The notes below the pieces were generated by a model. It searched no databases. It was given only the letters and a program-made list of their open reading frames with translations, and was not told the DNA's origin. Below, piece after piece: positions 1 to 64,000 of a DNA stretch of 64,000 nt; positions within the stretch are counted from its first letter, which is position 1; the number at the start of each line of letters is the position of its first letter. The stretch comes from Iamia majanohamensis (lineage in GTDB: Bacteria > Actinomycetota > Acidimicrobiia > Acidimicrobiales > Iamiaceae). A program made the translations under genes and the position numbers. The stretch lies in contig NZ_CP116942.1 in assembly GCF_028532485.1 (NCBI RefSeq), positions 2,356,001-2,420,000 on the forward strand, written 5' to 3'.

Positions 1-147
1 GCCGCCGCCGCCTACCTGTGCGCCAGCGGCCCGCTCACCGACGACGCCGGGCTCCAGCGGGCCTACTTCTCCTACAACCACTCCCTCGAGTACGTGGCCG
101 ACGTGCTCGACGGGGCCAAGCGCTACGCCCTGCAGGTGCAGATCTGA
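1..147 (+). CDS. lytic murein transglycosylase, C-terminal fragment (runs off the left edge)
   Basis: The last 48 codons of a gene read in frame from base 1 to the TGA at 145-147. The segment AYLCASGPL, then a run ending in AYFSYNHSLEYVADVL, matches the C-terminal core of SLT/MltB-like transglycosylases. In that family a conserved Tyr-Asn-His in the last catalytic-domain helix helps bind the glycan. Such enzymes cleave peptidoglycan strands outside the membrane and form 1,6-anhydromuramic ends. The N-terminus, signal peptide and catalytic Glu lie outside the window. The IS110 element begins within about 25 bases of the stop codon, so any downstream partner may have been separated from it. The family call rests on a short piece. 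Confidence 0.62.
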   Translation, partial: AAAAYLCASGPLTDDAGLQRAYFSYNHSLEYVADVLDGAKRYALQVQI

Positions 148-171
148 GGGTTTCGAGGTCACTCGAACCTC

Positions 172-1230
172 CTATGTGTCAAGGAGTGGGGGTGGGTTCT
201 CGAGGAGTCGGAAGAGGCGTCGGGCGAGGTAGCGCTTGAGGCAGCGGCGGGCGTCTCTGTTCGTCTTGTTCTCGGCGGTTCGTTTGGCGATGTAGGCCTG
301 GGTGGCGGGGTCGTGGCGGGTGCGGGTGAGCACGATGGTGTGTAGGGCGCGGTTGAGTTGGCGGTCGCCGCCGCGGTTGAGGCGGTGGCGGGTGATCTGG
401 CCGCTGGAGGCTTCGATGGGGGCGGTGCCGGCGAGGCTTGCGAACGCGGCTTCGTTGCGGCAGCGGCCGGGGTGGGACCAGGAGATGTAGATCTGGGCGG
501 CGGTGACGGGTCCGACGCCGGCTTGGGCGAGGAGCTGTGGGCAGTGGGTCTCGGTGAGGGCTCGTAGGTCGCGGTCGTGGTCGCGGATCTCGTCGTCGAG
601 GTTGTGGATCCGGCGGGCGAGCCGTCGCAGTGACGCACTGGTGGCCTGGTGGTCGGCGGGTCGGGTGGGGCAGGGCCGGAGCCGTGCGCAGCGGTCGATG
701 AGCTGTTGGCGGCCGAGGGCCCGGAGCTGGTCTTTGAGGTCTTCGGGGGCGGACACGATCATGGCTTTGAGCTGGTTGATCGCCCGGGTCCGGTCGCGGA
801 CGGCGCTGGCTCGGGTGGTGGCCAGAACGCGCATGGCTTCGCGCTCGCCGCGCGCACGCGGTGTTGCCCAGGTGGTTCGAGCGAGGGCCTGGCGGGCGGC
901 TCGGACGGCGTCGAGGGGGTCGGACTTCGATCCGTTCCGCGTGGCTGGTCGGGTTGGGCGGTCGACCTCGATCACGAGCTCGCCGCGCTGGGACAGGAAC
1001 TCGGTGAGGCCGGCGCCGTAGCTGCCGGTCCCTTCGATCGCCCACGCTCGGTCCTCGGCCGGAGCGTGTGTGTCGGCGAACTCGATCAGCTCCTCAAAGC
1101 CGTCGCGGTTCGTTTGCACCTCGATCAGTGCCAGCTCAGCGCCGGTGACCGCATCGACTGCACCGGCTGTGTGAGTGTCTCGGTGGGTGTCCACGCCGAT
1201 CACGTGGCTCACCATCTCCTTCAGCTGCAT
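172..1230 (-). CDS. IS110-family DEDD transposase
   Basis: This 352-residue transposase is near the usual IS110 length. The RuvC-like DEDD site is visible as Asp14 in VIGVDTHRD, Glu66 in AIEGTGSYG, and Asp104 and Asp107 in KSDPLDA. The C-terminal Transposase_20 half carries the serine-containing block LAGTAPIEASSGQ near residue 275, followed by HRLNRGGDRQLNRALH. In this family the RuvC-like site and the serine act with a bridge RNA to recombine donor and target. I start at ATG 1230 because GGAGG lies 7 nt upstream. The frame stays open to 1386, but that extension has no family similarity. The stop is TAG at 172-174. No frameshift is seen, so the copy may be active. Confidence 0.9.
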   Translation of the reverse strand: MQLKEMVSHVIGVDTHRDTHTAGAVDAVTGAELALIEVQTNRDGFEELIEFADTHAPAEDRAWAIEGTGSYGAGLTEFLSQRGELVIEVDRPTRPATRNGSKSDPLDAVRAARQALARTTWATPRARGEREAMRVLATTRASAVRDRTRAINQLKAMIVSAPEDLKDQLRALGRQQLIDRCARLRPCPTRPADHQATSASLRRLARRIHNLDDEIRDHDRDLRALTETHCPQLLAQAGVGPVTAAQIYISWSHPGRCRNEAAFASLAGTAPIEASSGQITRHRLNRGGDRQLNRALHTIVLTRTRHDPATQAYIAKRTAENKTNRDARRCLKRYLARRLFRLLENPPPLLDT

Positions 1231-1400
1231 GGGTATCCTCCGAGTGTCAGTGGTCGGCACCGGTTCGGTTCCCCAGGCAAGGCTGTGACGGGTCACACCG
1301 CGGTAACGGTGGACATGCTCCTGATCAGGCCATACGGGGCAACCGGGCCGGTGCTGGCGACCGCGGACAGTTCGAGTGCAGGACACCTCGAGGGGTCAGC
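1231..1400 (-). ncRNA. candidate bridge-RNA region of the IS110 element
   Basis: IS110-group elements carry a structured bridge RNA in the non-coding end upstream of the transposase, and this segment has the right place and length. Read on the minus strand it contains short inverted repeats such as TGTGA-CCCG-TCACA and CCTGATCAGG. The donor- and target-binding loops cannot be assigned by eye. Position and family knowledge support the call; no RNA fold was computed. Confidence 0.35.
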
Positions 1401-1760
1401 TTCGCTCCGGGTCACACGATCACCAGCACCAGCCAACCCGAGCAGCCAGCCTCACACCGCCCGATCAGGTCCCGACCATCTACTCACAGCTGCGCTCCGT
1501 TCCCTCGAGCTGGGGGTGCTCGCTGCGCTCGCGCCGAACCGATCCCGGCGGTCGGGGGCTCGTCCCTCGCCCCCTCCTCGCCTCTGCGGGGGGAGACCCC
1601 CCGCACCCCCCAGCGGCTGCGCCGGGCTGCACGCCTTCGGAGCGGGCTCGAGATCTCGGTCTCCAGATCGCACCGGGCTGCACGCGTCAGGAGCGGGTCA
1701 GCCTCGTCGGTCTCCGAGCGCGGCCCGGACCGGACCTGCGGGCAGACGTCCCTCGGGCGA
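1401..1760. other. gene-free stretch with hairpin and tandem duplication
   Basis: About 360 nt between the IS and the TPR gene show no convincing coding frame. The stretch holds a perfect 9-bp stem at 1585-1605 (TGCGGGGGG, loop AGA, CCCCCCGCA), a 51-bp imperfect duplication at 1619-1720, and runs like GCTCGCTGCGCTCGCG. The hairpin lies 156 nt past the stop of the minus-strand TPR gene and has no T-tract, so a terminator role is only possible. Confidence 0.5.
1619..1720. repeat. two-copy imperfect tandem repeat, 51-bp period
   Basis: Unit 1 (1619-1669) and unit 2 (1670-1720) share CCGGGCTGCACGC, then GGAGCGGG, then TCGGTCTCC at the same spacing. The two copies have diverged by scattered substitutions. 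There is no open frame across both that resembles a protein. Confidence 0.7.
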
Positions 1761-2852
1761 CTAGGGGGCGTCGGGGGCTCGGGCGGGGTCGGGGGGCGCG
1801 GTCGCGGGGCTCTCCGCGGCGTCGTCGGGGGGCGCTGGGCTCGGCGCGTCCGACGCTGACGGGGACGCGGGCTCGGTGGTGTCGGGCGCGGGGCCGAGGG
1901 CGGGGTTCTCGCCGGTGGCGGGGTCGGTGAGACCGGCCGCCAGGTCGGAGACGGCGGCCGGGACCTCGCCCAGGTCCCGCAGCACCGAGAGCTCGGCGGT
2001 GTCGGGGTCGACCAGGCCGTCGAGGACGTCGAGGTCGTGCTCGGCCTGCTCGGCGTCGCGCCCCCGTCCCAGGTCGCGGAACGCGGTGCGGGCTCGGCGC
2101 AGGGCGTTGCGGGCCTCGTCGGTGCGGCCCACGGCGGCCAGGGCCACGCCCATGTTGAGGTCGCACGCGGCGTGGTCGGCCCGGCGGGCCAGCGAGGTGA
2201 AGATGCCCCGCGCCCCGACGAAGCGCTCGATGGCGTCCTCGGCCTGGCCCACGTCGAGCAGGGCGACGCCGAGGTCGAAGTCGCACACCGCGGCCAGGTC
2301 GGGCCGACGGTGGGCCACGAAGGTGGCGCGCGCCTCGGCCAGCAGCTCCACCGCGTCGGCCACGTCGCCGCCGTCGTGGAGCAGCACCGCCCGGTCGAGG
2401 CGGCAGATGGCGGCCCGGACGGGCATGCCGGCGGCGTCGAAGCCGCCCTCGGCGCGGTGCAGGGCCCGGCCCGACTCGGTGGTCTTGCCCAAGGCGCGCA
2501 GGCTGCGGGCCGCGGCGGCCTCGGTGCCCGCCGCGTCGGGGCCCTTGGCGTCGACGGCCACGAACGCCCGGCGGGCCCGCTTGAGCAGGCCGAGGGCGTC
2601 CTCGTGGTGGTCGGCGTCGGCCAGGCAGTCGGCGGCCAGGCGCTGGGCCCGGGCCGCGGCGAGCGGACGCTCGTCGTCGCGGAGTGCGGTGACCGCCCGG
2701 CCCGCCTCCTCGGCCGCCTCCAGGGAGCGCCCGGCGGCGCGCAGGGTGACGGCCAGGTCGACCCGGGCGGGGCCACGCTCGGGGCGCTCGCCCGCGTCGG
2801 CCACGGCCCGGCGCGCCGTGGCCACGGCCTCGTCGTCGGCCGGGTCGCTCAC
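1761..2852 (-). CDS. TPR-repeat protein with Pro/Ala-rich tail
   Basis: This 363-residue protein is Ala- and Leu-rich and helical. Recurrent 35-40 residue units such as ADCLADADHHEDALGLLKRA, ALLHDGGDVADAVELLAEAR and LGVALLDVGQAEDAIERF fit tetratricopeptide repeats over roughly residues 20-290. The last 65 residues are a disordered-looking Pro/Ala/Asp tail. TPR solenoids act as protein-binding scaffolds; the partner is unknown. I see no signal peptide or membrane segment. I chose GTG 2852 because an upstream leader ORF ends there with a GTGA overlap, implying coupled translation. No other domain is recognised. Confidence 0.68.
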   Translation of the reverse strand: MSDPADDEAVATARRAVADAGERPERGPARVDLAVTLRAAGRSLEAAEEAGRAVTALRDDERPLAAARAQRLAADCLADADHHEDALGLLKRARRAFVAVDAKGPDAAGTEAAAARSLRALGKTTESGRALHRAEGGFDAAGMPVRAAICRLDRAVLLHDGGDVADAVELLAEARATFVAHRRPDLAAVCDFDLGVALLDVGQAEDAIERFVGARGIFTSLARRADHAACDLNMGVALAAVGRTDEARNALRRARTAFRDLGRGRDAEQAEHDLDVLDGLVDPDTAELSVLRDLGEVPAAVSDLAAGLTDPATGENPALGPAPDTTEPASPSASDAPSPAPPDDAAESPATAPPDPARAPDAP

Positions 2853-2953
2853 CCCTGCCACCGGCCCCGGGTCCCGGCCCGGGCCGCCGGGGCCCCGTCG
2901 AGACGCCCGTCGTGAGGGCGCGGCCGGCGGGGTCGCAGGCGCAGGGCGGTCAC
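2849..2953 (-). CDS. 34-residue Arg-rich leader peptide, coupled to the TPR gene
   Basis: GTG at 2953-2951 starts a 34-codon frame beginning VTALRLRPRRPRP and ending RWQG. Its TGA overlaps the GTG start of the TPR gene as GTGA. A TAGGGT hexamer (plus-strand 2960-2965) lies 6 nt before the GTG, which is the leaderless promoter spacing seen repeatedly in this window. The peptide has no recognisable domain. It may exist only to deliver ribosomes to the TPR start, or to sense something through its Arg-rich content. Confidence 0.45.
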   Translation of the reverse strand: MTALRLRPRRPRPHDGRLDGAPAARAGTRGRWQG

Positions 2954-2959
2954 GGCCCG

Positions 2960-2965
2960 ACCCTA
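2960..2965 (-). promoter_or_regulatory. -10 hexamer TAGGGT, leaderless type
   Basis: The minus-strand TAGGGT lies 6 nt upstream of GTG 2953. It would start transcription at or near the first base of the leader ORF. Confidence 0.45.
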
Positions 2966-3000
2966 GCGGCGGTGCTGGTCGCGGGACCGGAGGGGGGTTG

Positions 3001-3029
3001 TTGACGCGGTGCCACCCGCGTCCTAGGTT
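3001..3029 (+). promoter_or_regulatory. sigma70-like promoter of the peptide transporter operon
   Basis: TTGACG (3001-3006) and TAGGTT (3024-3029) are separated by exactly 17 nt. Transcription would start near 3036 and leave a leader of about 100 nt before GTG 3138. This is the best -35/-10 pair I found in the window. Confidence 0.6.
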
Positions 3030-3137
3030 GCCGCCCGGCCCACGTCGGATGACGTCGGTCACACCATGGTCGTGGCGGTCCCGCCACCGCACCGGGACAC
3101 GTCCACCGGACCCACAGACCCACAGGGGGCACAACCC

Positions 3138-4796
3138 GTGACTCACGCCCGACGCCGCACCTCAGGCATCCTGGCCCTGCTCCTCTCCGTCGTGATGCTG
3201 CTGGCGGCATGCGGCGGCGGCAAGGGCGAGAGCGGCGGCAACGCCGCCGAGGAGGACGCCGGCGACCCGGTCCGGGGTGGGTCGATCACCTACGGCCTCG
3301 AGGCCGAGACGGGCGACGGCTGGTGCCTCCAGGAGTCGCAGCTGGCCATCTCCGGCATCCAGGTGGCCCGGAGCATCTACGACACGCTCACCGCCCCCAA
3401 CGCCGAGGGCGAGTTCGTGCCCTACCTGGCCGAGGCGGTGGAGCCGAACGACGACTTCACCGAGTGGACCATCGGCCTGCGCGAGGGCGTGACCTTCCAC
3501 GACGGCACCCCCCTCACCGCCGAGGTGGTCAAGAACAACCTCGACGCCTACCGCGGCCAGTACGAGGGCCGGGCCTCGCTGCTCTTCGTCTTCGTCCTCG
3601 ACAACATCGACACCGTCGAGGCCACCGGCGACCTCGAGGTCACCGTCACCACCAAGGTCCCCTGGGTGGCCTTCCCGGCCTTCCTCTACTCGACCGGCCG
3701 CCTCGGCATCACCGCCCAGGCCCAGCTCGACGACGCCGAGTCCTGCGACCGCAACCTCATCGGCACCGGCCCCTTCAAGCTCAAGAACTGGGACGAGGGC
3801 CGCCAGTTCGTGGCCGAGAAGAACCCGGACTACTGGCAGGAGGCGCCCGACGGCGAGCCCTACCCGTACCTCGACGAGATCACCTTCACGCCCATCGTCG
3901 AGGCCGAGCAGCGGGTCAACGCGGTGGAGTCCGGCGACGTCGACCTCGTCCACGTCTCCGACGCCCAGAGCTTCGTCAGCCTCAACGACCTGGCCGAGGA
4001 CGGCGTGGTGAAGAACCGCGACTCCGACGACTTCGCCGAGGTCGCCTTCGTCCAGATCAACTCCTCCAAGGCCCCCTTCGACGACGCCCGCATCCGCCGG
4101 GCCATGGTCCTCGCCGTCGACCGCGAGGACTACAACGAGGTCATCAACCAGGGCCTCTTCACCATCGCCTCGGGGCCCTTCGGGCCGGGGGCGACCGGCT
4201 ACCTGGAGGACGCCGGGTTCCCCACCCAGGACATCGAGGAGTCCAAGCGCCTGATCGCCGAGTACGAGGCCGAGAACGGCCCGCTGCCCGCCATCAGCTA
4301 CCAGGCCACGCCGGGCACCGCGAACCAGCAGGTCGCGGTCTACCTCCAGCAGGCCTACCAGGCGGTCGGCATCGACCTGCAGCTGGCCACCGTCCAGCAG
4401 GACAAGCTCATCGACAACGCCATCAGCGGCGAGTACGACATCATGGGCTTCCGCAACTACCCCGGTGGCGACCCCGACTCGCTCTACGTGTGGTGGAAGA
4501 GCGACTCGCCGGTGAACTTCGGGCGCATCAACGACCCCGAGATCGACCGCCTCCTCGACGAGGGCCGCTCCGAGCCCGACCCCGAGGTCCGCCAGGGGAT
4601 CTACGAGGACATCAACCGGCGCTTCAGCGAGCAGCTCTGGAGCGGGTGGTCGACCTGGACCACCTGGCGCCTCTCGTCCCAGACCAACGTGTACGGCTAC
4701 ACCCTCGACACCATGCCCACGCTGCCCGACGGCAGCGACCCGTTCCCGGGCCTGGCCGACGGGATCCCGACCATGGGCCTCTGGGTCACCCAGTAG
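3138..4796 (+). CDS. ABC peptide transporter substrate-binding lipoprotein (SBP_bac_5)
   Basis: This 552-residue lipoprotein has a signal sequence with lipobox LLAAC and modified Cys25. A Gly/Glu-rich linker and a DppA/OppA-type binding fold follow. Typical features include VRGGSITYGLEAETG after the linker, the early segment WTIGLREGVTFHDGTPLTAEVV, and FKLKNWDEGRQFVAEKNPDYW. It should capture oligopeptides or similar ligands outside the membrane and pass them to the two permeases that follow. GTG 3138 is chosen because AGGGGG precedes it and the signal peptide begins there; the frame is open further upstream without protein-like sequence. It leads a co-directional operon through 9647. The ligand cannot be predicted. 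Confidence 0.9.
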   Translation: MTHARRRTSGILALLLSVVMLLAACGGGKGESGGNAAEEDAGDPVRGGSITYGLEAETGDGWCLQESQLAISGIQVARSIYDTLTAPNAEGEFVPYLAEAVEPNDDFTEWTIGLREGVTFHDGTPLTAEVVKNNLDAYRGQYEGRASLLFVFVLDNIDTVEATGDLEVTVTTKVPWVAFPAFLYSTGRLGITAQAQLDDAESCDRNLIGTGPFKLKNWDEGRQFVAEKNPDYWQEAPDGEPYPYLDEITFTPIVEAEQRVNAVESGDVDLVHVSDAQSFVSLNDLAEDGVVKNRDSDDFAEVAFVQINSSKAPFDDARIRRAMVLAVDREDYNEVINQGLFTIASGPFGPGATGYLEDAGFPTQDIEESKRLIAEYEAENGPLPAISYQATPGTANQQVAVYLQQAYQAVGIDLQLATVQQDKLIDNAISGEYDIMGFRNYPGGDPDSLYVWWKSDSPVNFGRINDPEIDRLLDEGRSEPDPEVRQGIYEDINRRFSEQLWSGWSTWTTWRLSSQTNVYGYTLDTMPTLPDGSDPFPGLADGIPTMGLWVTQ

Positions 4797-4832
4797 CGGA
4801 CGGCGGCCGGTGCTGACCCCCTCCCCTCCCAC

Positions 4833-5906
4833 ATGAGCCCCAGGTCCCTGAACCTCGTCAAGCTGGTCGCCCGCAAGCTGGCCCAGCTGGTGGCGGTGCT
4901 CTTCGTCGTCACACTGTTCACCTTCCTGCTCGTCCGGCTGCTGCCGGGCGACCCGGTCGACCTCCTGGTGCCCGTCGCCACCGACACGGCCAACCCGGAG
5001 GAGCAGGCGATCATCGAGGAGCGCCGGGCCCAGATCACCGAGGACCTGGGCCTCGACGAGCCCCTCCCCCAGCAGTACGCCACGTGGCTGGGCGGCTTCG
5101 TCACCGGCGACCTGGGCAACGAGTACACGGTGTCGAGCACCATCCCGGTGAGCGACTCGGTGACCAGCGCCCTGCCGCCCACCATCCAGCTCATCCTCTA
5201 CTCGCAGATCATCTCGCTGACGTTCGCGCTCCCGGTGGGGGTGATCAGCGCCTACCGGCAGGGCGGGATCTTCGACCGCTTCGCCAACCTGGGGGCCTTC
5301 GGGTCGCTGTCGATGCCGAACTTCGCCATCGGCCTCCTGCTCGCCTACTGGGTCGGCGTGCGCCTCAACCCCTCCCTGCCGGCGTGGATGAACATCCCTC
5401 CCCAGGGCTACACGCCCTTCCCCGGGTGGAACCCGGCCGACTGGTCCTGGGAGCCCAACACCCCCAACTCGGTGCCGGACCACTTCTTCGGCATGCTCCT
5501 GCCCGCCCTCAGCCTCGCCTTCGGCCAGTTCGCGGTCTACATGCGCCTGCTCCGCAGCGACATGCTCCAGACCCTCCAGGAGGACTTCATCCTCATGGCC
5601 AAGTCGAAGGGCATCAGCGACCGCCGGGTGCTGTGGCGCCACGCCCTGCGCCCCTCGAGCCTCACGCTCATCACCGTGGCCGGCCTGAGCGTCGGCACCC
5701 TGATCGGCGGGGCCGTGGTGATCGAGGTGATCTTCAGCATCCCCGGCATGGGGAGCCTGATCGCCTCGTCGATCATCGGGCGGGAGTTCATCACCGTCCA
5801 GAGCTGCGTGGCCATCGTCGCCATCGCCTTCGTGCTGATCAACGCCCTGCTCGACATCCTCTACTCGATCCTCGACCCCCGGATCCGCAATGTCCGCGCT
5901 TCCTGA
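4833..5906 (+). CDS. peptide ABC transporter permease, DppB/OppB type
   Basis: This 357-residue inner-membrane permease is of the BPD_transp_1 class. An N-terminal membrane helix ends in the family-typical LVRLLPGDPVDLL, several helices follow, and a cytoplasmic EAA loop (DFILMAKSKGISDRRVLWRHALRPS, residues about 250-274) docks on the ATPase. ATG 4833 has no clear Shine-Dalgarno sequence, and the 36-nt gap to the preceding stop suggests cotranscription. A 17-bp overlap with the next gene indicates tight coupling. With the gene at 5890 it forms the heterodimeric pore. Confidence 0.9.
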   Translation: MSPRSLNLVKLVARKLAQLVAVLFVVTLFTFLLVRLLPGDPVDLLVPVATDTANPEEQAIIEERRAQITEDLGLDEPLPQQYATWLGGFVTGDLGNEYTVSSTIPVSDSVTSALPPTIQLILYSQIISLTFALPVGVISAYRQGGIFDRFANLGAFGSLSMPNFAIGLLLAYWVGVRLNPSLPAWMNIPPQGYTPFPGWNPADWSWEPNTPNSVPDHFFGMLLPALSLAFGQFAVYMRLLRSDMLQTLQEDFILMAKSKGISDRRVLWRHALRPSSLTLITVAGLSVGTLIGGAVVIEVIFSIPGMGSLIASSIIGREFITVQSCVAIVAIAFVLINALLDILYSILDPRIRNVRAS

Positions 5907-6861
5907 AGCCCCCCACGCCGGTCCCATGGGCGAGGGCGACGCCACCGAGGCCGCGCTCGACGCCGACGGCCCCGCCCCGGCCAACGCCGGGGCCCCGAAG
6001 ACCGGCATCGGCGTGGGCGGCTGGATCGCCGCCGGCTGGCTGATCTTCGTCGTCGGCCTGGCCTTCCTGGCCCCCTGGCTGCCGCTCGACTCGCCCACCG
6101 CCCGAGGGGCGGGGCCGCGCCTGCCGCTGTTCACCGACGGCCACGTCCTCGGCACCGACGCCAGCCAGCGCGACGTGCTGTCCCGGCTCATCTTCGGTGC
6201 CCGGGCCAGCCTCATCGTGGGCTTCGGCGGCGTCGCCATCGGGCTGCTCGTGGGCGGCACGCTCGGGCTCCTCGCCGGGTTCCGGCGGGGCAAGATCGAC
6301 ACCGCCCTGTCCAGCCTCTTCGACGTGCTGCTGGCCTTCCCCCAGCTGATCCTGGCCCTCAGCCTGGTGACCTTCCTCCGCCCCCCGGCCTCCACCGAGC
6401 CCGGCGCGGCCCAGCCCTCGGTCACCTTCACCAGCATCCAGATCCTGGTCATCGCCATCGGCATCGTGGCCATCCCGCTGCTGGCCCGCCTCACCCGCTC
6501 CACCACCCTCAGCTGGTCCCAGCGCGAGTTCGTGCTCGCGGCCCGGGCCCAGGGGGCCCGCAGCGGGCGCATCATGATCCGCGAGGTCCTGCCCAACGTG
6601 CTGCCCGCCATGCTCTCGCTGGCCCTGCTCAGCGTGGGCGTGGCCATCATCGCCGAGGGCGGCCTCAGCCTCCTGGGGGTGGGCGTCGAGGCCCCCAACC
6701 CGTCCTGGGGGAACATGATCACCGAGAACCGCAACGTGCGCTCGGCGCCCCTCAACGCCCTGTTCGCGCCCATCATCGCCCTGTTCTTCACGGTGATGGC
6801 CCTGAACTACCTGGGCGACGCCATCCGCCGGAAGTTCGACGTCAGGGAGAGCGCGCTGTGA
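5890..6861 (+). CDS. peptide ABC transporter permease, DppC/OppC type
   Basis: This 323-residue permease begins with an Ala/Pro-rich cytoplasmic stretch of about 45 residues. A first helix follows (GWIAAGWLIFVVGLAFLAPWL), then HVLGTDASQRDVLSRLIFGARASL, the conserved entry segment of DppC proteins. The EAA-like loop around residues 210-230 includes REFVLAARAQGARSGRIMIREVLPN. It overlaps the preceding permease by 17 bp and the following ATPase by 4 bp (GTGA), as expected for subunits made in fixed ratio. Confidence 0.9.
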   Translation: MSALPEAPHAGPMGEGDATEAALDADGPAPANAGAPKTGIGVGGWIAAGWLIFVVGLAFLAPWLPLDSPTARGAGPRLPLFTDGHVLGTDASQRDVLSRLIFGARASLIVGFGGVAIGLLVGGTLGLLAGFRRGKIDTALSSLFDVLLAFPQLILALSLVTFLRPPASTEPGAAQPSVTFTSIQILVIAIGIVAIPLLARLTRSTTLSWSQREFVLAARAQGARSGRIMIREVLPNVLPAMLSLALLSVGVAIIAEGGLSLLGVGVEAPNPSWGNMITENRNVRSAPLNALFAPIIALFFTVMALNYLGDAIRRKFDVRESAL

Positions 6862-8000
6862 CCACCGTGGCCCCCGACACCACCACCACCGAGACCACCG
6901 ACGACCCCCTCCTCGTCGTCGAGGACCTCTCCACCACGTTCACCACCGGCCGCGGGCCCATCCGCGCCGTCGAGCACGTCGACCTCACCCTCCGCCGGGG
7001 CCGCACCCTCGGCATCGTGGGCGAGTCGGGGTCGGGCAAGTCGGTGCTCTCCCGCTCGATCATGGGCCTCGTCCCCTCCTACGCCACCCGGACCGGCTCG
7101 ATCCGCTTCGACGGCCGGGAGATGCTCGACGCCGACACCAGGGTGCTCCGCGAGGTCTGGGGCGCCGAGATGGCCATGGTCTTCCAGGACCCCATGACCG
7201 CCCTCAACCCGGTGCAGCGGATCGGCAACCAGATCACCGAGTCGATCAAGGAGCACCTCGACTACTCCAAGACCCAGCGCAGGGAGACGGCGATCGCCCT
7301 CCTGCGCTCGGTCGGGATCCCCGAGCCCGAGCGGCGGCTCAAGCAGTACCCCCACGAGCTCTCCGGCGGCATGCGCCAGCGCGTCGTGATCGCCATCGCC
7401 CTGGCCTGCGGGCCCGGGCTGCTCTTCGCCGACGAGCCCACCACCGCCCTCGACGTCACCGTCCAGGCCCAGATCCTCGACCTGCTGGAGTCCCAGCAGC
7501 GCGAGCGCAACATGGCCGTCGTGCTCGTCACCCACGACCTCGGCGTGGTCGCCACCCGGGCCGACGACATCGCGGTGATGTACGCCGGGCGCATCGTCGA
7601 GCAGGCCCCGACCGAGACGCTCTTCCGCAAGATGCGCCACCCCTACACCGAGGCCCTGCTGCGGTCGATCCCCCGCCTCGACCTCCCGAGCCACACCCGG
7701 CTCGAGGCCATCGGCGGCCGTCCGCCCGACCTGCTCAACCCCCCGACCGGGTGCCGCTTCGCAGCCCGCTGCGCCTACGCCCAGGACCGGTGCCGGGAGG
7801 AGGAGCCCCCGCTCCTCGACGACGGCGACGGGCACCTCTACCGGTGCTGGTTCCCCGTCGGGATCGCCTCGGAGCAGACCACCGTCGACAACGTCGTCGC
7901 CGCACCCCACGTCCGGGCCCCCGGCGACGAGCAGGCCCCCGACGCCGAGCCCGTCGACGCCCCCGCGGCCGACGACCCCACCCCCACCGAGGAGGCCTGA
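6858..8000 (+). CDS. peptide ABC transporter ATP-binding protein, DppD/OppD type
   Basis: This 380-residue ATPase has Walker A GESGSGKS near residue 55, Q-loop VFQDPMTALNP, signature LSGGMRQR near 168, Walker B with LLFADEPTTALD near 192, and the H-loop VTHDLGVVA. The Cys-rich oligopeptide-transporter C-terminal motif NPPTGCRFAARCAYAQDRC is present; in DppD/OppD proteins it binds an iron-sulfur cluster or contributes to ATPase contacts. The last 60 residues are acidic and Pro/Ala-rich. GTG 6858 overlaps the permease stop. It pairs with the next gene to power the transporter. Confidence 0.92.
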   Translation: MTTVAPDTTTTETTDDPLLVVEDLSTTFTTGRGPIRAVEHVDLTLRRGRTLGIVGESGSGKSVLSRSIMGLVPSYATRTGSIRFDGREMLDADTRVLREVWGAEMAMVFQDPMTALNPVQRIGNQITESIKEHLDYSKTQRRETAIALLRSVGIPEPERRLKQYPHELSGGMRQRVVIAIALACGPGLLFADEPTTALDVTVQAQILDLLESQQRERNMAVVLVTHDLGVVATRADDIAVMYAGRIVEQAPTETLFRKMRHPYTEALLRSIPRLDLPSHTRLEAIGGRPPDLLNPPTGCRFAARCAYAQDRCREEEPPLLDDGDGHLYRCWFPVGIASEQTTVDNVVAAPHVRAPGDEQAPDAEPVDAPAADDPTPTEEA

Positions 8001-9028
8001 TGGCCGGCCGTGGCACCGCCCACCTGGGGGCGCCCGAGGACGCGCTCCTGCGCATCGAGCACATGCACGTCCGGTTCTCCTCCGGACGGGGCACCGTGTA
8101 CGCCGTCAGCGACGTCTCCCTCGACATCCGCAAGGGCGAGACCCTCGGGCTCGTCGGCGAGTCCGGCTGCGGGAAGTCCACGACCGGCCGCGCCATCATG
8201 CAGCTGCCGCCGCCCACCGAGGGCTCGGTGGTCTACGACGGCAAGGACCTCACCACCCTCAAGGGCGAGCGCCTCCGGTCGCTGCGGACCAAGCTCCAGA
8301 TGATCTTCCAGGACCCGATCTCGTCGCTCAACCCGCGACGCAAGATCGAGGACATCGTGGCCGAGGGCCTCCGCATCTGGAAGATCGGCACCGACGAGGA
8401 GCGCCAGGCCAAGGTCGACGAGGTCCTCGAGGCCGTCGGCCTCGACCCGAGCACGGCCCGCGGCCGGCGCCCGCACCAGTTCTCCGGCGGCCAGTGCCAG
8501 CGCATCTCGATCGCCCGGGCCGTGGTCACCGAGCCCGACCTCATCATCTGCGACGAGCCCGTCTCCGCCCTCGACGTGTCGGTCCAGGCCCAGATCCTGA
8601 ACCTGCTCGAGGACCTGAAGACCCGCTACGGGCTGACGCTGGTCTTCATCGCCCACGACCTGGCCGTGGTGAAGAACGTCAGCGACCGGGTCGCGGTGAT
8701 GTACCTGGGCCGGATCTGCGAGGTCGGACCGCCCGACATCCTCTACGAGTCGCCCGCCCACCCCTACACCGAGGCCCTCCTCGGGGCCATCCCCGAGCCG
8801 GACCCCGACCTGCGCGACCGCCAGCGCGAGCCCCTCGCCGGCGAGCTGCCGTCCCCCCTGGACCCGCCCAGCGGGTGCCACTTCCGCACCCGCTGCCCTC
8901 GGGCCGACCAGCGGTGCGTCGACGAGGTGCCGGAGATGGCGGCCACCGGCGACGGTCGCTTCGTGGCCTGCCACCACCCCCTCGTCGAGGTCCCCGTCAC
9001 GGTCGGCGCGGGGTCGGCCGCGGGCTGA
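8000..9028 (+). CDS. peptide ABC transporter ATP-binding protein, DppF/OppF type
   Basis: This 342-residue ATPase carries Walker A GESGCGKS near residue 53, IFQDPISSLNPRRKI, signature FSGGQCQR near 160, Walker B with DEPVSALDVSVQAQILNLL, and IAHDLAVVK. The C-terminal Cys motif PPSGCHFRTRCPRADQRC is intact. GGAGG sits 5 nt before ATG 8000, and the A of that ATG is the last base of the preceding TGA. The signature has Cys instead of the common Gln or Met at position 6, probably neutral. It completes the five-gene transporter. Confidence 0.92.
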   Translation: MAGRGTAHLGAPEDALLRIEHMHVRFSSGRGTVYAVSDVSLDIRKGETLGLVGESGCGKSTTGRAIMQLPPPTEGSVVYDGKDLTTLKGERLRSLRTKLQMIFQDPISSLNPRRKIEDIVAEGLRIWKIGTDEERQAKVDEVLEAVGLDPSTARGRRPHQFSGGQCQRISIARAVVTEPDLIICDEPVSALDVSVQAQILNLLEDLKTRYGLTLVFIAHDLAVVKNVSDRVAVMYLGRICEVGPPDILYESPAHPYTEALLGAIPEPDPDLRDRQREPLAGELPSPLDPPSGCHFRTRCPRADQRCVDEVPEMAATGDGRFVACHHPLVEVPVTVGAGSAAG

Positions 9029-9053
9029 TCGGGCGGACCCGGAGCCTGCTGCC

Positions 9054-9647
9054 ATGGCCTCCCGGGCGAGCCACACCCGCCTCGACCCCGAGGTGCGGCG
9101 CGAGCTGATCCTCGACGCGGCCGAGCGGGTCATGGCCGGCCGGCTGCCGGCCGAGGTGACCTTCGAGGAGGTGGCCGACGCCGCAGAGGTCTCCCGGGCC
9201 CTCGTCTACAACTACTTCCGCGACCGCACCGGGCTGCTCGTCGCCCTCGCCGAGCGCACCCTCGACCGCCTCGACCGCGAGGTGCTGGGCGCCCTCGACC
9301 CCGGGGCCGACCTGGCCGCCCAGGTCGAGGCCCTCGGCCAGGCCTACATGCGCCACGGCCGCACCAACGCCTCCACCTGGACCCTGCTGTCGCGCTCGGG
9401 CCTGCTCGACCACCCGACCGTGCAGGGGGCGCGTGCGGCACGGGTCGCCCACATCGCCCGCATGTGGGGCGACACGCCCGACGCCCGCCTGGCGGCCTGG
9501 TCGGTGACCGCGCTCTACGAGGTGTCGGGGTTCAACGCCCTCCCCGACGACGTGGCCGAGGCCGACCTCCCCCGCTTCCTCCGGGACCTGCTGGCGCCCG
9601 GTCTCACGGCGCGGGGCGTGGGCCCGGTGGCCACGTCCGGCGCCTGA
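9054..9647 (+). CDS. TetR/AcrR-family transcriptional regulator
   Basis: This 197-residue regulator has an N-terminal helix-turn-helix at about residues 15-60. TFEEVADAAEVSRALVYNYFRDRTGLLVALAE matches the TetR signature, including the YNYF recognition segment. The C-terminal ligand-binding domain is helical and not specific to any ligand. It begins 25 nt after the peptide transporter operon on the same strand, with GGAG upstream of ATG 9054, so it is probably cotranscribed and may control that operon. The effector is unknown. Confidence 0.85.
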   Translation: MASRASHTRLDPEVRRELILDAAERVMAGRLPAEVTFEEVADAAEVSRALVYNYFRDRTGLLVALAERTLDRLDREVLGALDPGADLAAQVEALGQAYMRHGRTNASTWTLLSRSGLLDHPTVQGARAARVAHIARMWGDTPDARLAAWSVTALYEVSGFNALPDDVAEADLPRFLRDLLAPGLTARGVGPVATSGA

Positions 9648-9704
9648 CCCCGCCCGACGGCCGAGGCCACGGGCGTCGGCGCCGTCGAGGGCGCCCGCCG
9701 GGCG

Positions 9705-10355
9705 TCAGATCCCGAAGCTGGCCCCCCCCACCCGGGCCACGGCGGCCGGGTCGCCGCCGAGCTCGGCCTCGGCCACCTGGGGTCGGCCGTAGAGGTGCAG
9801 CAGGACCTCCACCGGGTCGCCGGTCAGCGTCGCCGTGCCCAGGTCGCCGGCCCGGTGGGCCACGACGGGCTCGGAGCCGGGGCGGACCAGGGTGAGCCCG
9901 GCGCCGCCCAGGCGGGCCCGGGCCGCGAGGAGGCGCCCGCCCCGGCCGAGCAGGTCCCACACCGCGTCCTGGAGGGCGGCGTCGTCGGGGCGGGGGCCCT
10001 GACCGGCGGGCCGGCGGACGTCCTCGTGGTGGACGACGAACTCGATGGTGTTGGTGAGGCGACCCACCGGGCGCAGGGCCGTCGGCCCCGGTGGCGGGCC
10101 GCGGCGGACCCGCTCGACCACGGCCTCGTAGCCGCGACCCTCGAGCTCGCGGGCCATGGCCTTCTCGGCGAGGCCCTCGAAGCGGCCGCCGAGGAGGATC
10201 CCGGGCAGGGCCACGGGGTCGCGCTCGCGCACGACCAGGTGGGCGGCCAGGTCGGCCGTCGTCCAGTCGCCGCAGAGCGTGGGCGCATCGGGGCCGAGGG
10301 CGTCGAACAGGTCGCACAGCTCGGCCCGCTCGCGCAGATCGATGTCGGGGGTCAC
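9705..10355 (-). CDS. TIGR03085-family metal-binding protein (maleylpyruvate isomerase/DinB-like fold)
   Basis: This 216-residue protein has the N-terminal pattern of the actinobacterial TIGR03085 family: LCDLFDALGPDAPTLCGDWTTADLAAHLVVRERDP. The motif EFVVHHEDVRR follows near residue 115. The two His-containing blocks are the expected metal ligands of the DinB/MDMPI fold. Relatives include mycothiol-dependent isomerases, but the substrate of this subfamily is not established. GTG 10355 is chosen because TACCCT lies 7 nt upstream, which makes the mRNA leaderless. It is divergent from the cyclophilin gene. Confidence 0.75.
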   Translation of the reverse strand: MTPDIDLRERAELCDLFDALGPDAPTLCGDWTTADLAAHLVVRERDPVALPGILLGGRFEGLAEKAMARELEGRGYEAVVERVRRGPPPGPTALRPVGRLTNTIEFVVHHEDVRRPAGQGPRPDDAALQDAVWDLLGRGGRLLAARARLGGAGLTLVRPGSEPVVAHRAGDLGTATLTGDPVEVLLHLYGRPQVAEAELGGDPAAVARVGGASFGI

Positions 10356-10362
10356 GCCGGCC

Positions 10363-10368
10363 AGGGTA
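10363..10368 (-). promoter_or_regulatory. -10 hexamer TACCCT, leaderless type
   Basis: The minus-strand TACCCT ends 7 nt before GTG 10355 and supports that start. Confidence 0.45.
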
Positions 10369-10433
10369 GGGCGCGACCCCGCCGGTCGGGTCCGGCGGGT
10401 CGGGCCGGATCGGGTGCCGGGCCGGCCACGTGG

Positions 10434-10439
10434 CAGGAT
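10434..10439 (+). promoter_or_regulatory. -10-like hexamer CAGGAT, leaderless spacing
   Basis: CAGGAT ends 6 nt before ATG 10446. It matches the A and final T of the consensus but lacks the first T. Confidence 0.35.
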
Positions 10440-10445
10440 CGCCCC

Positions 10446-10916
10446 ATGGCCAAGCCCCCCGAGATGCAGATCGACACCGACACCCGCTACGAGGTGGTGC
10501 TCGGCACCACCAAGGGCGAGATCACCATGGTGCTCGACCCCGCCCTGGCGCCGGTGACGGTGAACAACTTCGTGGTCAACGCCCGCGACGGCTTCTACAC
10601 CGGCCTCACCTTCCACCGGGTGGTGCCCGAGTTCGTGATCCAGGGCGGCGACCCGGAGGGCACCGGTCGGGGCGGCCCCGGCTACACCTTCGCCGACGAG
10701 CCCGTCCGGGCCGAGTACACCCTCGGCGCCGTGGCCATGGCCAACGCCGGGCCCGACACCAACGGGTCGCAGTTCTTCATCTGCATCGACGACTGCACCC
10801 GCAAGCTGGGCAAGCAGTACAACCTCTTCGGCTACGTCACCTCCGGCATCGAGGTGGCCCAGTCCATCGCGGTCGGCGACACGATGGACACCGTCACGGT
10901 CACCGAGAAGGCCTAG
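10446..10916 (+). CDS. peptidyl-prolyl cis-trans isomerase, cyclophilin type
   Basis: This 156-residue single-domain cyclophilin has the catalytic-site segments FHRVVPEFVIQGGDPEGTGRGGPGY and ANAGPDTNGSQFFIC, including the catalytic Arg and the Gln of the core. No signal peptide is seen, so it should act in the cytoplasm on folding proteins. ATG 10446 gives the expected family length; the open frame upstream is not protein-like. The acyl-CoA synthetase starts 2 nt after the stop, so the two are cotranscribed. Confidence 0.92.
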   Translation: MAKPPEMQIDTDTRYEVVLGTTKGEITMVLDPALAPVTVNNFVVNARDGFYTGLTFHRVVPEFVIQGGDPEGTGRGGPGYTFADEPVRAEYTLGAVAMANAGPDTNGSQFFICIDDCTRKLGKQYNLFGYVTSGIEVAQSIAVGDTMDTVTVTEKA

Positions 10917-10918
10917 CC

Positions 10919-12553
10919 GTGGGCGACCCGGCCGGGCTGTCGCTGGCCGCCGCCCTCGACGGGATCGCCCGCCGGGTCCCCGACCGCCCCGCCCTCGTCT
11001 GGCGGGGGCGCACCTGGACCTGGGGCGAGCAGGCCGACCGGGCGGCGCGGCTGGCCGCGGTGCTCGGGGCCCACGACGTCGGCCTCGCCGACCGACCGGC
11101 CACCCACGGCTGGGAGTCGCCGCACGACCACGTCGCCCTCTACCTGCTCAACGGCAACGAGTACCTCGAGGGCATGGTCGGCGCGGCCCGGGCCCGGGCC
11201 GCGGCCTTCAACGTCAGCTGGCGCTACACCGCCGAGGAGGTCGCCGGCATCCTCGCCGACGCCGACACCGCGGCGGTGCTCTACCACGGCCGCTTCGCCC
11301 CCGTGCTGGCCGAGGCCCTCGACCTCCTCCCCCGCCGGCCCCGGCTCCTGCTCCGCGCCGACGACGGCACCGAGGGGTCGCTCCTGCCCGGCGCGGTCGA
11401 CCTGGAGGAGGCCCTGGCCGAGGCCCAGCCGGCCCCGCCCGACCCGGCCTGGTCGGGCGACGACCGCTACATCCTCTACACGGGGGGCACCACCGGGCGG
11501 CCCAAGGGCGTCCTGTGGCGCCAGGCCGACTTCGCCGCCACCTGCCTGGGCATCACCCGCGACCTCGACGAGGTCGTCGACCGGGCGGCGCGCGACAAGG
11601 TGCTGCGCACCCTCCCCGCGGCCCCGTTCATGCACGGCGCCGCCCACTGGAACGCCCTGTCGGCCTGGCTGTCGGGCGGCACCGTGCTCGTCCAGGACGT
11701 CACCGACCGCTACGACCCCGGCGACGTGGTGGCCACCGCGGCCCGCGAGGGCGCCACCGCGCTGCTGCTGGTGGGCGACGCCTTCGCCCGCCCCCTGGTC
11801 GACGAGCTCCGGGCCCGGCCCGTGGAGCTGGGCCTCCGACACCTGCTCACCGGGGGCACCATCCTCTCGGCCCCGGTGAAGGAGGACCTGCTCGCGCTCA
11901 TCCCGGGGGTCACCATCGTCGACGTCCTGGGCTCGTCGGAGACGGGCCGCCAGGCCGTCACCACCTCCTCGGGCGGCGCCGCGGCCAGCACCGGCACCTT
12001 CGTCCCCGAGCCCAGCACCGTCGTCGTCGACGAGGACCGCACCCGGGTCCTCTCCCCCGGCGACGACGAGGTCGGGTGGCTGGCCCAGGCCGGGCGGGTG
12101 CCGCTCGGCTACCTGGGCGACGAGGCCAAGACCGAGGCCACCTTCCCCACGGTGGAGGGGACCCGCTACTCGGTGGCCGGCGACCGGGCCCGGTGGCGGG
12201 CCGACGGGCGCATCGAGCTGCTCGGGCGGGAGGCGGCCTGCATCAACACCGGCGGCGAGAAGGTGTTCGCCGAGGAGGTCGAGCTGGCCCTGGCCCACCA
12301 CCCGGGCGTGGCCGACTGCCTGGTGGTCGGACGGCCCCACGAGCGCTTCGGCAACGAGGTGGTGGCGGTGGTCGCCGCCCGCCCGGGCGTCGAGGTCGAC
12401 CTCGACGGCCTGCGCGCCGCGGCCGAGGCCCACCTCGCGGGCTACAAGCTGCCCCGGGCCCTCGTCCTGGTCGACGCCGTGTCCCGCAGCCCGAGCGGCA
12501 AGCCCGACTACGCCTGGGCCCGCCAGGTCGCCACCACCGCCGCGACCCCCTGA
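10919..12553 (+). CDS. AMP-binding acyl-CoA synthetase (ANL superfamily)
   Basis: This 544-residue enzyme activates a carboxylic acid with ATP and transfers it to CoA. The phosphate-binding motif YILYTGGTTGRPKG is near residues 180-195, the A5-type motif GSSETG near 340, and the A8 hinge block AGDRARWRADGRIELLGREAACINTGGEKVFAEEVE near 420-455. The catalytic lysine lies in SPSGKPDY near the C-terminus. The sequence resembles actinobacterial FadD-type synthetases, but the acyl specificity is not readable. GTG 10919 follows the cyclophilin TAG by 2 nt. The stop is 116 nt from the convergent membrane-protein gene, a spacer in which I see no strong terminator. Confidence 0.87.
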   Translation: MGDPAGLSLAAALDGIARRVPDRPALVWRGRTWTWGEQADRAARLAAVLGAHDVGLADRPATHGWESPHDHVALYLLNGNEYLEGMVGAARARAAAFNVSWRYTAEEVAGILADADTAAVLYHGRFAPVLAEALDLLPRRPRLLLRADDGTEGSLLPGAVDLEEALAEAQPAPPDPAWSGDDRYILYTGGTTGRPKGVLWRQADFAATCLGITRDLDEVVDRAARDKVLRTLPAAPFMHGAAHWNALSAWLSGGTVLVQDVTDRYDPGDVVATAAREGATALLLVGDAFARPLVDELRARPVELGLRHLLTGGTILSAPVKEDLLALIPGVTIVDVLGSSETGRQAVTTSSGGAAASTGTFVPEPSTVVVDEDRTRVLSPGDDEVGWLAQAGRVPLGYLGDEAKTEATFPTVEGTRYSVAGDRARWRADGRIELLGREAACINTGGEKVFAEEVELALAHHPGVADCLVVGRPHERFGNEVVAVVAARPGVEVDLDGLRAAAEAHLAGYKLPRALVLVDAVSRSPSGKPDYAWARQVATTAATP

Positions 12554-12669
12554 CCCCCGGACCCGTCGGACCCCTCCCCTCGTACGGTCTCCCTGCCGAA
12601 CCGGGACGGGATCCGGTCACCGGGACGACCACATCCCGCGCCGGTACGGAGGGCGCCGGGCGCGACGGG

Positions 12670-14433
12670 TCAGCAGCGCTGGTAGAGCTCGTAGTACTCG
12701 CCGGTGGGGCCGACCTGGCAGAACTGCTCGTCGACGACCTGGTTGGGGGCGTCGGAGCCGAGCAGGCGGGAGTCGTTGGGCTCGTCCCACGAGTCCCAGA
12801 CGTGGGAGAGGATCAGCCAGTCGGCCGAGGCGACCTCCTCGGCCAGGCCCGAGTCCTCGGCGTTGGCGATCCCCGGGTCCATCTCGATGTAGCGCGTCGC
12901 CGGCACCGCCTCGGGGAACAGGAAGTAGAAGTAGGCGTCGCTGTAGGGCGTCTGGCGCAGGTCGGCGGTGCCGACCAGGAGCCGGTCACCGGGCTCGATG
13001 CGCGCCGCCAGCTCGTCGGTGACCTGCTGGGCCCGATCCGCGATCTCGGGCGAGCCCAGGTAGAAGGTGCGGTCGCCGTTGCGGACGGCCCAGCCGAAGT
13101 AGTCGCCCTGGAGGTTCTGGCGGGTCAGGTCGACCCAGGTGCGGGCCGTGTAGGCGGGCAGCACGAGCACCACCGCCATCAGTGGCAGGAGGGCGGCGAC
13201 GGTGGGCACGACCCAGGCCGCCGGGCGGCGGGCCTCGGGCCGGCGCTCGCGCCACCACCGGCCCCACTGGGCCACCGCCACCGGGAGGAAGACGAGGGGC
13301 ACGCACGACACCCACGCCAGGTGGGTGGTGTCGGGGCGCTGGAGGGCCTGGGGCAGCAGGCCGACGCCGAGGGCGCCCACCACGAGCAGCGTGCGGCTGG
13401 TGGCCCGCCCCGGCTCCCGGCGGAGGGCCACGATCCCCGTGCCGAGCACGAAGAAGGCGGCGAGGGGCAGGGCCAGGAACCACAGGGTGACCTGCTGCGA
13501 CGCGGCCAGCATCGGCAGCGGCCACCCCGGGACCCGCAGCTGGGCCACCGCCGCGAGGGCACCGTCGAGGGAGTCCCACGACGGCGGGATGGGCAGGGTG
13601 CGGCCGCCCCGCAGCTCGAACACGGGCTGGAGGAACATGCCCTCGAACGAGGGGCCGATCCCGGCCGTGGCCAGGTGGACGAGGATGGGGGCGACGCCGG
13701 CGACGAGGCCGGCGAGCACGGGGAGGACCAGGTCGCGCCGCCACCGCCGCCAGCCCAGGGCGAGGAGGGCGAGGCCCACGCCGACGACCAGGTCGGGGCG
13801 CCACAGCAGCGACAGGCCGAAGAAGACGCCGCCGGCCACCAGCCAGGCGGTGGCCCGGGCGCCGCCCGCCTCCCGCTCCCGAGCGCCCCGCAGGGCCAGG
13901 GCGCAGCCCACCACGGCCAGGGCCACGGCCCCGTTCCAGGCCAGGGCGGTGAGCCCGATGGGGGTGACGACGAGGAGGACCCCGAGCAGCCCGCACGCGG
14001 TGGCCACCCGTCGGCCCCACGGAAGGGCGAGGGTGAAGAGCCCGAAGATGATCCCCAGGTGCTGCACCAGGCCGTACACCCGCTCGGCGGCCAGCGTGGT
14101 GCCGGCCACCTCGAACCAGGCGGCCAGGCCCCAGAGGCTGCCGGGCCCGTAGAGGTGGAGGAAGTCCCGGTTGGGGATGTCGCCGGCGAGCACCCGCTCC
14201 GGGAAGACGAGCATGAAGCCCTCCTCCATCGGCGGGCCCTGGTAGTGGAACAGGGTCGGCAGGGGCAGAGCGACGCCCAGGGCCACCAGCACCACCGCCA
14301 GCACGGTGCCCCGGCGGCCCTCGACCAGCCGTGCCAGCGCGCCGAGCACGGCCCGGGGCCAGCGCTGCGGCGGGTCTGGAGGCGCCGGGGAGTCGAGGTC
14401 GCGCGACGCGGCCGAGGGGATGGTGGCCGTCAC
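12670..14433 (-). CDS. GT-C type membrane glycosyltransferase-like protein
   Basis: This 587-residue protein has a short Pro-rich cytoplasmic start, a first helix, and an outer loop with acidic residues (PMEEGFMLVFPERVLAGDIPNRDFLHLYGPG, about residues 67-97). That layout fits the catalytic loop of GT-C glycosyltransferases. About ten further hydrophobic helices follow, then a soluble C-terminal portion of about 110 residues with two Cys. Family relatives use polyprenyl-phosphate sugars outside the membrane. GTG 14433 overlaps the upstream gene's TGA by 4 nt, so the two are translated together. No donor or acceptor can be assigned. Confidence 0.7.
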   Translation of the reverse strand: MTATIPSAASRDLDSPAPPDPPQRWPRAVLGALARLVEGRRGTVLAVVLVALGVALPLPTLFHYQGPPMEEGFMLVFPERVLAGDIPNRDFLHLYGPGSLWGLAAWFEVAGTTLAAERVYGLVQHLGIIFGLFTLALPWGRRVATACGLLGVLLVVTPIGLTALAWNGAVALAVVGCALALRGAREREAGGARATAWLVAGGVFFGLSLLWRPDLVVGVGLALLALGWRRWRRDLVLPVLAGLVAGVAPILVHLATAGIGPSFEGMFLQPVFELRGGRTLPIPPSWDSLDGALAAVAQLRVPGWPLPMLAASQQVTLWFLALPLAAFFVLGTGIVALRREPGRATSRTLLVVGALGVGLLPQALQRPDTTHLAWVSCVPLVFLPVAVAQWGRWWRERRPEARRPAAWVVPTVAALLPLMAVVLVLPAYTARTWVDLTRQNLQGDYFGWAVRNGDRTFYLGSPEIADRAQQVTDELAARIEPGDRLLVGTADLRQTPYSDAYFYFLFPEAVPATRYIEMDPGIANAEDSGLAEEVASADWLILSHVWDSWDEPNDSRLLGSDAPNQVVDEQFCQVGPTGEYYELYQRC

Positions 14434-17159
14434 GGCGTCGTCCCCGCCGGCCGGTGGGGCGCGTCGGGGATCCGGGCCTCGGGGCGCAGGCGGCGCCACA
14501 CGGCCTCGCCGACCACGCCGGCGCCGATCAGCAGCGCCAGCTCGAGCGGGGTCCGGAAGCGGACCGCCCCGTAGGCGTAGACGGTGGTGACCAGCACCAT
14601 GAGCCCGAGCGACACGAGGGGGTAGACCAGCACCCGGCGACGGCGCAGCGCCAGCCACCCCACGACGCCGACCGGCGCCAGCACCCACCAGGCCAGCCGG
14701 CCCAGGCGGGCCGCCCCCTCGGGCCGCCCCTCGATGGAGAGGATCTCGAGGGACTGGTCGGGGCGGTAGACGTCGAGCTCCCGCCCGATCCGGGCCAGGG
14801 CCACGACCGGCAGGCGATCGACGTTCTCCCGGGCGTAGTCGACGCCGAGGCAGCGCCAGTACTTGGCCTTGTCGGCCTCGTTGCCGGGGGGCTCGCCCGG
14901 CACGACCCCCTCGAGCTCGGGGGTCCAGAGGTCGCCCAGGCACTCCCGGTAGAGGGCGGCCTGGTCGGGGTCGGTGACCGGCATGCCGGCCCGGGCCCGC
15001 TCCCGCTGCTGGCAGTTGAACGACCAGTAGCCGAGGAACGAGGGGTCGGCCGCGGGCGCGCCGGGCGGCTGCGGGCGGGTCTCCTCCAGCCCGTAGCTGT
15101 CGGCGCAGTTGGCGTAGTAGAGGACCTCGTCGCTGTTGGTCGAGAGGGTGACGACCTGGTCGAAGGCGGTCACGTTGCGCACCGTCCACGGCGCGAGGAG
15201 CAGGAGGCCGCACACCCCGGCGGTGGCCCCGGCCGCGACCTTGCGGCCCAGCCCGACGCCCCGGCGGAGGAGGAACAGCGGCGCCACGAGCAGGGGGTAG
15301 AGGAACAGGGCCTCACCCCGAGCCAGGGCGGCGACCGCGATGACGGCGCCGAGCAGGGCGGCCCGGCGCAGGTCGGGGCGCTCCCACCAGCGGTAGGCGG
15401 CCAGCACGGCCAGGCCGCACATGGTCGTGTACACGCCCTCGGGCCAGAGGGCGCCGTCGATCACCCACAGGTTGGGGTACACGGCCACGAGCACGGCGGT
15501 GACGAGGGCGGCCCGGTCGCCGGCCAGGCGGCGCGCCACCAGGGCGGCGACGACGACGACGAGGACGCTCAGCACGGCGGTGAGGGTCTTGTGGGCCAGG
15601 AACGTGCGCGCCCCCAGGCCCGAGCCCAGGGCCAGCCAGGTCGACAGCAGCGGCGGGTGGATGGCCGACGGCACGGCCAGGCCCTGCTCGACCCACCGGA
15701 AGGGCTCGGAGTACCCGACCCGGTCGGCCAGCATGTTGGCCTGGTGGTGGTAGTAGAAGGGGTCGCCGCCGCTGGGGTTGGTCCGGTTGATCGAGACCAG
15801 GGTGAGCAGCCGCCACGCCAGGGCGCCGGTGGTGATGGTGGCCAGCCCGGCGGCCAGCGGGGTGAGCCGGCGGCGCAGGTCGGCCCCGAAGGCGAGCCGC
15901 AGCAGGGCGGCCACGGCCAGGCCCCCGGCCAGGGCGCCGGCGACGGTGACGAGGACCATGGGCCCGAGGCGCTGGGTGCCGGGCGGACCACCGGCGCGGG
16001 TGACCCAGAGCTCGGTGGCCAGCGGGATCACCAGGAAGGTGCCACCGGCGAGGGCTCGGCCCACGGTGCCGACCTGGGCCGCGCCGGCCGACCACCAGCG
16101 CCGGGGCGCGGCGGGGTCGACGAGCAGCCCCCACAGCACCGCCGCCGCGCCGACGAGGGCGAGGCCGGTGCGGGCCACCGCGGTGTCGACGACGCCCAGC
16201 GGCACCATGGTGGTGCCGACGTCGGGCCCGGCCGCGCCGGCCAGCAGGGCCAGGGCCACGACCCCGCCCAGGCGAGGAGCGGCGGTGCGGACCACCCGCT
16301 CGGCGCCGACCAGGGGGCCGGTGCCGTGGCGGGCCCCGGCCACGAGGGCGCCGAGGACGATGCCCACGCCCAGCAGGTCGAGCTGGGCCGGCGGGCTGGT
16401 GCGGGCCACCGCGCCCCACCCGAGCGGCTCGCTGGTGGCGGCCAGCACCAGGCGCAGCACGAACCCCCCGGCGGCGAGGACCGCCCCGGCCGCCACGGCG
16501 CGCCGCACCGGGTCGGCGGCGACGGGCACCCGGCGCAGGGCCCGCTCCCACAGCGGCAGGACGAGGGCCACGGCGACGACGACCGTGACCACCCACCCGA
16601 GCCCGAGGCGCCCGGCCGCCGCGGGCGGCACCAGCTCGGGGCCGACGGGCCGGGTGAGGGGGGCCAGCAGGAGCCAGTCGCGGACCACGTCGACCCAGGT
16701 GGGAAGGGCGGCCGTCTCGGCCGCGGCGATGGCGGTGGCGTCGGCCAGCGAGGTGGGCCGGGGCGGGCGGAGGACGGCCCCGCCGACCAGCGGGTAGAGG
16801 AACGTGGCCACGGTGACGACGAGCCACCACGGCACCAGCGTGTCCCGCAGGCGGCGGCGCCAGCCGTCGACGACGGGCCGCACCGGGGCCCCGGCCAGGG
16901 CCCGGTCGGTGATGCCGCGCTGGGCGAGGGCGCCCACGCCCACCAGCAGCACGCCGATGCCCCCGTCGAGGCGGCCGAGGGCGCGGCCGAGGCCGGTGGC
17001 CGAGGCGCCCGAGCGGCTCGCCGCCCACGCCACCGCGACGGCCACCACCGCAGCGAGGGCCACCAGCCCGGGCCCGGTGCGCGCCGGGAGGGCCTCGGGT
17101 CCGGCCTCGGGCGACGCGGTCGGCGCCGGGCGCGAGGGGGCAGCTGTCGGCACCGGCAC
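14430..17159 (-). CDS. fusion of degenerate acyltransferase-3-like membrane domain and GT-C glycosyltransferase
   Basis: This 909-residue protein is long for a single GT-C enzyme. Residues about 20-420 follow the helix order of acyltransferase-3 proteins. A block LGRLDGGIGVLLVGVGAL aligns with their LDGLRG..VLLV..H opening, but the catalytic His is missing. Residues about 440-909 form a GT-C module with the catalytic-loop pattern NPSGGDPFYYHHQANMLADR near 460 and IHPPLLSTWL, and a family-typical C-terminus. GTG 17159 is chosen because TAGGAT lies 8 nt upstream. It forms an operon with the next GT-C gene (GTGA overlap). An inactive acyltransferase fold might position a lipid or partner. Confidence 0.68.
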   Translation of the reverse strand: MPVPTAAPSRPAPTASPEAGPEALPARTGPGLVALAAVVAVAVAWAASRSGASATGLGRALGRLDGGIGVLLVGVGALAQRGITDRALAGAPVRPVVDGWRRRLRDTLVPWWLVVTVATFLYPLVGGAVLRPPRPTSLADATAIAAAETAALPTWVDVVRDWLLLAPLTRPVGPELVPPAAAGRLGLGWVVTVVVAVALVLPLWERALRRVPVAADPVRRAVAAGAVLAAGGFVLRLVLAATSEPLGWGAVARTSPPAQLDLLGVGIVLGALVAGARHGTGPLVGAERVVRTAAPRLGGVVALALLAGAAGPDVGTTMVPLGVVDTAVARTGLALVGAAAVLWGLLVDPAAPRRWWSAGAAQVGTVGRALAGGTFLVIPLATELWVTRAGGPPGTQRLGPMVLVTVAGALAGGLAVAALLRLAFGADLRRRLTPLAAGLATITTGALAWRLLTLVSINRTNPSGGDPFYYHHQANMLADRVGYSEPFRWVEQGLAVPSAIHPPLLSTWLALGSGLGARTFLAHKTLTAVLSVLVVVVAALVARRLAGDRAALVTAVLVAVYPNLWVIDGALWPEGVYTTMCGLAVLAAYRWWERPDLRRAALLGAVIAVAALARGEALFLYPLLVAPLFLLRRGVGLGRKVAAGATAGVCGLLLLAPWTVRNVTAFDQVVTLSTNSDEVLYYANCADSYGLEETRPQPPGAPAADPSFLGYWSFNCQQRERARAGMPVTDPDQAALYRECLGDLWTPELEGVVPGEPPGNEADKAKYWRCLGVDYARENVDRLPVVALARIGRELDVYRPDQSLEILSIEGRPEGAARLGRLAWWVLAPVGVVGWLALRRRRVLVYPLVSLGLMVLVTTVYAYGAVRFRTPLELALLIGAGVVGEAVWRRLRPEARIPDAPHRPAGTTP

Positions 17160-17167
17160 AGCGGGCC

Positions 17168-17173
17168 ATCCTA
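17168..17173 (-). promoter_or_regulatory. -10 hexamer TAGGAT, leaderless type
   Basis: The minus-strand TAGGAT ends 8 nt before GTG 17159. Confidence 0.45.
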
Positions 17174-17255
17174 TGAGGCCGCCCCCGGTGGTCCCGGGAC
17201 GCCCGGGGTGCGGATCGGGCCTCGTCCGAGGCCCGGTCCGGCGGGGGCCCGTCAC

Positions 17256-17261
17256 TACACT
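17256..17261 (+). promoter_or_regulatory. -10 hexamer TACACT upstream of the AlkA-like gene
   Basis: TACACT lies 5 nt upstream of a 20-nt palindrome and 46 nt before TTG 17308. No good -35 is visible. Confidence 0.4.
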
Positions 17262-17266
17262 GGATC

Positions 17267-17286
17267 GGCCGAACAACCGTTCGGCC
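17267..17286. promoter_or_regulatory. perfect inverted repeat, candidate operator
   Basis: GGCCGAAC-AACC-GTTCGGCC is an 8-bp perfect palindrome with a 4-nt centre. It sits just after the TACACT hexamer at the predicted transcription start of the AlkA-like gene, between two divergent genes. A dimeric repressor site there would block the rightward promoter. A small RNA hairpin in the leader is the alternative. Confidence 0.42.
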
Positions 17287-17307
17287 CCTCCCCCTCGGCG
17301 AGCACCG

Positions 17308-18177
17308 TTGTCCCTCCCCCGCACCCTCTCCCCCGACGCGCCCCCGGGCCTCGACCTGGCCCGCACCCTGTCCCCCCTGCGCATGGGGGTGTCCGACCCG
17401 TGCTGGCACGCGGCGCCGGACGGGTCCTGGTCGTGGGCCACCCGCACCCCGGCCGGGGCCCTCACCCTCCGGCTCCGACCCGCCGACGGGGGCGTGGCCG
17501 CCGAGGCCTGGGGCCCGGGCGCCGACTGGGCGCCGGCCCTGCTGCCCGGGCTGCTCGGCGTGCACGACCGACCCGAGCGCCTGGTCGCCGACGGACCCGT
17601 GGCCGAGCTCGTCGCCCGCTACCCGGGGTTCCGCCTGGCCCGCTCGGCCCGGGTCGCCGACGCGGCCCTCGCCGGGGTGTGCCGCCGGGGCGTCTCCGCC
17701 TTCGAGGCGGGCCGGGCCTGGTCCCTGATGGTCGAGGCCATGGGCGACGACGCCCCCGGCCCCGGCGGCCTCCGCCTGCCCCCCGCCCCCCGGCGGGTGG
17801 CCGCGAGCGAGCCCTACGACCTCCACGTCCTCGGGCTGGAGGCCCAGCGGGCCGACGAGGTCCGCCGCATCGCCTCCCACGCCCCCCGCCTCGAGCTGGA
17901 GGGCGGGGAGCCGCCCGCCGGCGTGGTCGACCGCCTGCGGGGCATCGCCGGGCTGGGGGCCGACGCCGTGGACCACGCCCGCTCGGTCGCCCTCGGCGCT
18001 CCCGACGCCCTCCCCGTGGTCGACGGTCACCACCGCGCCGCCCTGGTCGAGGTCCTCGCCCGTCCGGACGCCCCCGCGGCCGACGCCGAGGCGCTGCTCG
18101 AGGCCCACCGGCCCCAGCGGGGCCGCGTCGTGCGCCTCGTCGGGCTGTCGCTGGAGGCCGCGGCCGAGGCCGGCTGA
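17308..18177 (+). CDS. AlkA-like DNA-3-methyladenine glycosylase (HhH-GPD superfamily)
   Basis: This 289-residue protein has a long N-terminal part resembling the actinobacterial AlkA-like subfamily. A helix-hairpin-helix element follows near residues 215-245: LRGIAGLGADAVDHARSVAL, then GAPDALPVVDGHH. The Asp of PVVD sits where the catalytic Asp of HhH-GPD glycosylases lies. Such enzymes excise alkylated bases to start base-excision repair. TTG 17308 is chosen because the conserved region begins shortly after and the -10 and palindrome lie upstream. The weak conservation outside the HhH core leaves substrate choice open. Confidence 0.68.
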   Translation: MSLPRTLSPDAPPGLDLARTLSPLRMGVSDPCWHAAPDGSWSWATRTPAGALTLRLRPADGGVAAEAWGPGADWAPALLPGLLGVHDRPERLVADGPVAELVARYPGFRLARSARVADAALAGVCRRGVSAFEAGRAWSLMVEAMGDDAPGPGGLRLPPAPRRVAASEPYDLHVLGLEAQRADEVRRIASHAPRLELEGGEPPAGVVDRLRGIAGLGADAVDHARSVALGAPDALPVVDGHHRAALVEVLARPDAPAADAEALLEAHRPQRGRVVRLVGLSLEAAAEAG

Positions 18178-18195
18178 CCGCCCGAGCGCGAGGGC

Positions 18196-18417
18196 TCAGG
18201 CGCTGCGGATCGCGGCCACCGGGGCGACCTCGTCGGCCCGGCGGATGAGGAGCACCTCCGCGGTGCGCACGCTCGCCACCCGGGTGGCCCAGGAGTCCAC
18301 GGTGGTCCGCCCCTCGGTGCGGAAGAAGGTGGTCATGGGCCCCTCCTGCTGGTAGGCGTCGGCGTCGCCCACGCTCTCCACGGTCCGGTCCCGGAGGGTC
18401 ACCTCGAACTGCGCCAT
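18196..18417 (-). CDS. small conserved-looking protein, 73 residues, function unknown
   Basis: The protein is compact and soluble. It starts MAQFEVTLRDRTVESVGDADAYQQEG and continues with MTTFFRTEGRTTVDSWATRVASVRTAEVLLIRR. The alternating hydrophobic pattern suggests a small beta-rich fold. No cofactor motif or membrane helix is seen. The start is supported by TAGGTT ending 6 nt upstream of ATG 18417. It is convergent with the AlkA-like gene, with an 18-nt gap between stops. Confidence 0.65.
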   Translation of the reverse strand: MAQFEVTLRDRTVESVGDADAYQQEGPMTTFFRTEGRTTVDSWATRVASVRTAEVLLIRRADEVAPVAAIRSA

Positions 18418-18423
18418 GGGGCG

Positions 18424-18429
18424 AACCTA
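18424..18429 (-). promoter_or_regulatory. -10 hexamer TAGGTT, leaderless type
   Basis: The minus-strand TAGGTT ends 6 nt before ATG 18417. Confidence 0.45.
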
Positions 18430-18539
18430 CGACGGGGTGCTTGTGGGGAGGAAGGGGCGCGACCTGTGGATCTCCGGTGGATCTCCGGGCCCGGGCTGGG
18501 GAGCGCCGGTGGGGATGCGGGATCTGCGATGCTCGGGAC

Positions 18540-18806
18540 GTGCCCTCCCCCGCCGAGACCCCGCCGGCCGACTTCCCGCCCGAGCCGTGGCGGCAGGCGA
18601 CGGTGCCCGAGCCCCCGGCCGACGGCGACCTCTCCTTCGCCTGCCCCCGGTGCGGTGCGACGGCCACCGCCTCCACCTACGGGCCCTGCCCGGGCTGTCG
18701 CACCGAGCTGCGGGCCCGGCTCGGCGGCGAGCAGCGCGAGGTGGCCCAGGGCGACTACGTGCCCAAGATGAACGTCACCCCCAACGCGGTGGCCCTGAAG
18801 GACTGA
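18540..18806 (+). CDS. small zinc-ribbon protein, 88 residues
   Basis: Four cysteines in two pairs (Cys35-Pro-Arg-Cys38 and Cys50-Pro-Gly-Cys53) form a rubredoxin-like zinc knuckle. The N-terminus is Pro-rich and disordered, and the tail ends DYVPKMNVTPNAVALKD. Zinc ribbons of this size often bind nucleic acid or proteins; no specific role can be read. GTG 18540 is chosen because GATGCT, a -10-like hexamer, ends 6 nt upstream. Its stop codon lies inside the hairpin shared with the convergent gene. Confidence 0.62.
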   Translation: MPSPAETPPADFPPEPWRQATVPEPPADGDLSFACPRCGATATASTYGPCPGCRTELRARLGGEQREVAQGDYVPKMNVTPNAVALKD

Positions 18807-18821
18807 CGGCGCGGCCGTCAG
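18803..18821. terminator. hairpin spanning the stop codons of two convergent genes
   Basis: CTGACGGC-GCG-GCCGTCAG is a perfect 8-bp stem. The TGA of the zinc-ribbon gene is in the left arm, and the TCA (TGA of the minus-strand gene) is in the right arm. It could act on both transcripts, though no T-tract follows. Confidence 0.5.
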
Positions 18822-20464
18822 CCCGCAGGGGCGGGCGCCGGGTAGAGGTAGGCGTTCTCCTGCTCGTAGGCGTTCGAGTCGGCCAGCACCACCGCGGTGC
18901 CCTCGGGCCGTGCGCCCTGGAGGGCGTTGGCCACCGCCTCGCAGGTCCCCTCGTGGGTGCTGTAGGTGCCCGACCAGACCAGCCAGATGGGCCGATCGCC
19001 GGCCCGCTCGAGGGCCTCGGCCGCGAACGCCTCGGGCGAGGCCCCGGCCAGGCGCTCCTCGTAGTCGACCCAGTCGACCAGCCGCGGGGACTCGAAGCGC
19101 GGGTAGGTGGCGGCCTCGACGTCGTCGGGCAGCTCACGCGACAGGGCGGGGCCCAGCTGGTCGGGGCAGATCAGGACCAGGGCGCCGGGCCCGGTGGTGG
19201 CCTGGGCCTCCTCGATCGCGTCGGCCACCTCGCGGGCCTGGGTGCGGGGTCGGCTCACCGCGGTGCGCACCGCGGCGACGGTGCCCAGCAGGAGCACCAC
19301 CGCCAGGGCGATGCGGAACGAGGCGGCGCCCCCGATGCGCGCCGCGCCGACGCCGGCCAGCACCAGCACCAGGGGCGCCACCACCGCGAAGTACCGGGTG
19401 GCGTAGGCGGCCCCCCCGACCCAGGAGGCAGCCGTGGCCACCACGAGCGTCCCGAGCACGAGCAGCGCCAGGCGGCGGACCTCGGGGCGGGTGCGCAGGT
19501 CGAGCTCGATGCGGGTCCCGGTGCCGGGGGCGGCGAAGAGGCCGAGGGCGAGCAGCAGGGCCAGGCCCACGGCCAGCATGATCGACTCGCCCGCCGGGCC
19601 GCCCCCCAGGTCGACCAGGGAGACGGCGGCGATCTCGGTGGGCACCGCGGGCTCGGCCCAGGGGGTGCCGGTGTGGGTCGACTGGTAGAGCAGCGTCGGC
19701 ACCCAGGGCAGGAACAGCACGCCGCCGGCCACGAGGGCCCCGGCCACCCGGAGCGAGGCGGTGCGCCGCACCGGCTGGCCCCGCCGGTGCGCCAGCCCGG
19801 CCCGCACGAGCAGCCCGACGCCGGCGGCGGCGCAGAGCCACATGCCCCAGTAGTGGGTCCAGAGCAGGGTGGCGGTGATGAGGGCCAGGCCCGCGAGCCG
19901 GGGCAGGTCCGGGCGGCGGAAGGCGTGGTCGGCGACCAGCCAGCCGGCCAGGGCCAGCACCATGACCAGCTCGTACATGCGGGCCTCGGTGGCGTAGCGC
20001 AGGACGAAGGGGTTGAGGGTGACCAGGAGCACGGCCGCCCACGCCGCCCGCCGCCCGCCGATCCGACCGGCCGCGTCCCAGGCCAGGGGGAGCAGGGCCA
20101 GGCCGAGCAGCGCCGACAGCAGGCGCACCGCCGTGTCGCCGTCGCCCACCACGTCCTGCCACACGTGGAGCACCACGTAGTAGAGCGGCGGGTGGCCGTC
20201 CTGGCGCAGCTGGTCGGGGATGTCGCCCAGGGGCAGGGCGGCGATGTTGGCGCTGAGGGCCTCGTCCAGCCACAGGGGCGAGCGCTGGACGATGCGCAGG
20301 GCCACGCCCGCCAGCGCCACCACGGCCAGGCCGACCAGGTCGAGGGCCCGGCCCCAGCGGGGTCGCAGCGGGGGGACCGGGACGACCGGCCACGGCTCCC
20401 AGCGGTGACCGGGGTCGGCGACGTCGTCGGCGAGGTCTGCGTCGTCGGTGGCGGCGTCGGTCAC
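18818..20464 (-). CDS. GT-C (ArnT/PMT-like) membrane glycosyltransferase
   Basis: This 548-residue polytopic protein has the GT39/ArnT hallmark SPLWLDEALSA near residue 65, the Asp-Glu pair in the first outer loop that holds the catalytic acid. DGHPPLYYVVLHVW follows, then about ten more helices and a soluble C-terminal domain of about 130 residues. It is expected to move a sugar from a polyprenyl-phosphate carrier on the outer face. GTG 20464 is supported by TACCGT ending 6 nt upstream. Donor and acceptor are unknown. Confidence 0.8.
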   Translation of the reverse strand: MTDAATDDADLADDVADPGHRWEPWPVVPVPPLRPRWGRALDLVGLAVVALAGVALRIVQRSPLWLDEALSANIAALPLGDIPDQLRQDGHPPLYYVVLHVWQDVVGDGDTAVRLLSALLGLALLPLAWDAAGRIGGRRAAWAAVLLVTLNPFVLRYATEARMYELVMVLALAGWLVADHAFRRPDLPRLAGLALITATLLWTHYWGMWLCAAAGVGLLVRAGLAHRRGQPVRRTASLRVAGALVAGGVLFLPWVPTLLYQSTHTGTPWAEPAVPTEIAAVSLVDLGGGPAGESIMLAVGLALLLALGLFAAPGTGTRIELDLRTRPEVRRLALLVLGTLVVATAASWVGGAAYATRYFAVVAPLVLVLAGVGAARIGGAASFRIALAVVLLLGTVAAVRTAVSRPRTQAREVADAIEEAQATTGPGALVLICPDQLGPALSRELPDDVEAATYPRFESPRLVDWVDYEERLAGASPEAFAAEALERAGDRPIWLVWSGTYSTHEGTCEAVANALQGARPEGTAVVLADSNAYEQENAYLYPAPAPAG

Positions 20465-20470
20465 GGCCGC

Positions 20471-20476
20471 ACGGTA
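20471..20476 (-). promoter_or_regulatory. -10 hexamer TACCGT, leaderless type
   Basis: The minus-strand TACCGT ends 6 nt before GTG 20464. Confidence 0.45.
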
Positions 20477-20584
20477 GGTGAGCCGTCCGGGGCCGCCGTG
20501 CATGGCGGGCGGTGACCCTGGTCACCTCGCGGGGCCCGGGAGGGGCGGCGAGCGAGGCCCCTCCGCCGGCGGTCCGGAGCCCCC

Positions 20585-21862
20585 TCAGGCACGGGCAGGG
20601 GCGGGTGCGGCCTCGACCTCGGGGGGCACGACGGAGACGGCGGGACCGTCCCGGCGCAGGGCCTGGAGGGGCTTCTCCAGGAGGTACCAGCTGACGCTGG
20701 CGGCCAGGAGCCCGAGGCCGAAGGCGGCCGCCACCAGCACGAGGACCGGGACCTCCGCCGCGGGCCGGTCGAGCCACCCGGGCACCTGCTGGAGGATGTC
20801 GAGGTGCCACAGGTAGAGGCCGTAGGAGAGGGCACCGACCCACACGACGGTGCGGGACCGGAGTGCGGCGCGCACCAACCCCCGGTCCTGGTCGCCGAAC
20901 ACGGCGGGCACGAGGAGGCACACCGCCACCAGCCCGAAGGCGGCCTGGCGGACCTGCCAGTACCCGCCCTGGTACCCGCCGTTGAGGCTGGGCTCGCCCC
21001 ACCCGTAGGCGAACCCGAGCCAGACCCCGGCGGCGGCCACCCACCACAGGCCGGCGGGCTGGGCCACCCGGTCGCACCAGGCGCGCAGGCGCTCGTCGCG
21101 CCCGGCCCACACCGACAGCACGGCCAGCAGCATCCCCAGGCCGAAGAGGTCGAGGGTGTTGGGCAGCCAGGAGAACGACACCTCCCGCATGGTGACCTCG
21201 GCGCCGGCGTCGCTCACCGCCCAGACCCGGTCGACGCCCGACATGACCGCCCTCGACACGTAGGCGAGGGCGATCAGGCCCACCGCCCCGGCCGCCTCCA
21301 GGGCGAAGGTGGGCCGGCCCCGACCCAGCACCCGCCGCATGAGCACCGCCCAGAACGGCAGGAACAGGTAGAAGCTCATCTCGGTGTTGAGGCTCCAGGC
21401 CGGGACGATGCCGCCGAGGGTGGTGTAGGCGTCGTAGATCTGGAGGAACAGGTAGTACCGCCACGGCTCGGCGCCGAGCTCGACCCACCCGAGGGCCCAC
21501 AGCACCGACAGGGCGAACCAGTAGGCGGGCACGATGCGCAGCACCCGTCGCCACCAGAACCGGAGGGGCCCGATGGCGGGGCGCCCCTCGGCGGCGGCGG
21601 CCACGAAGGGGCGGTAGAGCAGGAAGCCGGAGATCACGAAGAACACCGACACCCCCATGTCCAGCACCGCCACCGGCGTGTAGGCGGTGCCGGCGGCGTC
21701 GCGGCCGACGAGGGTGACGGAGTGGTAGACGACGACGGCACCGGCGGCCAGGGCCCGGAGCCCCTCGAAGCAGGGGAAATACCGGCGCCGTGGGGCGGCG
21801 CGAGTACCCTCGGACCGGTCGGTCGGCAGTGTCGCCGGGATGTCCGCGGGACGGCTGGCCAT
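20585..21862 (-). CDS. acyltransferase-3 family membrane protein
   Basis: This 425-residue protein matches the OafA/YrhL-type acyltransferase-3 family. The opening FEGLRALAAGAVVVYHSV carries the conserved catalytic-type His, MGVSVFFVISGFLLYRPF follows, the Arg pair is in FWWRRVLRIVPAYW, and LSYGLYLWHLDIL lies near the C-terminus. Such enzymes acetylate or acylate exported sugars. Unlike the fused domain at 14430-17159, all landmark residues are present. ATG 21862 has TAGGGT ending 9 nt upstream. It is divergent from the mutase-like flavoprotein gene, which suggests a shared role in modifying surface glycans. Confidence 0.87.
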   Translation of the reverse strand: MASRPADIPATLPTDRSEGTRAAPRRRYFPCFEGLRALAAGAVVVYHSVTLVGRDAAGTAYTPVAVLDMGVSVFFVISGFLLYRPFVAAAAEGRPAIGPLRFWWRRVLRIVPAYWFALSVLWALGWVELGAEPWRYYLFLQIYDAYTTLGGIVPAWSLNTEMSFYLFLPFWAVLMRRVLGRGRPTFALEAAGAVGLIALAYVSRAVMSGVDRVWAVSDAGAEVTMREVSFSWLPNTLDLFGLGMLLAVLSVWAGRDERLRAWCDRVAQPAGLWWVAAAGVWLGFAYGWGEPSLNGGYQGGYWQVRQAAFGLVAVCLLVPAVFGDQDRGLVRAALRSRTVVWVGALSYGLYLWHLDILQQVPGWLDRPAAEVPVLVLVAAAFGLGLLAASVSWYLLEKPLQALRRDGPAVSVVPPEVEAAPAPARA

Positions 21863-21871
21863 GACGTCCGC

Positions 21872-21877
21872 ACCCTA
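21872..21877 (-). promoter_or_regulatory. -10 hexamer TAGGGT, leaderless type
   Basis: The minus-strand TAGGGT ends 9 nt before ATG 21862. Confidence 0.42.
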
Positions 21878-21958
21878 CTTCTCGGTCCCCATCCCGCCGC
21901 GGCGCCGCCCGCGCCCGGCACCCCGCCCGCCGAGAGCGAGAGAGGCACGACCGCCCCC

Positions 21959-23539
21959 ATGAGCGAGCAGAGCACCGCACCCGACAGCACCGAGCACGGC
22001 ACCCCCGGCGACGTCGGCGACGTCGTCGTGATCGGGGCCGGCCCCGCCGGGCTGACCGCGGCCTACCAGTTCCACAAGTACGGCGTGTCGTCCACGATCC
22101 TCGAGTCCGACCAGGTGGTCGGGGGCATCAGCCGCACCGCGGAGCGCGACGGGTGGCGCTTCGACATCGGCGGCCACCGCTTCTTCACCAAGGTCACCGA
22201 GGTCGAGGACCTCTGGCACGAGATCCTCCCCGACGAGGACTTCCTCCTGCGGCCCCGCAAGAGCCGCATCTTCTACGACGGCAAGTTCTTCGACTACCCG
22301 CTCAAGGCGTCCAACGCCCTGAAGAACCTGGGTCCCGTCGAGGCCGTGCGCTGCGTCGCCTCCTACGCCTGGGCCCGGATCCGGCCGCCCAAGGACCAGA
22401 CCAACTACGAGGGCTGGCTGGTGGCCCGCTTCGGCTGGCGCCTCTACCGCACCTTCTTCAAGACCTACACCGAGAAGGTGTGGGGCGTGCCGGTGAGCTC
22501 CATGCCCGCCGACTGGGCCGCCCAGCGCATCAAGGAGCTCTCGCTCGGCAAGGCCATCGTCAACGCCCTGCTGCCCAAGCGGAACCAGAAGGACATCGCC
22601 AGCCTCATCGAGGAGTTCCAGTACCCCAAGTACGGCCCCGGGATGATGTGGGAGGTCTGCCGCGACAAGGTCGAGGCCCAGGGCTCGACGGTCCACATGG
22701 GCCAGCGCGTCACCCGCATCCGCCACGCGGACGGCCTGGCCACCGAGGTCACCGCGGTCGACGCCGACGGCAACGAGACCACCCACCCCGCCGGCCACGT
22801 CATCTCCTCGATGCCCATCTCCCAGCTGCTCCAGGCGATGGACCCGCCGGTGCCCGACGAGGTGCGCCAGGCGGCCGACGACCTGTCCTTCCGCGACTTC
22901 CTGACGGTGGCCCTGGTGGTGCCGGGCGACGACGTGCCGTGGAGCGACAACTGGATCTACGTCCACGACCCGGCCGTCGAGGTGGGGCGCATCCAGAACT
23001 TCGGGTCCTGGTCGCCGTACCTGGTGAAGGAGGGCCGCAACGTCCTCGGCCTCGAGTACTTCGTCTTCGAGGGCGACCGCATGTGGACCTCCGCCGACGA
23101 GGACCTCGTCGAGCAGGGCAAGCGGGAGCTGGCCGCGCTCGACCTGGTGGAGCCGTCGCGGGTCGAGGGCGGCTACGTCGTCCGGATGCCGAAGGCGTAC
23201 CCGACCTACGACGAGCACTACCAGGCCAACGTGGGCGTCCTCCGCCGATGGCTGGAGCGCCACGCCCCCAACGTCCACCCGGTGGGCCGCAACGGGATGT
23301 TCCGGTACAACAACCAGGACCACTCCATGTTCACGGCCATGCTGACGGTCGAGAACATCACCACCGGGGCCGGCCACGACATCTGGGAGGTCAACGTGGA
23401 GGAGGAGTACCACGAGACCCTCTCGGAGACCTCCACCTCCCGCTCCTCGTCGCCCAAGGGCACCGGCCGCGACGCCCCGGTGATCGCCCGGGCCGACACC
23501 GACAAGGTCCGCGCCGAGCGGGGCGTCCCCGGCGCCTGA
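21959..23539 (+). CDS. FAD-dependent oxidoreductase, UDP-galactopyranose-mutase-like
   Basis: This 526-residue flavoprotein has the Rossmann dinucleotide motif VVVIGAGPAGLTAAYQF near residues 21-37 and the flavin segment DQVVGGISRTAERDG. The characteristic block FDIGGHRFFTKVTEVEDLWHEIL follows. Proteins with this block are found beside glycosyltransferases and are annotated as UGM-like or amine-oxidase-like; the true reaction is often unproven. ATG 21959 follows GAGAGAGG. A Ser/Thr-rich tail of about 45 residues extends past the usual C-terminus. In this cluster it might isomerise a sugar nucleotide to a furanose form. Confidence 0.8.
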   Translation: MSEQSTAPDSTEHGTPGDVGDVVVIGAGPAGLTAAYQFHKYGVSSTILESDQVVGGISRTAERDGWRFDIGGHRFFTKVTEVEDLWHEILPDEDFLLRPRKSRIFYDGKFFDYPLKASNALKNLGPVEAVRCVASYAWARIRPPKDQTNYEGWLVARFGWRLYRTFFKTYTEKVWGVPVSSMPADWAAQRIKELSLGKAIVNALLPKRNQKDIASLIEEFQYPKYGPGMMWEVCRDKVEAQGSTVHMGQRVTRIRHADGLATEVTAVDADGNETTHPAGHVISSMPISQLLQAMDPPVPDEVRQAADDLSFRDFLTVALVVPGDDVPWSDNWIYVHDPAVEVGRIQNFGSWSPYLVKEGRNVLGLEYFVFEGDRMWTSADEDLVEQGKRELAALDLVEPSRVEGGYVVRMPKAYPTYDEHYQANVGVLRRWLERHAPNVHPVGRNGMFRYNNQDHSMFTAMLTVENITTGAGHDIWEVNVEEEYHETLSETSTSRSSSPKGTGRDAPVIARADTDKVRAERGVPGA

Positions 23540-23560
23540 TCGGGCCGGTCGGTCGCCCTC

Positions 23561-23589
23561 CGTCACGAGGTGCCTGGCACCTCGTGACG
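23561..23589. terminator. 13-bp hairpin between convergent genes
   Basis: CGTCACGAGGTGC-CTG-GCACCTCGTGACG is a perfect 13-bp stem with a 3-nt loop. It lies between the stop of the flavoprotein gene and the stop of the minus-strand GT-C gene, so it probably serves both. No T-tract follows on either strand. Confidence 0.65.
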
Positions 23590-23608
23590 TGGATGGCGGA
23601 AGCGCTGG

Positions 23609-24967
23609 TCAGTCGCCCTCGCGGGCGGCTGGCCCGGACCAGGTCACCAGGGCGGCGGCGCCCACCGCCAGCAAGGGCACGATCGGCACCTTGAACCGGG
23701 AGTCGGCGAAGGTGACCAGCGGCGCGGCCAGCACCGCCAGGGTGGCCAGCGGCAGCAGCAGCTGCTCGCCCCGGCGGCTCCAGGCCAGCCGGACCAGGCC
23801 CACCGCGCCCAAGGCGCCCACGAGGAACCAGGACCAGTCGAACAGCCGGGCCTTGGCCTCGTAGTCGTCGCCGATGGCCCACGGGTCGGCCCCGTAGGAC
23901 TGCACCGCCCGCAGGGCGTCGTCGTCGCGCTCGACCAGGATCCGGAACCGGTCCACGACCAGGCCGGGCTCGTCGGCCAGCCCCTCGCGGAGGAACCGCA
24001 GCCCCCGGCTCGTCTTCTCGTCGTTCGCCTCCACCTCGGCCGCGGGCCCGTCCTGCACGCCGGTGCCGGTGTCGCACTCGGGCGGGGCCCCGAAGCCGCC
24101 CGAAGCACCCGGGGCGTGGCCGATGCAGAGGTTGTCGCCGGTGTTGGTCGACAGGGGGACGAAGGCGTCCATGCGCACCACGTTGCGCACCGTCCAGGGG
24201 GCCAGGCACAGCAACCCGACCCCGACGACGAGGGCGGTGCGCAGGGCGGTGCGGCGCAGCCCCTCCCCCGCCACCAGCCAGGCCACCACCGCGGCGCCGA
24301 CGACGCCGGCGGCCACCGGCCGCACGAGCAGCAGGGCGCCGAGCAGCAGCCCGGCGACCACCATGCGGCGTCGGTCGAGGGCACCGGGCCAGCGGCCGTG
24401 GCCGGGGGGCACGAGGGCCACGAGGAACCCGAGCAGCACCGCGATGCTCAGGGTCTCGCTGAGCAGGACCGCGGTGTGCAGCACCAGGTTGGGGTAGACG
24501 GCGACGACGGCTGCGGCCACGACCCCTGCGGCGGGCGACGCCAGCCGCCGCCCGAGGAGGCCGGTGAGCACCACCCCGAGCACCCCGAGGACCACCTGGG
24601 CCAGCCCGCCGACCAGGGCCAGGTCGTCGGTGAGGGGCGTGTGGCGCAGCACGGTGTCGATGCCGCCGAGGAAGTAGGGGTAGCCCGGCGGGAAGTAGGC
24701 CGTGGGCTGGCCGGTCAGCGGCTCCACCAGGCCGTCGCCGGCGGCGATGCCGTGGGCGTAGCCGGCGTAGCGGGCCGGGTCGAACAGGCCCTGGGGCGTC
24801 CGGGCCGCGTAGACGACGGCGGCGACCCGCAGCACCGCGCCGACACCCGCAGCCACGGCGATGCCGGCCAGGCCCCGGTCGTCGCGCACCCGCCGGGCGG
24901 CGGCCCGGGCCCGGGTCGGGAGGGGGGGTGCCGTCCCGGCCGGCGCCGCGCCCGGGGAGTCGGTCAC
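23609..24967 (-). CDS. GT-C (ArnT/PMT-like) membrane glycosyltransferase
   Basis: This 452-residue protein starts with a Pro/Arg-rich cytoplasmic stretch. A first helix follows and then the catalytic-loop pattern GLFDPARYAGYAHGIAAGDG near residue 60, with TAYFPPGYPYFLGGI after it. The helices continue to about residue 290. An outer loop contains two Cys, in NLCIGHAPG and PPECDTG, which may form a disulfide. GTG 24967 overlaps the upstream TGA by 4 nt, so it is translated with the polyprenyl-phosphate sugar synthase gene that precedes it. That pairing suggests its donor is the product of that enzyme. Confidence 0.78.
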   Translation of the reverse strand: MTDSPGAAPAGTAPPLPTRARAAARRVRDDRGLAGIAVAAGVGAVLRVAAVVYAARTPQGLFDPARYAGYAHGIAAGDGLVEPLTGQPTAYFPPGYPYFLGGIDTVLRHTPLTDDLALVGGLAQVVLGVLGVVLTGLLGRRLASPAAGVVAAAVVAVYPNLVLHTAVLLSETLSIAVLLGFLVALVPPGHGRWPGALDRRRMVVAGLLLGALLLVRPVAAGVVGAAVVAWLVAGEGLRRTALRTALVVGVGLLCLAPWTVRNVVRMDAFVPLSTNTGDNLCIGHAPGASGGFGAPPECDTGTGVQDGPAAEVEANDEKTSRGLRFLREGLADEPGLVVDRFRILVERDDDALRAVQSYGADPWAIGDDYEAKARLFDWSWFLVGALGAVGLVRLAWSRRGEQLLLPLATLAVLAAPLVTFADSRFKVPIVPLLAVGAAALVTWSGPAAREGD

Positions 24968-25707
24968 GAGCGGGCCGCCCGGGCCCGCCGGGCACCGGGC
25001 CGCACCGCCTCGCGCAGCCCCCACCACGTGACCCGCAGCATCGACTCGACGATGATCTGCCCCGACATCTTGGACGTGCCCCGCACCCGGTCCCGGAACA
25101 CGATCGGCACCTCGGCCACGGTCCCTCCGGCGGAGGCGATGCGGAACGCGAGCTCGGTCATGAAGGCGTAGCCGTTGGCCCGGGTCGTGTCGTAGCCGAT
25201 GGCCTCGAGCACCGAGGCCCGGTAGGCCCGGAACCCCGAGGTGGCGTCGCTGAGGGCCAGGCCCAGGACCCAGCACGTGTACCGGTTCCCGTACCGGGAC
25301 AGCACCTGGCGGTGCAGCGGCCAGTTCGGCGTGCTCCCCCCCGGGACGTAGCGGGACCCGGCGACCAGGTCGGCCCCCTCCTCGATGCGGGCGAGCAGCT
25401 CGGGGATCACCGCCGGGTCGTGGGAGGAGTCGGCGTCCAGGGTGACCAGCACGTCGAAGCCGAGGGCGATGGCGTGGGCGAACCCGGCCCGGTAGGCGTT
25501 GCCCAGGCCGTCCTTGCCCGCCCGTCGCAGCACGTCGACCTGGCCCAGCTCCTCGCCCACCGCCTCGGCCACCTCCGCGGTGCCGTCGGGGCTGGCGTCG
25601 TCGATGACCAGCACCGATGCGGCGGGCACCGCCTCCCGGACGGCCCGCACGATGCGCTCCACGTTCTCCACCTCGTCGTAGGTGGGGACGAGGACCATCG
25701 TGCGCAT
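24964..25707 (-). CDS. GT2 polyprenol-phosphate mannosyltransferase-like enzyme (Ppm1/DPM type)
   Basis: This 247-residue GT-A enzyme has VPTYDEVENVERIV at the start, VLVIDDASPDGTAEVAE, the metal-binding VTLDADSSHDP near residue 93, and SGFRAYRASVLEAIGY. The last matches Ppm1 and dolichyl-phosphate mannose synthases, which load mannose from GDP-mannose onto polyprenyl phosphate at the inner membrane face. There is no C-terminal membrane domain. ATG 25707 is chosen over GTG 25719 because a TAGTGT -10 hexamer (25716-25721) covers the latter and ends 8 nt before the former. Confidence 0.85.
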   Translation of the reverse strand: MRTMVLVPTYDEVENVERIVRAVREAVPAASVLVIDDASPDGTAEVAEAVGEELGQVDVLRRAGKDGLGNAYRAGFAHAIALGFDVLVTLDADSSHDPAVIPELLARIEEGADLVAGSRYVPGGSTPNWPLHRQVLSRYGNRYTCWVLGLALSDATSGFRAYRASVLEAIGYDTTRANGYAFMTELAFRIASAGGTVAEVPIVFRDRVRGTSKMSGQIIVESMLRVTWWGLREAVRPGARRARAARS

Positions 25708-25715
25708 GGCCGGCG

Positions 25716-25721
25716 ACACTA
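25716..25721 (-). promoter_or_regulatory. -10 hexamer TAGTGT that decides the start at 25707
   Basis: The minus-strand TAGTGT ends 8 nt before ATG 25707 and overlaps the alternative GTG 25719, which therefore cannot be in the transcript. Confidence 0.5.
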
Positions 25722-25798
25722 CCGCCGGGTCCCCGGCGGCCCGGTGGCCCGGTGGCCGCAGGGCGCGGGGTGGTTCCCGGCGCGAGGGGGGTGAGGGC

Positions 25799-25804
25799 TA
25801 CTGT
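25799..25804 (+). promoter_or_regulatory. -10 hexamer TACTGT, leaderless type
   Basis: TACTGT ends 9 nt before ATG 25814. It faces the minus-strand promoter at 25716-25721 across about 80 nt. Confidence 0.45.
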
Positions 25805-25813
25805 CAGCGCGTC

Positions 25814-27865
25814 ATGTCCGGGACCGTCGACATCAGCGCGGACCCCGAGGCGCCCGGCGAGCAGCCCCCGCAGGAGGGACTGGTCGGTCCGCGCACCCGG
25901 TTGGTCCTGCTCGCCGCCCTCATGCTCTTCACCGAGCTGGCCCTCATCCGCTGGCTGGGGGCCGAGGTCTTCTACCTCAGCTACTTCTCCAACTTCGTCC
26001 TGCTCGGGAGCTTCCTCGGCATCGGGCTCGGGTTCATCTGGGCCGGGAGGGGGCGACGCCCGCTCTACCCCTTCGCACCGCTGCTCCTCGGCGTGCTCGT
26101 CCTCTACGTGTACCTGTTCCCGGTGCCCCTGGAGGTCCGCACCGAGGGCCTCATCTTCTTCGACACCATCGAGCCGCAGAGCGCCATCCCCCGCGAGCTG
26201 GTGCTGGTCATCCTGTTCGTGGCGGTGGCCGCGGTGCTGGCCGCCATCGGCGACGGGGTGGCCCGGGCGTTCGGGGTGTTCGAGCCCCTCCAGGCCTACA
26301 AGCTGGACCTGATCGGCAGCGTGGCCGGCATCGCCGGCTTCACCGTCCTGTCGTTCCTGGGCGCCCGGCCCATCGTGTGGGGCGTCGTGATCGCGGTGAT
26401 CGTGGTCGCCACCATCGCCCCCCGCCCCACGTGGAAGCCGGTGATCGCCGGGGTCGGCCTCCTCGCCGTCCTGGCGCCCTTCGCGGTCGAGGCGACCCAG
26501 GACGACGTGGTGTGGTCGCCGTACTACCGCATCCAGTACGAGGAGAACGCCGACGGGGGCATCAACACCACGGTGAACCAGAGCCCCCACTGGACCCAGA
26601 TCCCCACCGAGGACAACGCCCTCTACGAGTTCGTGTACCAGAACATCGCCGAGCCCGAGGGCGGCGACACCCTGGTCATCGGGGCCGGGTCCGGCAACGA
26701 CGTGGCCTCCGCCCTCCGGCGGGGCGCCACCCACGTCGACGCGGTCGAGATCGACCAGCGCCTCGTCGACCTGGCCCGGGACAACCACCCGGACCAGCCC
26801 TGGAGCGACCCCCGGGTCGACGTCCACGTCGACGACGGCCGCGCCTTCCTCGAGCGGTCCGACGAGGAGTGGGACAAGATCCTGCTGGCCCTCCCCGACT
26901 CGCTCACCCTCGTGCAGGGGGCGTCGTCGGTCCGGCTGGAGTCCTACCTCTTCACCGAGGAGGCGGCCCGCACCGCCCGCGACCGCCTGGCCCCCGGCGG
27001 CGTCTTCGCCATGTACAACTTCTACCGCGAGGACTGGCTGGTCGACCGCTACGCCAACACCCTGGAGCAGGCCTTCGGGACGCCCCCCTGCGTCACCAAG
27101 ATCGGCGACTTCAACCTGTCGGTGCTCATCGCATCCGAGGACCCCGAGGCCATCGACTGCCCGGCGGGCTCGGTGTGGGCGGGGGCCGAGGCCACCTCGG
27201 CCCCGGCGCCGGCCTCCGACGACCACCCCTTCCCGTACCTGCGGGAGCCGAGCATCCCCCGCCTCTACGTCATCTCCGCGGCGCTGATGATCGCCTTCTC
27301 CCTCGCCGCGGTGCGCCTCGTGGGCGGTCCCCTCCGCGGCATGCGCGCCTTCGCCGACCTCTTCGCCATGGGCGTGGCCTTCCTCCTGCTCGAGACCAAG
27401 GGGGTGGTGGGCTTCGCGCTCTTCTTCGGCACGACCTGGCTGGTCAACGCCCTGGTGTTCATCGGCATCCTCAGCTCGGTCCTGCTGTCGGTGGCCGTGT
27501 CGCGACGGGTCACCTTCAAGCACCCGGCGCGGCTCTACATCGTGCTGCTGGCCGCGCTGGCCCTCGCCTACGTCGTCCCGCCGGCCACGCTGCTCGACCT
27601 CCCCGTGGTGCCACGCTTCCTCGCCGCCGTCACCCTGGCCTTCTTCCCCGTCTTCACGGCCAACATCATCTTCACCCAGCGCTTCAAGGCCACGAGCCAC
27701 TCGATGACCGCGTTCGGGGCCAACCTCGTCGGGGCCATGGTCGGTGGCGTGCTCGAGTACTCGGCGCTCTACCTCGGCTACCGCAACCTCCTGATCGTGG
27801 TGGCCCTGGCCTACGGCGCCGCCCTCCTCCTCGGGCGCAAGCAGCTCACCGTCGCCCCGGCATGA
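25814..27865 (+). CDS. membrane protein with internal spermidine-synthase-like SAM domain
   Basis: In this 683-residue protein, residues about 25-215 form an N-terminal membrane bundle. Residues about 230-470 form a soluble Rossmann domain with the SAM-binding segment TLVIGAGSGNDVASALRRGA near 285, the acidic VDAVEIDQRLVDLA, and DVHVDDGRAFL. Residues about 485-675 form a second membrane bundle. The middle resembles the spermidine-synthase-like fold, but the aminopropyltransfer substrate residues cannot be confirmed. Related membrane proteins are usually of unknown function. The stop overlaps the next GT-C-like gene (ATGA), so it may act on the same glycan or lipid. Confidence 0.75.
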   Translation: MSGTVDISADPEAPGEQPPQEGLVGPRTRLVLLAALMLFTELALIRWLGAEVFYLSYFSNFVLLGSFLGIGLGFIWAGRGRRPLYPFAPLLLGVLVLYVYLFPVPLEVRTEGLIFFDTIEPQSAIPRELVLVILFVAVAAVLAAIGDGVARAFGVFEPLQAYKLDLIGSVAGIAGFTVLSFLGARPIVWGVVIAVIVVATIAPRPTWKPVIAGVGLLAVLAPFAVEATQDDVVWSPYYRIQYEENADGGINTTVNQSPHWTQIPTEDNALYEFVYQNIAEPEGGDTLVIGAGSGNDVASALRRGATHVDAVEIDQRLVDLARDNHPDQPWSDPRVDVHVDDGRAFLERSDEEWDKILLALPDSLTLVQGASSVRLESYLFTEEAARTARDRLAPGGVFAMYNFYREDWLVDRYANTLEQAFGTPPCVTKIGDFNLSVLIASEDPEAIDCPAGSVWAGAEATSAPAPASDDHPFPYLREPSIPRLYVISAALMIAFSLAAVRLVGGPLRGMRAFADLFAMGVAFLLLETKGVVGFALFFGTTWLVNALVFIGILSSVLLSVAVSRRVTFKHPARLYIVLLAALALAYVVPPATLLDLPVVPRFLAAVTLAFFPVFTANIIFTQRFKATSHSMTAFGANLVGAMVGGVLEYSALYLGYRNLLIVVALAYGAALLLGRKQLTVAPA

Positions 27866-29709
27866 CCGAGGCGGCGACGGCGCGGGCCGAGGCGGCCCCG
27901 GCCGCCTCCGAGGCCACCGCCGCCACCTGGCGCGACGCGCTGCGGACCCGCCCCGTCGACGCCCTGTGGTGGCTCCCCCTCGGGGCCGCGGTCGCGGTGC
28001 TCGGCCTGGGCCTGGCCATCCTCGCCCAGCACACCTGGTACCCGGTCGGCGACTTCGGCCAGGCGAACATGCGGATGCTCTCGTTCTGGTCGCACCCGCC
28101 GCTGGTGGGCCCGGCGGGCCGGATCATCGGGGAGGGCGGCGTCCAGGGCAGCCACCCGGGACCGGCCATCTTCTGGGCGGCCTGGCCGCTCTGGCGCCTC
28201 CTCGGCGGGTCGTCCTGGGCGCTCAACGCCTCGGTGGCCGCCACCAACCTGGCCGGCATGGCGGTGGCCGTGGCCTGCGCCCGGCGGCTGGGCGGGCGTC
28301 GGGTCGCGGCGGGCGTCGGGGTGGTGACCCTGGCGACCCTCGCCGGGTTCGGCCCCGAGGTGATGCTCCAGCCCTGGAACCCGTCGATGGCCCTGACCTG
28401 GTACCTGGTGCTGGTCGTGGCCACCTGGGGCGTGGTGCTCGGCCACCGCGGCATGCTCCCGGTCGCCGCCGGGGCCGCGTCCTACGTGGTGCAGTGCCAC
28501 GCCGGCTACGCCCCCCCGGCGCTGCTGCTCTGCGCCGTCGCCGGCGGGGCCGCGCTCTGGGCCGCGTGGCGCGCCCGCGCCGACGGGGGCATCACCCGGC
28601 TCCTGCCGTGGCTGGCCGCCACCGCGGCCACCGCTGGGGTCCTGTGGGCCCCTCCCCTCGTCGACCAGCTCACCAACGAGCCCGGCAACATCTCCATCCT
28701 CCTCTACTCCTTCAGCCACCCCGACGGGGACTACGTCGGCCTCGGACGGGCCCTCCAGGTGCTCCTCCTCCAGCTCGACCCCACCGGCGGGCCCATCCGG
28801 GGCGCCGAGTGGATGGACGGCCCGCCCGTCCTCGGCGCGGTCCTGGTCCTGGCCTGGGTCGGCACCGGCGTGTGGGCCCGGCGCCGGCTGGGGCGCACCT
28901 GGCAGGCCCTCGACCTGGTCCTGGCCGTCTCCCTGCTCGGCTCCTGGTTCGCCATCAGCCGGATCTTCGGGGCGCCGTTCGTCTACCTCTACAAGTGGAC
29001 CTGGATCCTCGCCGCCCTCGTGGTGCTCGCCACCGCGGCCCACCTGCTGGCCGCCCTCCGGGACCGCACCGGTGACGGGGGCCGCCGGCTGGTGGCCGTC
29101 GGGCTGGCCGCCGGGCTGGTCATCGGGGTGGTGGCCGGAGGGCTCCGCTACGGCCGCACCGAGGTCTCGGGCCTGGTCTTCTCCGACACCATGGCCGCCC
29201 TGATCGGCCCCACCGAGGCCGCCCTCGACCCCGACGCCGACTACCTGGTCCGCTGGCAGGACCCGGCCGGGCTGGGCGGCGTGGGCTTCGGCATGGTCCT
29301 CGAGCTCGAGCGTCGAGGCTTCGACGTCGGCGTCGACGAGCAGTACTCGGCCGCGGCCGAGCCCCACCGGGTGCGCGACGAGGCCGACGCCGACGCCGTC
29401 ATCTGGGTCATGTCGGGCGAGACGGCCATCACCCGGGCCACCGAGATGCCCGGCGCCGAGGTGGTGGCCACCGCCGACCCCCGGACGCCGGCCGAGCGGG
29501 CCCGCTACGACGAGCTGGCCGAGCGGGCCGCCTCCCGCCTCGAGGAGGTGGGCCTGGCCGCCGAGGGCGAGTCGGTGCGGACCGGCGGGAACCTGCTCGG
29601 CATCCTGCTGGCCAACCCGGACCTGCCCGACGACATCGTCACCGACATCACCGACATGATCGTGCTGTTCCTGCCCACCGAGGTGATCGTCACCCCGCCG
29701 GCGGCCTGA
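27862..29709 (+). CDS. GT-C-like membrane protein with soluble C-terminal domain
   Basis: This 615-residue protein has a first helix at about residues 36-52, then an outer loop WYPVGDFGQANMRMLSFW near 58-75 in which the Asp of GDFG could be the GT-C catalytic acid. GVQGSHPGPAIFWAAWPLW follows, with about ten helices to residue 430. The C-terminal 180 residues are soluble and acidic, rich in Asp, Glu and Ala. ATG 27862 overlaps the preceding stop as ATGA. It may be a glycosyltransferase or a related lipid-linked-sugar protein. No donor can be assigned. Confidence 0.65.
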   Translation: MTEAATARAEAAPAASEATAATWRDALRTRPVDALWWLPLGAAVAVLGLGLAILAQHTWYPVGDFGQANMRMLSFWSHPPLVGPAGRIIGEGGVQGSHPGPAIFWAAWPLWRLLGGSSWALNASVAATNLAGMAVAVACARRLGGRRVAAGVGVVTLATLAGFGPEVMLQPWNPSMALTWYLVLVVATWGVVLGHRGMLPVAAGAASYVVQCHAGYAPPALLLCAVAGGAALWAAWRARADGGITRLLPWLAATAATAGVLWAPPLVDQLTNEPGNISILLYSFSHPDGDYVGLGRALQVLLLQLDPTGGPIRGAEWMDGPPVLGAVLVLAWVGTGVWARRRLGRTWQALDLVLAVSLLGSWFAISRIFGAPFVYLYKWTWILAALVVLATAAHLLAALRDRTGDGGRRLVAVGLAAGLVIGVVAGGLRYGRTEVSGLVFSDTMAALIGPTEAALDPDADYLVRWQDPAGLGGVGFGMVLELERRGFDVGVDEQYSAAAEPHRVRDEADADAVIWVMSGETAITRATEMPGAEVVATADPRTPAERARYDELAERAASRLEEVGLAAEGESVRTGGNLLGILLANPDLPDDIVTDITDMIVLFLPTEVIVTPPAA

Positions 29710-29754
29710 GCCCCGGTCCGGGCCGGGAGCGCCCCGTCCGCCGCCGTCGGCGCC

Positions 29755-30468
29755 TCAGCGCCGGGAGCGCCGCCGTCGGCCCAGCCGGATGCGCAGCAGG
29801 ATCCAGAGGGCCTCGACGCCGTCGGTCCACTCGATCTTCTTGCCCTCCTCGCGGCCCCGGGCCCGGTAGGAGATGGGCACCTCGAAGATGCGCTCGCCCC
29901 GGGCCAGCAGCTTGCCGGTGACCTCGGCCTCGATGCCGAAGCCCGAGCTGCGGATGTCGACCTCGCGCCACATGGCCGTGGGCGCCAGCTTGAGGCACGT
30001 CTCCACGTCGGTGAGCCAGGCGTCGAAGAGCATGCTGGCCCAGACCGCGACCAGCTTGTTCCCGAGCACGAACCAGAAGGAGTAGGCGGCGTGGCCCCCG
30101 TAGGAGCGGGCGCCGTAGACGACCTTGGCCTCGCCGTCGAGCACCGGCTGGCACAGGGTGGGGATGTCGCGGGGGTCGTACTCGAGGTCGGCGTCGAGGA
30201 TGGTCAGCAGGTCGCCACGGGCCTCGGCGAAGCCCCGCACCAGGGCCCGGCCCTTGCCCTGGTTGGGCTCCTGGCGGACGAGGCGGACCCGCTCGCCGTC
30301 GACGAGGTCGGCGACCAGGTCCGTGCAGCCGTCGGAGGACCCGTCGTCGACGACGACGACCTCGGTGGGCAGCGGCATCTCCACCGCCAGCAGGCGCTCG
30401 AGGGCGGTCCGGAGGGTCGCGGCCTCGTTGTACACGGGCATCACGATGGAGAGCTTCTGGTGCGACAC
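29755..30468 (-). CDS. GT2 glycosyltransferase, dolichyl-phosphate mannose synthase-like
   Basis: This 237-residue GT-A enzyme has IVMPVYNEAATLRTALERLL, VVVVDDGSSDGCTD, NQGKGRALVRGFAEARGD, and the DXD-bearing TILDADLEYDPRDIPTL near residue 90. The tail is very basic (RIRLGRRRRSRR), which may touch the membrane. It belongs with polyprenyl-phosphate glycosyltransferases that build lipid-linked sugars. GTG 30468 is the only start near the fold boundary. It lies 17 nt downstream of the methyltransferase gene on the same strand and is likely cotranscribed with it. Confidence 0.84.
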   Translation of the reverse strand: MSHQKLSIVMPVYNEAATLRTALERLLAVEMPLPTEVVVVDDGSSDGCTDLVADLVDGERVRLVRQEPNQGKGRALVRGFAEARGDLLTILDADLEYDPRDIPTLCQPVLDGEAKVVYGARSYGGHAAYSFWFVLGNKLVAVWASMLFDAWLTDVETCLKLAPTAMWREVDIRSSGFGIEAEVTGKLLARGERIFEVPISYRARGREEGKKIEWTDGVEALWILLRIRLGRRRRSRR

Positions 30469-30485
30469 GACAGCGGCCCCGGGGC

Positions 30486-31250
30486 TCAGTACGGCCAGGT
30501 GGAGGGGTCGTGGCCCAGCAGCCGGGTGAGGCGCCCCAGCCGGACGGTGATCAGCACCTTGATGAGGACGTTGCGGGCGAACCAGGGCAGCTCGAGGGCC
30601 TGGTGGACCGCGTTGGCCACCCGGGCCTTGGGCCCGAGGCGCTCCCGGCGGTACTCGGTCATGGACTCCGACCGGCCCACGTAGCGCCAGTGCCCCCCGA
30701 GGAACAGCTCGCGGAGGATGGCCAGGGTGACGCCGATGGAGCTGAAGGAGTCGTGGATGAGCAGGGTGCCGCCCTCGGTCACCCGTGCCCCCCAGTCGCG
30801 GATGTCGGCCCGGGCCGGTCCGTACCGGTGGGCGCCGTCGATGTAGAGCAGGTCGATGGGGTCGGGCACCTGGGCGTGGGCCGCGTCGGAGAACGCCCGG
30901 ACGTGGGTGACCCGGTCGCGGACGCCGGCCGCCTCCAGGTTGGCGTTGAACACCTCGTGGTCCTGGGCGGCCTCGTCGACGAAGCCCTCGATCTCCTGGG
31001 GGCCCCGGTCGTTGCCTGCGTGGGGGTCGATGGCGACCAGCTCGACCCCGGGCGCCGCGGCCCGGCCCAGGACCACCGTGGAGCGGCCCCGGAAGCTGCC
31101 GATCTCGACGATGCGGCCGCCGTCGGGCACGGCCCTGGCCCCGTCCCAGAGCAGCCGGGCCTGGCCGTCGGTCATCCAGCCCTCGACGTCGGCGACGTCG
31201 GCCAGGGTGGCCGCGAAGTCGGGGGCGGTCGGGGGGCCGGAGGGGGTCAT
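30486..31250 (-). CDS. class I SAM-dependent methyltransferase (Methyltransf_24 type)
   Basis: This 254-residue enzyme shows SAM motif I in RIVEIGSFRGRSTVVLGRAA, the acidic AIDPHAGND, and DLLYIDGAHRYGPARADIRDWG with TLLIHDSFSSIG. This pattern is typical of the Methyltransf_24 group found with glycosyltransferases. The C-terminus, REL..GGHWRYVGRSESMTEYRRERLG onward, is basic. ATG 31250 is chosen because the frame upstream is not protein-like. A role in O-methylating a surface sugar is inferred from the neighbours only. Confidence 0.8.
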   Translation of the reverse strand: MTPSGPPTAPDFAATLADVADVEGWMTDGQARLLWDGARAVPDGGRIVEIGSFRGRSTVVLGRAAAPGVELVAIDPHAGNDRGPQEIEGFVDEAAQDHEVFNANLEAAGVRDRVTHVRAFSDAAHAQVPDPIDLLYIDGAHRYGPARADIRDWGARVTEGGTLLIHDSFSSIGVTLAILRELFLGGHWRYVGRSESMTEYRRERLGPKARVANAVHQALELPWFARNVLIKVLITVRLGRLTRLLGHDPSTWPY

Positions 31251-31336
31251 CGGTGCAGGGCTCGGCGTGGGTCGGGGAGCAGGGACGGCCGGGCTGCGGG
31301 GCCCGGCATGACCACGTCGCCGCAGGACCCGTGCTC

Positions 31337-31342
31337 TAACGT
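31337..31342 (+). promoter_or_regulatory. -10 hexamer TAACGT upstream of the GT4/AftD operon
   Basis: TAACGT lies 72 nt before TTG 31415 in the divergent spacer. It is the best -10 candidate for the rightward operon; no matching -35 is clear. Confidence 0.35.
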
Positions 31343-31414
31343 GAGACGGCTGCCCGGTGCGGGCGGCGCAGGCGCCCCACCCTACTCCGGGGCCCCATCC
31401 CACCCCGTGATCCG

Positions 31415-32623
31415 TTGACCACCCCTCCCCCGCCTCCCGCCGTCCCCGGACCGCCGCCGAAGATGGGCGACATCGCCGCCGCGGCCGGCCTCCAACGGGT
31501 GCACCTCATCGCCTGGCGCGACCTCGACGACGTCGAGGCCGGCGGCTCCGAGGTGCACGCCGCCACCGTGGCCCGCCTCTGGGCCGAGGCCGGCCTCGAC
31601 GTCCTTATGCGCACGTCGTGGGCCCAGGGCCACCCCAACCACGGCCGGCGCGACGGCTACGAGGTGGTACGCAAGGCCGGTCGCTACCAGGTGTTCCCGC
31701 GCACCGCCCTGGCCGAGGTGCGCAAGACCTACGGCCGCCCCGACGGCCTGGTCGAGATCTGGAACGGCATGCCGTTCTTCTCCCCCCTGTGGGCCACCGT
31801 GCCCCGGGTCGTCGTCCTCCACCACGTCCACGCCGACATGTGGAAGATGGTGCTGCCGCCCAACCTGGCCCGGGTGGGCGACACCGTCGAGCGGCGCGTC
31901 GCCCCGCTCATCTACCGGCGCAGCCGCATGATCACCCTCTCGCCGTCCTCCAAGGAGGAGATGGTCGAGCTGGGCTTCCGGCCCGAGCGCATCGACGTGG
32001 TCCCGCCCGGCATCGACCCCCGGTTCACCCCCGGCGGCACCCTCGCGGCGCGACCCCTCGTCGTGGGCGCCGGGCGGCTGGCCCCGGTGAAGCGCTTCGA
32101 CCGGCTCATCCGCGCCGCCGCCGAGGCCCGCCGCACCACCCCGGACCTGGAGCTGGTCATCGCCGGCACCGGCCCGCTCAAGGGGGAGCTGGAGGAGCTC
32201 ATCGCCGGCCTCGACGCCCAGGAGTGGGTGACCCTGGTCGGACGGGTGAGCGACGAGGAGCTGCTCGACCTCTACCGGCGGGCCTGGGTCATCGCCTCCT
32301 CCTCGGTCCGCGAGGGGTGGAACATGACCCTCACCGAGGCGGCCGCCTGCGGCACCCCGGCGGTGGCCACCCGCATCGCCGGCCACGTCGACGCGGTGGC
32401 CGACGGCCAGGGCGGCCTGCTGGCCGACGACGACGCCGAGCTGGCCGCCCACCTGGCCGCGGTGACCTCAGACCCCGACCTGCGGGCCCGGCTGTCCGCC
32501 GGCGCCCGCGCCCACGTGGCCCGCTTCACCTGGGAGGCCACGGCCCGGTCGATCCTCACCGCCCTGGCCGAGGAGGCCGAGCGCTGGCGGGACCGGCCCT
32601 GGCGGGCCTGGCGCCGAGGGTGA
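31415..32623 (+). CDS. GT4-family glycosyltransferase (GT-B fold)
   Basis: This 402-residue enzyme has an N-terminal acceptor domain opening VHLIAWRDLDDVEAGGSEVHAATVARLW. The nucleotide-sugar domain contains PLVVGAGRLAPVKRFDRLIRAAA, LELVIAGTGPLKGELEELI, and the E-x7-E block SVREGWNMTLTEAAACGTPAVATRIAG. These are standard GT4 landmarks. TTG 31415 gives a Pro-rich lead of 16 residues before ATG 31463, which is an equally possible start (386 residues). The AftD-like gene follows after 28 nt, so they form an operon. The sugar is not predictable. Confidence 0.85.
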   Translation: MTTPPPPPAVPGPPPKMGDIAAAAGLQRVHLIAWRDLDDVEAGGSEVHAATVARLWAEAGLDVLMRTSWAQGHPNHGRRDGYEVVRKAGRYQVFPRTALAEVRKTYGRPDGLVEIWNGMPFFSPLWATVPRVVVLHHVHADMWKMVLPPNLARVGDTVERRVAPLIYRRSRMITLSPSSKEEMVELGFRPERIDVVPPGIDPRFTPGGTLAARPLVVGAGRLAPVKRFDRLIRAAAEARRTTPDLELVIAGTGPLKGELEELIAGLDAQEWVTLVGRVSDEELLDLYRRAWVIASSSVREGWNMTLTEAAACGTPAVATRIAGHVDAVADGQGGLLADDDAELAAHLAAVTSDPDLRARLSAGARAHVARFTWEATARSILTALAEEAERWRDRPWRAWRRG

Positions 32624-32651
32624 CGCGGGCGCGCCCGCCCCGTCCGTCGGC

Positions 32652-35600
32652 GTGAGCGCGACCACGACGGCCCCGCCGGCCCCGTCGCGCCGCGACGCCC
32701 TGCGGCCCTGGGCGCCGGTCGGCCTGCTCGCCGCGGTCTGCTACGTCCCGCTGCTGCTGACCCACCGGGAGATGGTGGGGGCCGACACCAAGTCCTACCT
32801 CTACCTCGACCCGGGCCGCCTGCTCGGCCGGGCCTGGTCGATGTGGGACCCCAACGTGGGCCTGGGCACCGTGCCCCACCAGAACATCGGCTACCTGTGG
32901 CCCATGGGGCCCTTCTACTGGGCCGCCGAGACCCTCGGGCTGCCGGACTGGCTGGCCCAGCGCCTGTGGCTGGGCTCGATCCTCTTCCTCGCCGGGCTCG
33001 GGGTGCGCTACCTGCTGCGCACCCTGGGGCAGTCGGGGCCGGGGGTGACCGCGGCCATGTTCCTCTACGCCCTGTCGCCCTACGTGCTCACCCTGGGCGC
33101 CCGGATCTCGGCCCTGCTGCTGCCGTTCACGGCCCTGGGGTGGATGCTCGGCCTCACCATCCGCGCCACCCGGGAGCGGTCGTGGGTCCACCCCGCCCTG
33201 TTCGCCCTGGCCGTGCCCACCTTCGGGTCGACCAACGCCACCGCCCTGGTGCTCGTGGGCATCGCCCCCGCCCTCTGGATCCCCTACGCCACCTTCGTGC
33301 TGCGGGAGATCCGCCTGCGGGCCGCCCTGGCCGTCACCGCCCGCATCGGCGTGCTCACCATCGGCGCCTCGCTGTGGTGGATCGTCGGCCTCTGGGCCCA
33401 GGGGAGCTTCGGCATCGACGTCCTGCGCTACACCGAGACGGCCAAGACCGTCGCCGACGCCTCCTCCGCGCCCGAGCTGCTCCGCGGCCTGGGCTACTGG
33501 TACTTCTACGGCGACGACAAGCTCGGCGCCTGGATCGAGCCGTCGGTCGCCTACACCCAGAACCCCGGCCTCATCGTCCTGACCTACGCGGTGCCGGTGG
33601 TCGGCCTGCTGAGCGCGGCGGTGGTGCGCTGGCGCTACCGCTCCTTCTTCGCCGCCCTGGCGGTGGTGGGCCTGGTGGTCTCGGTCGGGGCCCACCCGTG
33701 GGACGACCCCTCCCCCCTCGGCGAGGGCTTCAAGGCCTTCCTCCAGTCCCAGGCCGGCCTGGCCATGCGCAGCCTGCCCCGCGCCGTGCCCCTCGTGAGC
33801 CTGGCCCTCGCCGTGCTCACCGGCGCGGCGGTGACGGCCCTCGGCGAGCGCCTCCGGCGCCTCGAGCGGCCCGCGGCCGGGGCCATCGTGGTGCTGGCGA
33901 TCCTCGCCCTCCCGCCCCTGTGGCGGGGCCAGATGGTGGCCGACAACCTCCAGCGCGACGAGCAGGTCCCGGCGTACTGGACCGAGGCCGCGGCCGAGAT
34001 CGACGCCCGGGGCCAGCTGCCCGCCGGCGGCTACGGGTCGCGCGTGCTGGAGGTGCCCGGCTCGGACTTCGCGTCCTACCGGTGGGGCGACACCGTCGAC
34101 CCCATCACCCCCGGCCTGACCGACCGTCCCTACGTGGCCCGGGAGCTGATCCCCTACGGCACGCCCCCGTCGGCCGACCTGCTGAACGCGCTCGACCGCC
34201 AGATGCAGGAGGACCTCCTCGACCCCGACGCCATCACCCCGGTCGCCCGGCTGATGGGCGTCGGCGACGTCGTGCTGCGGGGCGACCTGGCCTACGAGCG
34301 CTACAACCTGGTCCGGCCCCGCCAGGTCTACGAGCTGCTCCGCGAGGCCCCCGGCCTGGGCCCGGTCACCGGCTTCGGCGGCGACGAGCCGAACGTCCCC
34401 GACCCCCGCCTCCCCCTGCAGGACGAGATCGAGCTGGGCGCCGACCCCGACCTGCCCGACCCGCCCAAGGTCGGCCTCTTCACCGTGGAGGGCGACCCGT
34501 CGATCGTCGTGGCCAAGCCCACCTCGGACACGGTGCTGCTGTCGGGCTCGGCCGACGGGATCATCGCCGCCGCCGCGGCCGGGCTGATCGACGGCGACGA
34601 GCTCATCCGCTACACCGCCTCCTTCGCGGCCGACGGCGGCGGGGGCGACGATGCCCTGGTCGAGGCCGCCTCCGGCGACGCCCCCCTGGTGATCACCGAC
34701 ACCAACCGCAAGGCGGGCCAGCGCTGGGGCGTCGTCCACGAGACCGAGGGCCAGACCGAGGGGGCCGGGGAGGACCCCCTCGAGCCCGACCCGAGCGACA
34801 ACCGCCTGCCGATCTTCCCGGGCGCCGGCACCGACACCCAGACCGTCGCCGTCGACCGCGGCGGGGTGACGGTCCGGGCCAGCAGCTACGGCAACTCCAT
34901 CAGCTACACCCCCGAGGACCGGGCGCCCCAGGCCCTCGACGACGACCTCCGCACCTCCTGGACCGTCGGCGCCTTCTCGCCCGTCGCCGGCGAGCGCCTC
35001 GAGATCACCTACGACGAACCCCGCACCACCGACTCGGTGCGTCTCCTGCAGGCCCGCAACGGGGTGCAGAACCGCTGGATCACCAGCGTCCGCCTGCGGT
35101 TCGACGGCGGCGACCCCGTCGAGCTCGACCTCACGGAGGCGTCCCGCGACGGCGAGGGCCAGTGGCTCGAGTTCCCCGAGCGCACCTTCTCCACCCTCGA
35201 CGTCGAGATCACCGGCACCGACGTCGGTCGGCGCGACTCCTACGACGGGCTGAGCGCGGTCGGCCTCGCCGACGTCCGCCTCGGCGACGGCGACCTCCGG
35301 CTGGAGGAGTCGATCCGGCCCCCGACCGACGCCCTCGACGCGCTCGGCCCCGCGGCCACCGACCACCCCCTCGCCCTGGTCCTCACCCGGCGCCGGGCCC
35401 GGGCCACCGCCGCCCTGCGCTCCGACGAGGAGAACACCATGGTGCGCGACCTCGACCTCCCCGAGGCGCGCGACTTCGGGGTGGAGGGCACCGGGCGCAT
35501 CGCCCCGACCGTCTCCGACGCCCTCCTCGACGTGCTGCTGGGCCGTCCCGGGGCGGGCGCGGGGGGCGTCACCCCGTCGTCCTCGCGCCGTCTCCCCGGC

Positions 35601-37085
35601 GACCTCACCGCGGGCGCCGCGGCCGCCGTCGACGGCGACCCGGCCACCCACTGGAGCCCCGGCTTCCTCGGCCAGGACGGCGAGTGGACCTCCTACGACC
35701 TGGCCGCCCCGACCACCTTCGACCACCTGGACCTGCGGGTCGTGGCCGACGGGCGCCACTCGGTGCCGACCCGGCTCCGCATCGAGGCCGACGGCGAGGA
35801 GGCCGTCGTCGTCGACGTGCCCGCGGTGGAGGACCGGGCCGAGCGCGACGCGACCGTCGAGGTGCCCATCGACCTGCCCGAGCCGGTCACCGGCAGCTCC
35901 CTCCGCATCACCGTGGAGGACACCCGGGAGGTCCTCACCAACGACTGGCTCTCCCGGACGCCCGTGGTGATGCCCGTCGGCATCACCGAGTGGGGCATCG
36001 ACGGCCTCTCGGTGCCGGCCGCCCCCGCGACCGTCGACACCGGCTGCCGGGACGACCTGGTGGCGGTCGACGGCGAGGCCGTCCCCGCCCGACTCGTCGG
36101 CCGCACGGAGGTGGCGCTGGCGGGCGGACCGCTCGACCTCGAGGGCTGCGCCCCGACCACGGTGCCGGCCGGGCCCTCGCAGCTGCGCACCGGCGACGGT
36201 CGCGAGCTCGGCATCCAGGTCGACTCCCTGACCCTCCGCTCCGACGCCGGCGGGGCCGCCCACGAGGACGGCGGCCTGCTGCTGCCCGACGCCACCAGCG
36301 TGCCCACCCGGGTGACCAGCCAGGAGCGGTGGCGCTCGACCGTGGAGGTCGGCCCCCGCGAGGAGGACACCTGGCTGGTCATCGGCCAGAGCGACAACGA
36401 GGGGTGGACGGCCTCGATCGACGGCGAGGACCTGGGCCCGCCGGTGCTGGTCGACGGCTACTCCTCCGCCTTCCTCGTGCCCGCCGGCTCCGAGCCGGTC
36501 ACCGTGGACGTGGCCTGGGCCCCCCAGCGGGTCGTCCTGGCCGGGCTGGCGGCCTCCGTGCTCGCCGTGCTCGCCTGCCTCCTGCTCGCCCTGCGCCCGT
36601 GGCGCTGGCGGCGTCGGCGCGAGGCCGACCCCGCCGCCGGTCCCCCCGACGAGCGTCCGCTGCCCCTCGCCCTCGGGCCCGTGCTGCGCTCCGCCGGGAC
36701 CTCGCCGTCGTGGCCGACGACCGCGGCCACCGCGGTGGCCGCCGCCGTCGTCGGCCTGCTGGCGGTCAACGTCCCGGCCGGCGTGCTGCTCGGGCTGGCG
36801 GCGCTGGTGGGCCTGCGGGCCCGACGGGCCCGGCCCCTCCTCGCCTTCGGCCCCGCCCTGCTCCTGGTGGCCGCGGCCGCCTACATCGACCTGCAGCAGG
36901 TGCGCTACGGGCTGCCCCCGGGCTTCCAGTGGCCCCAGCGCTTCGGGCTGGCCCACGGCCTGGCCTACACCGGCGTGCTCCTGCTGGGCCTGGACCTGGT
37001 CGTGGGCCGCCTGCGCACCGGCCGCTGGTGGCCCCGCCGCGACGACGAGGAGCCCGTCGCCCCCGCCCCCTCCCCCCGCGGCTGA
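32652..37085 (+). CDS. AftD-like alpha-(1->3)-arabinofuranosyltransferase (DUF3367, GT-C)
   Basis: This 1477-residue protein matches mycobacterial AftD in length. A GT-C catalytic loop (MVGADTKSYLYLDPGRLL, Asp45) follows the first helix, and LGTVPHQNIGYLWPMGPFYW precedes the N-terminal membrane helices. Outer regions of discoidin/carbohydrate-binding type lie near residues 742-890 and 980-1110 (AAVDGDPATHWSPGFL is typical). A final membrane bundle spans about 1295-1460. Mycobacterial AftD adds branching arabinofuranose to arabinan from decaprenyl-phosphoryl arabinose; whether this organism makes arabinan is unknown. GTG 32652 starts the protein; no Shine-Dalgarno is visible. Confidence 0.85.
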   Translation: MSATTTAPPAPSRRDALRPWAPVGLLAAVCYVPLLLTHREMVGADTKSYLYLDPGRLLGRAWSMWDPNVGLGTVPHQNIGYLWPMGPFYWAAETLGLPDWLAQRLWLGSILFLAGLGVRYLLRTLGQSGPGVTAAMFLYALSPYVLTLGARISALLLPFTALGWMLGLTIRATRERSWVHPALFALAVPTFGSTNATALVLVGIAPALWIPYATFVLREIRLRAALAVTARIGVLTIGASLWWIVGLWAQGSFGIDVLRYTETAKTVADASSAPELLRGLGYWYFYGDDKLGAWIEPSVAYTQNPGLIVLTYAVPVVGLLSAAVVRWRYRSFFAALAVVGLVVSVGAHPWDDPSPLGEGFKAFLQSQAGLAMRSLPRAVPLVSLALAVLTGAAVTALGERLRRLERPAAGAIVVLAILALPPLWRGQMVADNLQRDEQVPAYWTEAAAEIDARGQLPAGGYGSRVLEVPGSDFASYRWGDTVDPITPGLTDRPYVARELIPYGTPPSADLLNALDRQMQEDLLDPDAITPVARLMGVGDVVLRGDLAYERYNLVRPRQVYELLREAPGLGPVTGFGGDEPNVPDPRLPLQDEIELGADPDLPDPPKVGLFTVEGDPSIVVAKPTSDTVLLSGSADGIIAAAAAGLIDGDELIRYTASFAADGGGGDDALVEAASGDAPLVITDTNRKAGQRWGVVHETEGQTEGAGEDPLEPDPSDNRLPIFPGAGTDTQTVAVDRGGVTVRASSYGNSISYTPEDRAPQALDDDLRTSWTVGAFSPVAGERLEITYDEPRTTDSVRLLQARNGVQNRWITSVRLRFDGGDPVELDLTEASRDGEGQWLEFPERTFSTLDVEITGTDVGRRDSYDGLSAVGLADVRLGDGDLRLEESIRPPTDALDALGPAATDHPLALVLTRRRARATAALRSDEENTMVRDLDLPEARDFGVEGTGRIAPTVSDALLDVLLGRPGAGAGGVTPSSSRRLPGDLTAGAAAAVDGDPATHWSPGFLGQDGEWTSYDLAAPTTFDHLDLRVVADGRHSVPTRLRIEADGEEAVVVDVPAVEDRAERDATVEVPIDLPEPVTGSSLRITVEDTREVLTNDWLSRTPVVMPVGITEWGIDGLSVPAAPATVDTGCRDDLVAVDGEAVPARLVGRTEVALAGGPLDLEGCAPTTVPAGPSQLRTGDGRELGIQVDSLTLRSDAGGAAHEDGGLLLPDATSVPTRVTSQERWRSTVEVGPREEDTWLVIGQSDNEGWTASIDGEDLGPPVLVDGYSSAFLVPAGSEPVTVDVAWAPQRVVLAGLAASVLAVLACLLLALRPWRWRRRREADPAAGPPDERPLPLALGPVLRSAGTSPSWPTTAATAVAAAVVGLLAVNVPAGVLLGLAALVGLRARRARPLLAFGPALLLVAAAAYIDLQQVRYGLPPGFQWPQRFGLAHGLAYTGVLLLGLDLVVGRLRTGRWWPRRDDEEPVAPAPSPRG

Positions 37086-37186
37086 CCCGCCGAGGGCGGC
37101 CGCGGCCCCTCTCAACCCGGGCGCCGGGCTGCCGATGGAGCCCGGGGGGCGCCTGTCCGGGCGCGCGACCGGAAGGGTTCGATGCC

Positions 37187-38914
37187 ATGACGAGGGAGCG
37201 TGACGGGAGGGCCGGCGTCGACCTGGCGCTGCTCGTGTCGGTGTGCGTCCTCGCCGCCGCCGCCTCGATCTACTTCGAGGCCGCCGACCGGGCCAGCGAC
37301 CTCGTCCGCGACTGGGGACCGCTCGACCTCAACGGGATCCTGGCCGTGGCCATCCTCGTCCCCCTCGCCACGTCCGTCTACGCCGTGCGCCGCTACCGCG
37401 ACGCCATGCGGGTCCGCGAGGAGCTGGCCCGGCTGTCGCTCCGCGACGACCTGACCGGCCTGCCCAACCGGATGTTCCTGGGCGAGTGGCTCGACGGCCA
37501 GGTGCGCGCCGCCCACCGGGAGGGCCAGGCCCTCGGCGTGCTGTTCGTCGACCTCGACCGGTTCAAGATGGTCAACGACACCCACGGCCACGACGTGGGC
37601 GACGCCGTGCTCGTGGCCCTGGCCGGGCGCCTCCAGCAGTGCCTGGACGACGTGCCCGGCGGCCGGGCCGTGCGCTACGCGGGTGACGAGTTCCTCGTCG
37701 TCTGCCGGGAGGACGAGCTGCGCCCGCTGGCCGACCGCCTGGCCCGCCGGGTGCTGGCCGCCCTCGACGAGCCCTTCGCCATCGGGGCCGACACCCTCCG
37801 GGTCTCGGCCAGCGTCGGGGTGGCCCTCAGCCAGCCCCACGACACGGGTGAGGACCTGGTGCGCCGGGCCGACGCCGCCATGTACGACGCCAAGGCGCGC
37901 GACGACGGCCGGCCCGTCCACTTCGACGAGTCGGTGCACGGCGCCCGCTTCAGCCCGGCCACCCTCGAGCCCCACCTGCGCCGGGCGGCCGAGGAGGGGG
38001 CCTTCCGCCTCGCCTACCAGCCCGTCGCGGACGCCGCCACGGGCCAGATCGTCGCGGTCGAGACGCTGCTGCGGTGGGACCACCCCGAGCGGGGCCCGGT
38101 GCCGCCCAGCGAGTTCATCCCCGTGCTGGAGGACTCCGGGCTCATCGTCCCCGTGGGCGCCTGGATCATCGAGGAGGCGATCGGCCAGGCCCTGGTGTGG
38201 CAGCAGGCCTACCCCGACCGACCGCCCCTCAGGGTCACCATCAACGTGTCGGCCCGCCAGCTGGCCCAGACCGGCTTCGACGAGCACGTGCGGGCCGTCC
38301 TGGCCCGGACCCCGGTGCCGCCGGCGTCGATCTGCCTGGAGATCACCGAGGGCGCCCTCATGGTCGACATCGACGCGGCGTGGAGCTCCCTGCGCCTCCT
38401 CAAGCGCATGGGGGTGAAGCTGGCGCTCGACGACTTCGGCACCGGCTACTCCTCGCTCTCCTACATCCGCAGCTTCAGCCTCGACATGCTGAAGATCGAC
38501 CGCTCCTTCGTGAAGGGCCTGGGCCAGTCCTCCGAAGACACCGCGATCGTGGAGCACGTGGTCGGCATGGCCCGCGCCCTCGGGATGGTGACGGTCGGCG
38601 AGGGCGTCGAGACCCCCCTGCAGATGGCCGAGCTCCACCGCCTGGGCTGCGAGCTGGTGCAGGGGTTCCTGCTCAGCAAGCCGGTGACCGCCGAGCAGAT
38701 CGACGACATCCTCAGCCGGGGCGGGTTCCTGGCCCGCGGCGAGGCGCCGCGGGCGGCCGCCGTGGCCGACGGGGCCCCGCCCCGCCGCCCCGCCGGCAGC
38801 TCAGGCCTGTTCGCCCCCGCCCCGCCCCGGCGCGACCCGTCCCCGCCGGCGCCCGACGTCGGTCACGCCCCGGCGGTGGCCACCGGCGCCCCGGCGGCGG
38901 CCGCCGAGCGGTAG
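37187..38914 (+). CDS. membrane GGDEF-EAL cyclic-di-GMP enzyme
   Basis: This 575-residue protein has two N-terminal membrane helices (about residues 8-24 and 43-62). A GGDEF domain follows (LARLSLRDDLTGLPNRMFL, FVDLDRFKMVNDTHGHDVGD, RYAGDEFLVV), then an EAL domain (AVETLLRW, TINVSARQLA, CLEITEGALM, LALDDFGTGYSSLSYI, LKIDRSFVKGLG, VGEGVET). The cyclase motif is AGDEF rather than GGDEF, a variant known from some active enzymes; the RxxD inhibitory site is absent. EAL metal and catalytic residues look intact, so hydrolysis is plausible. ATG 37187 follows GGAAGGG. The Pro-rich tail overlaps the convergent oxidoreductase gene by 52 bp. Confidence 0.88.
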   Translation: MTRERDGRAGVDLALLVSVCVLAAAASIYFEAADRASDLVRDWGPLDLNGILAVAILVPLATSVYAVRRYRDAMRVREELARLSLRDDLTGLPNRMFLGEWLDGQVRAAHREGQALGVLFVDLDRFKMVNDTHGHDVGDAVLVALAGRLQQCLDDVPGGRAVRYAGDEFLVVCREDELRPLADRLARRVLAALDEPFAIGADTLRVSASVGVALSQPHDTGEDLVRRADAAMYDAKARDDGRPVHFDESVHGARFSPATLEPHLRRAAEEGAFRLAYQPVADAATGQIVAVETLLRWDHPERGPVPPSEFIPVLEDSGLIVPVGAWIIEEAIGQALVWQQAYPDRPPLRVTINVSARQLAQTGFDEHVRAVLARTPVPPASICLEITEGALMVDIDAAWSSLRLLKRMGVKLALDDFGTGYSSLSYIRSFSLDMLKIDRSFVKGLGQSSEDTAIVEHVVGMARALGMVTVGEGVETPLQMAELHRLGCELVQGFLLSKPVTAEQIDDILSRGGFLARGEAPRAAAVADGAPPRRPAGSSGLFAPAPPRRDPSPPAPDVGHAPAVATGAPAAAAER

Positions 38915-39882
38915 GTCGCGTCCACCAGCTCGTGGGCCCGCACCGCGACGTGGACGTCGGGCCAGGCCGGGCGCCCCTCGGCCACGGCGCGGACGAAGTC
39001 GCCGTCGGGGTTCGGTGAGGCCAGGCCCCGGCGGGCCAGCTCGTCCTGCACCTGGTCCGGCGCCAGGGTGACCGCGGGCCCGTCGGGGGCCTGCCAGGTG
39101 AGGGGCCCGAACCAGTCGTCGTCGGTCGCGAACCAGCGGTCGGTGCAGAAGACCTCGAGGCGCCGGAGGCTCGGGCGCGACAGCACGTCGTGCCACACCG
39201 AGGTCAGGCTGGCCACCCCGCCGCCTGCGAGGGCGAGGGAGGCGGTGACCACGTCCTCGATGCCGTCCAACCCGTGGAAGTGGGCGGAGCGGGCCGACAC
39301 CGACGCCACCGGTCCGACGACGTGCTCGAGCAGGTCGAGGTCGTGGATCGAGTGCTCGAGCAGGGCGCCGGAGCCGGCCCGCTCGCGGTCGCCGCGCCAG
39401 GTGGACCCGTAGGAGCCCTGCACCGGCAGGAACTGGTCGTCGCGGAAGACCACCGCCATGACCGGCCCGGCCTCGGCGACCAGGGCCCGCAGCAGGGTGA
39501 ACACCGGCGCCCGGCGCAGGATCAGGCCCACCTGGTTGGTCACCCCGGCCCGGGCCACCACGTCGGCCACGGCCCGGGCCCCGGCCAGGTCCGTGGCCAG
39601 CGGCTTCTCCACGAACACGGGGAGGCCGCGGGCGACGGCGGCCTCGACCAGGCGGGGGTGCTCCGAGGTCCAGGTGCAGACGTAGGCCGCGTCGCAGGTG
39701 GCGAGCACCTCCTCCTCGGACCGGGCCGGCGTCGCCCCGCTGGCCGCGGCGAAGCGGTCCCGGCGCTCCTCGTCGGGGTCCCAGACCCCGGCCCAGGCCA
39801 CGTCCTCCCCGCTGGCCCGGAGCATCTTGGAGTGGAAGGTGGCGATGAGGCCCGCCCCCAGGAACCCGACGCGCACGGTCAT
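38863..39882 (-). CDS. Gfo/Idh/MocA-family oxidoreductase
   Basis: This 339-residue NAD(P)-dependent enzyme has the Rossmann opening VRVGFLGAGLIATFHSKML, the family segment GLPVFVEKPLATD with the catalytic-type Lys in EKP, and SGALLEHSIHDLDLLEHVVGP, where His-x3-Asp aligns with the substrate-site residues of inositol dehydrogenase relatives. It likely oxidises or reduces a sugar or cyclitol. ATG 39882 has TACGGT ending 8 nt upstream. Its last 52 bp are antisense to the coding end of the GGDEF-EAL gene. Confidence 0.85.
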   Translation of the reverse strand: MTVRVGFLGAGLIATFHSKMLRASGEDVAWAGVWDPDEERRDRFAAASGATPARSEEEVLATCDAAYVCTWTSEHPRLVEAAVARGLPVFVEKPLATDLAGARAVADVVARAGVTNQVGLILRRAPVFTLLRALVAEAGPVMAVVFRDDQFLPVQGSYGSTWRGDRERAGSGALLEHSIHDLDLLEHVVGPVASVSARSAHFHGLDGIEDVVTASLALAGGGVASLTSVWHDVLSRPSLRRLEVFCTDRWFATDDDWFGPLTWQAPDGPAVTLAPDQVQDELARRGLASPNPDGDFVRAVAEGRPAWPDVHVAVRAHELVDATYRSAAAAGAPVATAGA

Positions 39883-39890
39883 GGGGCCGC

Positions 39891-39896
39891 ACCGTA
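39891..39896 (-). promoter_or_regulatory. -10 hexamer TACGGT, leaderless type
   Basis: The minus-strand TACGGT ends 8 nt before ATG 39882. Confidence 0.45.
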
Positions 39897-39931
39897 CCCA
39901 CGCCGGCCCGGTCCCCGGGCCGGGCCCGGCC

Positions 39932-39937
39932 TAGCCT
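39932..39937 (+). promoter_or_regulatory. -10 hexamer TAGCCT, leaderless type
   Basis: TAGCCT ends 6 nt before GTG 39944 and faces the minus-strand promoter at 39891-39896. Confidence 0.45.
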
Positions 39938-39943
39938 CCCCGG

Positions 39944-40255
39944 GTGCTGCTCGGGTCCGCGGAGGAGGTGTCGGCCGGCGACCTGGCCGGCGTCGTCGCC
40001 CTCACCGTGCTGGCCTGCGTGCCCCTCGCCCTCACCCTGTGGGCGTTCCTCGACGCCGCCCGGCGTCCCCGCTGGGTGTGGGCCCTGTCCCGCCACGCCC
40101 AGGTGCCGTGGATGGCGGCCGTGGCCGCCGGGGTGCTGCTGACGGTGCTGGGGCTCGGGATCTCGCTCTGGTACCTGCTGCGGGTCCGCCCCGACCTGGC
40201 CGCCGTCGAGTCCGGTCGCCTCGAGGGGCGGGACCGTCGCCGCGGTGGGGACTAG
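39944..40255 (+). CDS. small two-helix membrane protein, 103 residues
   Basis: Two hydrophobic helices span about residues 14-37 (AGVVALTVLACVPLALTLWAFL) and 53-76 (VPWMAAVAAGVLLTVLGLG). They are separated by a short basic loop with RRPRWVWALSRHAQ, and an Arg/Asp-rich tail follows. Actinobacterial genomes carry similar small proteins, some with PLDc_N-like patterns, but I cannot confirm one here. GTG 39944 is supported by the TAGCCT hexamer. Function is unknown. Confidence 0.62.
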   Translation: MLLGSAEEVSAGDLAGVVALTVLACVPLALTLWAFLDAARRPRWVWALSRHAQVPWMAAVAAGVLLTVLGLGISLWYLLRVRPDLAAVESGRLEGRDRRRGGD

Positions 40256-40282
40256 GCGGGTCGGCCCCGACCCGCCCGGCCC

Positions 40283-40879
40283 TCAGGCCGAGGCGCGGGC
40301 CAGGGCGTGCTGGACCAGCTCGACCAGGGTCGACTTGGTCGCGGTGCGGTCGCGGGCGTCGGTCAGGACGATCGGGGTGTCGTCGGAGATGCCGAGCGCC
40401 TCCCGGACGGCCTCCGGCGGGTGGCTCACGTCGCCGTCGAAGCAGTTCATGGCCACCACGAAGGGCAGTCCCGCCTCCTCGAAGTAGTCGACGGCCGGGA
40501 AGCAGTCCTCGATGCGACGGGTGTCGATGAGCACGACCGCACCCACCGCCCCCCGCACCAGGTCGTCCCACATGAACCAGAAGCGGTCCTGGCCGGGGGT
40601 CCCGAAGAGGTAGAGGACGAGGTCGTCGCCCAGGCCGATGCGCCCGAAGTCCATGGCGACGGTCGTGCTCGTCTTCGAGCTGACCTTGCTGGTGTCGTCG
40701 ACGCCCTCGCTGACGGTGGTCATGGCGGCCTCCGTCGTGAGCGGCTCGATCTCGGAGATGGAGCCGACGAAGGTCGTCTTGCCCACGGCGAAGCCACCGG
40801 CGACGACGATCTTGACCGGCAGCGGGGCCGGGCCCGTGCCCGACGGGGCGGGGGACATCTCAGAGGGCCTGGAGACCAT
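40283..40879 (-). CDS. conservon GTPase (CvnD-like)
   Basis: This 198-residue small GTP-binding protein has the P-loop VVAGGFAVGKTTFVGSISE near residues 25-43, switch-region text VAMDFGRIGLGDDLVLYLFGTPGQDRFWFMW, and VVAMNCFDG in place of the usual NKxD. These substitutions are normal for CvnD/MglA-like conservon GTPases. It is the fourth gene of a kinase-roadblock-DUF742-GTPase set and should act as their output switch. ATG 40879 follows AAAGGG by 8 nt and overlaps the DUF742 gene by 20 bp; ATG 40858, 1 nt after that gene's stop, is an alternative. Confidence 0.88.
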   Translation of the reverse strand: MVSRPSEMSPAPSGTGPAPLPVKIVVAGGFAVGKTTFVGSISEIEPLTTEAAMTTVSEGVDDTSKVSSKTSTTVAMDFGRIGLGDDLVLYLFGTPGQDRFWFMWDDLVRGAVGAVVLIDTRRIEDCFPAVDYFEEAGLPFVVAMNCFDGDVSHPPEAVREALGISDDTPIVLTDARDRTATKSTLVELVQHALARASA

Positions 40880-41219
40880 CGAACACCCTTTCGAGGAGGC
40901 GGAGGCTGGGACGGCCGTCGGTGACGTGGTCCCGGTTGAAGTCGAGGAGCCCCTCGTCGCAGAGGTCGCCGGCGAGCACCCGCGCCACGCCGAGGGGGAT
41001 GTGCAGGTGGGCCGACAGCTCGGCCAGGGAGGTGGGGCTGGCGCACCGCCGGAGGATGTCGCCCCGCTCCATCGGCATGCGCGCGGCGCGGGCCTCGCCG
41101 GCGGGGGTCAGCACCAGGATCGTCTCGATCGACAGGTCGGTGCGGGCCCGGGTGCGGCCACCGGTGAGGGCGTAGGGCCGGACGCGGAGGCCGGCGCCGT
41201 CGTGGGACGGGGGGCTCAT
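40860..41219 (-). CDS. DUF742 conservon protein (CvnC-like)
   Basis: This 119-residue protein opens LRVRPYALTGGRTRARTDLSIETIL and contains ILRRCASPTSLAELSAHLHIPLGVARVLAGDL. That is the winged-helix-like DUF742 fold of conservon operons. The C-terminus, LLDFNRDHVTDGRPSLRLLERVFDGL, is also conserved. ATG 41219 overlaps the preceding stop as ATGA. DUF742 proteins lie with the kinase and GTPase in Streptomyces conservons and form a membrane-associated complex; the precise role is unknown. Confidence 0.9.
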   Translation of the reverse strand: MSPPSHDGAGLRVRPYALTGGRTRARTDLSIETILVLTPAGEARAARMPMERGDILRRCASPTSLAELSAHLHIPLGVARVLAGDLCDEGLLDFNRDHVTDGRPSLRLLERVFDGLQAL

Positions 41220-41638
41220 CGTGGCAGTGCCCCCTGCAGCTCGCTGCGGAGCTCGGGCGTGAGGACCGAGCCGCAGCGGTCGACGAGGACCGCCATCTCG
41301 TAGCCGATCAGGCCGACGTCGGAGCTGGCGTCGGACACCACCGCGAGGCAGCTGCCGTCGCTGATGCCCGTGACGAAGAGGAAGGCGTGCTCCATCTCGA
41401 TGATGATCTGGGTCACGGCCCCACCGCCGAAGCGCCCGGCGGCGCCGTAGGCCAGGCCGATGAGGCCCGAGGCCACCGCCGCGAACCGGTCGGCGGCGTC
41501 GCGGCCGAGGCCCTGGGAGACCGCCATCGGCATGCCGTCGGCCGAGACGACCACGGCCTCGCTGACGCCGGGCACCCGCTCCACGAAGCTGGAGACGAGC
41601 CAGTTGACGTTGCGGGCTTCGCTGCTGAGCTGCTGCAT
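41216..41638 (-). CDS. roadblock/LC7 domain protein (CvnB-like)
   Basis: This 140-residue protein has a single roadblock/LC7 domain. NWLVSSFVERVPGVSEAVVVSADGMPMAVSQGL and ADRFAAVASGLIGLAYGAAGRF are the first helix-strand elements, and VTQIIIEMEHAFLFVTGISDGSCLAVVSD follows. Such proteins modulate or dock the partner GTPase. The TGATG junction (1-nt overlap) with the sensor kinase and the ATGA junction with DUF742 show tight operon structure. Confidence 0.9.
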   Translation of the reverse strand: MQQLSSEARNVNWLVSSFVERVPGVSEAVVVSADGMPMAVSQGLGRDAADRFAAVASGLIGLAYGAAGRFGGGAVTQIIIEMEHAFLFVTGISDGSCLAVVSDASSDVGLIGYEMAVLVDRCGSVLTPELRSELQGALPR

Positions 41639-44424
41639 CAGTGTTCCTCGGTGTCGGAGGGAGGTGCGCCGGGGGTGCCGGTCGCCGGGTCTGCGGGGGT
41701 GGGGACCTGCCCGGCCTGGCGGCCGGACTGGAAGCGGGAGAGCATGGAGCGGACCTCCTCGGGCGAGCGGCCCGAGGTGGTGGCGGGGGCCCGGGCGCCG
41801 CCGTCGGAGCCGGGCACGGCCCGGGTGGCGCCGGCGGAGCGGGGCACCCGCTTCACCAGCCCGGCCGAGGTCAGCTCGGGGGTGGGGGGCGGGGCCGGCG
41901 ACTCGTCGGCCGGGGACCCCTCGGCGGGGGTCGGGGCCGGGTGACCGTCGGCCCCGTCGGGGGCCGCAGGAGGAGGCTCCGCCGGGGCCCGGAAGAGGTG
42001 GGCGCCACCCTCGGCCGGCGCGCCCGGGGCGGCCTCGGGGCCGGGGCCGAAGAGGTGGTGCGACGACGCCGGGGTGGGCTGGGGCTGGCGCCGGGGCAGG
42101 CCGCCGCCGTCGGCCGCACCGCCGTCGCCGGCGCGTCCCCGGGGGCTGAGCAGGTCGTCGGGGAGCGGCTCGGGCGCCCCGACCGGCCCGGCATCGCCGG
42201 CGGCGGGCCGGGGCGCGGCGGGCGGGCCGAACAGGGGCGTGACCTCGGCCGGGACCTCGGGAGCCGGCTCCCGCACCTGCGACAGGCCCTCGTCGAAGGA
42301 GCGTCCGCTGGGCACGGCCTCCTCGAGGGTGGACGGCGCGGGGTCGTCCTCGGGCAGCGGCTCGGAGGCGAACTCGAACGGCGGCAGGATCGACGACGGG
42401 TTCGGGGGCCCGTCGGCCACCGGCCCGGGGCCGACCGGCACCGCGGGCGCCGGGGGGCTGAAGGGCCCGAGGCCCTGGGTCGACGGGGCGTCGCCCCGCA
42501 GGTCGACCGTGTCGGCTCCCCCGTCGGCCACCAGGACCGACGAGGGCAGGCTGACGATGGCGGTGACCCCGCCGGCCGGCGAGGCGACCAGGCGCACGGC
42601 GATGCCGTGGCGGGCGGCGAGGCGCCCGACGACGATGAAGCCGAGGGTGCGGGCCAGGGTCAGCCCCAGCAGGGGCGGGTGGGCCAGCATGTCGTTGGCC
42701 TCGGTGAGCTGCGTCGGCGACATGCCGATGCCCTGGTCGGTGATCGACAGCGTGTAGCTCCCGGACCGCAGCCGGTGGCCGACCACCTCGACCCGGGTCT
42801 CGGGCGGGGAGAACTGGGTGGCGTTCTCCATCAGCTCCGACAGCAGGTGGGCGATGTCGGCCGCCGCCTTGGAGGTGACCTCGCACTCGTCGACCTCGAG
42901 GAGGTCGACGCGGGCGAAGTGCTCGATCTCGCCCACCGCGGCCAGGGTGACCTTGGTCAGAGGGACGGGCCGGCCCCGGCGCCGGCTGGGCTCGGCCCCG
43001 GCCAGCACCAGCAGCGACTCGGCGTTGCGGCGCATCCGGGTGGCCATGTGGTCGAGGGTGAACAGGGCCTCGAGGCCGTCGGGGTCCTCCTCCTCGGCCT
43101 CCAGCTCGTCGATGAACTCGAGCTGGCGGTCGAGCAGGGCCTGGTTCCGGCGGGCCAGGTTGATGAACATGTCGCCGATGCCCTTGCGGAGCAGGGCCGC
43201 CTGCTCGGTGGCCACGTCGACGGCGACCTCCTGGATGGAGCTCACCGAGGCCGACAGGCGGGCCAGCTCCTTGCCCCCGCCGACCTCCAGCGACTCCACC
43301 TCGGGCCGGAGGTGCTCGACGGAGTCCTCCTCGGGGTTGCGGAGCGCCTCGACCATGCGGGGCAGCTGCTCGGTGGCCACGTGGTCGGCGGCCCGGGTGA
43401 GGCTGAGGAGGGGCCGGACGATGGTGGCGGCCACGTAGAGGGCCAGGCCCACGGCGAGGACGATGGCGAGCAGGGCGGCGGCGAGGAACAGGCGGGCGGC
43501 CGAGCGGCTCTGGGCCACCCGGTCGTTGGCGCCGGCGAGGACGCTGTCGGCCTCGGTGGCGGTGATGTCGCGGAGCTGGTCGAGGGTGGCCTCGGTGCCG
43601 GTCGACCAGCGGGCGGCGTCGATGGCGAGGTCGTCCCCAGCGTCCAGGCCCCGCGCTGCGTCGACCTGCTCGGAGAAGTAGGTGACGTCGCCGCCGACCA
43701 TCTGGTTGCGGAGGCTGACCCGCACCGCGGGGGCGGCCTGGGCCCCGACGATGGCCAGCTCCTCCTCGCCCTGTTCGACGGCGTCGAGGAACTCCTGGCG
43801 GGTGTCGACCCCGTCCTCGTCCGAGAAGCCGCCGGTGGCGGCGGCTCCCTCGAGCACGGTGCCGATCCGGGCGGTGGTGGCGCTGTACTCGCCCAGGGAC
43901 ACGACGCTGCGGGCCCCGGCCGCCACCTCGGCGTCGGAGATGGCGGTGGCCAGGCGGTCGTTCACCGGCAGCAGGGCCGCCATCAGCTGGGCGTAGAGCT
44001 GGTCGACGTAGGGCCAGGCCAGGCTCTGGGCCTCGACCTGGGCCCGCAGGCTGGTGTCGAGGAAGCGGATCTGGCGGACCGACGACCGCCCGGCGGGGAC
44101 GGCCAGGTCGTCGCCCAGGGCGTCGAGGCTGGTCTCGTAGGCCCCGGCGGCCTCGTCGGTGCGCTCCTGCTGGCTGCCCAGGTCCTCGGCGTGGAGGGTG
44201 CCCCCGCTGGCCACGAAGCCCACGCTGTAGAGGGCCTCGACCTGCAGCTCGTGCTGGAGGTCGAGGTTGGCCTCGATGGCCTCCAGCCGGTGCACGTCGT
44301 CGGTGGTGGTCGAGGCCTCCGCCCGCCTCTCGCCGAAGCCCACCCCGGCGAGCGCCACGATGACCACCAGCGGCGCGGCCACCATGGCGATGAGCTTGGT
44401 GCGGATGCTGAGCCGGTCGAACAC
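41638..44424 (-). CDS. conservon sensor histidine kinase with NIT domain (CvnA-like)
   Basis: In this 928-residue kinase, the first helix at about residues 10-28 and a second at about 305-330 bound an extracellular helical region of the NIT (nitrate/nitrite-sensing-like) type. A HAMP segment (RPLLSLTRAADHVATEQLP) follows. A DHp-like helix has FTLDHMATRMRRNAESLLVLAG. The ATPase domain has N-box LLSELMENATQFSP near 531 and SITDQGIGMSPTQL near 565. From about 650 the protein is a Pro/Gly/Ala-rich low-complexity tail. No response regulator is adjacent; output passes to the roadblock, DUF742 and GTPase proteins. GTG 44424 has GAGGGGA upstream. Confidence 0.88.
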   Translation of the reverse strand: MFDRLSIRTKLIAMVAAPLVVIVALAGVGFGERRAEASTTTDDVHRLEAIEANLDLQHELQVEALYSVGFVASGGTLHAEDLGSQQERTDEAAGAYETSLDALGDDLAVPAGRSSVRQIRFLDTSLRAQVEAQSLAWPYVDQLYAQLMAALLPVNDRLATAISDAEVAAGARSVVSLGEYSATTARIGTVLEGAAATGGFSDEDGVDTRQEFLDAVEQGEEELAIVGAQAAPAVRVSLRNQMVGGDVTYFSEQVDAARGLDAGDDLAIDAARWSTGTEATLDQLRDITATEADSVLAGANDRVAQSRSAARLFLAAALLAIVLAVGLALYVAATIVRPLLSLTRAADHVATEQLPRMVEALRNPEEDSVEHLRPEVESLEVGGGKELARLSASVSSIQEVAVDVATEQAALLRKGIGDMFINLARRNQALLDRQLEFIDELEAEEEDPDGLEALFTLDHMATRMRRNAESLLVLAGAEPSRRRGRPVPLTKVTLAAVGEIEHFARVDLLEVDECEVTSKAAADIAHLLSELMENATQFSPPETRVEVVGHRLRSGSYTLSITDQGIGMSPTQLTEANDMLAHPPLLGLTLARTLGFIVVGRLAARHGIAVRLVASPAGGVTAIVSLPSSVLVADGGADTVDLRGDAPSTQGLGPFSPPAPAVPVGPGPVADGPPNPSSILPPFEFASEPLPEDDPAPSTLEEAVPSGRSFDEGLSQVREPAPEVPAEVTPLFGPPAAPRPAAGDAGPVGAPEPLPDDLLSPRGRAGDGGAADGGGLPRRQPQPTPASSHHLFGPGPEAAPGAPAEGGAHLFRAPAEPPPAAPDGADGHPAPTPAEGSPADESPAPPPTPELTSAGLVKRVPRSAGATRAVPGSDGGARAPATTSGRSPEEVRSMLSRFQSGRQAGQVPTPADPATGTPGAPPSDTEEH

Positions 44425-44601
44425 GTCGACTGCGTCCCCTCGGGAGTCGGTGCGGTGCCCCCGGCTGGCGCCCGGTGCCCCTCGTCTCCCCCCATGTCGG
44501 CGGATGGCGCCGGATGTAAAGGGATGCGAGGACCGGGCGGGCGCCCGATCGGTCGCGCCGGGTGCCGCCGAGGCATGGCGCGGCCCTCCTGCCGAGAGAT
44601 C

Positions 44602-44628
44602 TAGGGTGCGTCCGACATCCAAGGAGGT
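44602..44628 (+). promoter_or_regulatory. -10 hexamer TAGGGT and strong Shine-Dalgarno of the RDD gene
   Basis: TAGGGT (44602-44607) is followed by AAGGAGGT (44621-44628), 5 nt before ATG 44634. This is one of the few near-perfect ribosome binding sites in the window and sets the start. Confidence 0.55.
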
Positions 44629-44633
44629 CCTGC

Positions 44634-45212
44634 ATGTCGAACCTGCCACCACCTCCGCCGGGCGGCCCACCCCCCGGCGGACCCCCACCGAGCGGTCCCC
44701 CGCCCAGCGGTCCCCCTCCCGGCGGCGGCTTCCCGCCCCCGGCCGGCGGCCCCGGCGGGCCACCCCCCGGCGTGCCCGGCCCCCTGGCCGAGTGGCAGGA
44801 CCGGCTGGTGTCGGGCCTGATCGACTGGGTCGGGCCGATCATCATCGCCGTCGTGCTGTCCAACGTGGTGTCGGTCATCATCGACCTCAACACGTCGCTC
44901 TGGTTCAACCCCACCGGCATCGTGATCAACCTGCTGGCGGTGGCCTGGATCCTCTACAACGGCTACCTCGCCGGCGAGACCGGGCAGAGCTACGGCATGA
45001 AGCAGTCCGGGCTCCGCCTCGTGGGTGAGCAGACGGGCCAGAACATCGGCGGCAGCCAGGGACTGGTGCGCAACATCCTGTTCCTGGCCAGCGCCCTGTG
45101 CTGCATCTTCTGGGTCGTCGTCCTGGTCGACGCCCTGTTCCCGCTCTTCGACGACAAGAAGCAGACCCTGCGCGACAAGATCGCCAAGTCGGTCGTCGTC
45201 AAGACCGGCTGA
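44634..45212 (+). CDS. RDD-family membrane protein with Pro/Gly-rich N-terminus
   Basis: This 192-residue protein starts with about 50 residues of PPPGG-type repeats. The RDD-like region contains the eponymous Arg-Asp positions only in degenerate form (WQDRLVSGLIDWVGPIIIAVV). Two further helices follow, with YNGYLAGETGQSYGMKQSGLRLVGEQTGQ between them, the conserved inter-helix loop of RDD proteins. The tail is LRDKIAKSVVVKTG. RDD proteins are of varied or unknown function, some acting in ion or small-molecule transport. The start is set by AAGGAGGT. Confidence 0.8.
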   Translation: MSNLPPPPPGGPPPGGPPPSGPPPSGPPPGGGFPPPAGGPGGPPPGVPGPLAEWQDRLVSGLIDWVGPIIIAVVLSNVVSVIIDLNTSLWFNPTGIVINLLAVAWILYNGYLAGETGQSYGMKQSGLRLVGEQTGQNIGGSQGLVRNILFLASALCCIFWVVVLVDALFPLFDDKKQTLRDKIAKSVVVKTG

Positions 45213-45230
45213 TCCGACCCCGTCCCGGCC

Positions 45231-45258
45231 GGAGCCCCCGCCCCCGGGCGGGGGCTCC
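45231..45258. terminator. 12-bp GC hairpin between convergent RDD and gltD genes
   Basis: GGAGCCCCCGCC-CCCG-GGCGGGGGCTCC is a perfect 12-bp stem with a 4-nt loop, 18 nt after the RDD stop and 38 nt past the gltD stop on the other strand. It is probably bidirectional; a T-tract is lacking. Confidence 0.75.
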
Positions 45259-45296
45259 GTCGCGTCGGGGCACCCGCCCGGGTCCGGGCCGACCGG

Positions 45297-46748
45297 TCAG
45301 CGCAGGGGGGTGTCGGTGGGCAGCACCGGGGCGGGCAGGAGGGTCTCGCCCTCGAGGTGGCGGTCAACCGCCGCCGCGCAGGCCCGGCCCTCGGCGATGG
45401 CCCACACGATGAGGCTCTGGCCCCGGCCCATGTCGCCGGCGACGAACACCCCGTCGACGTTGGTGGCCCAGCCCGCGTCGCGGGCCACGTTGCCGCGGCC
45501 GTCGAGCTCGACGCCGAGCTGGTCGAGGAGCGACCCCTTCTCGGGGCCGGTGAAGCCCATGGCCAGCAGCACGAGGTCGGTCTCCAGCTCGTAGTCGGAG
45601 CCCTCGACCCGCTCGAAGCTCCCGTCGACCATCTCCACCTCGTGGACCTTGAGGGCCCGGACCCGGCCGTCGTCGTCGCCCAGGAACTCCTCGGTGTTGA
45701 CCGAGAAGACCCGCTCACCACCCTCCTCGTGGGCCGAGGAGGTGCGGAACATGAGGGGCCAGGTGGGCCACGGCGTGGTGTCGGCCCGGGACTCGGGCGG
45801 ACGGGGCATGATCTCGAACTGGTGGATGCTCTCGGCCCGCTGGCGGTGGGAGGTGCCCAGGCAGTCGGCGCCGGTGTCGCCACCGCCGATGATGACGACC
45901 TTGCGGCCCTCGGCGCTGATGGGGGGCGCGGTGAGGTCGCCCTCCTGCACCCGGTTCGAGAGCGGCAGGAACTCCATGGCCTGGTGGATGCCGTCGAGCT
46001 CGCGCCCGGGGATGGGCAGGTCGCGGGCCTGGGTGGCGCCGCCGGCGAGCACGAGGGCGTCGAAGTCGCGCCGGAGCTCGTCGACGGTGACGTCGGAGCC
46101 GACGTCGACGCCAGTGCGGAACACCGTGCCCTCCGCCTCCATCTGGGCGATGCGGCGGTCGAGGTGGCGCTTCTCCATCTTGAACTCGGGGATGCCGTAG
46201 CGCAGGAGGCCGCCGATGCGGTCGGCCCGCTCCAGCACGGTGACGGCGTGGCCGGCGCGGGTGAGCTGCTGGGCCGCGGCCAGCCCGGCCGGGCCCGAGC
46301 CCACCACCACCACGGAGTGGCCGGTCTCGACCGAGGGGCGCACCGGGGTGACCCAGCCCTCGTCCCAGGCCCGGTCGATGATCTCCACCTCGACCTGCTT
46401 GATGGTGACCGGGTCCTGGTTGATGCCGAGGACGCAGGCCGCCTCGCAGGGCGCGGGGCAGAGCCGCCCGGTGAACTCCGGGAAGTTGTTGGTGGCGTGG
46501 AGGCGGTCGATGGCCTCGCGCCAGCGGTCCCGGTAGACGAGGTCGTTCCAGTCCGGGATGAGGTTGCCCAACGGGCAGCCTTGGTTGCAGAACGGGATGC
46601 CGCAGTCCATGCACCGGCTGGCCTGGACCTGCAGGTGGTCCTCGGGGAACGGCTCGTAGACCTCCCGCCAGTCGCGCAGGCGGACCGGCACGGGCCGCCG
46701 GGTGGGCAGCTCGCGGTCGTGCTTCAGGAACCCTCTGACGTCTCCCAC
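45297..46748 (-). CDS. gltD: glutamate synthase (NADPH) small subunit
   Basis: This 483-residue subunit supplies electrons to GltB. The N-terminal Cys-rich region binds two Fe-S clusters (CMDCGIPFCNQGCPLGNLIPDW and LCPAPCEAACVLGIN). The FAD site is VVVVGSGPAGLAAAQQL, and the NADPH site includes KVVIIGGGDTGADCLG. The length matches the family. GTG 46748 has GAGGAGG 6 nt upstream and lies 10 nt after the gltB stop, so the two form the gltBD operon. Together they make two glutamates from glutamine and 2-oxoglutarate. Confidence 0.97.
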   Translation of the reverse strand: MGDVRGFLKHDRELPTRRPVPVRLRDWREVYEPFPEDHLQVQASRCMDCGIPFCNQGCPLGNLIPDWNDLVYRDRWREAIDRLHATNNFPEFTGRLCPAPCEAACVLGINQDPVTIKQVEVEIIDRAWDEGWVTPVRPSVETGHSVVVVGSGPAGLAAAQQLTRAGHAVTVLERADRIGGLLRYGIPEFKMEKRHLDRRIAQMEAEGTVFRTGVDVGSDVTVDELRRDFDALVLAGGATQARDLPIPGRELDGIHQAMEFLPLSNRVQEGDLTAPPISAEGRKVVIIGGGDTGADCLGTSHRQRAESIHQFEIMPRPPESRADTTPWPTWPLMFRTSSAHEEGGERVFSVNTEEFLGDDDGRVRALKVHEVEMVDGSFERVEGSDYELETDLVLLAMGFTGPEKGSLLDQLGVELDGRGNVARDAGWATNVDGVFVAGDMGRGQSLIVWAIAEGRACAAAVDRHLEGETLLPAPVLPTDTPLR

Positions 46749-46758
46749 GTGCGCCTCC

Positions 46759-51354
<4,596 letters not shown>

Positions 51355-51414
51355 GCGTCCCTTCCATCGGGTGAGAGGGGGTACCGGGACGTCGCTGGCC
51401 CGAGGGGTCCGACG

Positions 51415-51420
51415 ACTCTA
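51415..51420 (-). promoter_or_regulatory. -10 hexamer TAGAGT of the gltBD operon
   Basis: The minus-strand TAGAGT lies 60 nt before ATG 51354. The leader would contain the GGAAGGG ribosome binding site. Confidence 0.35.
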
Positions 51421-51484
51421 CCGGCCCACGGCCTCCGCCCTCCACCGGAGAGGACCACCGACCGTGGTCGCCCCTGGTCGGAGG

Positions 51485-51490
51485 TACCGT
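51485..51490 (+). promoter_or_regulatory. -10 hexamer TACCGT, leaderless type
   Basis: TACCGT ends 6 nt before GTG 51497 and supports that start over the open frame upstream. Confidence 0.5.
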
Positions 51491-51496
51491 CGGGGC

Positions 51497-52789
51497 GTGG
51501 CCCCCCTGTCCGCCCCGCCCGCCGTCGAGGACCTCCTGGCCTTCCTCGACGCCTCCCCCACCCCGTACCACGCCGCCCGGGAGGCGGCCCGCCGCCTGGA
51601 GGCGGCCGGCTCCACCGCGGTGGACCGCAGCAGCCCGTGGTCCACGGTGGCGCCGCGGGGCCACCTGGTGGCAGGCGGCGCCGTCGTGGCCTGGGCCCTC
51701 CCGCCCGACGGCCCGGCCGCCCCGCGGCTGCGCCTCGTGGGCGCCCACACCGACAGCCCGGGGCTCCGCGTCAAGCCCCGGCCCGACACCGGGCGGGCGG
51801 GCTGGCGGCAGCTGGCGGTCGAGGTCTACGGCGGCGCCCTCGTCAACTCCTGGCTCGACCGCGACCTGGGCCTGGCCGGCCGGGTCGCGGTGGCCGGGGC
51901 GGGCGGCGTCGAGGAGCACCTGCTGCGCGTCGACGAGCCCGTGCTGCGGGTGCCCCAGCTCGCCATCCACCTCGACCGGGAGATCACCTCCCAGGGCCTG
52001 CGCCTCGACCGCCAGCGCCACCTGGCGCCGGTGTGGGACGTGGGCGACGTCGACCCGGGCGGCTTCCGGCGCTGGCTGGCCGGGCGCCTCGACGTGGCCC
52101 CCGACGCCATCGGGGGGTGGGACCTCATGGCCCACGACGTCAGCCCGGCCCGGCGGGTCGGCCGGGACGGCGCCCTCGTCAGCAGCGGGCGCCTCGACGA
52201 CCTGTGCTGCTGCTGGGCCGGGCTGGCCGCCCTGGCGGCCACCGAGCCCGCAGCGGGCGACCCCGGCGCGGTCGTGGTCCTGTTCGACCACGAGGAGGTG
52301 GGCAGCGGCTCGACCCACGGGGCGTCGGGGCCGCTGCTGGCCGAGGTGCTCGAGCGCCTGGTGCTGGCCCGCGGGGGCGGCCGCCACGACCTGCTGGCCG
52401 CCCTGCCGTCGGCCGCCTTGGCCTCCGCCGACATGGCCCACGCCACCCACCCCGGCTACGCGGACCGCCACGAGCCCGGCCACCCCATCGCCATCGACGG
52501 GGGCCCGGTGGTGAAGGTCAACGCCGGCCAGCGCTACGCCACCGAGCCCGCGACCCAGGCCGCCTTCGAGGTCGCCTGCGCCACGGCCGGGGTCCCCGTC
52601 CAGCACTTCGTCGGCCACAACGAGATCCCCTGCGGCTCCACCATCGGGCCCCTCGCGGCGGCGGCGGTCGGCATCCCCACCGTCGACGTGGGGGTGGCCC
52701 AGCTGGCCATGCACTCCGCTCGCGAGCTGTGCGGCGCCGAGGACCCGCCCCGCATGGCGGCCGCCCTCACCGCCTGGCTGCAGGGCTGA
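51497..52789 (+). CDS. M18-family aspartyl aminopeptidase
   Basis: This 430-residue M18 metallopeptidase has the first zinc-ligand motif RLVGAHTDSPGLRVKP near residue 83, VEVYGGALVNSWLDRDLGLAGRV, SGRLDDLCCCWAGL with the bridging Asp, FDHEEVGSGSTHGA near 263 for the catalytic Glu pair, and IPCGSTIGPLAAAAVGIPTVDVG with the final ligand region. It releases N-terminal acidic residues from peptides in the cytoplasm and normally assembles as a large dodecamer. GTG 51497 is supported by the TACCGT hexamer. The J-domain gene starts 4 nt after the stop. Confidence 0.92.
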   Translation: MAPLSAPPAVEDLLAFLDASPTPYHAAREAARRLEAAGSTAVDRSSPWSTVAPRGHLVAGGAVVAWALPPDGPAAPRLRLVGAHTDSPGLRVKPRPDTGRAGWRQLAVEVYGGALVNSWLDRDLGLAGRVAVAGAGGVEEHLLRVDEPVLRVPQLAIHLDREITSQGLRLDRQRHLAPVWDVGDVDPGGFRRWLAGRLDVAPDAIGGWDLMAHDVSPARRVGRDGALVSSGRLDDLCCCWAGLAALAATEPAAGDPGAVVVLFDHEEVGSGSTHGASGPLLAEVLERLVLARGGGRHDLLAALPSAALASADMAHATHPGYADRHEPGHPIAIDGGPVVKVNAGQRYATEPATQAAFEVACATAGVPVQHFVGHNEIPCGSTIGPLAAAAVGIPTVDVGVAQLAMHSARELCGAEDPPRMAAALTAWLQG

Positions 52790-52793
52790 CCCG

Positions 52794-53378
52794 GTGGACA
52801 GGGCCGAGGCCGCCCGGCTGCTCGGCATCGCCCCCGACGCCGGGCCCGACGAGGCCCGGCGGGCGTTCCGCACCCTCATCCGCCGTCACCACCCGGACCG
52901 GGCCGGGGCCGGGGCCGAGGCCACGTCCGCCCGGCTGATCGAGGCCCACCGCACCCTGCGGGCCCCGCCGCCCCCCGACGACCCGGGGCCCACGCCGCCG
53001 CCGGGACCCGTCCGCCGCGCCCCCCGCCCCAACGCCTCGCCCCCCGTCGACGCCCGGGCCGACGGCGACGCCCTGGTGGTGAGGGCCGAGCCCGAGGTCG
53101 TGCTCGCCCGGGTCGTCGAGGCCGGCCACCGGCTCGGCGAGGTCACCTACCTCGACCGGGCGTCGGGGCTGGTCGAGGTCCTGCTCCAGGTGCAGGACGA
53201 GGGCGACGACCACCCCACGGCGGTGTCCCTCGTGGCCTCGCTCCAGGGCCGGGCCGAGGCCGTCGAGGTGTTCTGCACCGTCGAGCGCCTCGACGGCCAC
53301 GCCGCGCCCCCGGTCGCGCCCCTCGTGGCCGCACTGGCGTCGGCCATGCGGGGCGGGGACCCGGTCACCCGGGGCTGA
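52794..53378 (+). CDS. J-domain protein with unknown C-terminal domain
   Basis: In this 194-residue protein, residues 1-55 form a short J domain (AARLLGIAPDAGPDEARRAFRTLIRRHHPDRAGAGAEATSARLIEAHRTL) with HPD at 33-35. A Pro-rich linker follows (about residues 60-80), then a compact domain of about 110 residues with alternating strands and helices that I do not recognise. J domains stimulate DnaK ATPase, so the C-terminal part may choose the client. GTG 52794 starts 4 nt after the aminopeptidase stop; cotranscription is likely. The stop is only 6 nt from the convergent M23 gene. Confidence 0.72.
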   Translation: MDRAEAARLLGIAPDAGPDEARRAFRTLIRRHHPDRAGAGAEATSARLIEAHRTLRAPPPPDDPGPTPPPGPVRRAPRPNASPPVDARADGDALVVRAEPEVVLARVVEAGHRLGEVTYLDRASGLVEVLLQVQDEGDDHPTAVSLVASLQGRAEAVEVFCTVERLDGHAAPPVAPLVAALASAMRGGDPVTRG

Positions 53379-53384
53379 GCGGGG

Positions 53385-54836
53385 TCAGCCCGGCGGCTGG
53401 AGGGGCTGGCGCAGGACGTCGCCCCCGTTGGGCTGGCCGTCGCCGTCGTCGTCGCCGGCCCCGTCCGCCACGGGCCTCTCCGGGTCGGCGGGCTCGACGT
53501 CGCGGCAGTTGCGGATGCCGTCGCCGTCGTCGTCGTCCTTGCCCCACGTGGCGTCGTCCTCGGGCACGAGGATGCTGCGGGGGTTGACGGGCACGCCCTT
53601 GATGCGGGTCTCGAAGTGGATGTGGGGCGAGGTCGACAGGCCGGTGCTGCCGGCCCGGGCGATGACGTCGCCCTGCTCGACGATCTGGCCCACCTGCGCC
53701 TCGAACGACGTGTTGTGGGCGTACACGGTGCTGAGCGAGTGCCCGTGGGACACGACCACCACGTTGCCGTAGCCGCCCCGGGCCTCGGCCGAGACCACGA
53801 TGCCGTTGCCGGCGGCCAGCACCGGCGATCCGGCGGGGGCCCCGATGTCGGCCCCGGCGTGGAGCCGGGTGTAGCTGAGGATCGGGTGGAGCCGGGGGCC
53901 GAACTCGGAGCTGATCACCCCGCCCTCGCGGGGGATGCGGATGTCGACGGCCCCGGCGACCCAGTCCTCCTCGGTCCCCTGGAAGGCGGCCAGGAGGGCG
54001 GCGATGCCGTCGGCCGCCTTCTCCAGGCTGGTGATGCGGGCCTCGATGGACACCTTGCGGGAGCGGATCTGGGTGATCAGCTCCTCCTGCCGGCGGCGCT
54101 CGTCGGCCGCCTCCCGGGCCAGGCGGGTGGACTCCTCGAGGGCGGCGTCGGCCTCGGTGCGCAGCCGCTCGACCTGCACGGCCTGGTCCTCGGCCTCGGC
54201 CTCGGCGCCCCGCGCCGCGGCCAGGGCCCGGCGACTGGCGTCGCGGGCGGCGGCCAGGTCGTCGATCAGGGTGCGCTGCTGGTCGCCCACGGTGCGCCGG
54301 TAGCCCCGCTCGGCCAGGGGCCCGGCATCGCCGTCGATGATGTCGAACACCGCACCCATGGCCGCGGTGTCGCCCGAGTCCATGTAGGCCTCGACGGCGT
54401 AGTCGCGCAGTCGCTCCTCGGCGGCGCGCACCCGCGCCCGGGCCTCGGCCGCGGCCGCGTCGGCGGTGGCCTCCTCCTCGCGCGCCGTGGCCAGGTCGGC
54501 CTGGGCCGTGACCACGGCGGCGTCGGCCCGGCGCACGGCCTCGCCCGCGGCCTGCACCTGGGGCAGCAGCTCGGCCAGCCGGGCCCCGGCCAGGTCGTAC
54601 TCGACGAGCACGTCGGCCTCGGCCCCCACCAGCTCCTCGTACTGGTGGCGGAGGGCGTCGACGTCGACCGCCTCGCCGCCGTCGGGGGCAGGCGCGCCCG
54701 GGCCCGGGGCGGGGGCCGGCGGCTCCTGGCCGGCGGCGGGCGGGCCGACCAGCGCGGGTCCGAGCAGGGCCACCGCGAGCGCGGCCAGCACGACCCCTCG
54801 CGGTCCTCGGGTTCCCACTGGACGTGAGCTGCGCAT
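53385..54836 (-). CDS. M23 peptidase with coiled coil and calcium-loop-like tail
   Basis: This 483-residue exported protein has a signal peptide at about residues 1-36 and a long Ala/Glu-rich coiled coil (about 60-290, with TM-free heptads). The LytM domain carries the zinc motifs RLHAGADIGAPAGSPV near 325 and SPHIHFETR near 405. The tail from about 430 contains DDDDGDGIRNCRD and DDDGDGQPNGGD, which resemble thrombospondin-type-3/EF-hand calcium loops. It should hydrolyse peptidoglycan cross-links like NlpD/EnvC-type regulators or enzymes. The Asp-rich tail is unusual for the family. ATG 54836 has GAGG nearby and a TATGCT hexamer upstream. Confidence 0.85.
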   Translation of the reverse strand: MRSSRPVGTRGPRGVVLAALAVALLGPALVGPPAAGQEPPAPAPGPGAPAPDGGEAVDVDALRHQYEELVGAEADVLVEYDLAGARLAELLPQVQAAGEAVRRADAAVVTAQADLATAREEEATADAAAAEARARVRAAEERLRDYAVEAYMDSGDTAAMGAVFDIIDGDAGPLAERGYRRTVGDQQRTLIDDLAAARDASRRALAAARGAEAEAEDQAVQVERLRTEADAALEESTRLAREAADERRRQEELITQIRSRKVSIEARITSLEKAADGIAALLAAFQGTEEDWVAGAVDIRIPREGGVISSEFGPRLHPILSYTRLHAGADIGAPAGSPVLAAGNGIVVSAEARGGYGNVVVVSHGHSLSTVYAHNTSFEAQVGQIVEQGDVIARAGSTGLSTSPHIHFETRIKGVPVNPRSILVPEDDATWGKDDDDGDGIRNCRDVEPADPERPVADGAGDDDGDGQPNGGDVLRQPLQPPG

Positions 54837-54864
54837 CGCCTCGTGCCTCCCCCGCACCGTCGGC

Positions 54865-54870
54865 AGCATA
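54865..54870 (-). promoter_or_regulatory. -10 hexamer TATGCT of the M23 peptidase gene
   Basis: The minus-strand TATGCT lies 28 nt before ATG 54836, with GGGGGAGG in between. Confidence 0.4.
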
Positions 54871-54975
54871 CGGCCCGGGATGAGGGCGGGCCGGGGCGGG
54901 CGGGCGCCCGCGGGCTGCGTGGCGCGACCACCACGGAGAGTGCCGATTGACCGGTTCGGCCGGGGTCCGGCGGGG

Positions 54976-54981
54976 TAGTGT
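54976..54981 (+). promoter_or_regulatory. -10 hexamer TAGTGT upstream of the GGDEF gene
   Basis: TAGTGT lies 38 nt before TTG 55020. TTGACC at 54947-54952 is present, but the 23-nt spacing is too long for a classic pair. Confidence 0.35.
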
Positions 54982-55019
54982 GGGCCCTGGTCCCCCTCCT
55001 CCCCCACAGGCGGCCACCG

Positions 55020-55955
55020 TTGTCCCCCCTCGCGCCCACCACCCCCCCGGACCACGCCCTCCCCGACAGCGGCGTGTTCGACCTGCTGCCCCACGGCGTG
55101 GCCCTCACCGACCCGACCGGCACCGTCGTCGCCGCGAACTGGCTGTGGGAGCGGGCCCTCGACGACGGCGACCCCGTCGTGGCCCCCCTGGGGTCCGACC
55201 TGCTCGCCCACCTGCGGTCCGCACCCGACCCGGCCAACGCCGTCGCCGACCACATCGCCGACGGGCTCACCCGCCTGCTCGACGGGCGGGGCTCGAGCTT
55301 CCAGGTCCAGTACGAGCTGGAGGAGGCCACCGACCCGACCGACGCCTCCGACGCCCGCTGGTTCCTCGTCGCGGCCGAGGGCCTGCCCGGCGGGGGCCTC
55401 GTCATCACCCGCACCGACACCACGGTGCACCACGGCGTGAACGAGGTGCTGGCCGAGCTGGCCTTCCACGACGACCTCACCGGCCTCCCCAACCGGGGCC
55501 TGGTGCTCGACCGGATCCGCATGGCGCTCATCCGGGCCCAGCGCCTCGGCCTCCGCCCCCTCATCGTCTTCACCGACCTCGACGGCTTCAAGGAGGTCAA
55601 CGACGAGCACGGCCACGAGGCCGGCGACGCCGTCCTCGTCGAGGCCGCCCAGCGCCTCGACCACGCCGTCCGCGAGGTCGACACCTGCGGGCGCTGGGGA
55701 GGCGACGAGTTCGTCCTGGTGATCGAGCTGGGGGCCGAGTCGGCCACCGACCGGGTGGTGGACCGGTTGCGGCGCGCCTTCGACGCCCCCTTCACCCTCC
55801 CCGACGGCACCGAGCGGCCCATCGGCATCAGCATCGGCGCCACCCTCGCCGACGGGCGCGAGCGGGTCGACGTGCTCGTCGACCGGGCCGATCGGGCCAT
55901 GTACCGGGCCAAGCGCGAGCGCTCCGGCCCCGTGCTGCTCGGCCCCGACGACTAG
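55020..55955 (+). CDS. GGDEF-domain diguanylate cyclase with PAS-like sensor
   Basis: In this 311-residue protein, residues about 15-145 resemble a PAS domain (FDLLPHGVALTDPTGTVVAANWLWERAL). The GGDEF domain has HDDLTGLPNRGLVLDRI, VFTDLDGFKEVNDEHGHEAGD, and RWGGDEFVLVIE. The preceding REVD matches the inhibitory RxxD site, so product feedback is expected. The cyclase site looks complete. TTG 55020 is chosen because the TAGTGT hexamer lies upstream; GTG 54978 overlaps that hexamer. The CACCGTTGTCC context of this TTG is also found at TTG 17308. Confidence 0.85.
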   Translation: MSPLAPTTPPDHALPDSGVFDLLPHGVALTDPTGTVVAANWLWERALDDGDPVVAPLGSDLLAHLRSAPDPANAVADHIADGLTRLLDGRGSSFQVQYELEEATDPTDASDARWFLVAAEGLPGGGLVITRTDTTVHHGVNEVLAELAFHDDLTGLPNRGLVLDRIRMALIRAQRLGLRPLIVFTDLDGFKEVNDEHGHEAGDAVLVEAAQRLDHAVREVDTCGRWGGDEFVLVIELGAESATDRVVDRLRRAFDAPFTLPDGTERPIGISIGATLADGRERVDVLVDRADRAMYRAKRERSGPVLLGPDD

Positions 55956-55964
55956 GGCCGGCGC

Positions 55965-56909
55965 TCAGCCCCCGGCCGGCGCAGGCCCGACCGCCCCGGA
56001 CCCGACGCCCGGCGTCGCGGCCCCGGCGCCGTCGCCGCCGAGGACGACGGCGGCCACGATCGCCACCACCAGCAGGGCCACCACGACCAGGACGAGCAGC
56101 AGGCGCCGGCGCCCGGGGCCGTCGTCGCCCTCGTCGTCGCGCCGGGCCCCGGCGGCCGCCGGCGGGGCGGCCTCGTCGTCGAGGGCGGGATCGCCGTCGC
56201 GGTCGACCACGCCGACCCCGGCCAGGGCGGACTCCAGCGCGCTGGGCTCGGGGCGAGGCGCTTCCGGCGGCGGGCCGTCGACCGCGCCCCGCCGGGCCGC
56301 GGGGGGCGCGGGCGGGGCCGGGGCGGGCGCGACCGGTGCGGGCTCGGCGCCGGGCTCGTCGGGGCCGGGCGCAGGCGACCTCTGCGCCAGAGGGGCCTCC
56401 GTCGGCGAGGGCGCGACGGCCGCCCCGGGCCCGGGCTCGGCCGCCGGCGGGACGGCCTCGGCGCGGCGCCCGGCCAGGGCGTCGAGGGCCAGGTTCTCCA
56501 CGACCATGCGGTCGGCGGCCAGCTCCGCCGGGGCCAGGCGGTCGGGGTCCGAGCAGCTGCCGTCGAGGGTCAGGGTGACGGCCTCGCCGGCCTCGACGCT
56601 GCGCGGCAGGGCCGCCACGCCCCGCACCGAGGCGCGCCCGGCCAGCACGACCACGAGGGCCTCGAAGTCGTGGACCTCGACCACGGCGGCGCCGTCGGCC
56701 AGCTGCAGGGTCGCGGCCCCGTGGCCGAGCACGAGGCCGGGGCCCCGGGCGGTGGCCCGCAGCCACGCCGCGCCCCGGTGCAGCTCCACCGACGCCGGGC
56801 CGCGGGCTGCGGGCCGGACCTCGACGTCGGCGCCGCGGTGGCGCACGACGGTGCCGGGCGCGGGGCGCTCCTCGGCCAGCTCGTCGGTGTGGGTGTCCTC
56901 GCGCGCCAT
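55965..56909 (-). CDS. FecR-like, tail-anchored protein with Pro-rich middle
   Basis: In this 314-residue protein, residues about 20-115 show a FecR-like pattern of short beta strands (VELHRGAAWLRATARGPGLVLGHGAATLQLADGAAVVEV). The next 140 residues are Pro/Ala-rich and disordered. A single C-terminal helix of about 25 residues near 266-291 (LLLVLVVVALLVVAIVAAVV) would anchor it. With no signal peptide, the FecR-like head should stay inside the cell. The topology resembles tail-anchored actinobacterial regulators, but the FecR match is weak. ATG 56909 has GGAGGGAC just upstream. Confidence 0.62.
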   Translation of the reverse strand: MAREDTHTDELAEERPAPGTVVRHRGADVEVRPAARGPASVELHRGAAWLRATARGPGLVLGHGAATLQLADGAAVVEVHDFEALVVVLAGRASVRGVAALPRSVEAGEAVTLTLDGSCSDPDRLAPAELAADRMVVENLALDALAGRRAEAVPPAAEPGPGAAVAPSPTEAPLAQRSPAPGPDEPGAEPAPVAPAPAPPAPPAARRGAVDGPPPEAPRPEPSALESALAGVGVVDRDGDPALDDEAAPPAAAGARRDDEGDDGPGRRRLLLVLVVVALLVVAIVAAVVLGGDGAGAATPGVGSGAVGPAPAGG

Positions 56910-56930
56910 GTCCCTCCAGGTCCGGGCGGG

Positions 56931-56936
56931 ATGCTA
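56931..56936 (-). promoter_or_regulatory. -10 hexamer TAGCAT
   Basis: The minus-strand TAGCAT lies 21 nt before ATG 56909, leaving room for the GGAGGG ribosome site. Confidence 0.45.
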
Positions 56937-56953
56937 CCGACGCCGGGCGCCCC

Positions 56954-56975
56954 CCAGGGCGCACGTCGCCCCTGG
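56954..56975 (-). terminator. imperfect hairpin downstream of the PaaI-like gene
   Basis: CCAGGGCG-CACGT-CGCCCCTGG pairs 8 bp with one bulged C. It lies about 33 nt past the stop of the minus-strand thioesterase gene. Confidence 0.4.
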
Positions 56976-57007
56976 TGACCGGTCCCCCACCGTGCGTCGC
57001 GGCGGGC

Positions 57008-57400
57008 TCAGCGGAGCACCGCCTGGGTCTGGACGGTGAGGGCCACCCGCCGGCCCTGCGCGTCGCGCACGTCGGTCTGCACCACGACGGTGCTGCGGCC
57101 GCCGTGGAGCACGGTGGAGGTGGCCGTCACCGTGCCCTCGCGGACGGCGCGGAAGAGGTTCGTCCCGCTGTCGATGGTGGACGTGCCCACCGCGCCCTCT
57201 GGGAGGTTGAGGTAGGCGAGGATCGCCCCCAGCGAGTCGGCCAGGGTCATGAGGGCGCCGCCGTGGAGGGCGCCGCCGACGGTGCAGCGGTCCGGGGCCC
57301 AGTCCATCTCGCCGGTGACCTCCTCCACCCGGGCCCCGGTGAGCCGGACCCCGTTGGCGACCGAGAACGGCATGGTGGCGATGAGGGCGTCGAGGTCCAC
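57008..57400 (-). CDS. PaaI-type hotdog thioesterase
   Basis: This 130-residue single hotdog domain has the PaaI-like block CTVGGALHGGALMTLADSLGAILAY, with the catalytic Asp in LADS. TIDSGTNLFRAVREGTVTATSTVLHGGRSTVVVQTDV follows. It hydrolyses an acyl-CoA in the cytoplasm; the acyl group is not readable. GTG 57400 has AGGAGCG 4 nt upstream and gives the family length. The open frame continues 19 codons further without protein-like content. Confidence 0.87.
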   Translation of the reverse strand: MDLDALIATMPFSVANGVRLTGARVEEVTGEMDWAPDRCTVGGALHGGALMTLADSLGAILAYLNLPEGAVGTSTIDSGTNLFRAVREGTVTATSTVLHGGRSTVVVQTDVRDAQGRRVALTVQTQAVLR

Positions 57401-57511
57401 GGGGCGCTCCTGGCGGCGGTCGGGTGGGAGCCCGAGTGTGGACCACCTCCCGAGCACCCGCCACCGCCGGCGCGGCCCTCAACGCCGGCCGGTGCCGACC
57501 GATGGGCTCCG

Positions 57512-58384
57512 GTGCCCCCACCCGCGCCCGTCGCGCCGCCCCGCGCCGCTGCGCCGGCGACCCCGCAGGTCCGCCGACTGCGGTTCGCGTGGCCCGACGA
57601 CCTCGACCCCGACTGGACGCCCGCCCAGCCCGAGCTGGCCTGCGTCGCCAACGCGGTGTCGCTCCTGATGCCCCACGTCGAGCCCTACGTGGTCGCCTCG
57701 GTGCGCGGCGCCCTCCCCCGCCTGGAGCAGCCGCTGCGGTCCGAGGCCGAGGCCTGGGTCGGCCAGGAGACGGCCCACCACGGGGCCCACGCCCGCCTCA
57801 ACCGCATCCTCGTCGCCCGCCGTCCGGGCCTCGCCCGCGTCGATCGGTGGACGGCGCGCCTCTTCGCCTGGCTGGGCCGGCGCTCGGCGCGGTTCGGCCT
57901 CGCCTACGCGGCCGGCGCCGAGACCATCGCCTTCCTCGTGGCCCGCTGGGTCGACCGACGGGCGTCGGACCTCTTCCGGGGGGCCGACCCGGTCGCGACC
58001 ACCCTCTTCCTCTGGCACCTGGCCGAGGAGGTGGAGCACAAGTCCGTGGCCTTCGACGTCCACCGGGCCACCGGGGGCCGGCGGATCGGCTACGCCGCCG
58101 GCATGGCTGCCGCCCTCGCCGTCATGGCCTGGGCCACCCTCCTCGGCACCGTCGTCGGCCTCTGGGGCGCCCACCGCCTCCACCGCCCCTCGACCCACGT
58201 GCGCATGGCCACGTGGAGCGTGTCCTTCGCCTTCGACCTCCTCCCGGCCCTGCTGGGCGCCCTCTTCCGCGGCCACCACCCCTCGGACATGGCCGACCCG
58301 GTGTGGCTGCCCACCTGGCTGCGGTCCTACGACCCGGTCACCCGGACGATGCCCCTCTGGGCCCTCGACATCGTCGACCGCTGA
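57512..58384 (+). CDS. predicted metal-dependent hydrolase (PF10118-like)
   Basis: This 290-residue helical protein matches the predicted metal-dependent hydrolase family. Landmarks are PYVVASVRGALPRLEQPLRSEAEAWVGQETAHHGAHARLN, AGAETIAFLVARWV, and FLWHLAEEVEHKSVAFDVHRA. The Glu and His residues of these blocks (QExxH and EExxH) form a likely di-metal site resembling ferritin-like diiron enzymes. Reaction and substrate are unproven. GTG 57512 is the only in-frame start near the conserved region. One hydrophobic stretch near residues 195-215 may touch the membrane. Confidence 0.78.
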   Translation: MPPPAPVAPPRAAAPATPQVRRLRFAWPDDLDPDWTPAQPELACVANAVSLLMPHVEPYVVASVRGALPRLEQPLRSEAEAWVGQETAHHGAHARLNRILVARRPGLARVDRWTARLFAWLGRRSARFGLAYAAGAETIAFLVARWVDRRASDLFRGADPVATTLFLWHLAEEVEHKSVAFDVHRATGGRRIGYAAGMAAALAVMAWATLLGTVVGLWGAHRLHRPSTHVRMATWSVSFAFDLLPALLGALFRGHHPSDMADPVWLPTWLRSYDPVTRTMPLWALDIVDR

Positions 58385-58416
58385 CGCCCTCCGCGGAGCA
58401 CCGCCGGGGGCGTGGG

Positions 58417-58422
58417 TACCCT
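58417..58422 (+). promoter_or_regulatory. -10 hexamer TACCCT, leaderless type
   Basis: TACCCT ends 7 nt before GTG 58430 and makes that start more likely than GTG 58412, which precedes the hexamer. Confidence 0.5.
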
Positions 58423-58429
58423 CGGCCTC

Positions 58430-59362
58430 GTGTCCCGTCCCGCCGCCATCCGCACCCGCGGGCTGCGCCGCACCTACGGCGAGCGCGACGCGGTGGCGGG
58501 CGTCGACCTCGACGTCGCGCCGGGCGAGATCTTCGCCTTCCTGGGCCCGAACGGGGCCGGGAAGACCACGACGGTCGAGATCCTCGAGGGGTTCCGGCGC
58601 CGGACCGCGGGCGAGGTCGAGGTGCTGGGCGTCGACCCCGTCGACTTCGGGCCGGCCGAGCGGGCCCGGGTGGGGTGCGTGCTGCAGTCGGGCGAGCTCG
58701 GGGTGCGCCACAGCGCCCGGGAGCTGCTCGCCCTGTGGGCGACCTACTTCCCCGACCCCCACGGCGTGGACGAGATGCTGGCCCTCGTCGACCTGGCCGA
58801 CCACGGCGACGTCCGCCTCGAGCGCCTCTCGGGCGGCCAGCGGCGCCGGGTCGAGGTCGCCCTCGCGCTGATCGGCCGCCCGGACCTGGTGTTCCTCGAC
58901 GAACCGACCACGGGCTTCGACCCCGAGGCCCGGCGCCACGCCTGGGACGTCATCGCCGGCCTCCGGGAGCTGGGCGTGACGATCTTCCTCACCACCCACT
59001 ACCTGGAGGAGGCCGAGCACCTCGCCGACCGGGTGGCGGTCATCCGCGACGGTGCCATCGTGGCCGACGGCACCCTCGCCGAGGTGGCCGGCGGGCACCG
59101 CACGAGGGTGCGGTTCGGCCTGCCCCCCGACGTCGGGGCCGGTGACCTCCCGTCGCTGCGCGGGCTGCGGGTCGACGGGGCCCGGGTCGCCCTCGACACC
59201 GACGAGCCGACGGCGGCGCTGGCCCGGCTGTGCGGGTGGGCCGCGGCGCGGGGCACCGAGCTGGTCGACCTGCGCGTCGACCGCCCCACCCTGGAGGACG
59301 TCTACCTGGAGCTGGTCGCCGCGCCGGCGACCCCGCCGCCCGGGGACGGGCCGCCCCCGTGA
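58430..59362 (+). CDS. ABC-2 type exporter ATP-binding protein
   Basis: This 310-residue ATPase has Walker A GPNGAGKT near residue 40, VGCVLQSGELG, signature LSGGQRRR near 132, Walker B with LVFLDEPTTGFDPEAR near 155, and TTHYLEEAEHLADRVAV. A C-terminal domain of about 85 residues follows, as in DrrA-type exporters. GTG 58430 is supported by TACCCT 7 nt upstream. The stop overlaps the permease start as GTGA. Together they should export a drug, lipid or surface component. Confidence 0.92.
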   Translation: MSRPAAIRTRGLRRTYGERDAVAGVDLDVAPGEIFAFLGPNGAGKTTTVEILEGFRRRTAGEVEVLGVDPVDFGPAERARVGCVLQSGELGVRHSARELLALWATYFPDPHGVDEMLALVDLADHGDVRLERLSGGQRRRVEVALALIGRPDLVFLDEPTTGFDPEARRHAWDVIAGLRELGVTIFLTTHYLEEAEHLADRVAVIRDGAIVADGTLAEVAGGHRTRVRFGLPPDVGAGDLPSLRGLRVDGARVALDTDEPTAALARLCGWAAARGTELVDLRVDRPTLEDVYLELVAAPATPPPGDGPPP

Positions 59363-60165
59363 CCGCCACCGCCGCCCCGCCGTCGGCCTCGTCGGTCCGC
59401 GCCCTGCGGGCCCAGGTCCGCTTCGAGGTCACGACCTTCCTGCGGGAGCCCACCGACCTCTTCTTCAGCGCCGCCCTGCCCCTGCTGTTCCTCGTGATCT
59501 TCACCTCGATCTTCGGCGGCGACCCCGTGGCGGAGGGGTCGTCGGTGACCATCGCCCAGCAGATGGTCCCCGGCTTCGTCGCCTTCGCCCTCGTGGCCTC
59601 GGGCTTCACGTCGATGGCCCTCAACCTCGTCTTCAAGCGGGAGCGGGGGATGCTCAAGCGCATCCGGGTCACGCCCGTGCCCATGTGGGTCGTCTTCGGG
59701 GGCCTGGCCGGCCGGGTGCTGCTCACCAGCGCCACGGTGACCGCCGTGCTCGTGGCCGTGGGGCGGGTCGCCTTCGACGTGTCCCTCCCGCTCGCCCACC
59801 TCCCCCTGCTGGCCGCCGGGCTCGTGCTCGGGTCGGCCAGCCTGTGCTGCCTCGGCGTGGCCGCCACCGCCCTGGTCCGCAACGAGGACGCGGCGCCGGC
59901 GATCACCAACGCCATCGTGCTGCCGCTCTTCTTCGTCTCGGGCGTCTTCATCCCCTCCGACCAGCTGCCCGACGGGCTGCGGGTGCTGGGCGAGGTCTTC
60001 CCCGTCGAGCCGCTCGTCGCCGTCCTCGTCGACGCCTTCGACCCCGGACCGGTCCCCCTCGGGCCCACCCTGGGCCACCTCGCCGTGGTCGCGGCGTGGG
60101 GCGCGGTCGGCCTCGTCGTGGCCGGCCGCACCTTCCGCACCGTCCCCCAGCGCGACCGGGAGTAG
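59359..60165 (+). CDS. ABC-2 type exporter permease
   Basis: This 268-residue permease has six hydrophobic helices in the ABC-2 arrangement. Landmarks are FEVTTFLREPTDLFFSAALPLLFLVIFTSIF and the coupling segment LNLVFKRERGMLKRIRVTPVPMW. The C-terminal loop LPLFFVSGVFIPSDQLPDGLRVLGEVFPVEPLV includes the family-typical SGVFIP..LP..L motif. GTG 59359 overlaps the ATPase stop. A broken VOC fragment follows directly after its TAG. Confidence 0.92.
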   Translation: MTATAAPPSASSVRALRAQVRFEVTTFLREPTDLFFSAALPLLFLVIFTSIFGGDPVAEGSSVTIAQQMVPGFVAFALVASGFTSMALNLVFKRERGMLKRIRVTPVPMWVVFGGLAGRVLLTSATVTAVLVAVGRVAFDVSLPLAHLPLLAAGLVLGSASLCCLGVAATALVRNEDAAPAITNAIVLPLFFVSGVFIPSDQLPDGLRVLGEVFPVEPLVAVLVDAFDPGPVPLGPTLGHLAVVAAWGAVGLVVAGRTFRTVPQRDRE

Positions 60166-60291
60166 GCCGCTCCACGGTGGCGGGCGCGCCTGGTGGGGCT
60201 GGGGGCGAGCGTGCTCGACGAGGTCGACGAGCCGGGCGGGCACCTCGTCACCCTCGCCGACCCCGAGGGCGACGAGCTGTGCGTGGGCTGA
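60166..60291 (+). pseudogene. C-terminal remnant of a VOC/glyoxalase-like gene
   Basis: Reading from just after the permease TAG to TGA 60289-60291 gives a 41-codon tail that includes ARLVGLGASVLDEVDEPGG, then HLVTLADPEGDELCVG. The ending DPEGDELCVG matches the C-terminus of actinobacterial glyoxalase-like VOC proteins (DPEGNEFCV), which bind a metal with the final Glu or Cys region. No start codon or N-terminal two-thirds remain. It is in the permease frame, so readthrough of the TAG would append it. This is best read as a decayed gene. Confidence 0.62.
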
Positions 60292-60301
60292 CCCCCGGTG
60301 G

Positions 60302-62077
60302 CTACATGCGGTCCGGGGCGGCGATGCCGAGCAGGTCGAGGCCGGCGGCCAGCGTGCGGGCGGTGAGGTCGCACAGCACCAGCCGACTGGCCCGGGTCGC
60401 CTCGTCGTCGGCCTTGAGCACCGGGCAGGCCTCGTAGAACGAGGTGAAGGTCTGGGCCAGGTCGAAGAGGTGGCCGCACAACCGGTGGGGCTGGCTGGTC
60501 CGGGCCGTGTCCCGCACCGCCCCCTCGAAGCCGAGCAGGGCGAGGGCCAGCGCCCGCTCCTGGGGCTGGCCGAGGGCGAGGTCGACGTCGGCGGTGAGGG
60601 TGCCGACGTCGACCTCGCCCCGCCGGAAGATGGACCGGATGCGGGCGTGGGCGTACTGGAGGTAGGGGCCGGTGGCGCCCTCGAAGGCCAGCATGCGGTC
60701 GAAGTCGAGGACGTAGTCCTTCACCCGGTCGCTGGAGAGGTCGGCGTACTTGATGGCGCCGATGCCCACCGCGGCGGCCACGGCCTCGGCCTCCTCGCCC
60801 ACCAGGTCGGGGTTGCGCTCCGCGATCGCGTCCCGGGCCCGGTCGACGGCCTCGTCGAGCAGGTCGACGAGGCGCACCGAGGTCCCCGCCCGGGTCTTGA
60901 ACATCTTCCCGTCGGCGCCCAGCAGGTTGCCGAAGGGCACGTGCTCGGCGACCACGTCGTCGGGCAGCCAGCCGGCCATCCGGGCCACGGCGAACACCAT
61001 CTCCAGGTGATCGCGCTGGGGCGCACCGACGACGTAGAGGATGCGCTCCGCCCCGGTGACGTCGACGCGCTGGCGGATGGTGGCCAGGTCGGTCGCGGCG
61101 TAGCCGTAGCCACCGTCGCCCTTGCGGACGATCATAGGCTGGGGCTCCCCGTCGCGGTTGGTGAACCCGGGCGGGAACACGCACTCGGCGCCGTCGTCGA
61201 GGACGAGGATGCCGGCGGCGTCGAGGTCGGCGACCACGGCGGGGAGGGCGTCGTTGTACGCGCTCTCCCCCACCACGTCGTCGGGGGTGAGCCGCACGCC
61301 GAGGCGGTCGTAGACGGTCTGGAAGTACTCGGTCGACTGGTCGACGAGGATCCGCCACAGCCGGAGGGTCTCGGGGTCGCCGGCCTGGAGGCTCACCACC
61401 CGGCGCCGGGCCCGCTCCTTGAAGGCGTCGTCGCCGTCGAAGCTGGCCCGGGCCGCCTGGTAGAAGCCGTTGAGGTCGCCCACCGACAGCTCGGCGACCG
61501 CGGTGTCCTCGCCCACGTCGACCAGGTGCTCGATGAGCATGCCGAACGGCGTGCCCCAGTCGCCCACGTGGTTCTCGCGCACCACCGTGTGGCCCAGGCG
61601 CTCGAGCACCCGGACGAGGGCGTCGCCGATGACGGTCGAGCGCAGGTGGCCGACGTGCATCTCCTTGGCCACGTTGGGCGCCGAGTAGTCGACGACCACG
61701 GTGCCGGCATCGGCATCGGGGGCGACGTCGAGGGCCGCGTCGGCGTGGGCCCGGCGGGCCAGGTCGGCCACCGCGCCGTCGTCGAGGGTGAGGTTGAGGA
61801 AGCCGGGTCCGGCCAGCTCGAGCTCGGCCACCAGGCCCTCGAGCGCGGCGGTCGCAGCCTCCTGCACCTCGGCGGCCACCTCCCGGGGGTTGCGGCCCAG
61901 GCGCTTGGCCAGGGGCAGGGCGCCGTCGGCCTGGAAGTCGGCCCGGTCGCTGCGCCGCACCGTCGGCGGGGCGGGCACGGTGGCCGGGTCGGTGCCCGCC
62001 TCGGCGCAGGCCGCGTCGCGCACGGCGGCGAAGGCCGGCGCCAGTCGCTCGGTGAGGATGACGAGGGGGTCGGCCAT
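60302..62077 (-). CDS. argS: arginyl-tRNA synthetase
   Basis: This 591-residue class I synthetase charges tRNA-Arg. It has the N-terminal additional domain of ArgS, the HIGH-type motif NVAKEMHVGHLRSTVIGD near residue 140, VVRENHVGDWGTPFGMLIEHL, the KMSKS-like GKMFKTRAGTSVRLVDLL near 387, and a C-terminal DALR anticodon-binding domain ending ARTLAAGLDLLGIAAPDRM. The length is normal. ATG 62077 starts the conserved domain. No strong Shine-Dalgarno is visible. Confidence 0.97.
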   Translation of the reverse strand: MADPLVILTERLAPAFAAVRDAACAEAGTDPATVPAPPTVRRSDRADFQADGALPLAKRLGRNPREVAAEVQEAATAALEGLVAELELAGPGFLNLTLDDGAVADLARRAHADAALDVAPDADAGTVVVDYSAPNVAKEMHVGHLRSTVIGDALVRVLERLGHTVVRENHVGDWGTPFGMLIEHLVDVGEDTAVAELSVGDLNGFYQAARASFDGDDAFKERARRRVVSLQAGDPETLRLWRILVDQSTEYFQTVYDRLGVRLTPDDVVGESAYNDALPAVVADLDAAGILVLDDGAECVFPPGFTNRDGEPQPMIVRKGDGGYGYAATDLATIRQRVDVTGAERILYVVGAPQRDHLEMVFAVARMAGWLPDDVVAEHVPFGNLLGADGKMFKTRAGTSVRLVDLLDEAVDRARDAIAERNPDLVGEEAEAVAAAVGIGAIKYADLSSDRVKDYVLDFDRMLAFEGATGPYLQYAHARIRSIFRRGEVDVGTLTADVDLALGQPQERALALALLGFEGAVRDTARTSQPHRLCGHLFDLAQTFTSFYEACPVLKADDEATRASRLVLCDLTARTLAAGLDLLGIAAPDRM

Positions 62078-62157
62078 GCCCGCATGTTCGGCGGACCGCT
62101 CCAGGGGGTCAAACCCGATCGGCCGACACCGGGCTCCTCCCCGCGCCCGGCCAACCC

Positions 62158-62206
62158 GTTCTCGGTACCCACGACCGAGGAAGGCGGCGACTGGCGTACC
62201 CAGAAC
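62158..62206 (+). repeat. 49-nt inverted-repeat element, copy A
   Basis: The left arm is GTTCTCGGTAC (62158-62168) and the right arm GTACCCAGAAC (62196-62206), with one mismatch between the arms. The core CCACGACCGAG follows the left arm, and ACCGAG (62174-62179) can also pair with CTCGGT (62161-62166), giving a second possible small hairpin. Confidence 0.85.
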
Positions 62207-62229
62207 CGCCCCCCGCCCGACCCGCACCC

Positions 62230-62278
62230 GTTCTGGGTACCCACGACCGAGGAGACCAGGGACTGGCGTACCGAGAAC
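62230..62278 (+). repeat. 49-nt inverted-repeat element, copy B
   Basis: The left arm is GTTCTGGGTAC (62230-62240) and the right arm GTACCGAGAAC (62268-62278). The mismatch is reciprocal to that of copy A: left B pairs perfectly with right A, and right B with left A. Copy B starts 72 nt after copy A. Confidence 0.85.
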
Positions 62279-62351
62279 GGTGGCGACCCGGGGCGGAGGC
62301 GGAGACGGGTCGACGGCCGGTGATCCGGAGCTCGGTGTCACAGGCGGGCGC

Positions 62352-62357
62352 CATGCT
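62352..62357 (+). promoter_or_regulatory. -10-like hexamer CATGCT, leaderless spacing
   Basis: CATGCT ends 6 nt before ATG 62364; only the first base departs from TAnnnT. Confidence 0.35.
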
Positions 62358-62363
62358 GGCGGG

Positions 62364-63299
62364 ATGCGCCCAGACACCCAACGGGCCATCGCCGAGCGGG
62401 CCCGTTCACAGCTCGGCCTCGTCACCCGCCCCCAGCTCCAGGCCATGGGGCTCTCCCACGCAGCGATCGAGAACCTGGAGGTCGTGCACCGCCTCGAGCA
62501 GACCGGCCACCACGTCTTCCGCATCGCCGGGGTCCCCACATCCTTCGAGCAGCGGGTCCTGGCGGCCTGCCTGGACACCGACGGGGTGGCGTCGCACCGG
62601 ACCGCCGCCAGGTTGCACCGTCTCCACGGCTGGTCCACGTCCGGGCTGGTCGAGGTCTCCGTCGAGCGCCGGCGCCACCACGCCGGCCATCCCCTCGGTG
62701 TCGTGCACACCAGCACCAACCTGCCGCCCGACGACGTCGTGCACGTCGGGCCCATCCCCTGCACCGGCGTGGCCCGCACCTTCCTCGGCCTGGCCGCCCT
62801 GGCCCCGGAGGTGCCCGTCGACCGGATCCGTTCGTCCCTCGACGCGGCCGCCCGTGACGGCCTGGTGTCCGACGCCTGGCTCTGGTGGCGGCTGGAGCGG
62901 CTGCGGTGCCGTGGTCGCAACGGGGTGTCGGTGATGGAGGAGGTGCTGCGCCGACGTGAGCACCTCGGCCCCACCGAGAGCTGGCTCGAGCACCGCTTCC
63001 TCGAGCTCCTGGAGGCCGACGGCCTCCCCCTGCCGGTCGTGCAGCGCCGCATCCGCCGGCGGGGCAGCTTCGTGGCCCGGGTCGACGCCCGGTGGGACGA
63101 CCGGGCGGTCGTCGTGGAGCTCGACGGGCACGCCAGCCACAGCACCCGTGAGCAGCTCGATCGCGACCAGCGGCGCCGCAACGAGCTCACCCTGGCGGGC
63201 GACACCGTGCTCGTCTTCACCTACGACCACGTCGTGCGGGACCCGGCCGACATCCTCCGCACCGTCCGAGGCGCGCTCCGCGGCACCGCTGCGGCCTGA
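62364..63299 (+). CDS. AbiEi-N-like/DUF559 protein
   Basis: In this 311-residue protein, residues about 15-60 resemble the helix-turn-helix start of AbiEi-type antitoxin-like proteins (ARSQLGLVTRPQLQAMGLSHAAIENLEVVHRLEQTGHHVFRIAG). The C-terminal 90 residues form a DUF559/Vsr-like nuclease fold with VARVDARWDDRAVVVELDGHASHSTREQLDRDQRRRNELTLAGDTVLVFTYDHVV, where VDxxW and ELDG are the PD-(D/E)xK-like positions. No partner toxin gene is adjacent. Such proteins are abundant and multi-copy in actinobacteria with no proven role. ATG 62364 is supported by CATGCT. The gene is bracketed by paired repeat elements. Confidence 0.8.
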   Translation: MRPDTQRAIAERARSQLGLVTRPQLQAMGLSHAAIENLEVVHRLEQTGHHVFRIAGVPTSFEQRVLAACLDTDGVASHRTAARLHRLHGWSTSGLVEVSVERRRHHAGHPLGVVHTSTNLPPDDVVHVGPIPCTGVARTFLGLAALAPEVPVDRIRSSLDAAARDGLVSDAWLWWRLERLRCRGRNGVSVMEEVLRRREHLGPTESWLEHRFLELLEADGLPLPVVQRRIRRRGSFVARVDARWDDRAVVVELDGHASHSTREQLDRDQRRRNELTLAGDTVLVFTYDHVVRDPADILRTVRGALRGTAAA

Positions 63300-63364
63300 G
63301 CGCACGGCCACGCGGGCCACCTCACCGCACGGCGGGGGTCGACGCCCGCACGCCCGTCCCACCC

Positions 63365-63413
63365 GTTCTCGGTACCCACGACCGGGAAGACCTGCCATCC
63401 CCGTACCAAGAAG
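63365..63413 (+). repeat. 49-nt inverted-repeat element, copy C
   Basis: The left arm is GTTCTCGGTAC (63365-63375) and the right arm is degenerate, GTACCAAGAAG (63403-63413). The core reads CCACGACCGGG, so the small internal hairpin is weakened too. Spacing between arms matches the other copies exactly. Confidence 0.8.
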
Positions 63414-63435
63414 CGAGGAGGCACCCGACCCACCC

Positions 63436-63484
63436 GTTCTCGGTACCCACGACCGAGAGGAACAGGCAACCCCGTACCGAGAAC
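63436..63484 (+). repeat. 49-nt inverted-repeat element, copy D
   Basis: The left arm GTTCTCGGTAC (63436-63446) and right arm GTACCGAGAAC (63474-63484) pair perfectly over 11 bp. ACCGAG (63452-63457) offers an alternative partner for CTCGGT (63439-63444). Copy D starts 71 nt after copy C. Confidence 0.85.
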
Positions 63485-63528
63485 CGGCGAGCCGGTCGTC
63501 GTCGGGACCGGACCTGCGAGGCCGGAGG

Positions 63529-63930
63529 TCAGGGGACGGTGGCGAGGGTGGCGCGGAGGAGGTCGGGGACGGCCATCTTGGTGGTGGTGCCGGGCTCGAC
63601 GCAGACGTAGGTGATGCGGGCGGTGAGCACCGGCCGGTCCCCCACCGACCCGGCGAAGAGGACCCGGAACGACGACGAGCCCCAGTGCTCGACACCGGCC
63701 TCGAAGGTGAGCGTGTCGCCGTAGGTGGCGGACCCGTGCCAGTCCATCTCCACCCGCACCAGCATCCAGTCGACCTCGTCGTCGGTCCCGTCCCAGCCGA
63801 AGGCGTCGCCCACCCAGGCGGCCATGGTCTCGTCGCAGTAGGCCATGTAGTGGGCGTTGAACACCACCCGCTGCATGTCGACCTCCTGGTACCGGACCCG
63901 GATGTCGTGGCTGAACGGCTGCGGTCCCAC
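63529..63930 (-). CDS. YbgC-like hotdog acyl-CoA thioesterase
   Basis: This 133-residue protein has the 4-hydroxybenzoyl-CoA thioesterase motif IRVRYQEVDMQRVVFNAHYMAYCDE with the catalytic Asp near residue 18. DWMLVRVEMDWHGSATYGDTLTFEAGVEHWGSSSFRVLF follows, and the C-terminus is typical. It should cleave a short or aromatic acyl-CoA in the cytoplasm. GTG 63930 is supported by TAGGCT ending 8 nt upstream. It stands apart from argS and the DUF559 gene; nothing links it to a pathway. Confidence 0.88.
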   Translation of the reverse strand: MGPQPFSHDIRVRYQEVDMQRVVFNAHYMAYCDETMAAWVGDAFGWDGTDDEVDWMLVRVEMDWHGSATYGDTLTFEAGVEHWGSSSFRVLFAGSVGDRPVLTARITYVCVEPGTTTKMAVPDLLRATLATVP

Positions 63931-63938
63931 GGCGGGCG

Positions 63939-63944
63939 AGCCTA
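63939..63944 (-). promoter_or_regulatory. -10 hexamer TAGGCT, leaderless type
   Basis: The minus-strand TAGGCT ends 8 nt before GTG 63930. It lies just past the stop of the partial gene at the right edge. Confidence 0.45.
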
Positions 63945-63953
63945 GGGGCGCCC

Positions 63954-64000
63954 TCAGCTGGCGAACTCGACCTGGAGGGTCGCCGGGTCGCCGCCGCCCG
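63954..64000 (-). CDS. C-terminal fragment of an unidentified gene (runs off the right edge)
   Basis: The frame ending at TGA 63956-63954 gives GGGDPATLQVEFAS before the window ends. It is too short to classify. The codon choice fits the local genes, and the 23-nt distance to the next start is normal here, so a real gene is likely. Confidence 0.35.
   Translation of the reverse strand, partial: GGGDPATLQVEFAS

Follow-up and report, generated by a model that had tools for sequence, protein, structure and literature searches.

An AftD-like arabinofuranosyltransferase gene of Iamia majanohamensis, here called AftD1, raises the question of which furanose sugar such an enzyme would transfer, and to which glycan, outside the bacteria that make mycolates. 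The assembly of arabinan and galactan is a tuberculosis drug target that has been studied mainly in mycolate-making bacteria. Amycolatopsis and its kin possess arabinogalactan without mycolates, and AftD outside mycolate makers is not unheard of. Literature joining Acidimicrobiia with AftD or with DprE1 was not found in a search that covered few subscription papers, and the literature on Acidimicrobiia and arabinogalactan, judging from titles, held nothing on this question. For mycobacteria, the precise role of AftD is called unclear in the accessible text of PMC8698533.

The window, i.e., the whole stretch of 64,000 nucleotides that was analyzed, contains the features given below, numbered from its first letter. 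Start codons and gene limits, here as well as in the DPA region and in relatives, were taken from a simple codon-usage finder.

12670 to 14349, minus strand: 9-TM protein, no Pfam match at an E value of 0.001, membership in the system uncertain
14430 to 17048, minus strand: PMT_2 GT-C-like membrane protein of 872 residues, above cut-off
18818 to 20503, minus strand: PMT_2 GT-C-like membrane protein, above cut-off
20585 to 21862, minus strand: Acyl_transf_3 (OafA-like) membrane acyltransferase
21959 to 23539, plus strand: PRK07208-family flavoprotein, homologue of the eukaryotic UDP-galactopyranose mutase (UGM)
23609 to 24889, minus strand: 8-TM protein, GT-C-like, PMT_2 match below threshold
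24964 to 25698, minus strand: first GT2 protein (GT2a), polyprenyl-phosphate-sugar-synthase-like
27862 to 29709, plus strand: 8-TM protein, no Pfam match at an E value of 0.001, membership in the system uncertain
29755 to 30468, minus strand: second GT2 protein, polyprenyl-phosphate-sugar-synthase-like
30486 to 31250, minus strand: Methyltransf_24-type methyltransferase, divergent from the GT4 gene
31463 to 32623, plus strand: GT4 glycosyltransferase, separated from the AftD1 start by 28 bases
32652 to 37085, plus strand: AftD1, AftD-family GT-C glycosyltransferase of 1477 residues, GTG start, identified by Pfam, phmmer, alignment, tree and fold

By coding score (684), AftD1 ranks second in the window to the frame at 46759 to 51354 (780). 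An Rfam scan of the window returned no match, and Pfam scans of 14 window proteins brought up no model named for AftB, AftC, GlfT1 or GlfT2. The two lipid-sugar synthases of the initial annotation correspond to the two GT2 proteins, which do resemble polyprenyl-phosphate-sugar synthases. Its five GT-C-like proteins were borne out in part: three carry PMT_2 matches (those starting at 14430 and 18818 above the cut-off, that at 23609 below it), and those at 12670 and 27862 are multi-TM proteins with no Pfam match.

Judged by its sequence, the product of AftD1 is a genuine full-length AftD homologue. PF11847 (GT-C_AftD) matched residues 35 to 707 with 331 bits against a cut-off of 26. Using phmmer, AftD chains 6wbx (E value of 3.5e-35) and 6w98 (5.3e-35) were matched, residues 26 to 1332 of AftD1 being collinear with residues 43 to 1325 of 6wbx. 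Pfam also placed an F5/8 type C domain at residues 985 to 1090 (50.9 bits, cut-off of 28.2) and, narrowly above its cut-off, CBM_AftD at residues 982 to 1114 (28.5 bits, cut-off of 27); a weaker discoidin-like stretch at residues 778 to 868 fell below it (DUF7402, 25.3 bits, cut-off of 27). The C-terminal bundle comprises four hydrophobic segments within residues 1294 to 1451. When an AlphaFold2 model of residues 1 to 720 (mean pLDDT of 73) was compared with the PDB by Foldseek, the three AftD entries took the first three places (E values of 3e-18 to 6e-14), followed by an oligosaccharyltransferase (2e-6), AftA (3e-4) and AftB (1e-2). Asp45 pairs with the D of the D-T-K motif in the phmmer alignment to AftD and was invariant in two alignments that both include AftD1 (19/19 and 29/29 sequences). 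The accessible text of PMC12041299 describes the conserved Asp at the equivalent place as essential for catalysis throughout the GT-CA enzymes and gives it as the proposed nucleophile of AftB. The initial annotation was therefore right about the AftD-like length, the GT-C catalytic loop with Asp45, the discoidin-like domains and the C-terminal membrane bundle.

With the classical AftD proteins (M. abscessus, Rv0236c and NCgl2757; 6w98, 6wbx and 6wby), AftD1 shares whole-length homology, the GT-C domain with its conserved Asp, discoidin-like carbohydrate-binding modules and the C-terminal TM bundle, whereas identity is only 23 to 29% and the clades are separate. A tree of the GT-C domain with 55 rows, midpoint rooted without an outgroup, split into a classical clade of 22 rows and an Acidimicrobiia clade of 33 rows with 100/100 support. 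Of the 30 named loci related to AftD1 it included 11, and of the 30 phylum loci all but 13 (near-copies and family f63). The classical clade consists mostly of AftD proteins that are Mycobacteriales-type, a label assigned by AftD score together with MmpA and PgfA equivalogs, plus those of three Acidimicrobiia genomes (G012, G112 and G138). AftD1 falls not within it but in the Acidimicrobiia-type clade, where two rows are titled differently (L010, Thermoanaerobacterales; L030, Actinomyces), both nested deep among Acidimicrobiia. AftD1 as an orthologue of Rv0236c was rejected on this fully supported separation.

A donor for an arabinofuranosyltransferase was sought in the genome itself, a single contig of 4,576,919 bases that is 99.4% complete. 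UbiA and ALO profile searches matched two adjoining genes at 2.76 Mb. They belong to a three-gene operon, DprE2-UbiA-DprE1, whose members share one orientation; one junction is an overlap of 4 bases, the other a gap of 16 bases. The operon lies about 368 kb from AftD1. Each product exceeded the cut-off of its NCBIfam equivalog: 610 bits versus 500 for DprE1 (decaprenylphosphoryl-beta-D-ribose oxidase), 365 versus 207 for UbiA (decaprenyl-phosphate phosphoribosyltransferase) and 322 versus 250 for the DprE2 reductase. Because the three equivalogs lie above cut-off in one operon, the genome by these matches encodes the core of the DPA pathway (DPPR synthase, DprE1 and DprE2). The contrary idea, that there is no DPA pathway here, was rejected on the same operon. 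All three components of the known pathway (Rv3806c, DprE1 and DprE2), for which the initial annotation had proposed a genome search, are thus present. Unlike its mycobacterial counterpart, the operon is found in a genome with no match to Emb or AftA.

The flavoprotein at 21959 to 23539, called mutase-like in the initial annotation, could be placed more precisely. It belongs to PRK07208 (807 bits versus 389), a family titled "hypothetical protein" on which we found no literature. The best phmmer match in the PDB was A. fumigatus UGM (AfUGM; E value of 1e-26), followed by 4dsg (4e-24), which we take to be T. cruzi UGM; further down came short UGMs of about 390 residues (2e-8), presumably bacterial, and protoporphyrinogen oxidase (9e-5). 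The bacterial GLF domain PF03275 was not among its Pfam matches. When an AlphaFold2 model built from 23 sequences (mean pLDDT of 78) was submitted to Foldseek, ranks 1 to 34 all went to eukaryotic UGMs, with a best E value of 2.8e-29 and a TM score of 0.84 by target length, and protoporphyrinogen oxidases ranked after them. A role as protoporphyrinogen oxidase or carotenoid enzyme was rejected, as UGMs outrank protoporphyrinogen oxidase both by sequence and by fold.

Active-site residues were mapped by a HMMER alignment onto the AfUGM residues of Table 3 in the accessible text of PMC3624792. Thirteen contacts (H63, Y104, F158, W167, R182, Y317, R327, Y419, R447, Y453, N457, Q458 and S461 in AfUGM numbering) are identical in the flavoprotein and invariant in 23/23 sequences. 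They include the flavin His63 (H73 of the flavoprotein) and all five diphosphate binders, R182, Y317, R327, Y419 and Y453, which correspond to R190, Y334, R344, Y414 and Y450. S39 is identical in the window flavoprotein as well. W315, V242, G61 and G62 are also identical and invariant in the 23 sequences; W315 is absent from that table. Four substrate contacts differ (F106, Q107, N163 and N207, replaced by L115, K116, T171 and I217); the N207 column sits beside a gap in the alignment, and the N163 place is a T in DrUGM too. Five flavin contacts differ as well (T18, D38, L46, V64 and G456). A QM/MM study implicates His62, Arg176 and Arg327 of the T. cruzi enzyme in catalysis (accessible text of PMC4192007), and we took these as the equivalents of AfUGM H63, R182 and R327. 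The flavoprotein thus has the fold and 13 listed contacts in common with the eukaryotic enzymes, from which it differs in being bacterial, in its identity of 22 to 24% and at the nine contacts named above. Because of the UGM fold and the conserved contact residues, it is likely a nucleotide-sugar pyranose-furanose mutase, and its sugar is predicted to be galactose (UDP-Galp to UDP-Galf).

The arrangement of these genes is conserved in relatives. Thirty named loci were found by means of six peptide patterns of AftD1 itself, so that the neighborhoods lean toward close relatives. In 26 of the 30, AftD is preceded at a distance of less than 200 bp by a GT4 homologue with the same orientation. Of the exceptions, L037 (Nocardioidaceae) carries the GT4 gene on the opposite strand, two loci offer less than 600 bp of sequence before AftD, and one lacks a GT4 homologue in the 2.5 kb available. 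Where 6 kb or more of upstream sequence could be examined (23 loci), the mutase gene precedes AftD in the same orientation by 1.2 to 4.9 kb in 22, the exception again being L037; it was not found in the 5.9 kb upstream of AftD in L027. In the window, the mutase is 9 kb upstream of AftD1 with other genes in between. Among 18 further Acidimicrobiia genomes picked by hand (11 DprE1 negative and 7 DprE1 positive), the examined stretch contained GT4 in 18 and the mutase in 8. Copies of the window methyltransferase with 57 to 64% identity adjoin AftD or DPA genes in several relatives. As a separate observation, acyltransferases similar to the protein at 20585 to 21862 recur next to AftD genes. The direct GT4 neighbor and the mutase in the locus set AftD1 apart from the classical AftD setting. 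A likeness exists in the wider locus: in a control Mycobacteriales-type genome, GT4 and methyltransferase genes occur near AftD, along with an acyltransferase, PgfA (331 bits versus 160) and MmpA (637 bits versus 210).

The best reading of AftD1 is a polyprenyl-phosphate-dependent furanosyltransferase, predicted most likely to be a D-arabinosyltransferase, that would decorate a galactofuranose-containing glycan. Its donor, acceptor and linkage and the polymer itself we infer. As a membrane GT-C enzyme, AftD1 would take a furanose sugar from a polyprenyl-phosphate donor on the membrane's outer face, with Asp45 as the putative catalytic residue, and its discoidin-like domains may hold the envelope glycan that receives the furanose. 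Decaprenyl-phosphoryl-D-arabinofuranose is the likeliest donor candidate; the three enzymes that would form it (UbiA synthase, DprE1 and DprE2) have their genes at another place in the genome. As acceptor, we consider most probable a glycan that is made intracellularly via the GT4 adjoining AftD1 and that receives its galactofuranose from the eukaryotic-type mutase of the same locus. The predicted polymer would resemble an arabinogalactan or a lipoglycan, and in this genome neither Emb nor AftA nor bacterial-type Glf would take part in its assembly. We put a probability of roughly 55% on the complete scheme, in which the DPA operon provides the Araf donor, the mutase provides UDP-Galf, the GT4 and cytoplasmic transferases build the glycan and AftD1 adds Araf outside the membrane.

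Whether AftD and the DPA pathway go together was examined in a class sample of 149 Acidimicrobiia genomes and a phylum sample of 396 genomes, both of which mix draft and complete assemblies. AftD occurs in 64/149 genomes of the class; in the phylum sample, it was matched in 77 genomes at an E value of 0.001 and above the cut-off in 75. At an E value of 0.001, DprE1 matched 135/149 genomes of the class, and since related oxidases match at this level, stricter thresholds were used: the curated cut-off gave 60 genomes and 430 bits gave 63. Both genes were present in 47 genomes, AftD only in 17, DprE1 only in 13 and neither in 72 (odds ratio of 15, P = 6e-13, ignoring relatedness). Counting in three near-cut-off DprE1 matches changed this to 49, 15, 14 and 71, and collapsing the genomes to 40 families gave 15, 9, 3 and 13 (odds ratio of 7.2, P = 0.0097). 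Distances between the two genes on a shared contig were computed for 15 genomes. They are 3.7 to 25 kb in 10, all of them members of family f2, and 81 to 644 kb in the other 5, the genome of AftD1 included. Within f2, the close pair was seen in 10 of the 12 genomes having both genes, and the other two carry them on different contigs.

In four f2 genomes, one cluster unites DprE1, DprE2, GT4 (partial in one case), a GT2a copy with 47 to 57% identity to the window protein and one or two AftD genes, so that DPA genes are clustered with AftD genes in this family. DPPRS is part of the cluster in 3/4 (the fourth contig begins inside the cluster), and a methyltransferase of the window type in 2/4; no mutase was seen in the four stretches. 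G099, one of the four, also matches Emb above the cut-off. The linkage of AftD with DPA genes in f2 may be a single event.

These associations bear on the foremost competing explanation, which is possible although we consider it the less probable one: AftD1 would transfer a pentofuranose or a hexose from some other polyprenyl-phosphate donor, and the DPA operon would serve other enzymes. Candidate donors would be ribofuranose directly from the UbiA product or a hexose from the two Dpm-like GT2 neighbors, whose genes flank AftD1 and resemble those of polyprenyl-phosphate hexose synthases. The co-occurrence of AftD and DprE1 above chance, even when collapsed to families, and their physical clustering in f2 argue against it. 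AftD without DprE1, however, was found in 15 to 17 of the 64 AftD-bearing genomes, including all those sampled from families f7 (2/2) and f12 (3/3). In 11 DprE1-negative genomes whose AftD surroundings were read, GT4 was kept in 11/11 and the mutase in 5/11. The pair of AftD1 and GT4 is more constant than the link of AftD to DPA. Because DprE1-negative genomes keep AftD with GT4, and partly with the mutase, DPA is unlikely to be the donor for every AftD of the class. Moreover, the donor may have shifted because the clade of AftD1 stands apart from classical AftD.

Ribose among whole-cell sugars also derives from RNA. In Actinospongicola halichondriae, an isolate of the Iamiaceae comparable by family only, the accessible text of PMC12263773 reports rhamnose, ribose, mannose and galactose as whole-cell sugars and no arabinose, which favors a donor other than DPA. 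The same is true of the three-component ribofuranose systems, which consist of a polyprenyl-P-ribose synthase, a flippase and a GT-C enzyme of family GT136 (accessible text of PMC11127046). They resemble the system predicted for AftD1 in that a GT-C enzyme works outside the cytoplasm with a pentofuranose carried on polyprenyl phosphate; they differ in that their transferase belongs to another family than AftD and in that the genome of AftD1 has DprE1 and DprE2. A literature search found no wall-sugar analysis for a strain known to carry AftD1, and the accessible passages of PMC6113628 show nothing on the wall sugars of Acidimicrobiia. The initial annotation had suggested a furanose-containing wall or lipoglycan unlike that of mycobacteria. 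This is still the best reading, and the lack of a DPA pathway, one half of what the initial annotation named as counter-evidence, does not apply with the DPA operon in place; its weaker side is the putative DPA donor, as AftD with GT4 and mutase occurs without DprE1 in some lineages.

Fold, length and CBM domains are the same as in AftD, which would suit a classical orthologue working in a standard arabinogalactan pathway, with Emb, AftA and Glf present in the genome but overlooked. This reading is unlikely and already disfavored. Searches of the single-contig genome for Emb (PF04602), AftA (PF12250) and the bacterial-type GLF domain gave no match, and the C. glutamicum control was positive for each. 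AftD1 also lies in the separate, fully supported clade, and three other Acidimicrobiia genomes do have a classical-clade AftD. The Pks13 equivalog gave only partial matches in the genome, the best with 289 bits against a cut-off of 2100, and weak matches of this kind occur in 12/14 control genomes as well. In lacking matches to Emb and AftA, and any Pks13 match that reaches the cut-off, the genome of AftD1 differs from the classical AftD setting. The non-mycolate context of the initial annotation agrees with this as far as Pks13 is concerned, as does its absence of classic arabinogalactan genes for Emb, AftA and bacterial-type Glf. MmpA, an AftD-like protein similar to the first 668 residues of AftD, is proposed as a possible membrane anchor in the accessible text of PMC8698533. 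A corresponding role of AftD1, as a scaffold in the membrane or a carrier of lipids without catalytic activity, is highly improbable, given that all 29 aligned sequences have the Asp at the catalytic position of GT-C enzymes and that AftD1 had no NCBIfam MmpA match at an E value of 0.001.

Across the class, Emb was matched above the cut-off in 3/149 genomes (4 at an E value of 0.001) and AftA in 5/149. We tentatively propose, as a speculative extension of the D-arabinosyltransferase reading, that Acidimicrobiia may make an envelope polymer of D-Araf and Galf, for which they would use a eukaryotic-type UGM and, as their main DPA-dependent arabinosyltransferases, between one and three AftD paralogues, mostly with no Emb or AftA. 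Such an Emb-free arabinogalactan would share ancestry with the mycobacterial polymer and may predate it. An AftD lineage spread through a second class and found beside a DPA operon without Emb or AftA would reveal ancient parts of the machinery and the role of AftD on its own. If the proposal is true, bacterial Galf could come from a eukaryotic-type mutase that is invisible to the bacterial Glf model.

A second AftD-family gene, AftD2, is located at 395.9 kb in the same genome and encodes 1136 residues; the two proteins belong to different subclades of the Acidimicrobiia clade. Downstream of AftD2 come a gene that fuses GT4 with a methyltransferase and one for an MmpA-family protein, which scored 168 bits, below the cut-off of 210 (E value of 2.5e-49). 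Genes of the AftD family, GT4-like genes and MmpA-family genes also occur together, with variations, in three other genomes (G012, G058 and G112). MmpA is stated to be without homology outside corynebacteria and mycobacteria in the accessible text of PMC8698533; the MmpA-family matches found here run counter to this.

The genome of Iamia majanohamensis harbors a second AftD-family gene, AftD2, in the following stretch:

L009:9742-17165 (contig C1 of this genome, about 395.7-403.2 kb), AftD2, GT4-methyltransferase fusion, and MmpA-family protein

AftD2 adjoins the two other genes, and its locus resembles the tmaT/mmpA/mtrP/aftD locus of Mycobacteriales. The presence of the MmpA-family protein contrasts with the reported restriction of MmpA, homologues of which are described as absent beyond corynebacteria and mycobacteria in a passage of PMC8698533.

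Classical-clade AftDs were detected in three genomes of the class, G138 (L048), G112 (L049), and G012 (L050), at 600-665 bits and alongside class-type copies. In G112, a GT2 and a GT4-methyltransferase fusion precede this AftD:

L109:7688-15406, classical-clade AftD, called frame of 2572 aa

Within the class, only family f29 yielded AftA-family matches, in 5/149 genomes (L118-L121 and G058). DprE1 exceeded the cut-off in all five and AftD was found in four, while the Emb search of the 149 genomes returned a match in none of them.

In a genome of family f2, a candidate for the 5'-phosphatase step, comparable to the HAD module of three-component pentofuranose systems, adjoins the DPPR synthase gene:

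L106:1436-2062, HAD-type phosphatase

The AftD, GT4, and methyltransferase of contig L010, titled Thermoanaerobacterales (Bacillota), are all similar to those of Acidimicrobiia. Since its AftD is nested among Acidimicrobiia AftDs (55-row GT-C-domain tree, midpoint root), L010 is probably a mislabelled metagenome bin.

Three further genes of the window are as follows:

25814-27865, protein with 12 hydrophobic segments and an internal spermidine-synthase-like domain
37235-38914, GGDEF-EAL protein
40283-40858, short protein, 72-74% identical in relatives

The latter two each occur near AftD in 6/30 related loci, and a regulatory link is possible. The first occupies a central position within the glycan locus.
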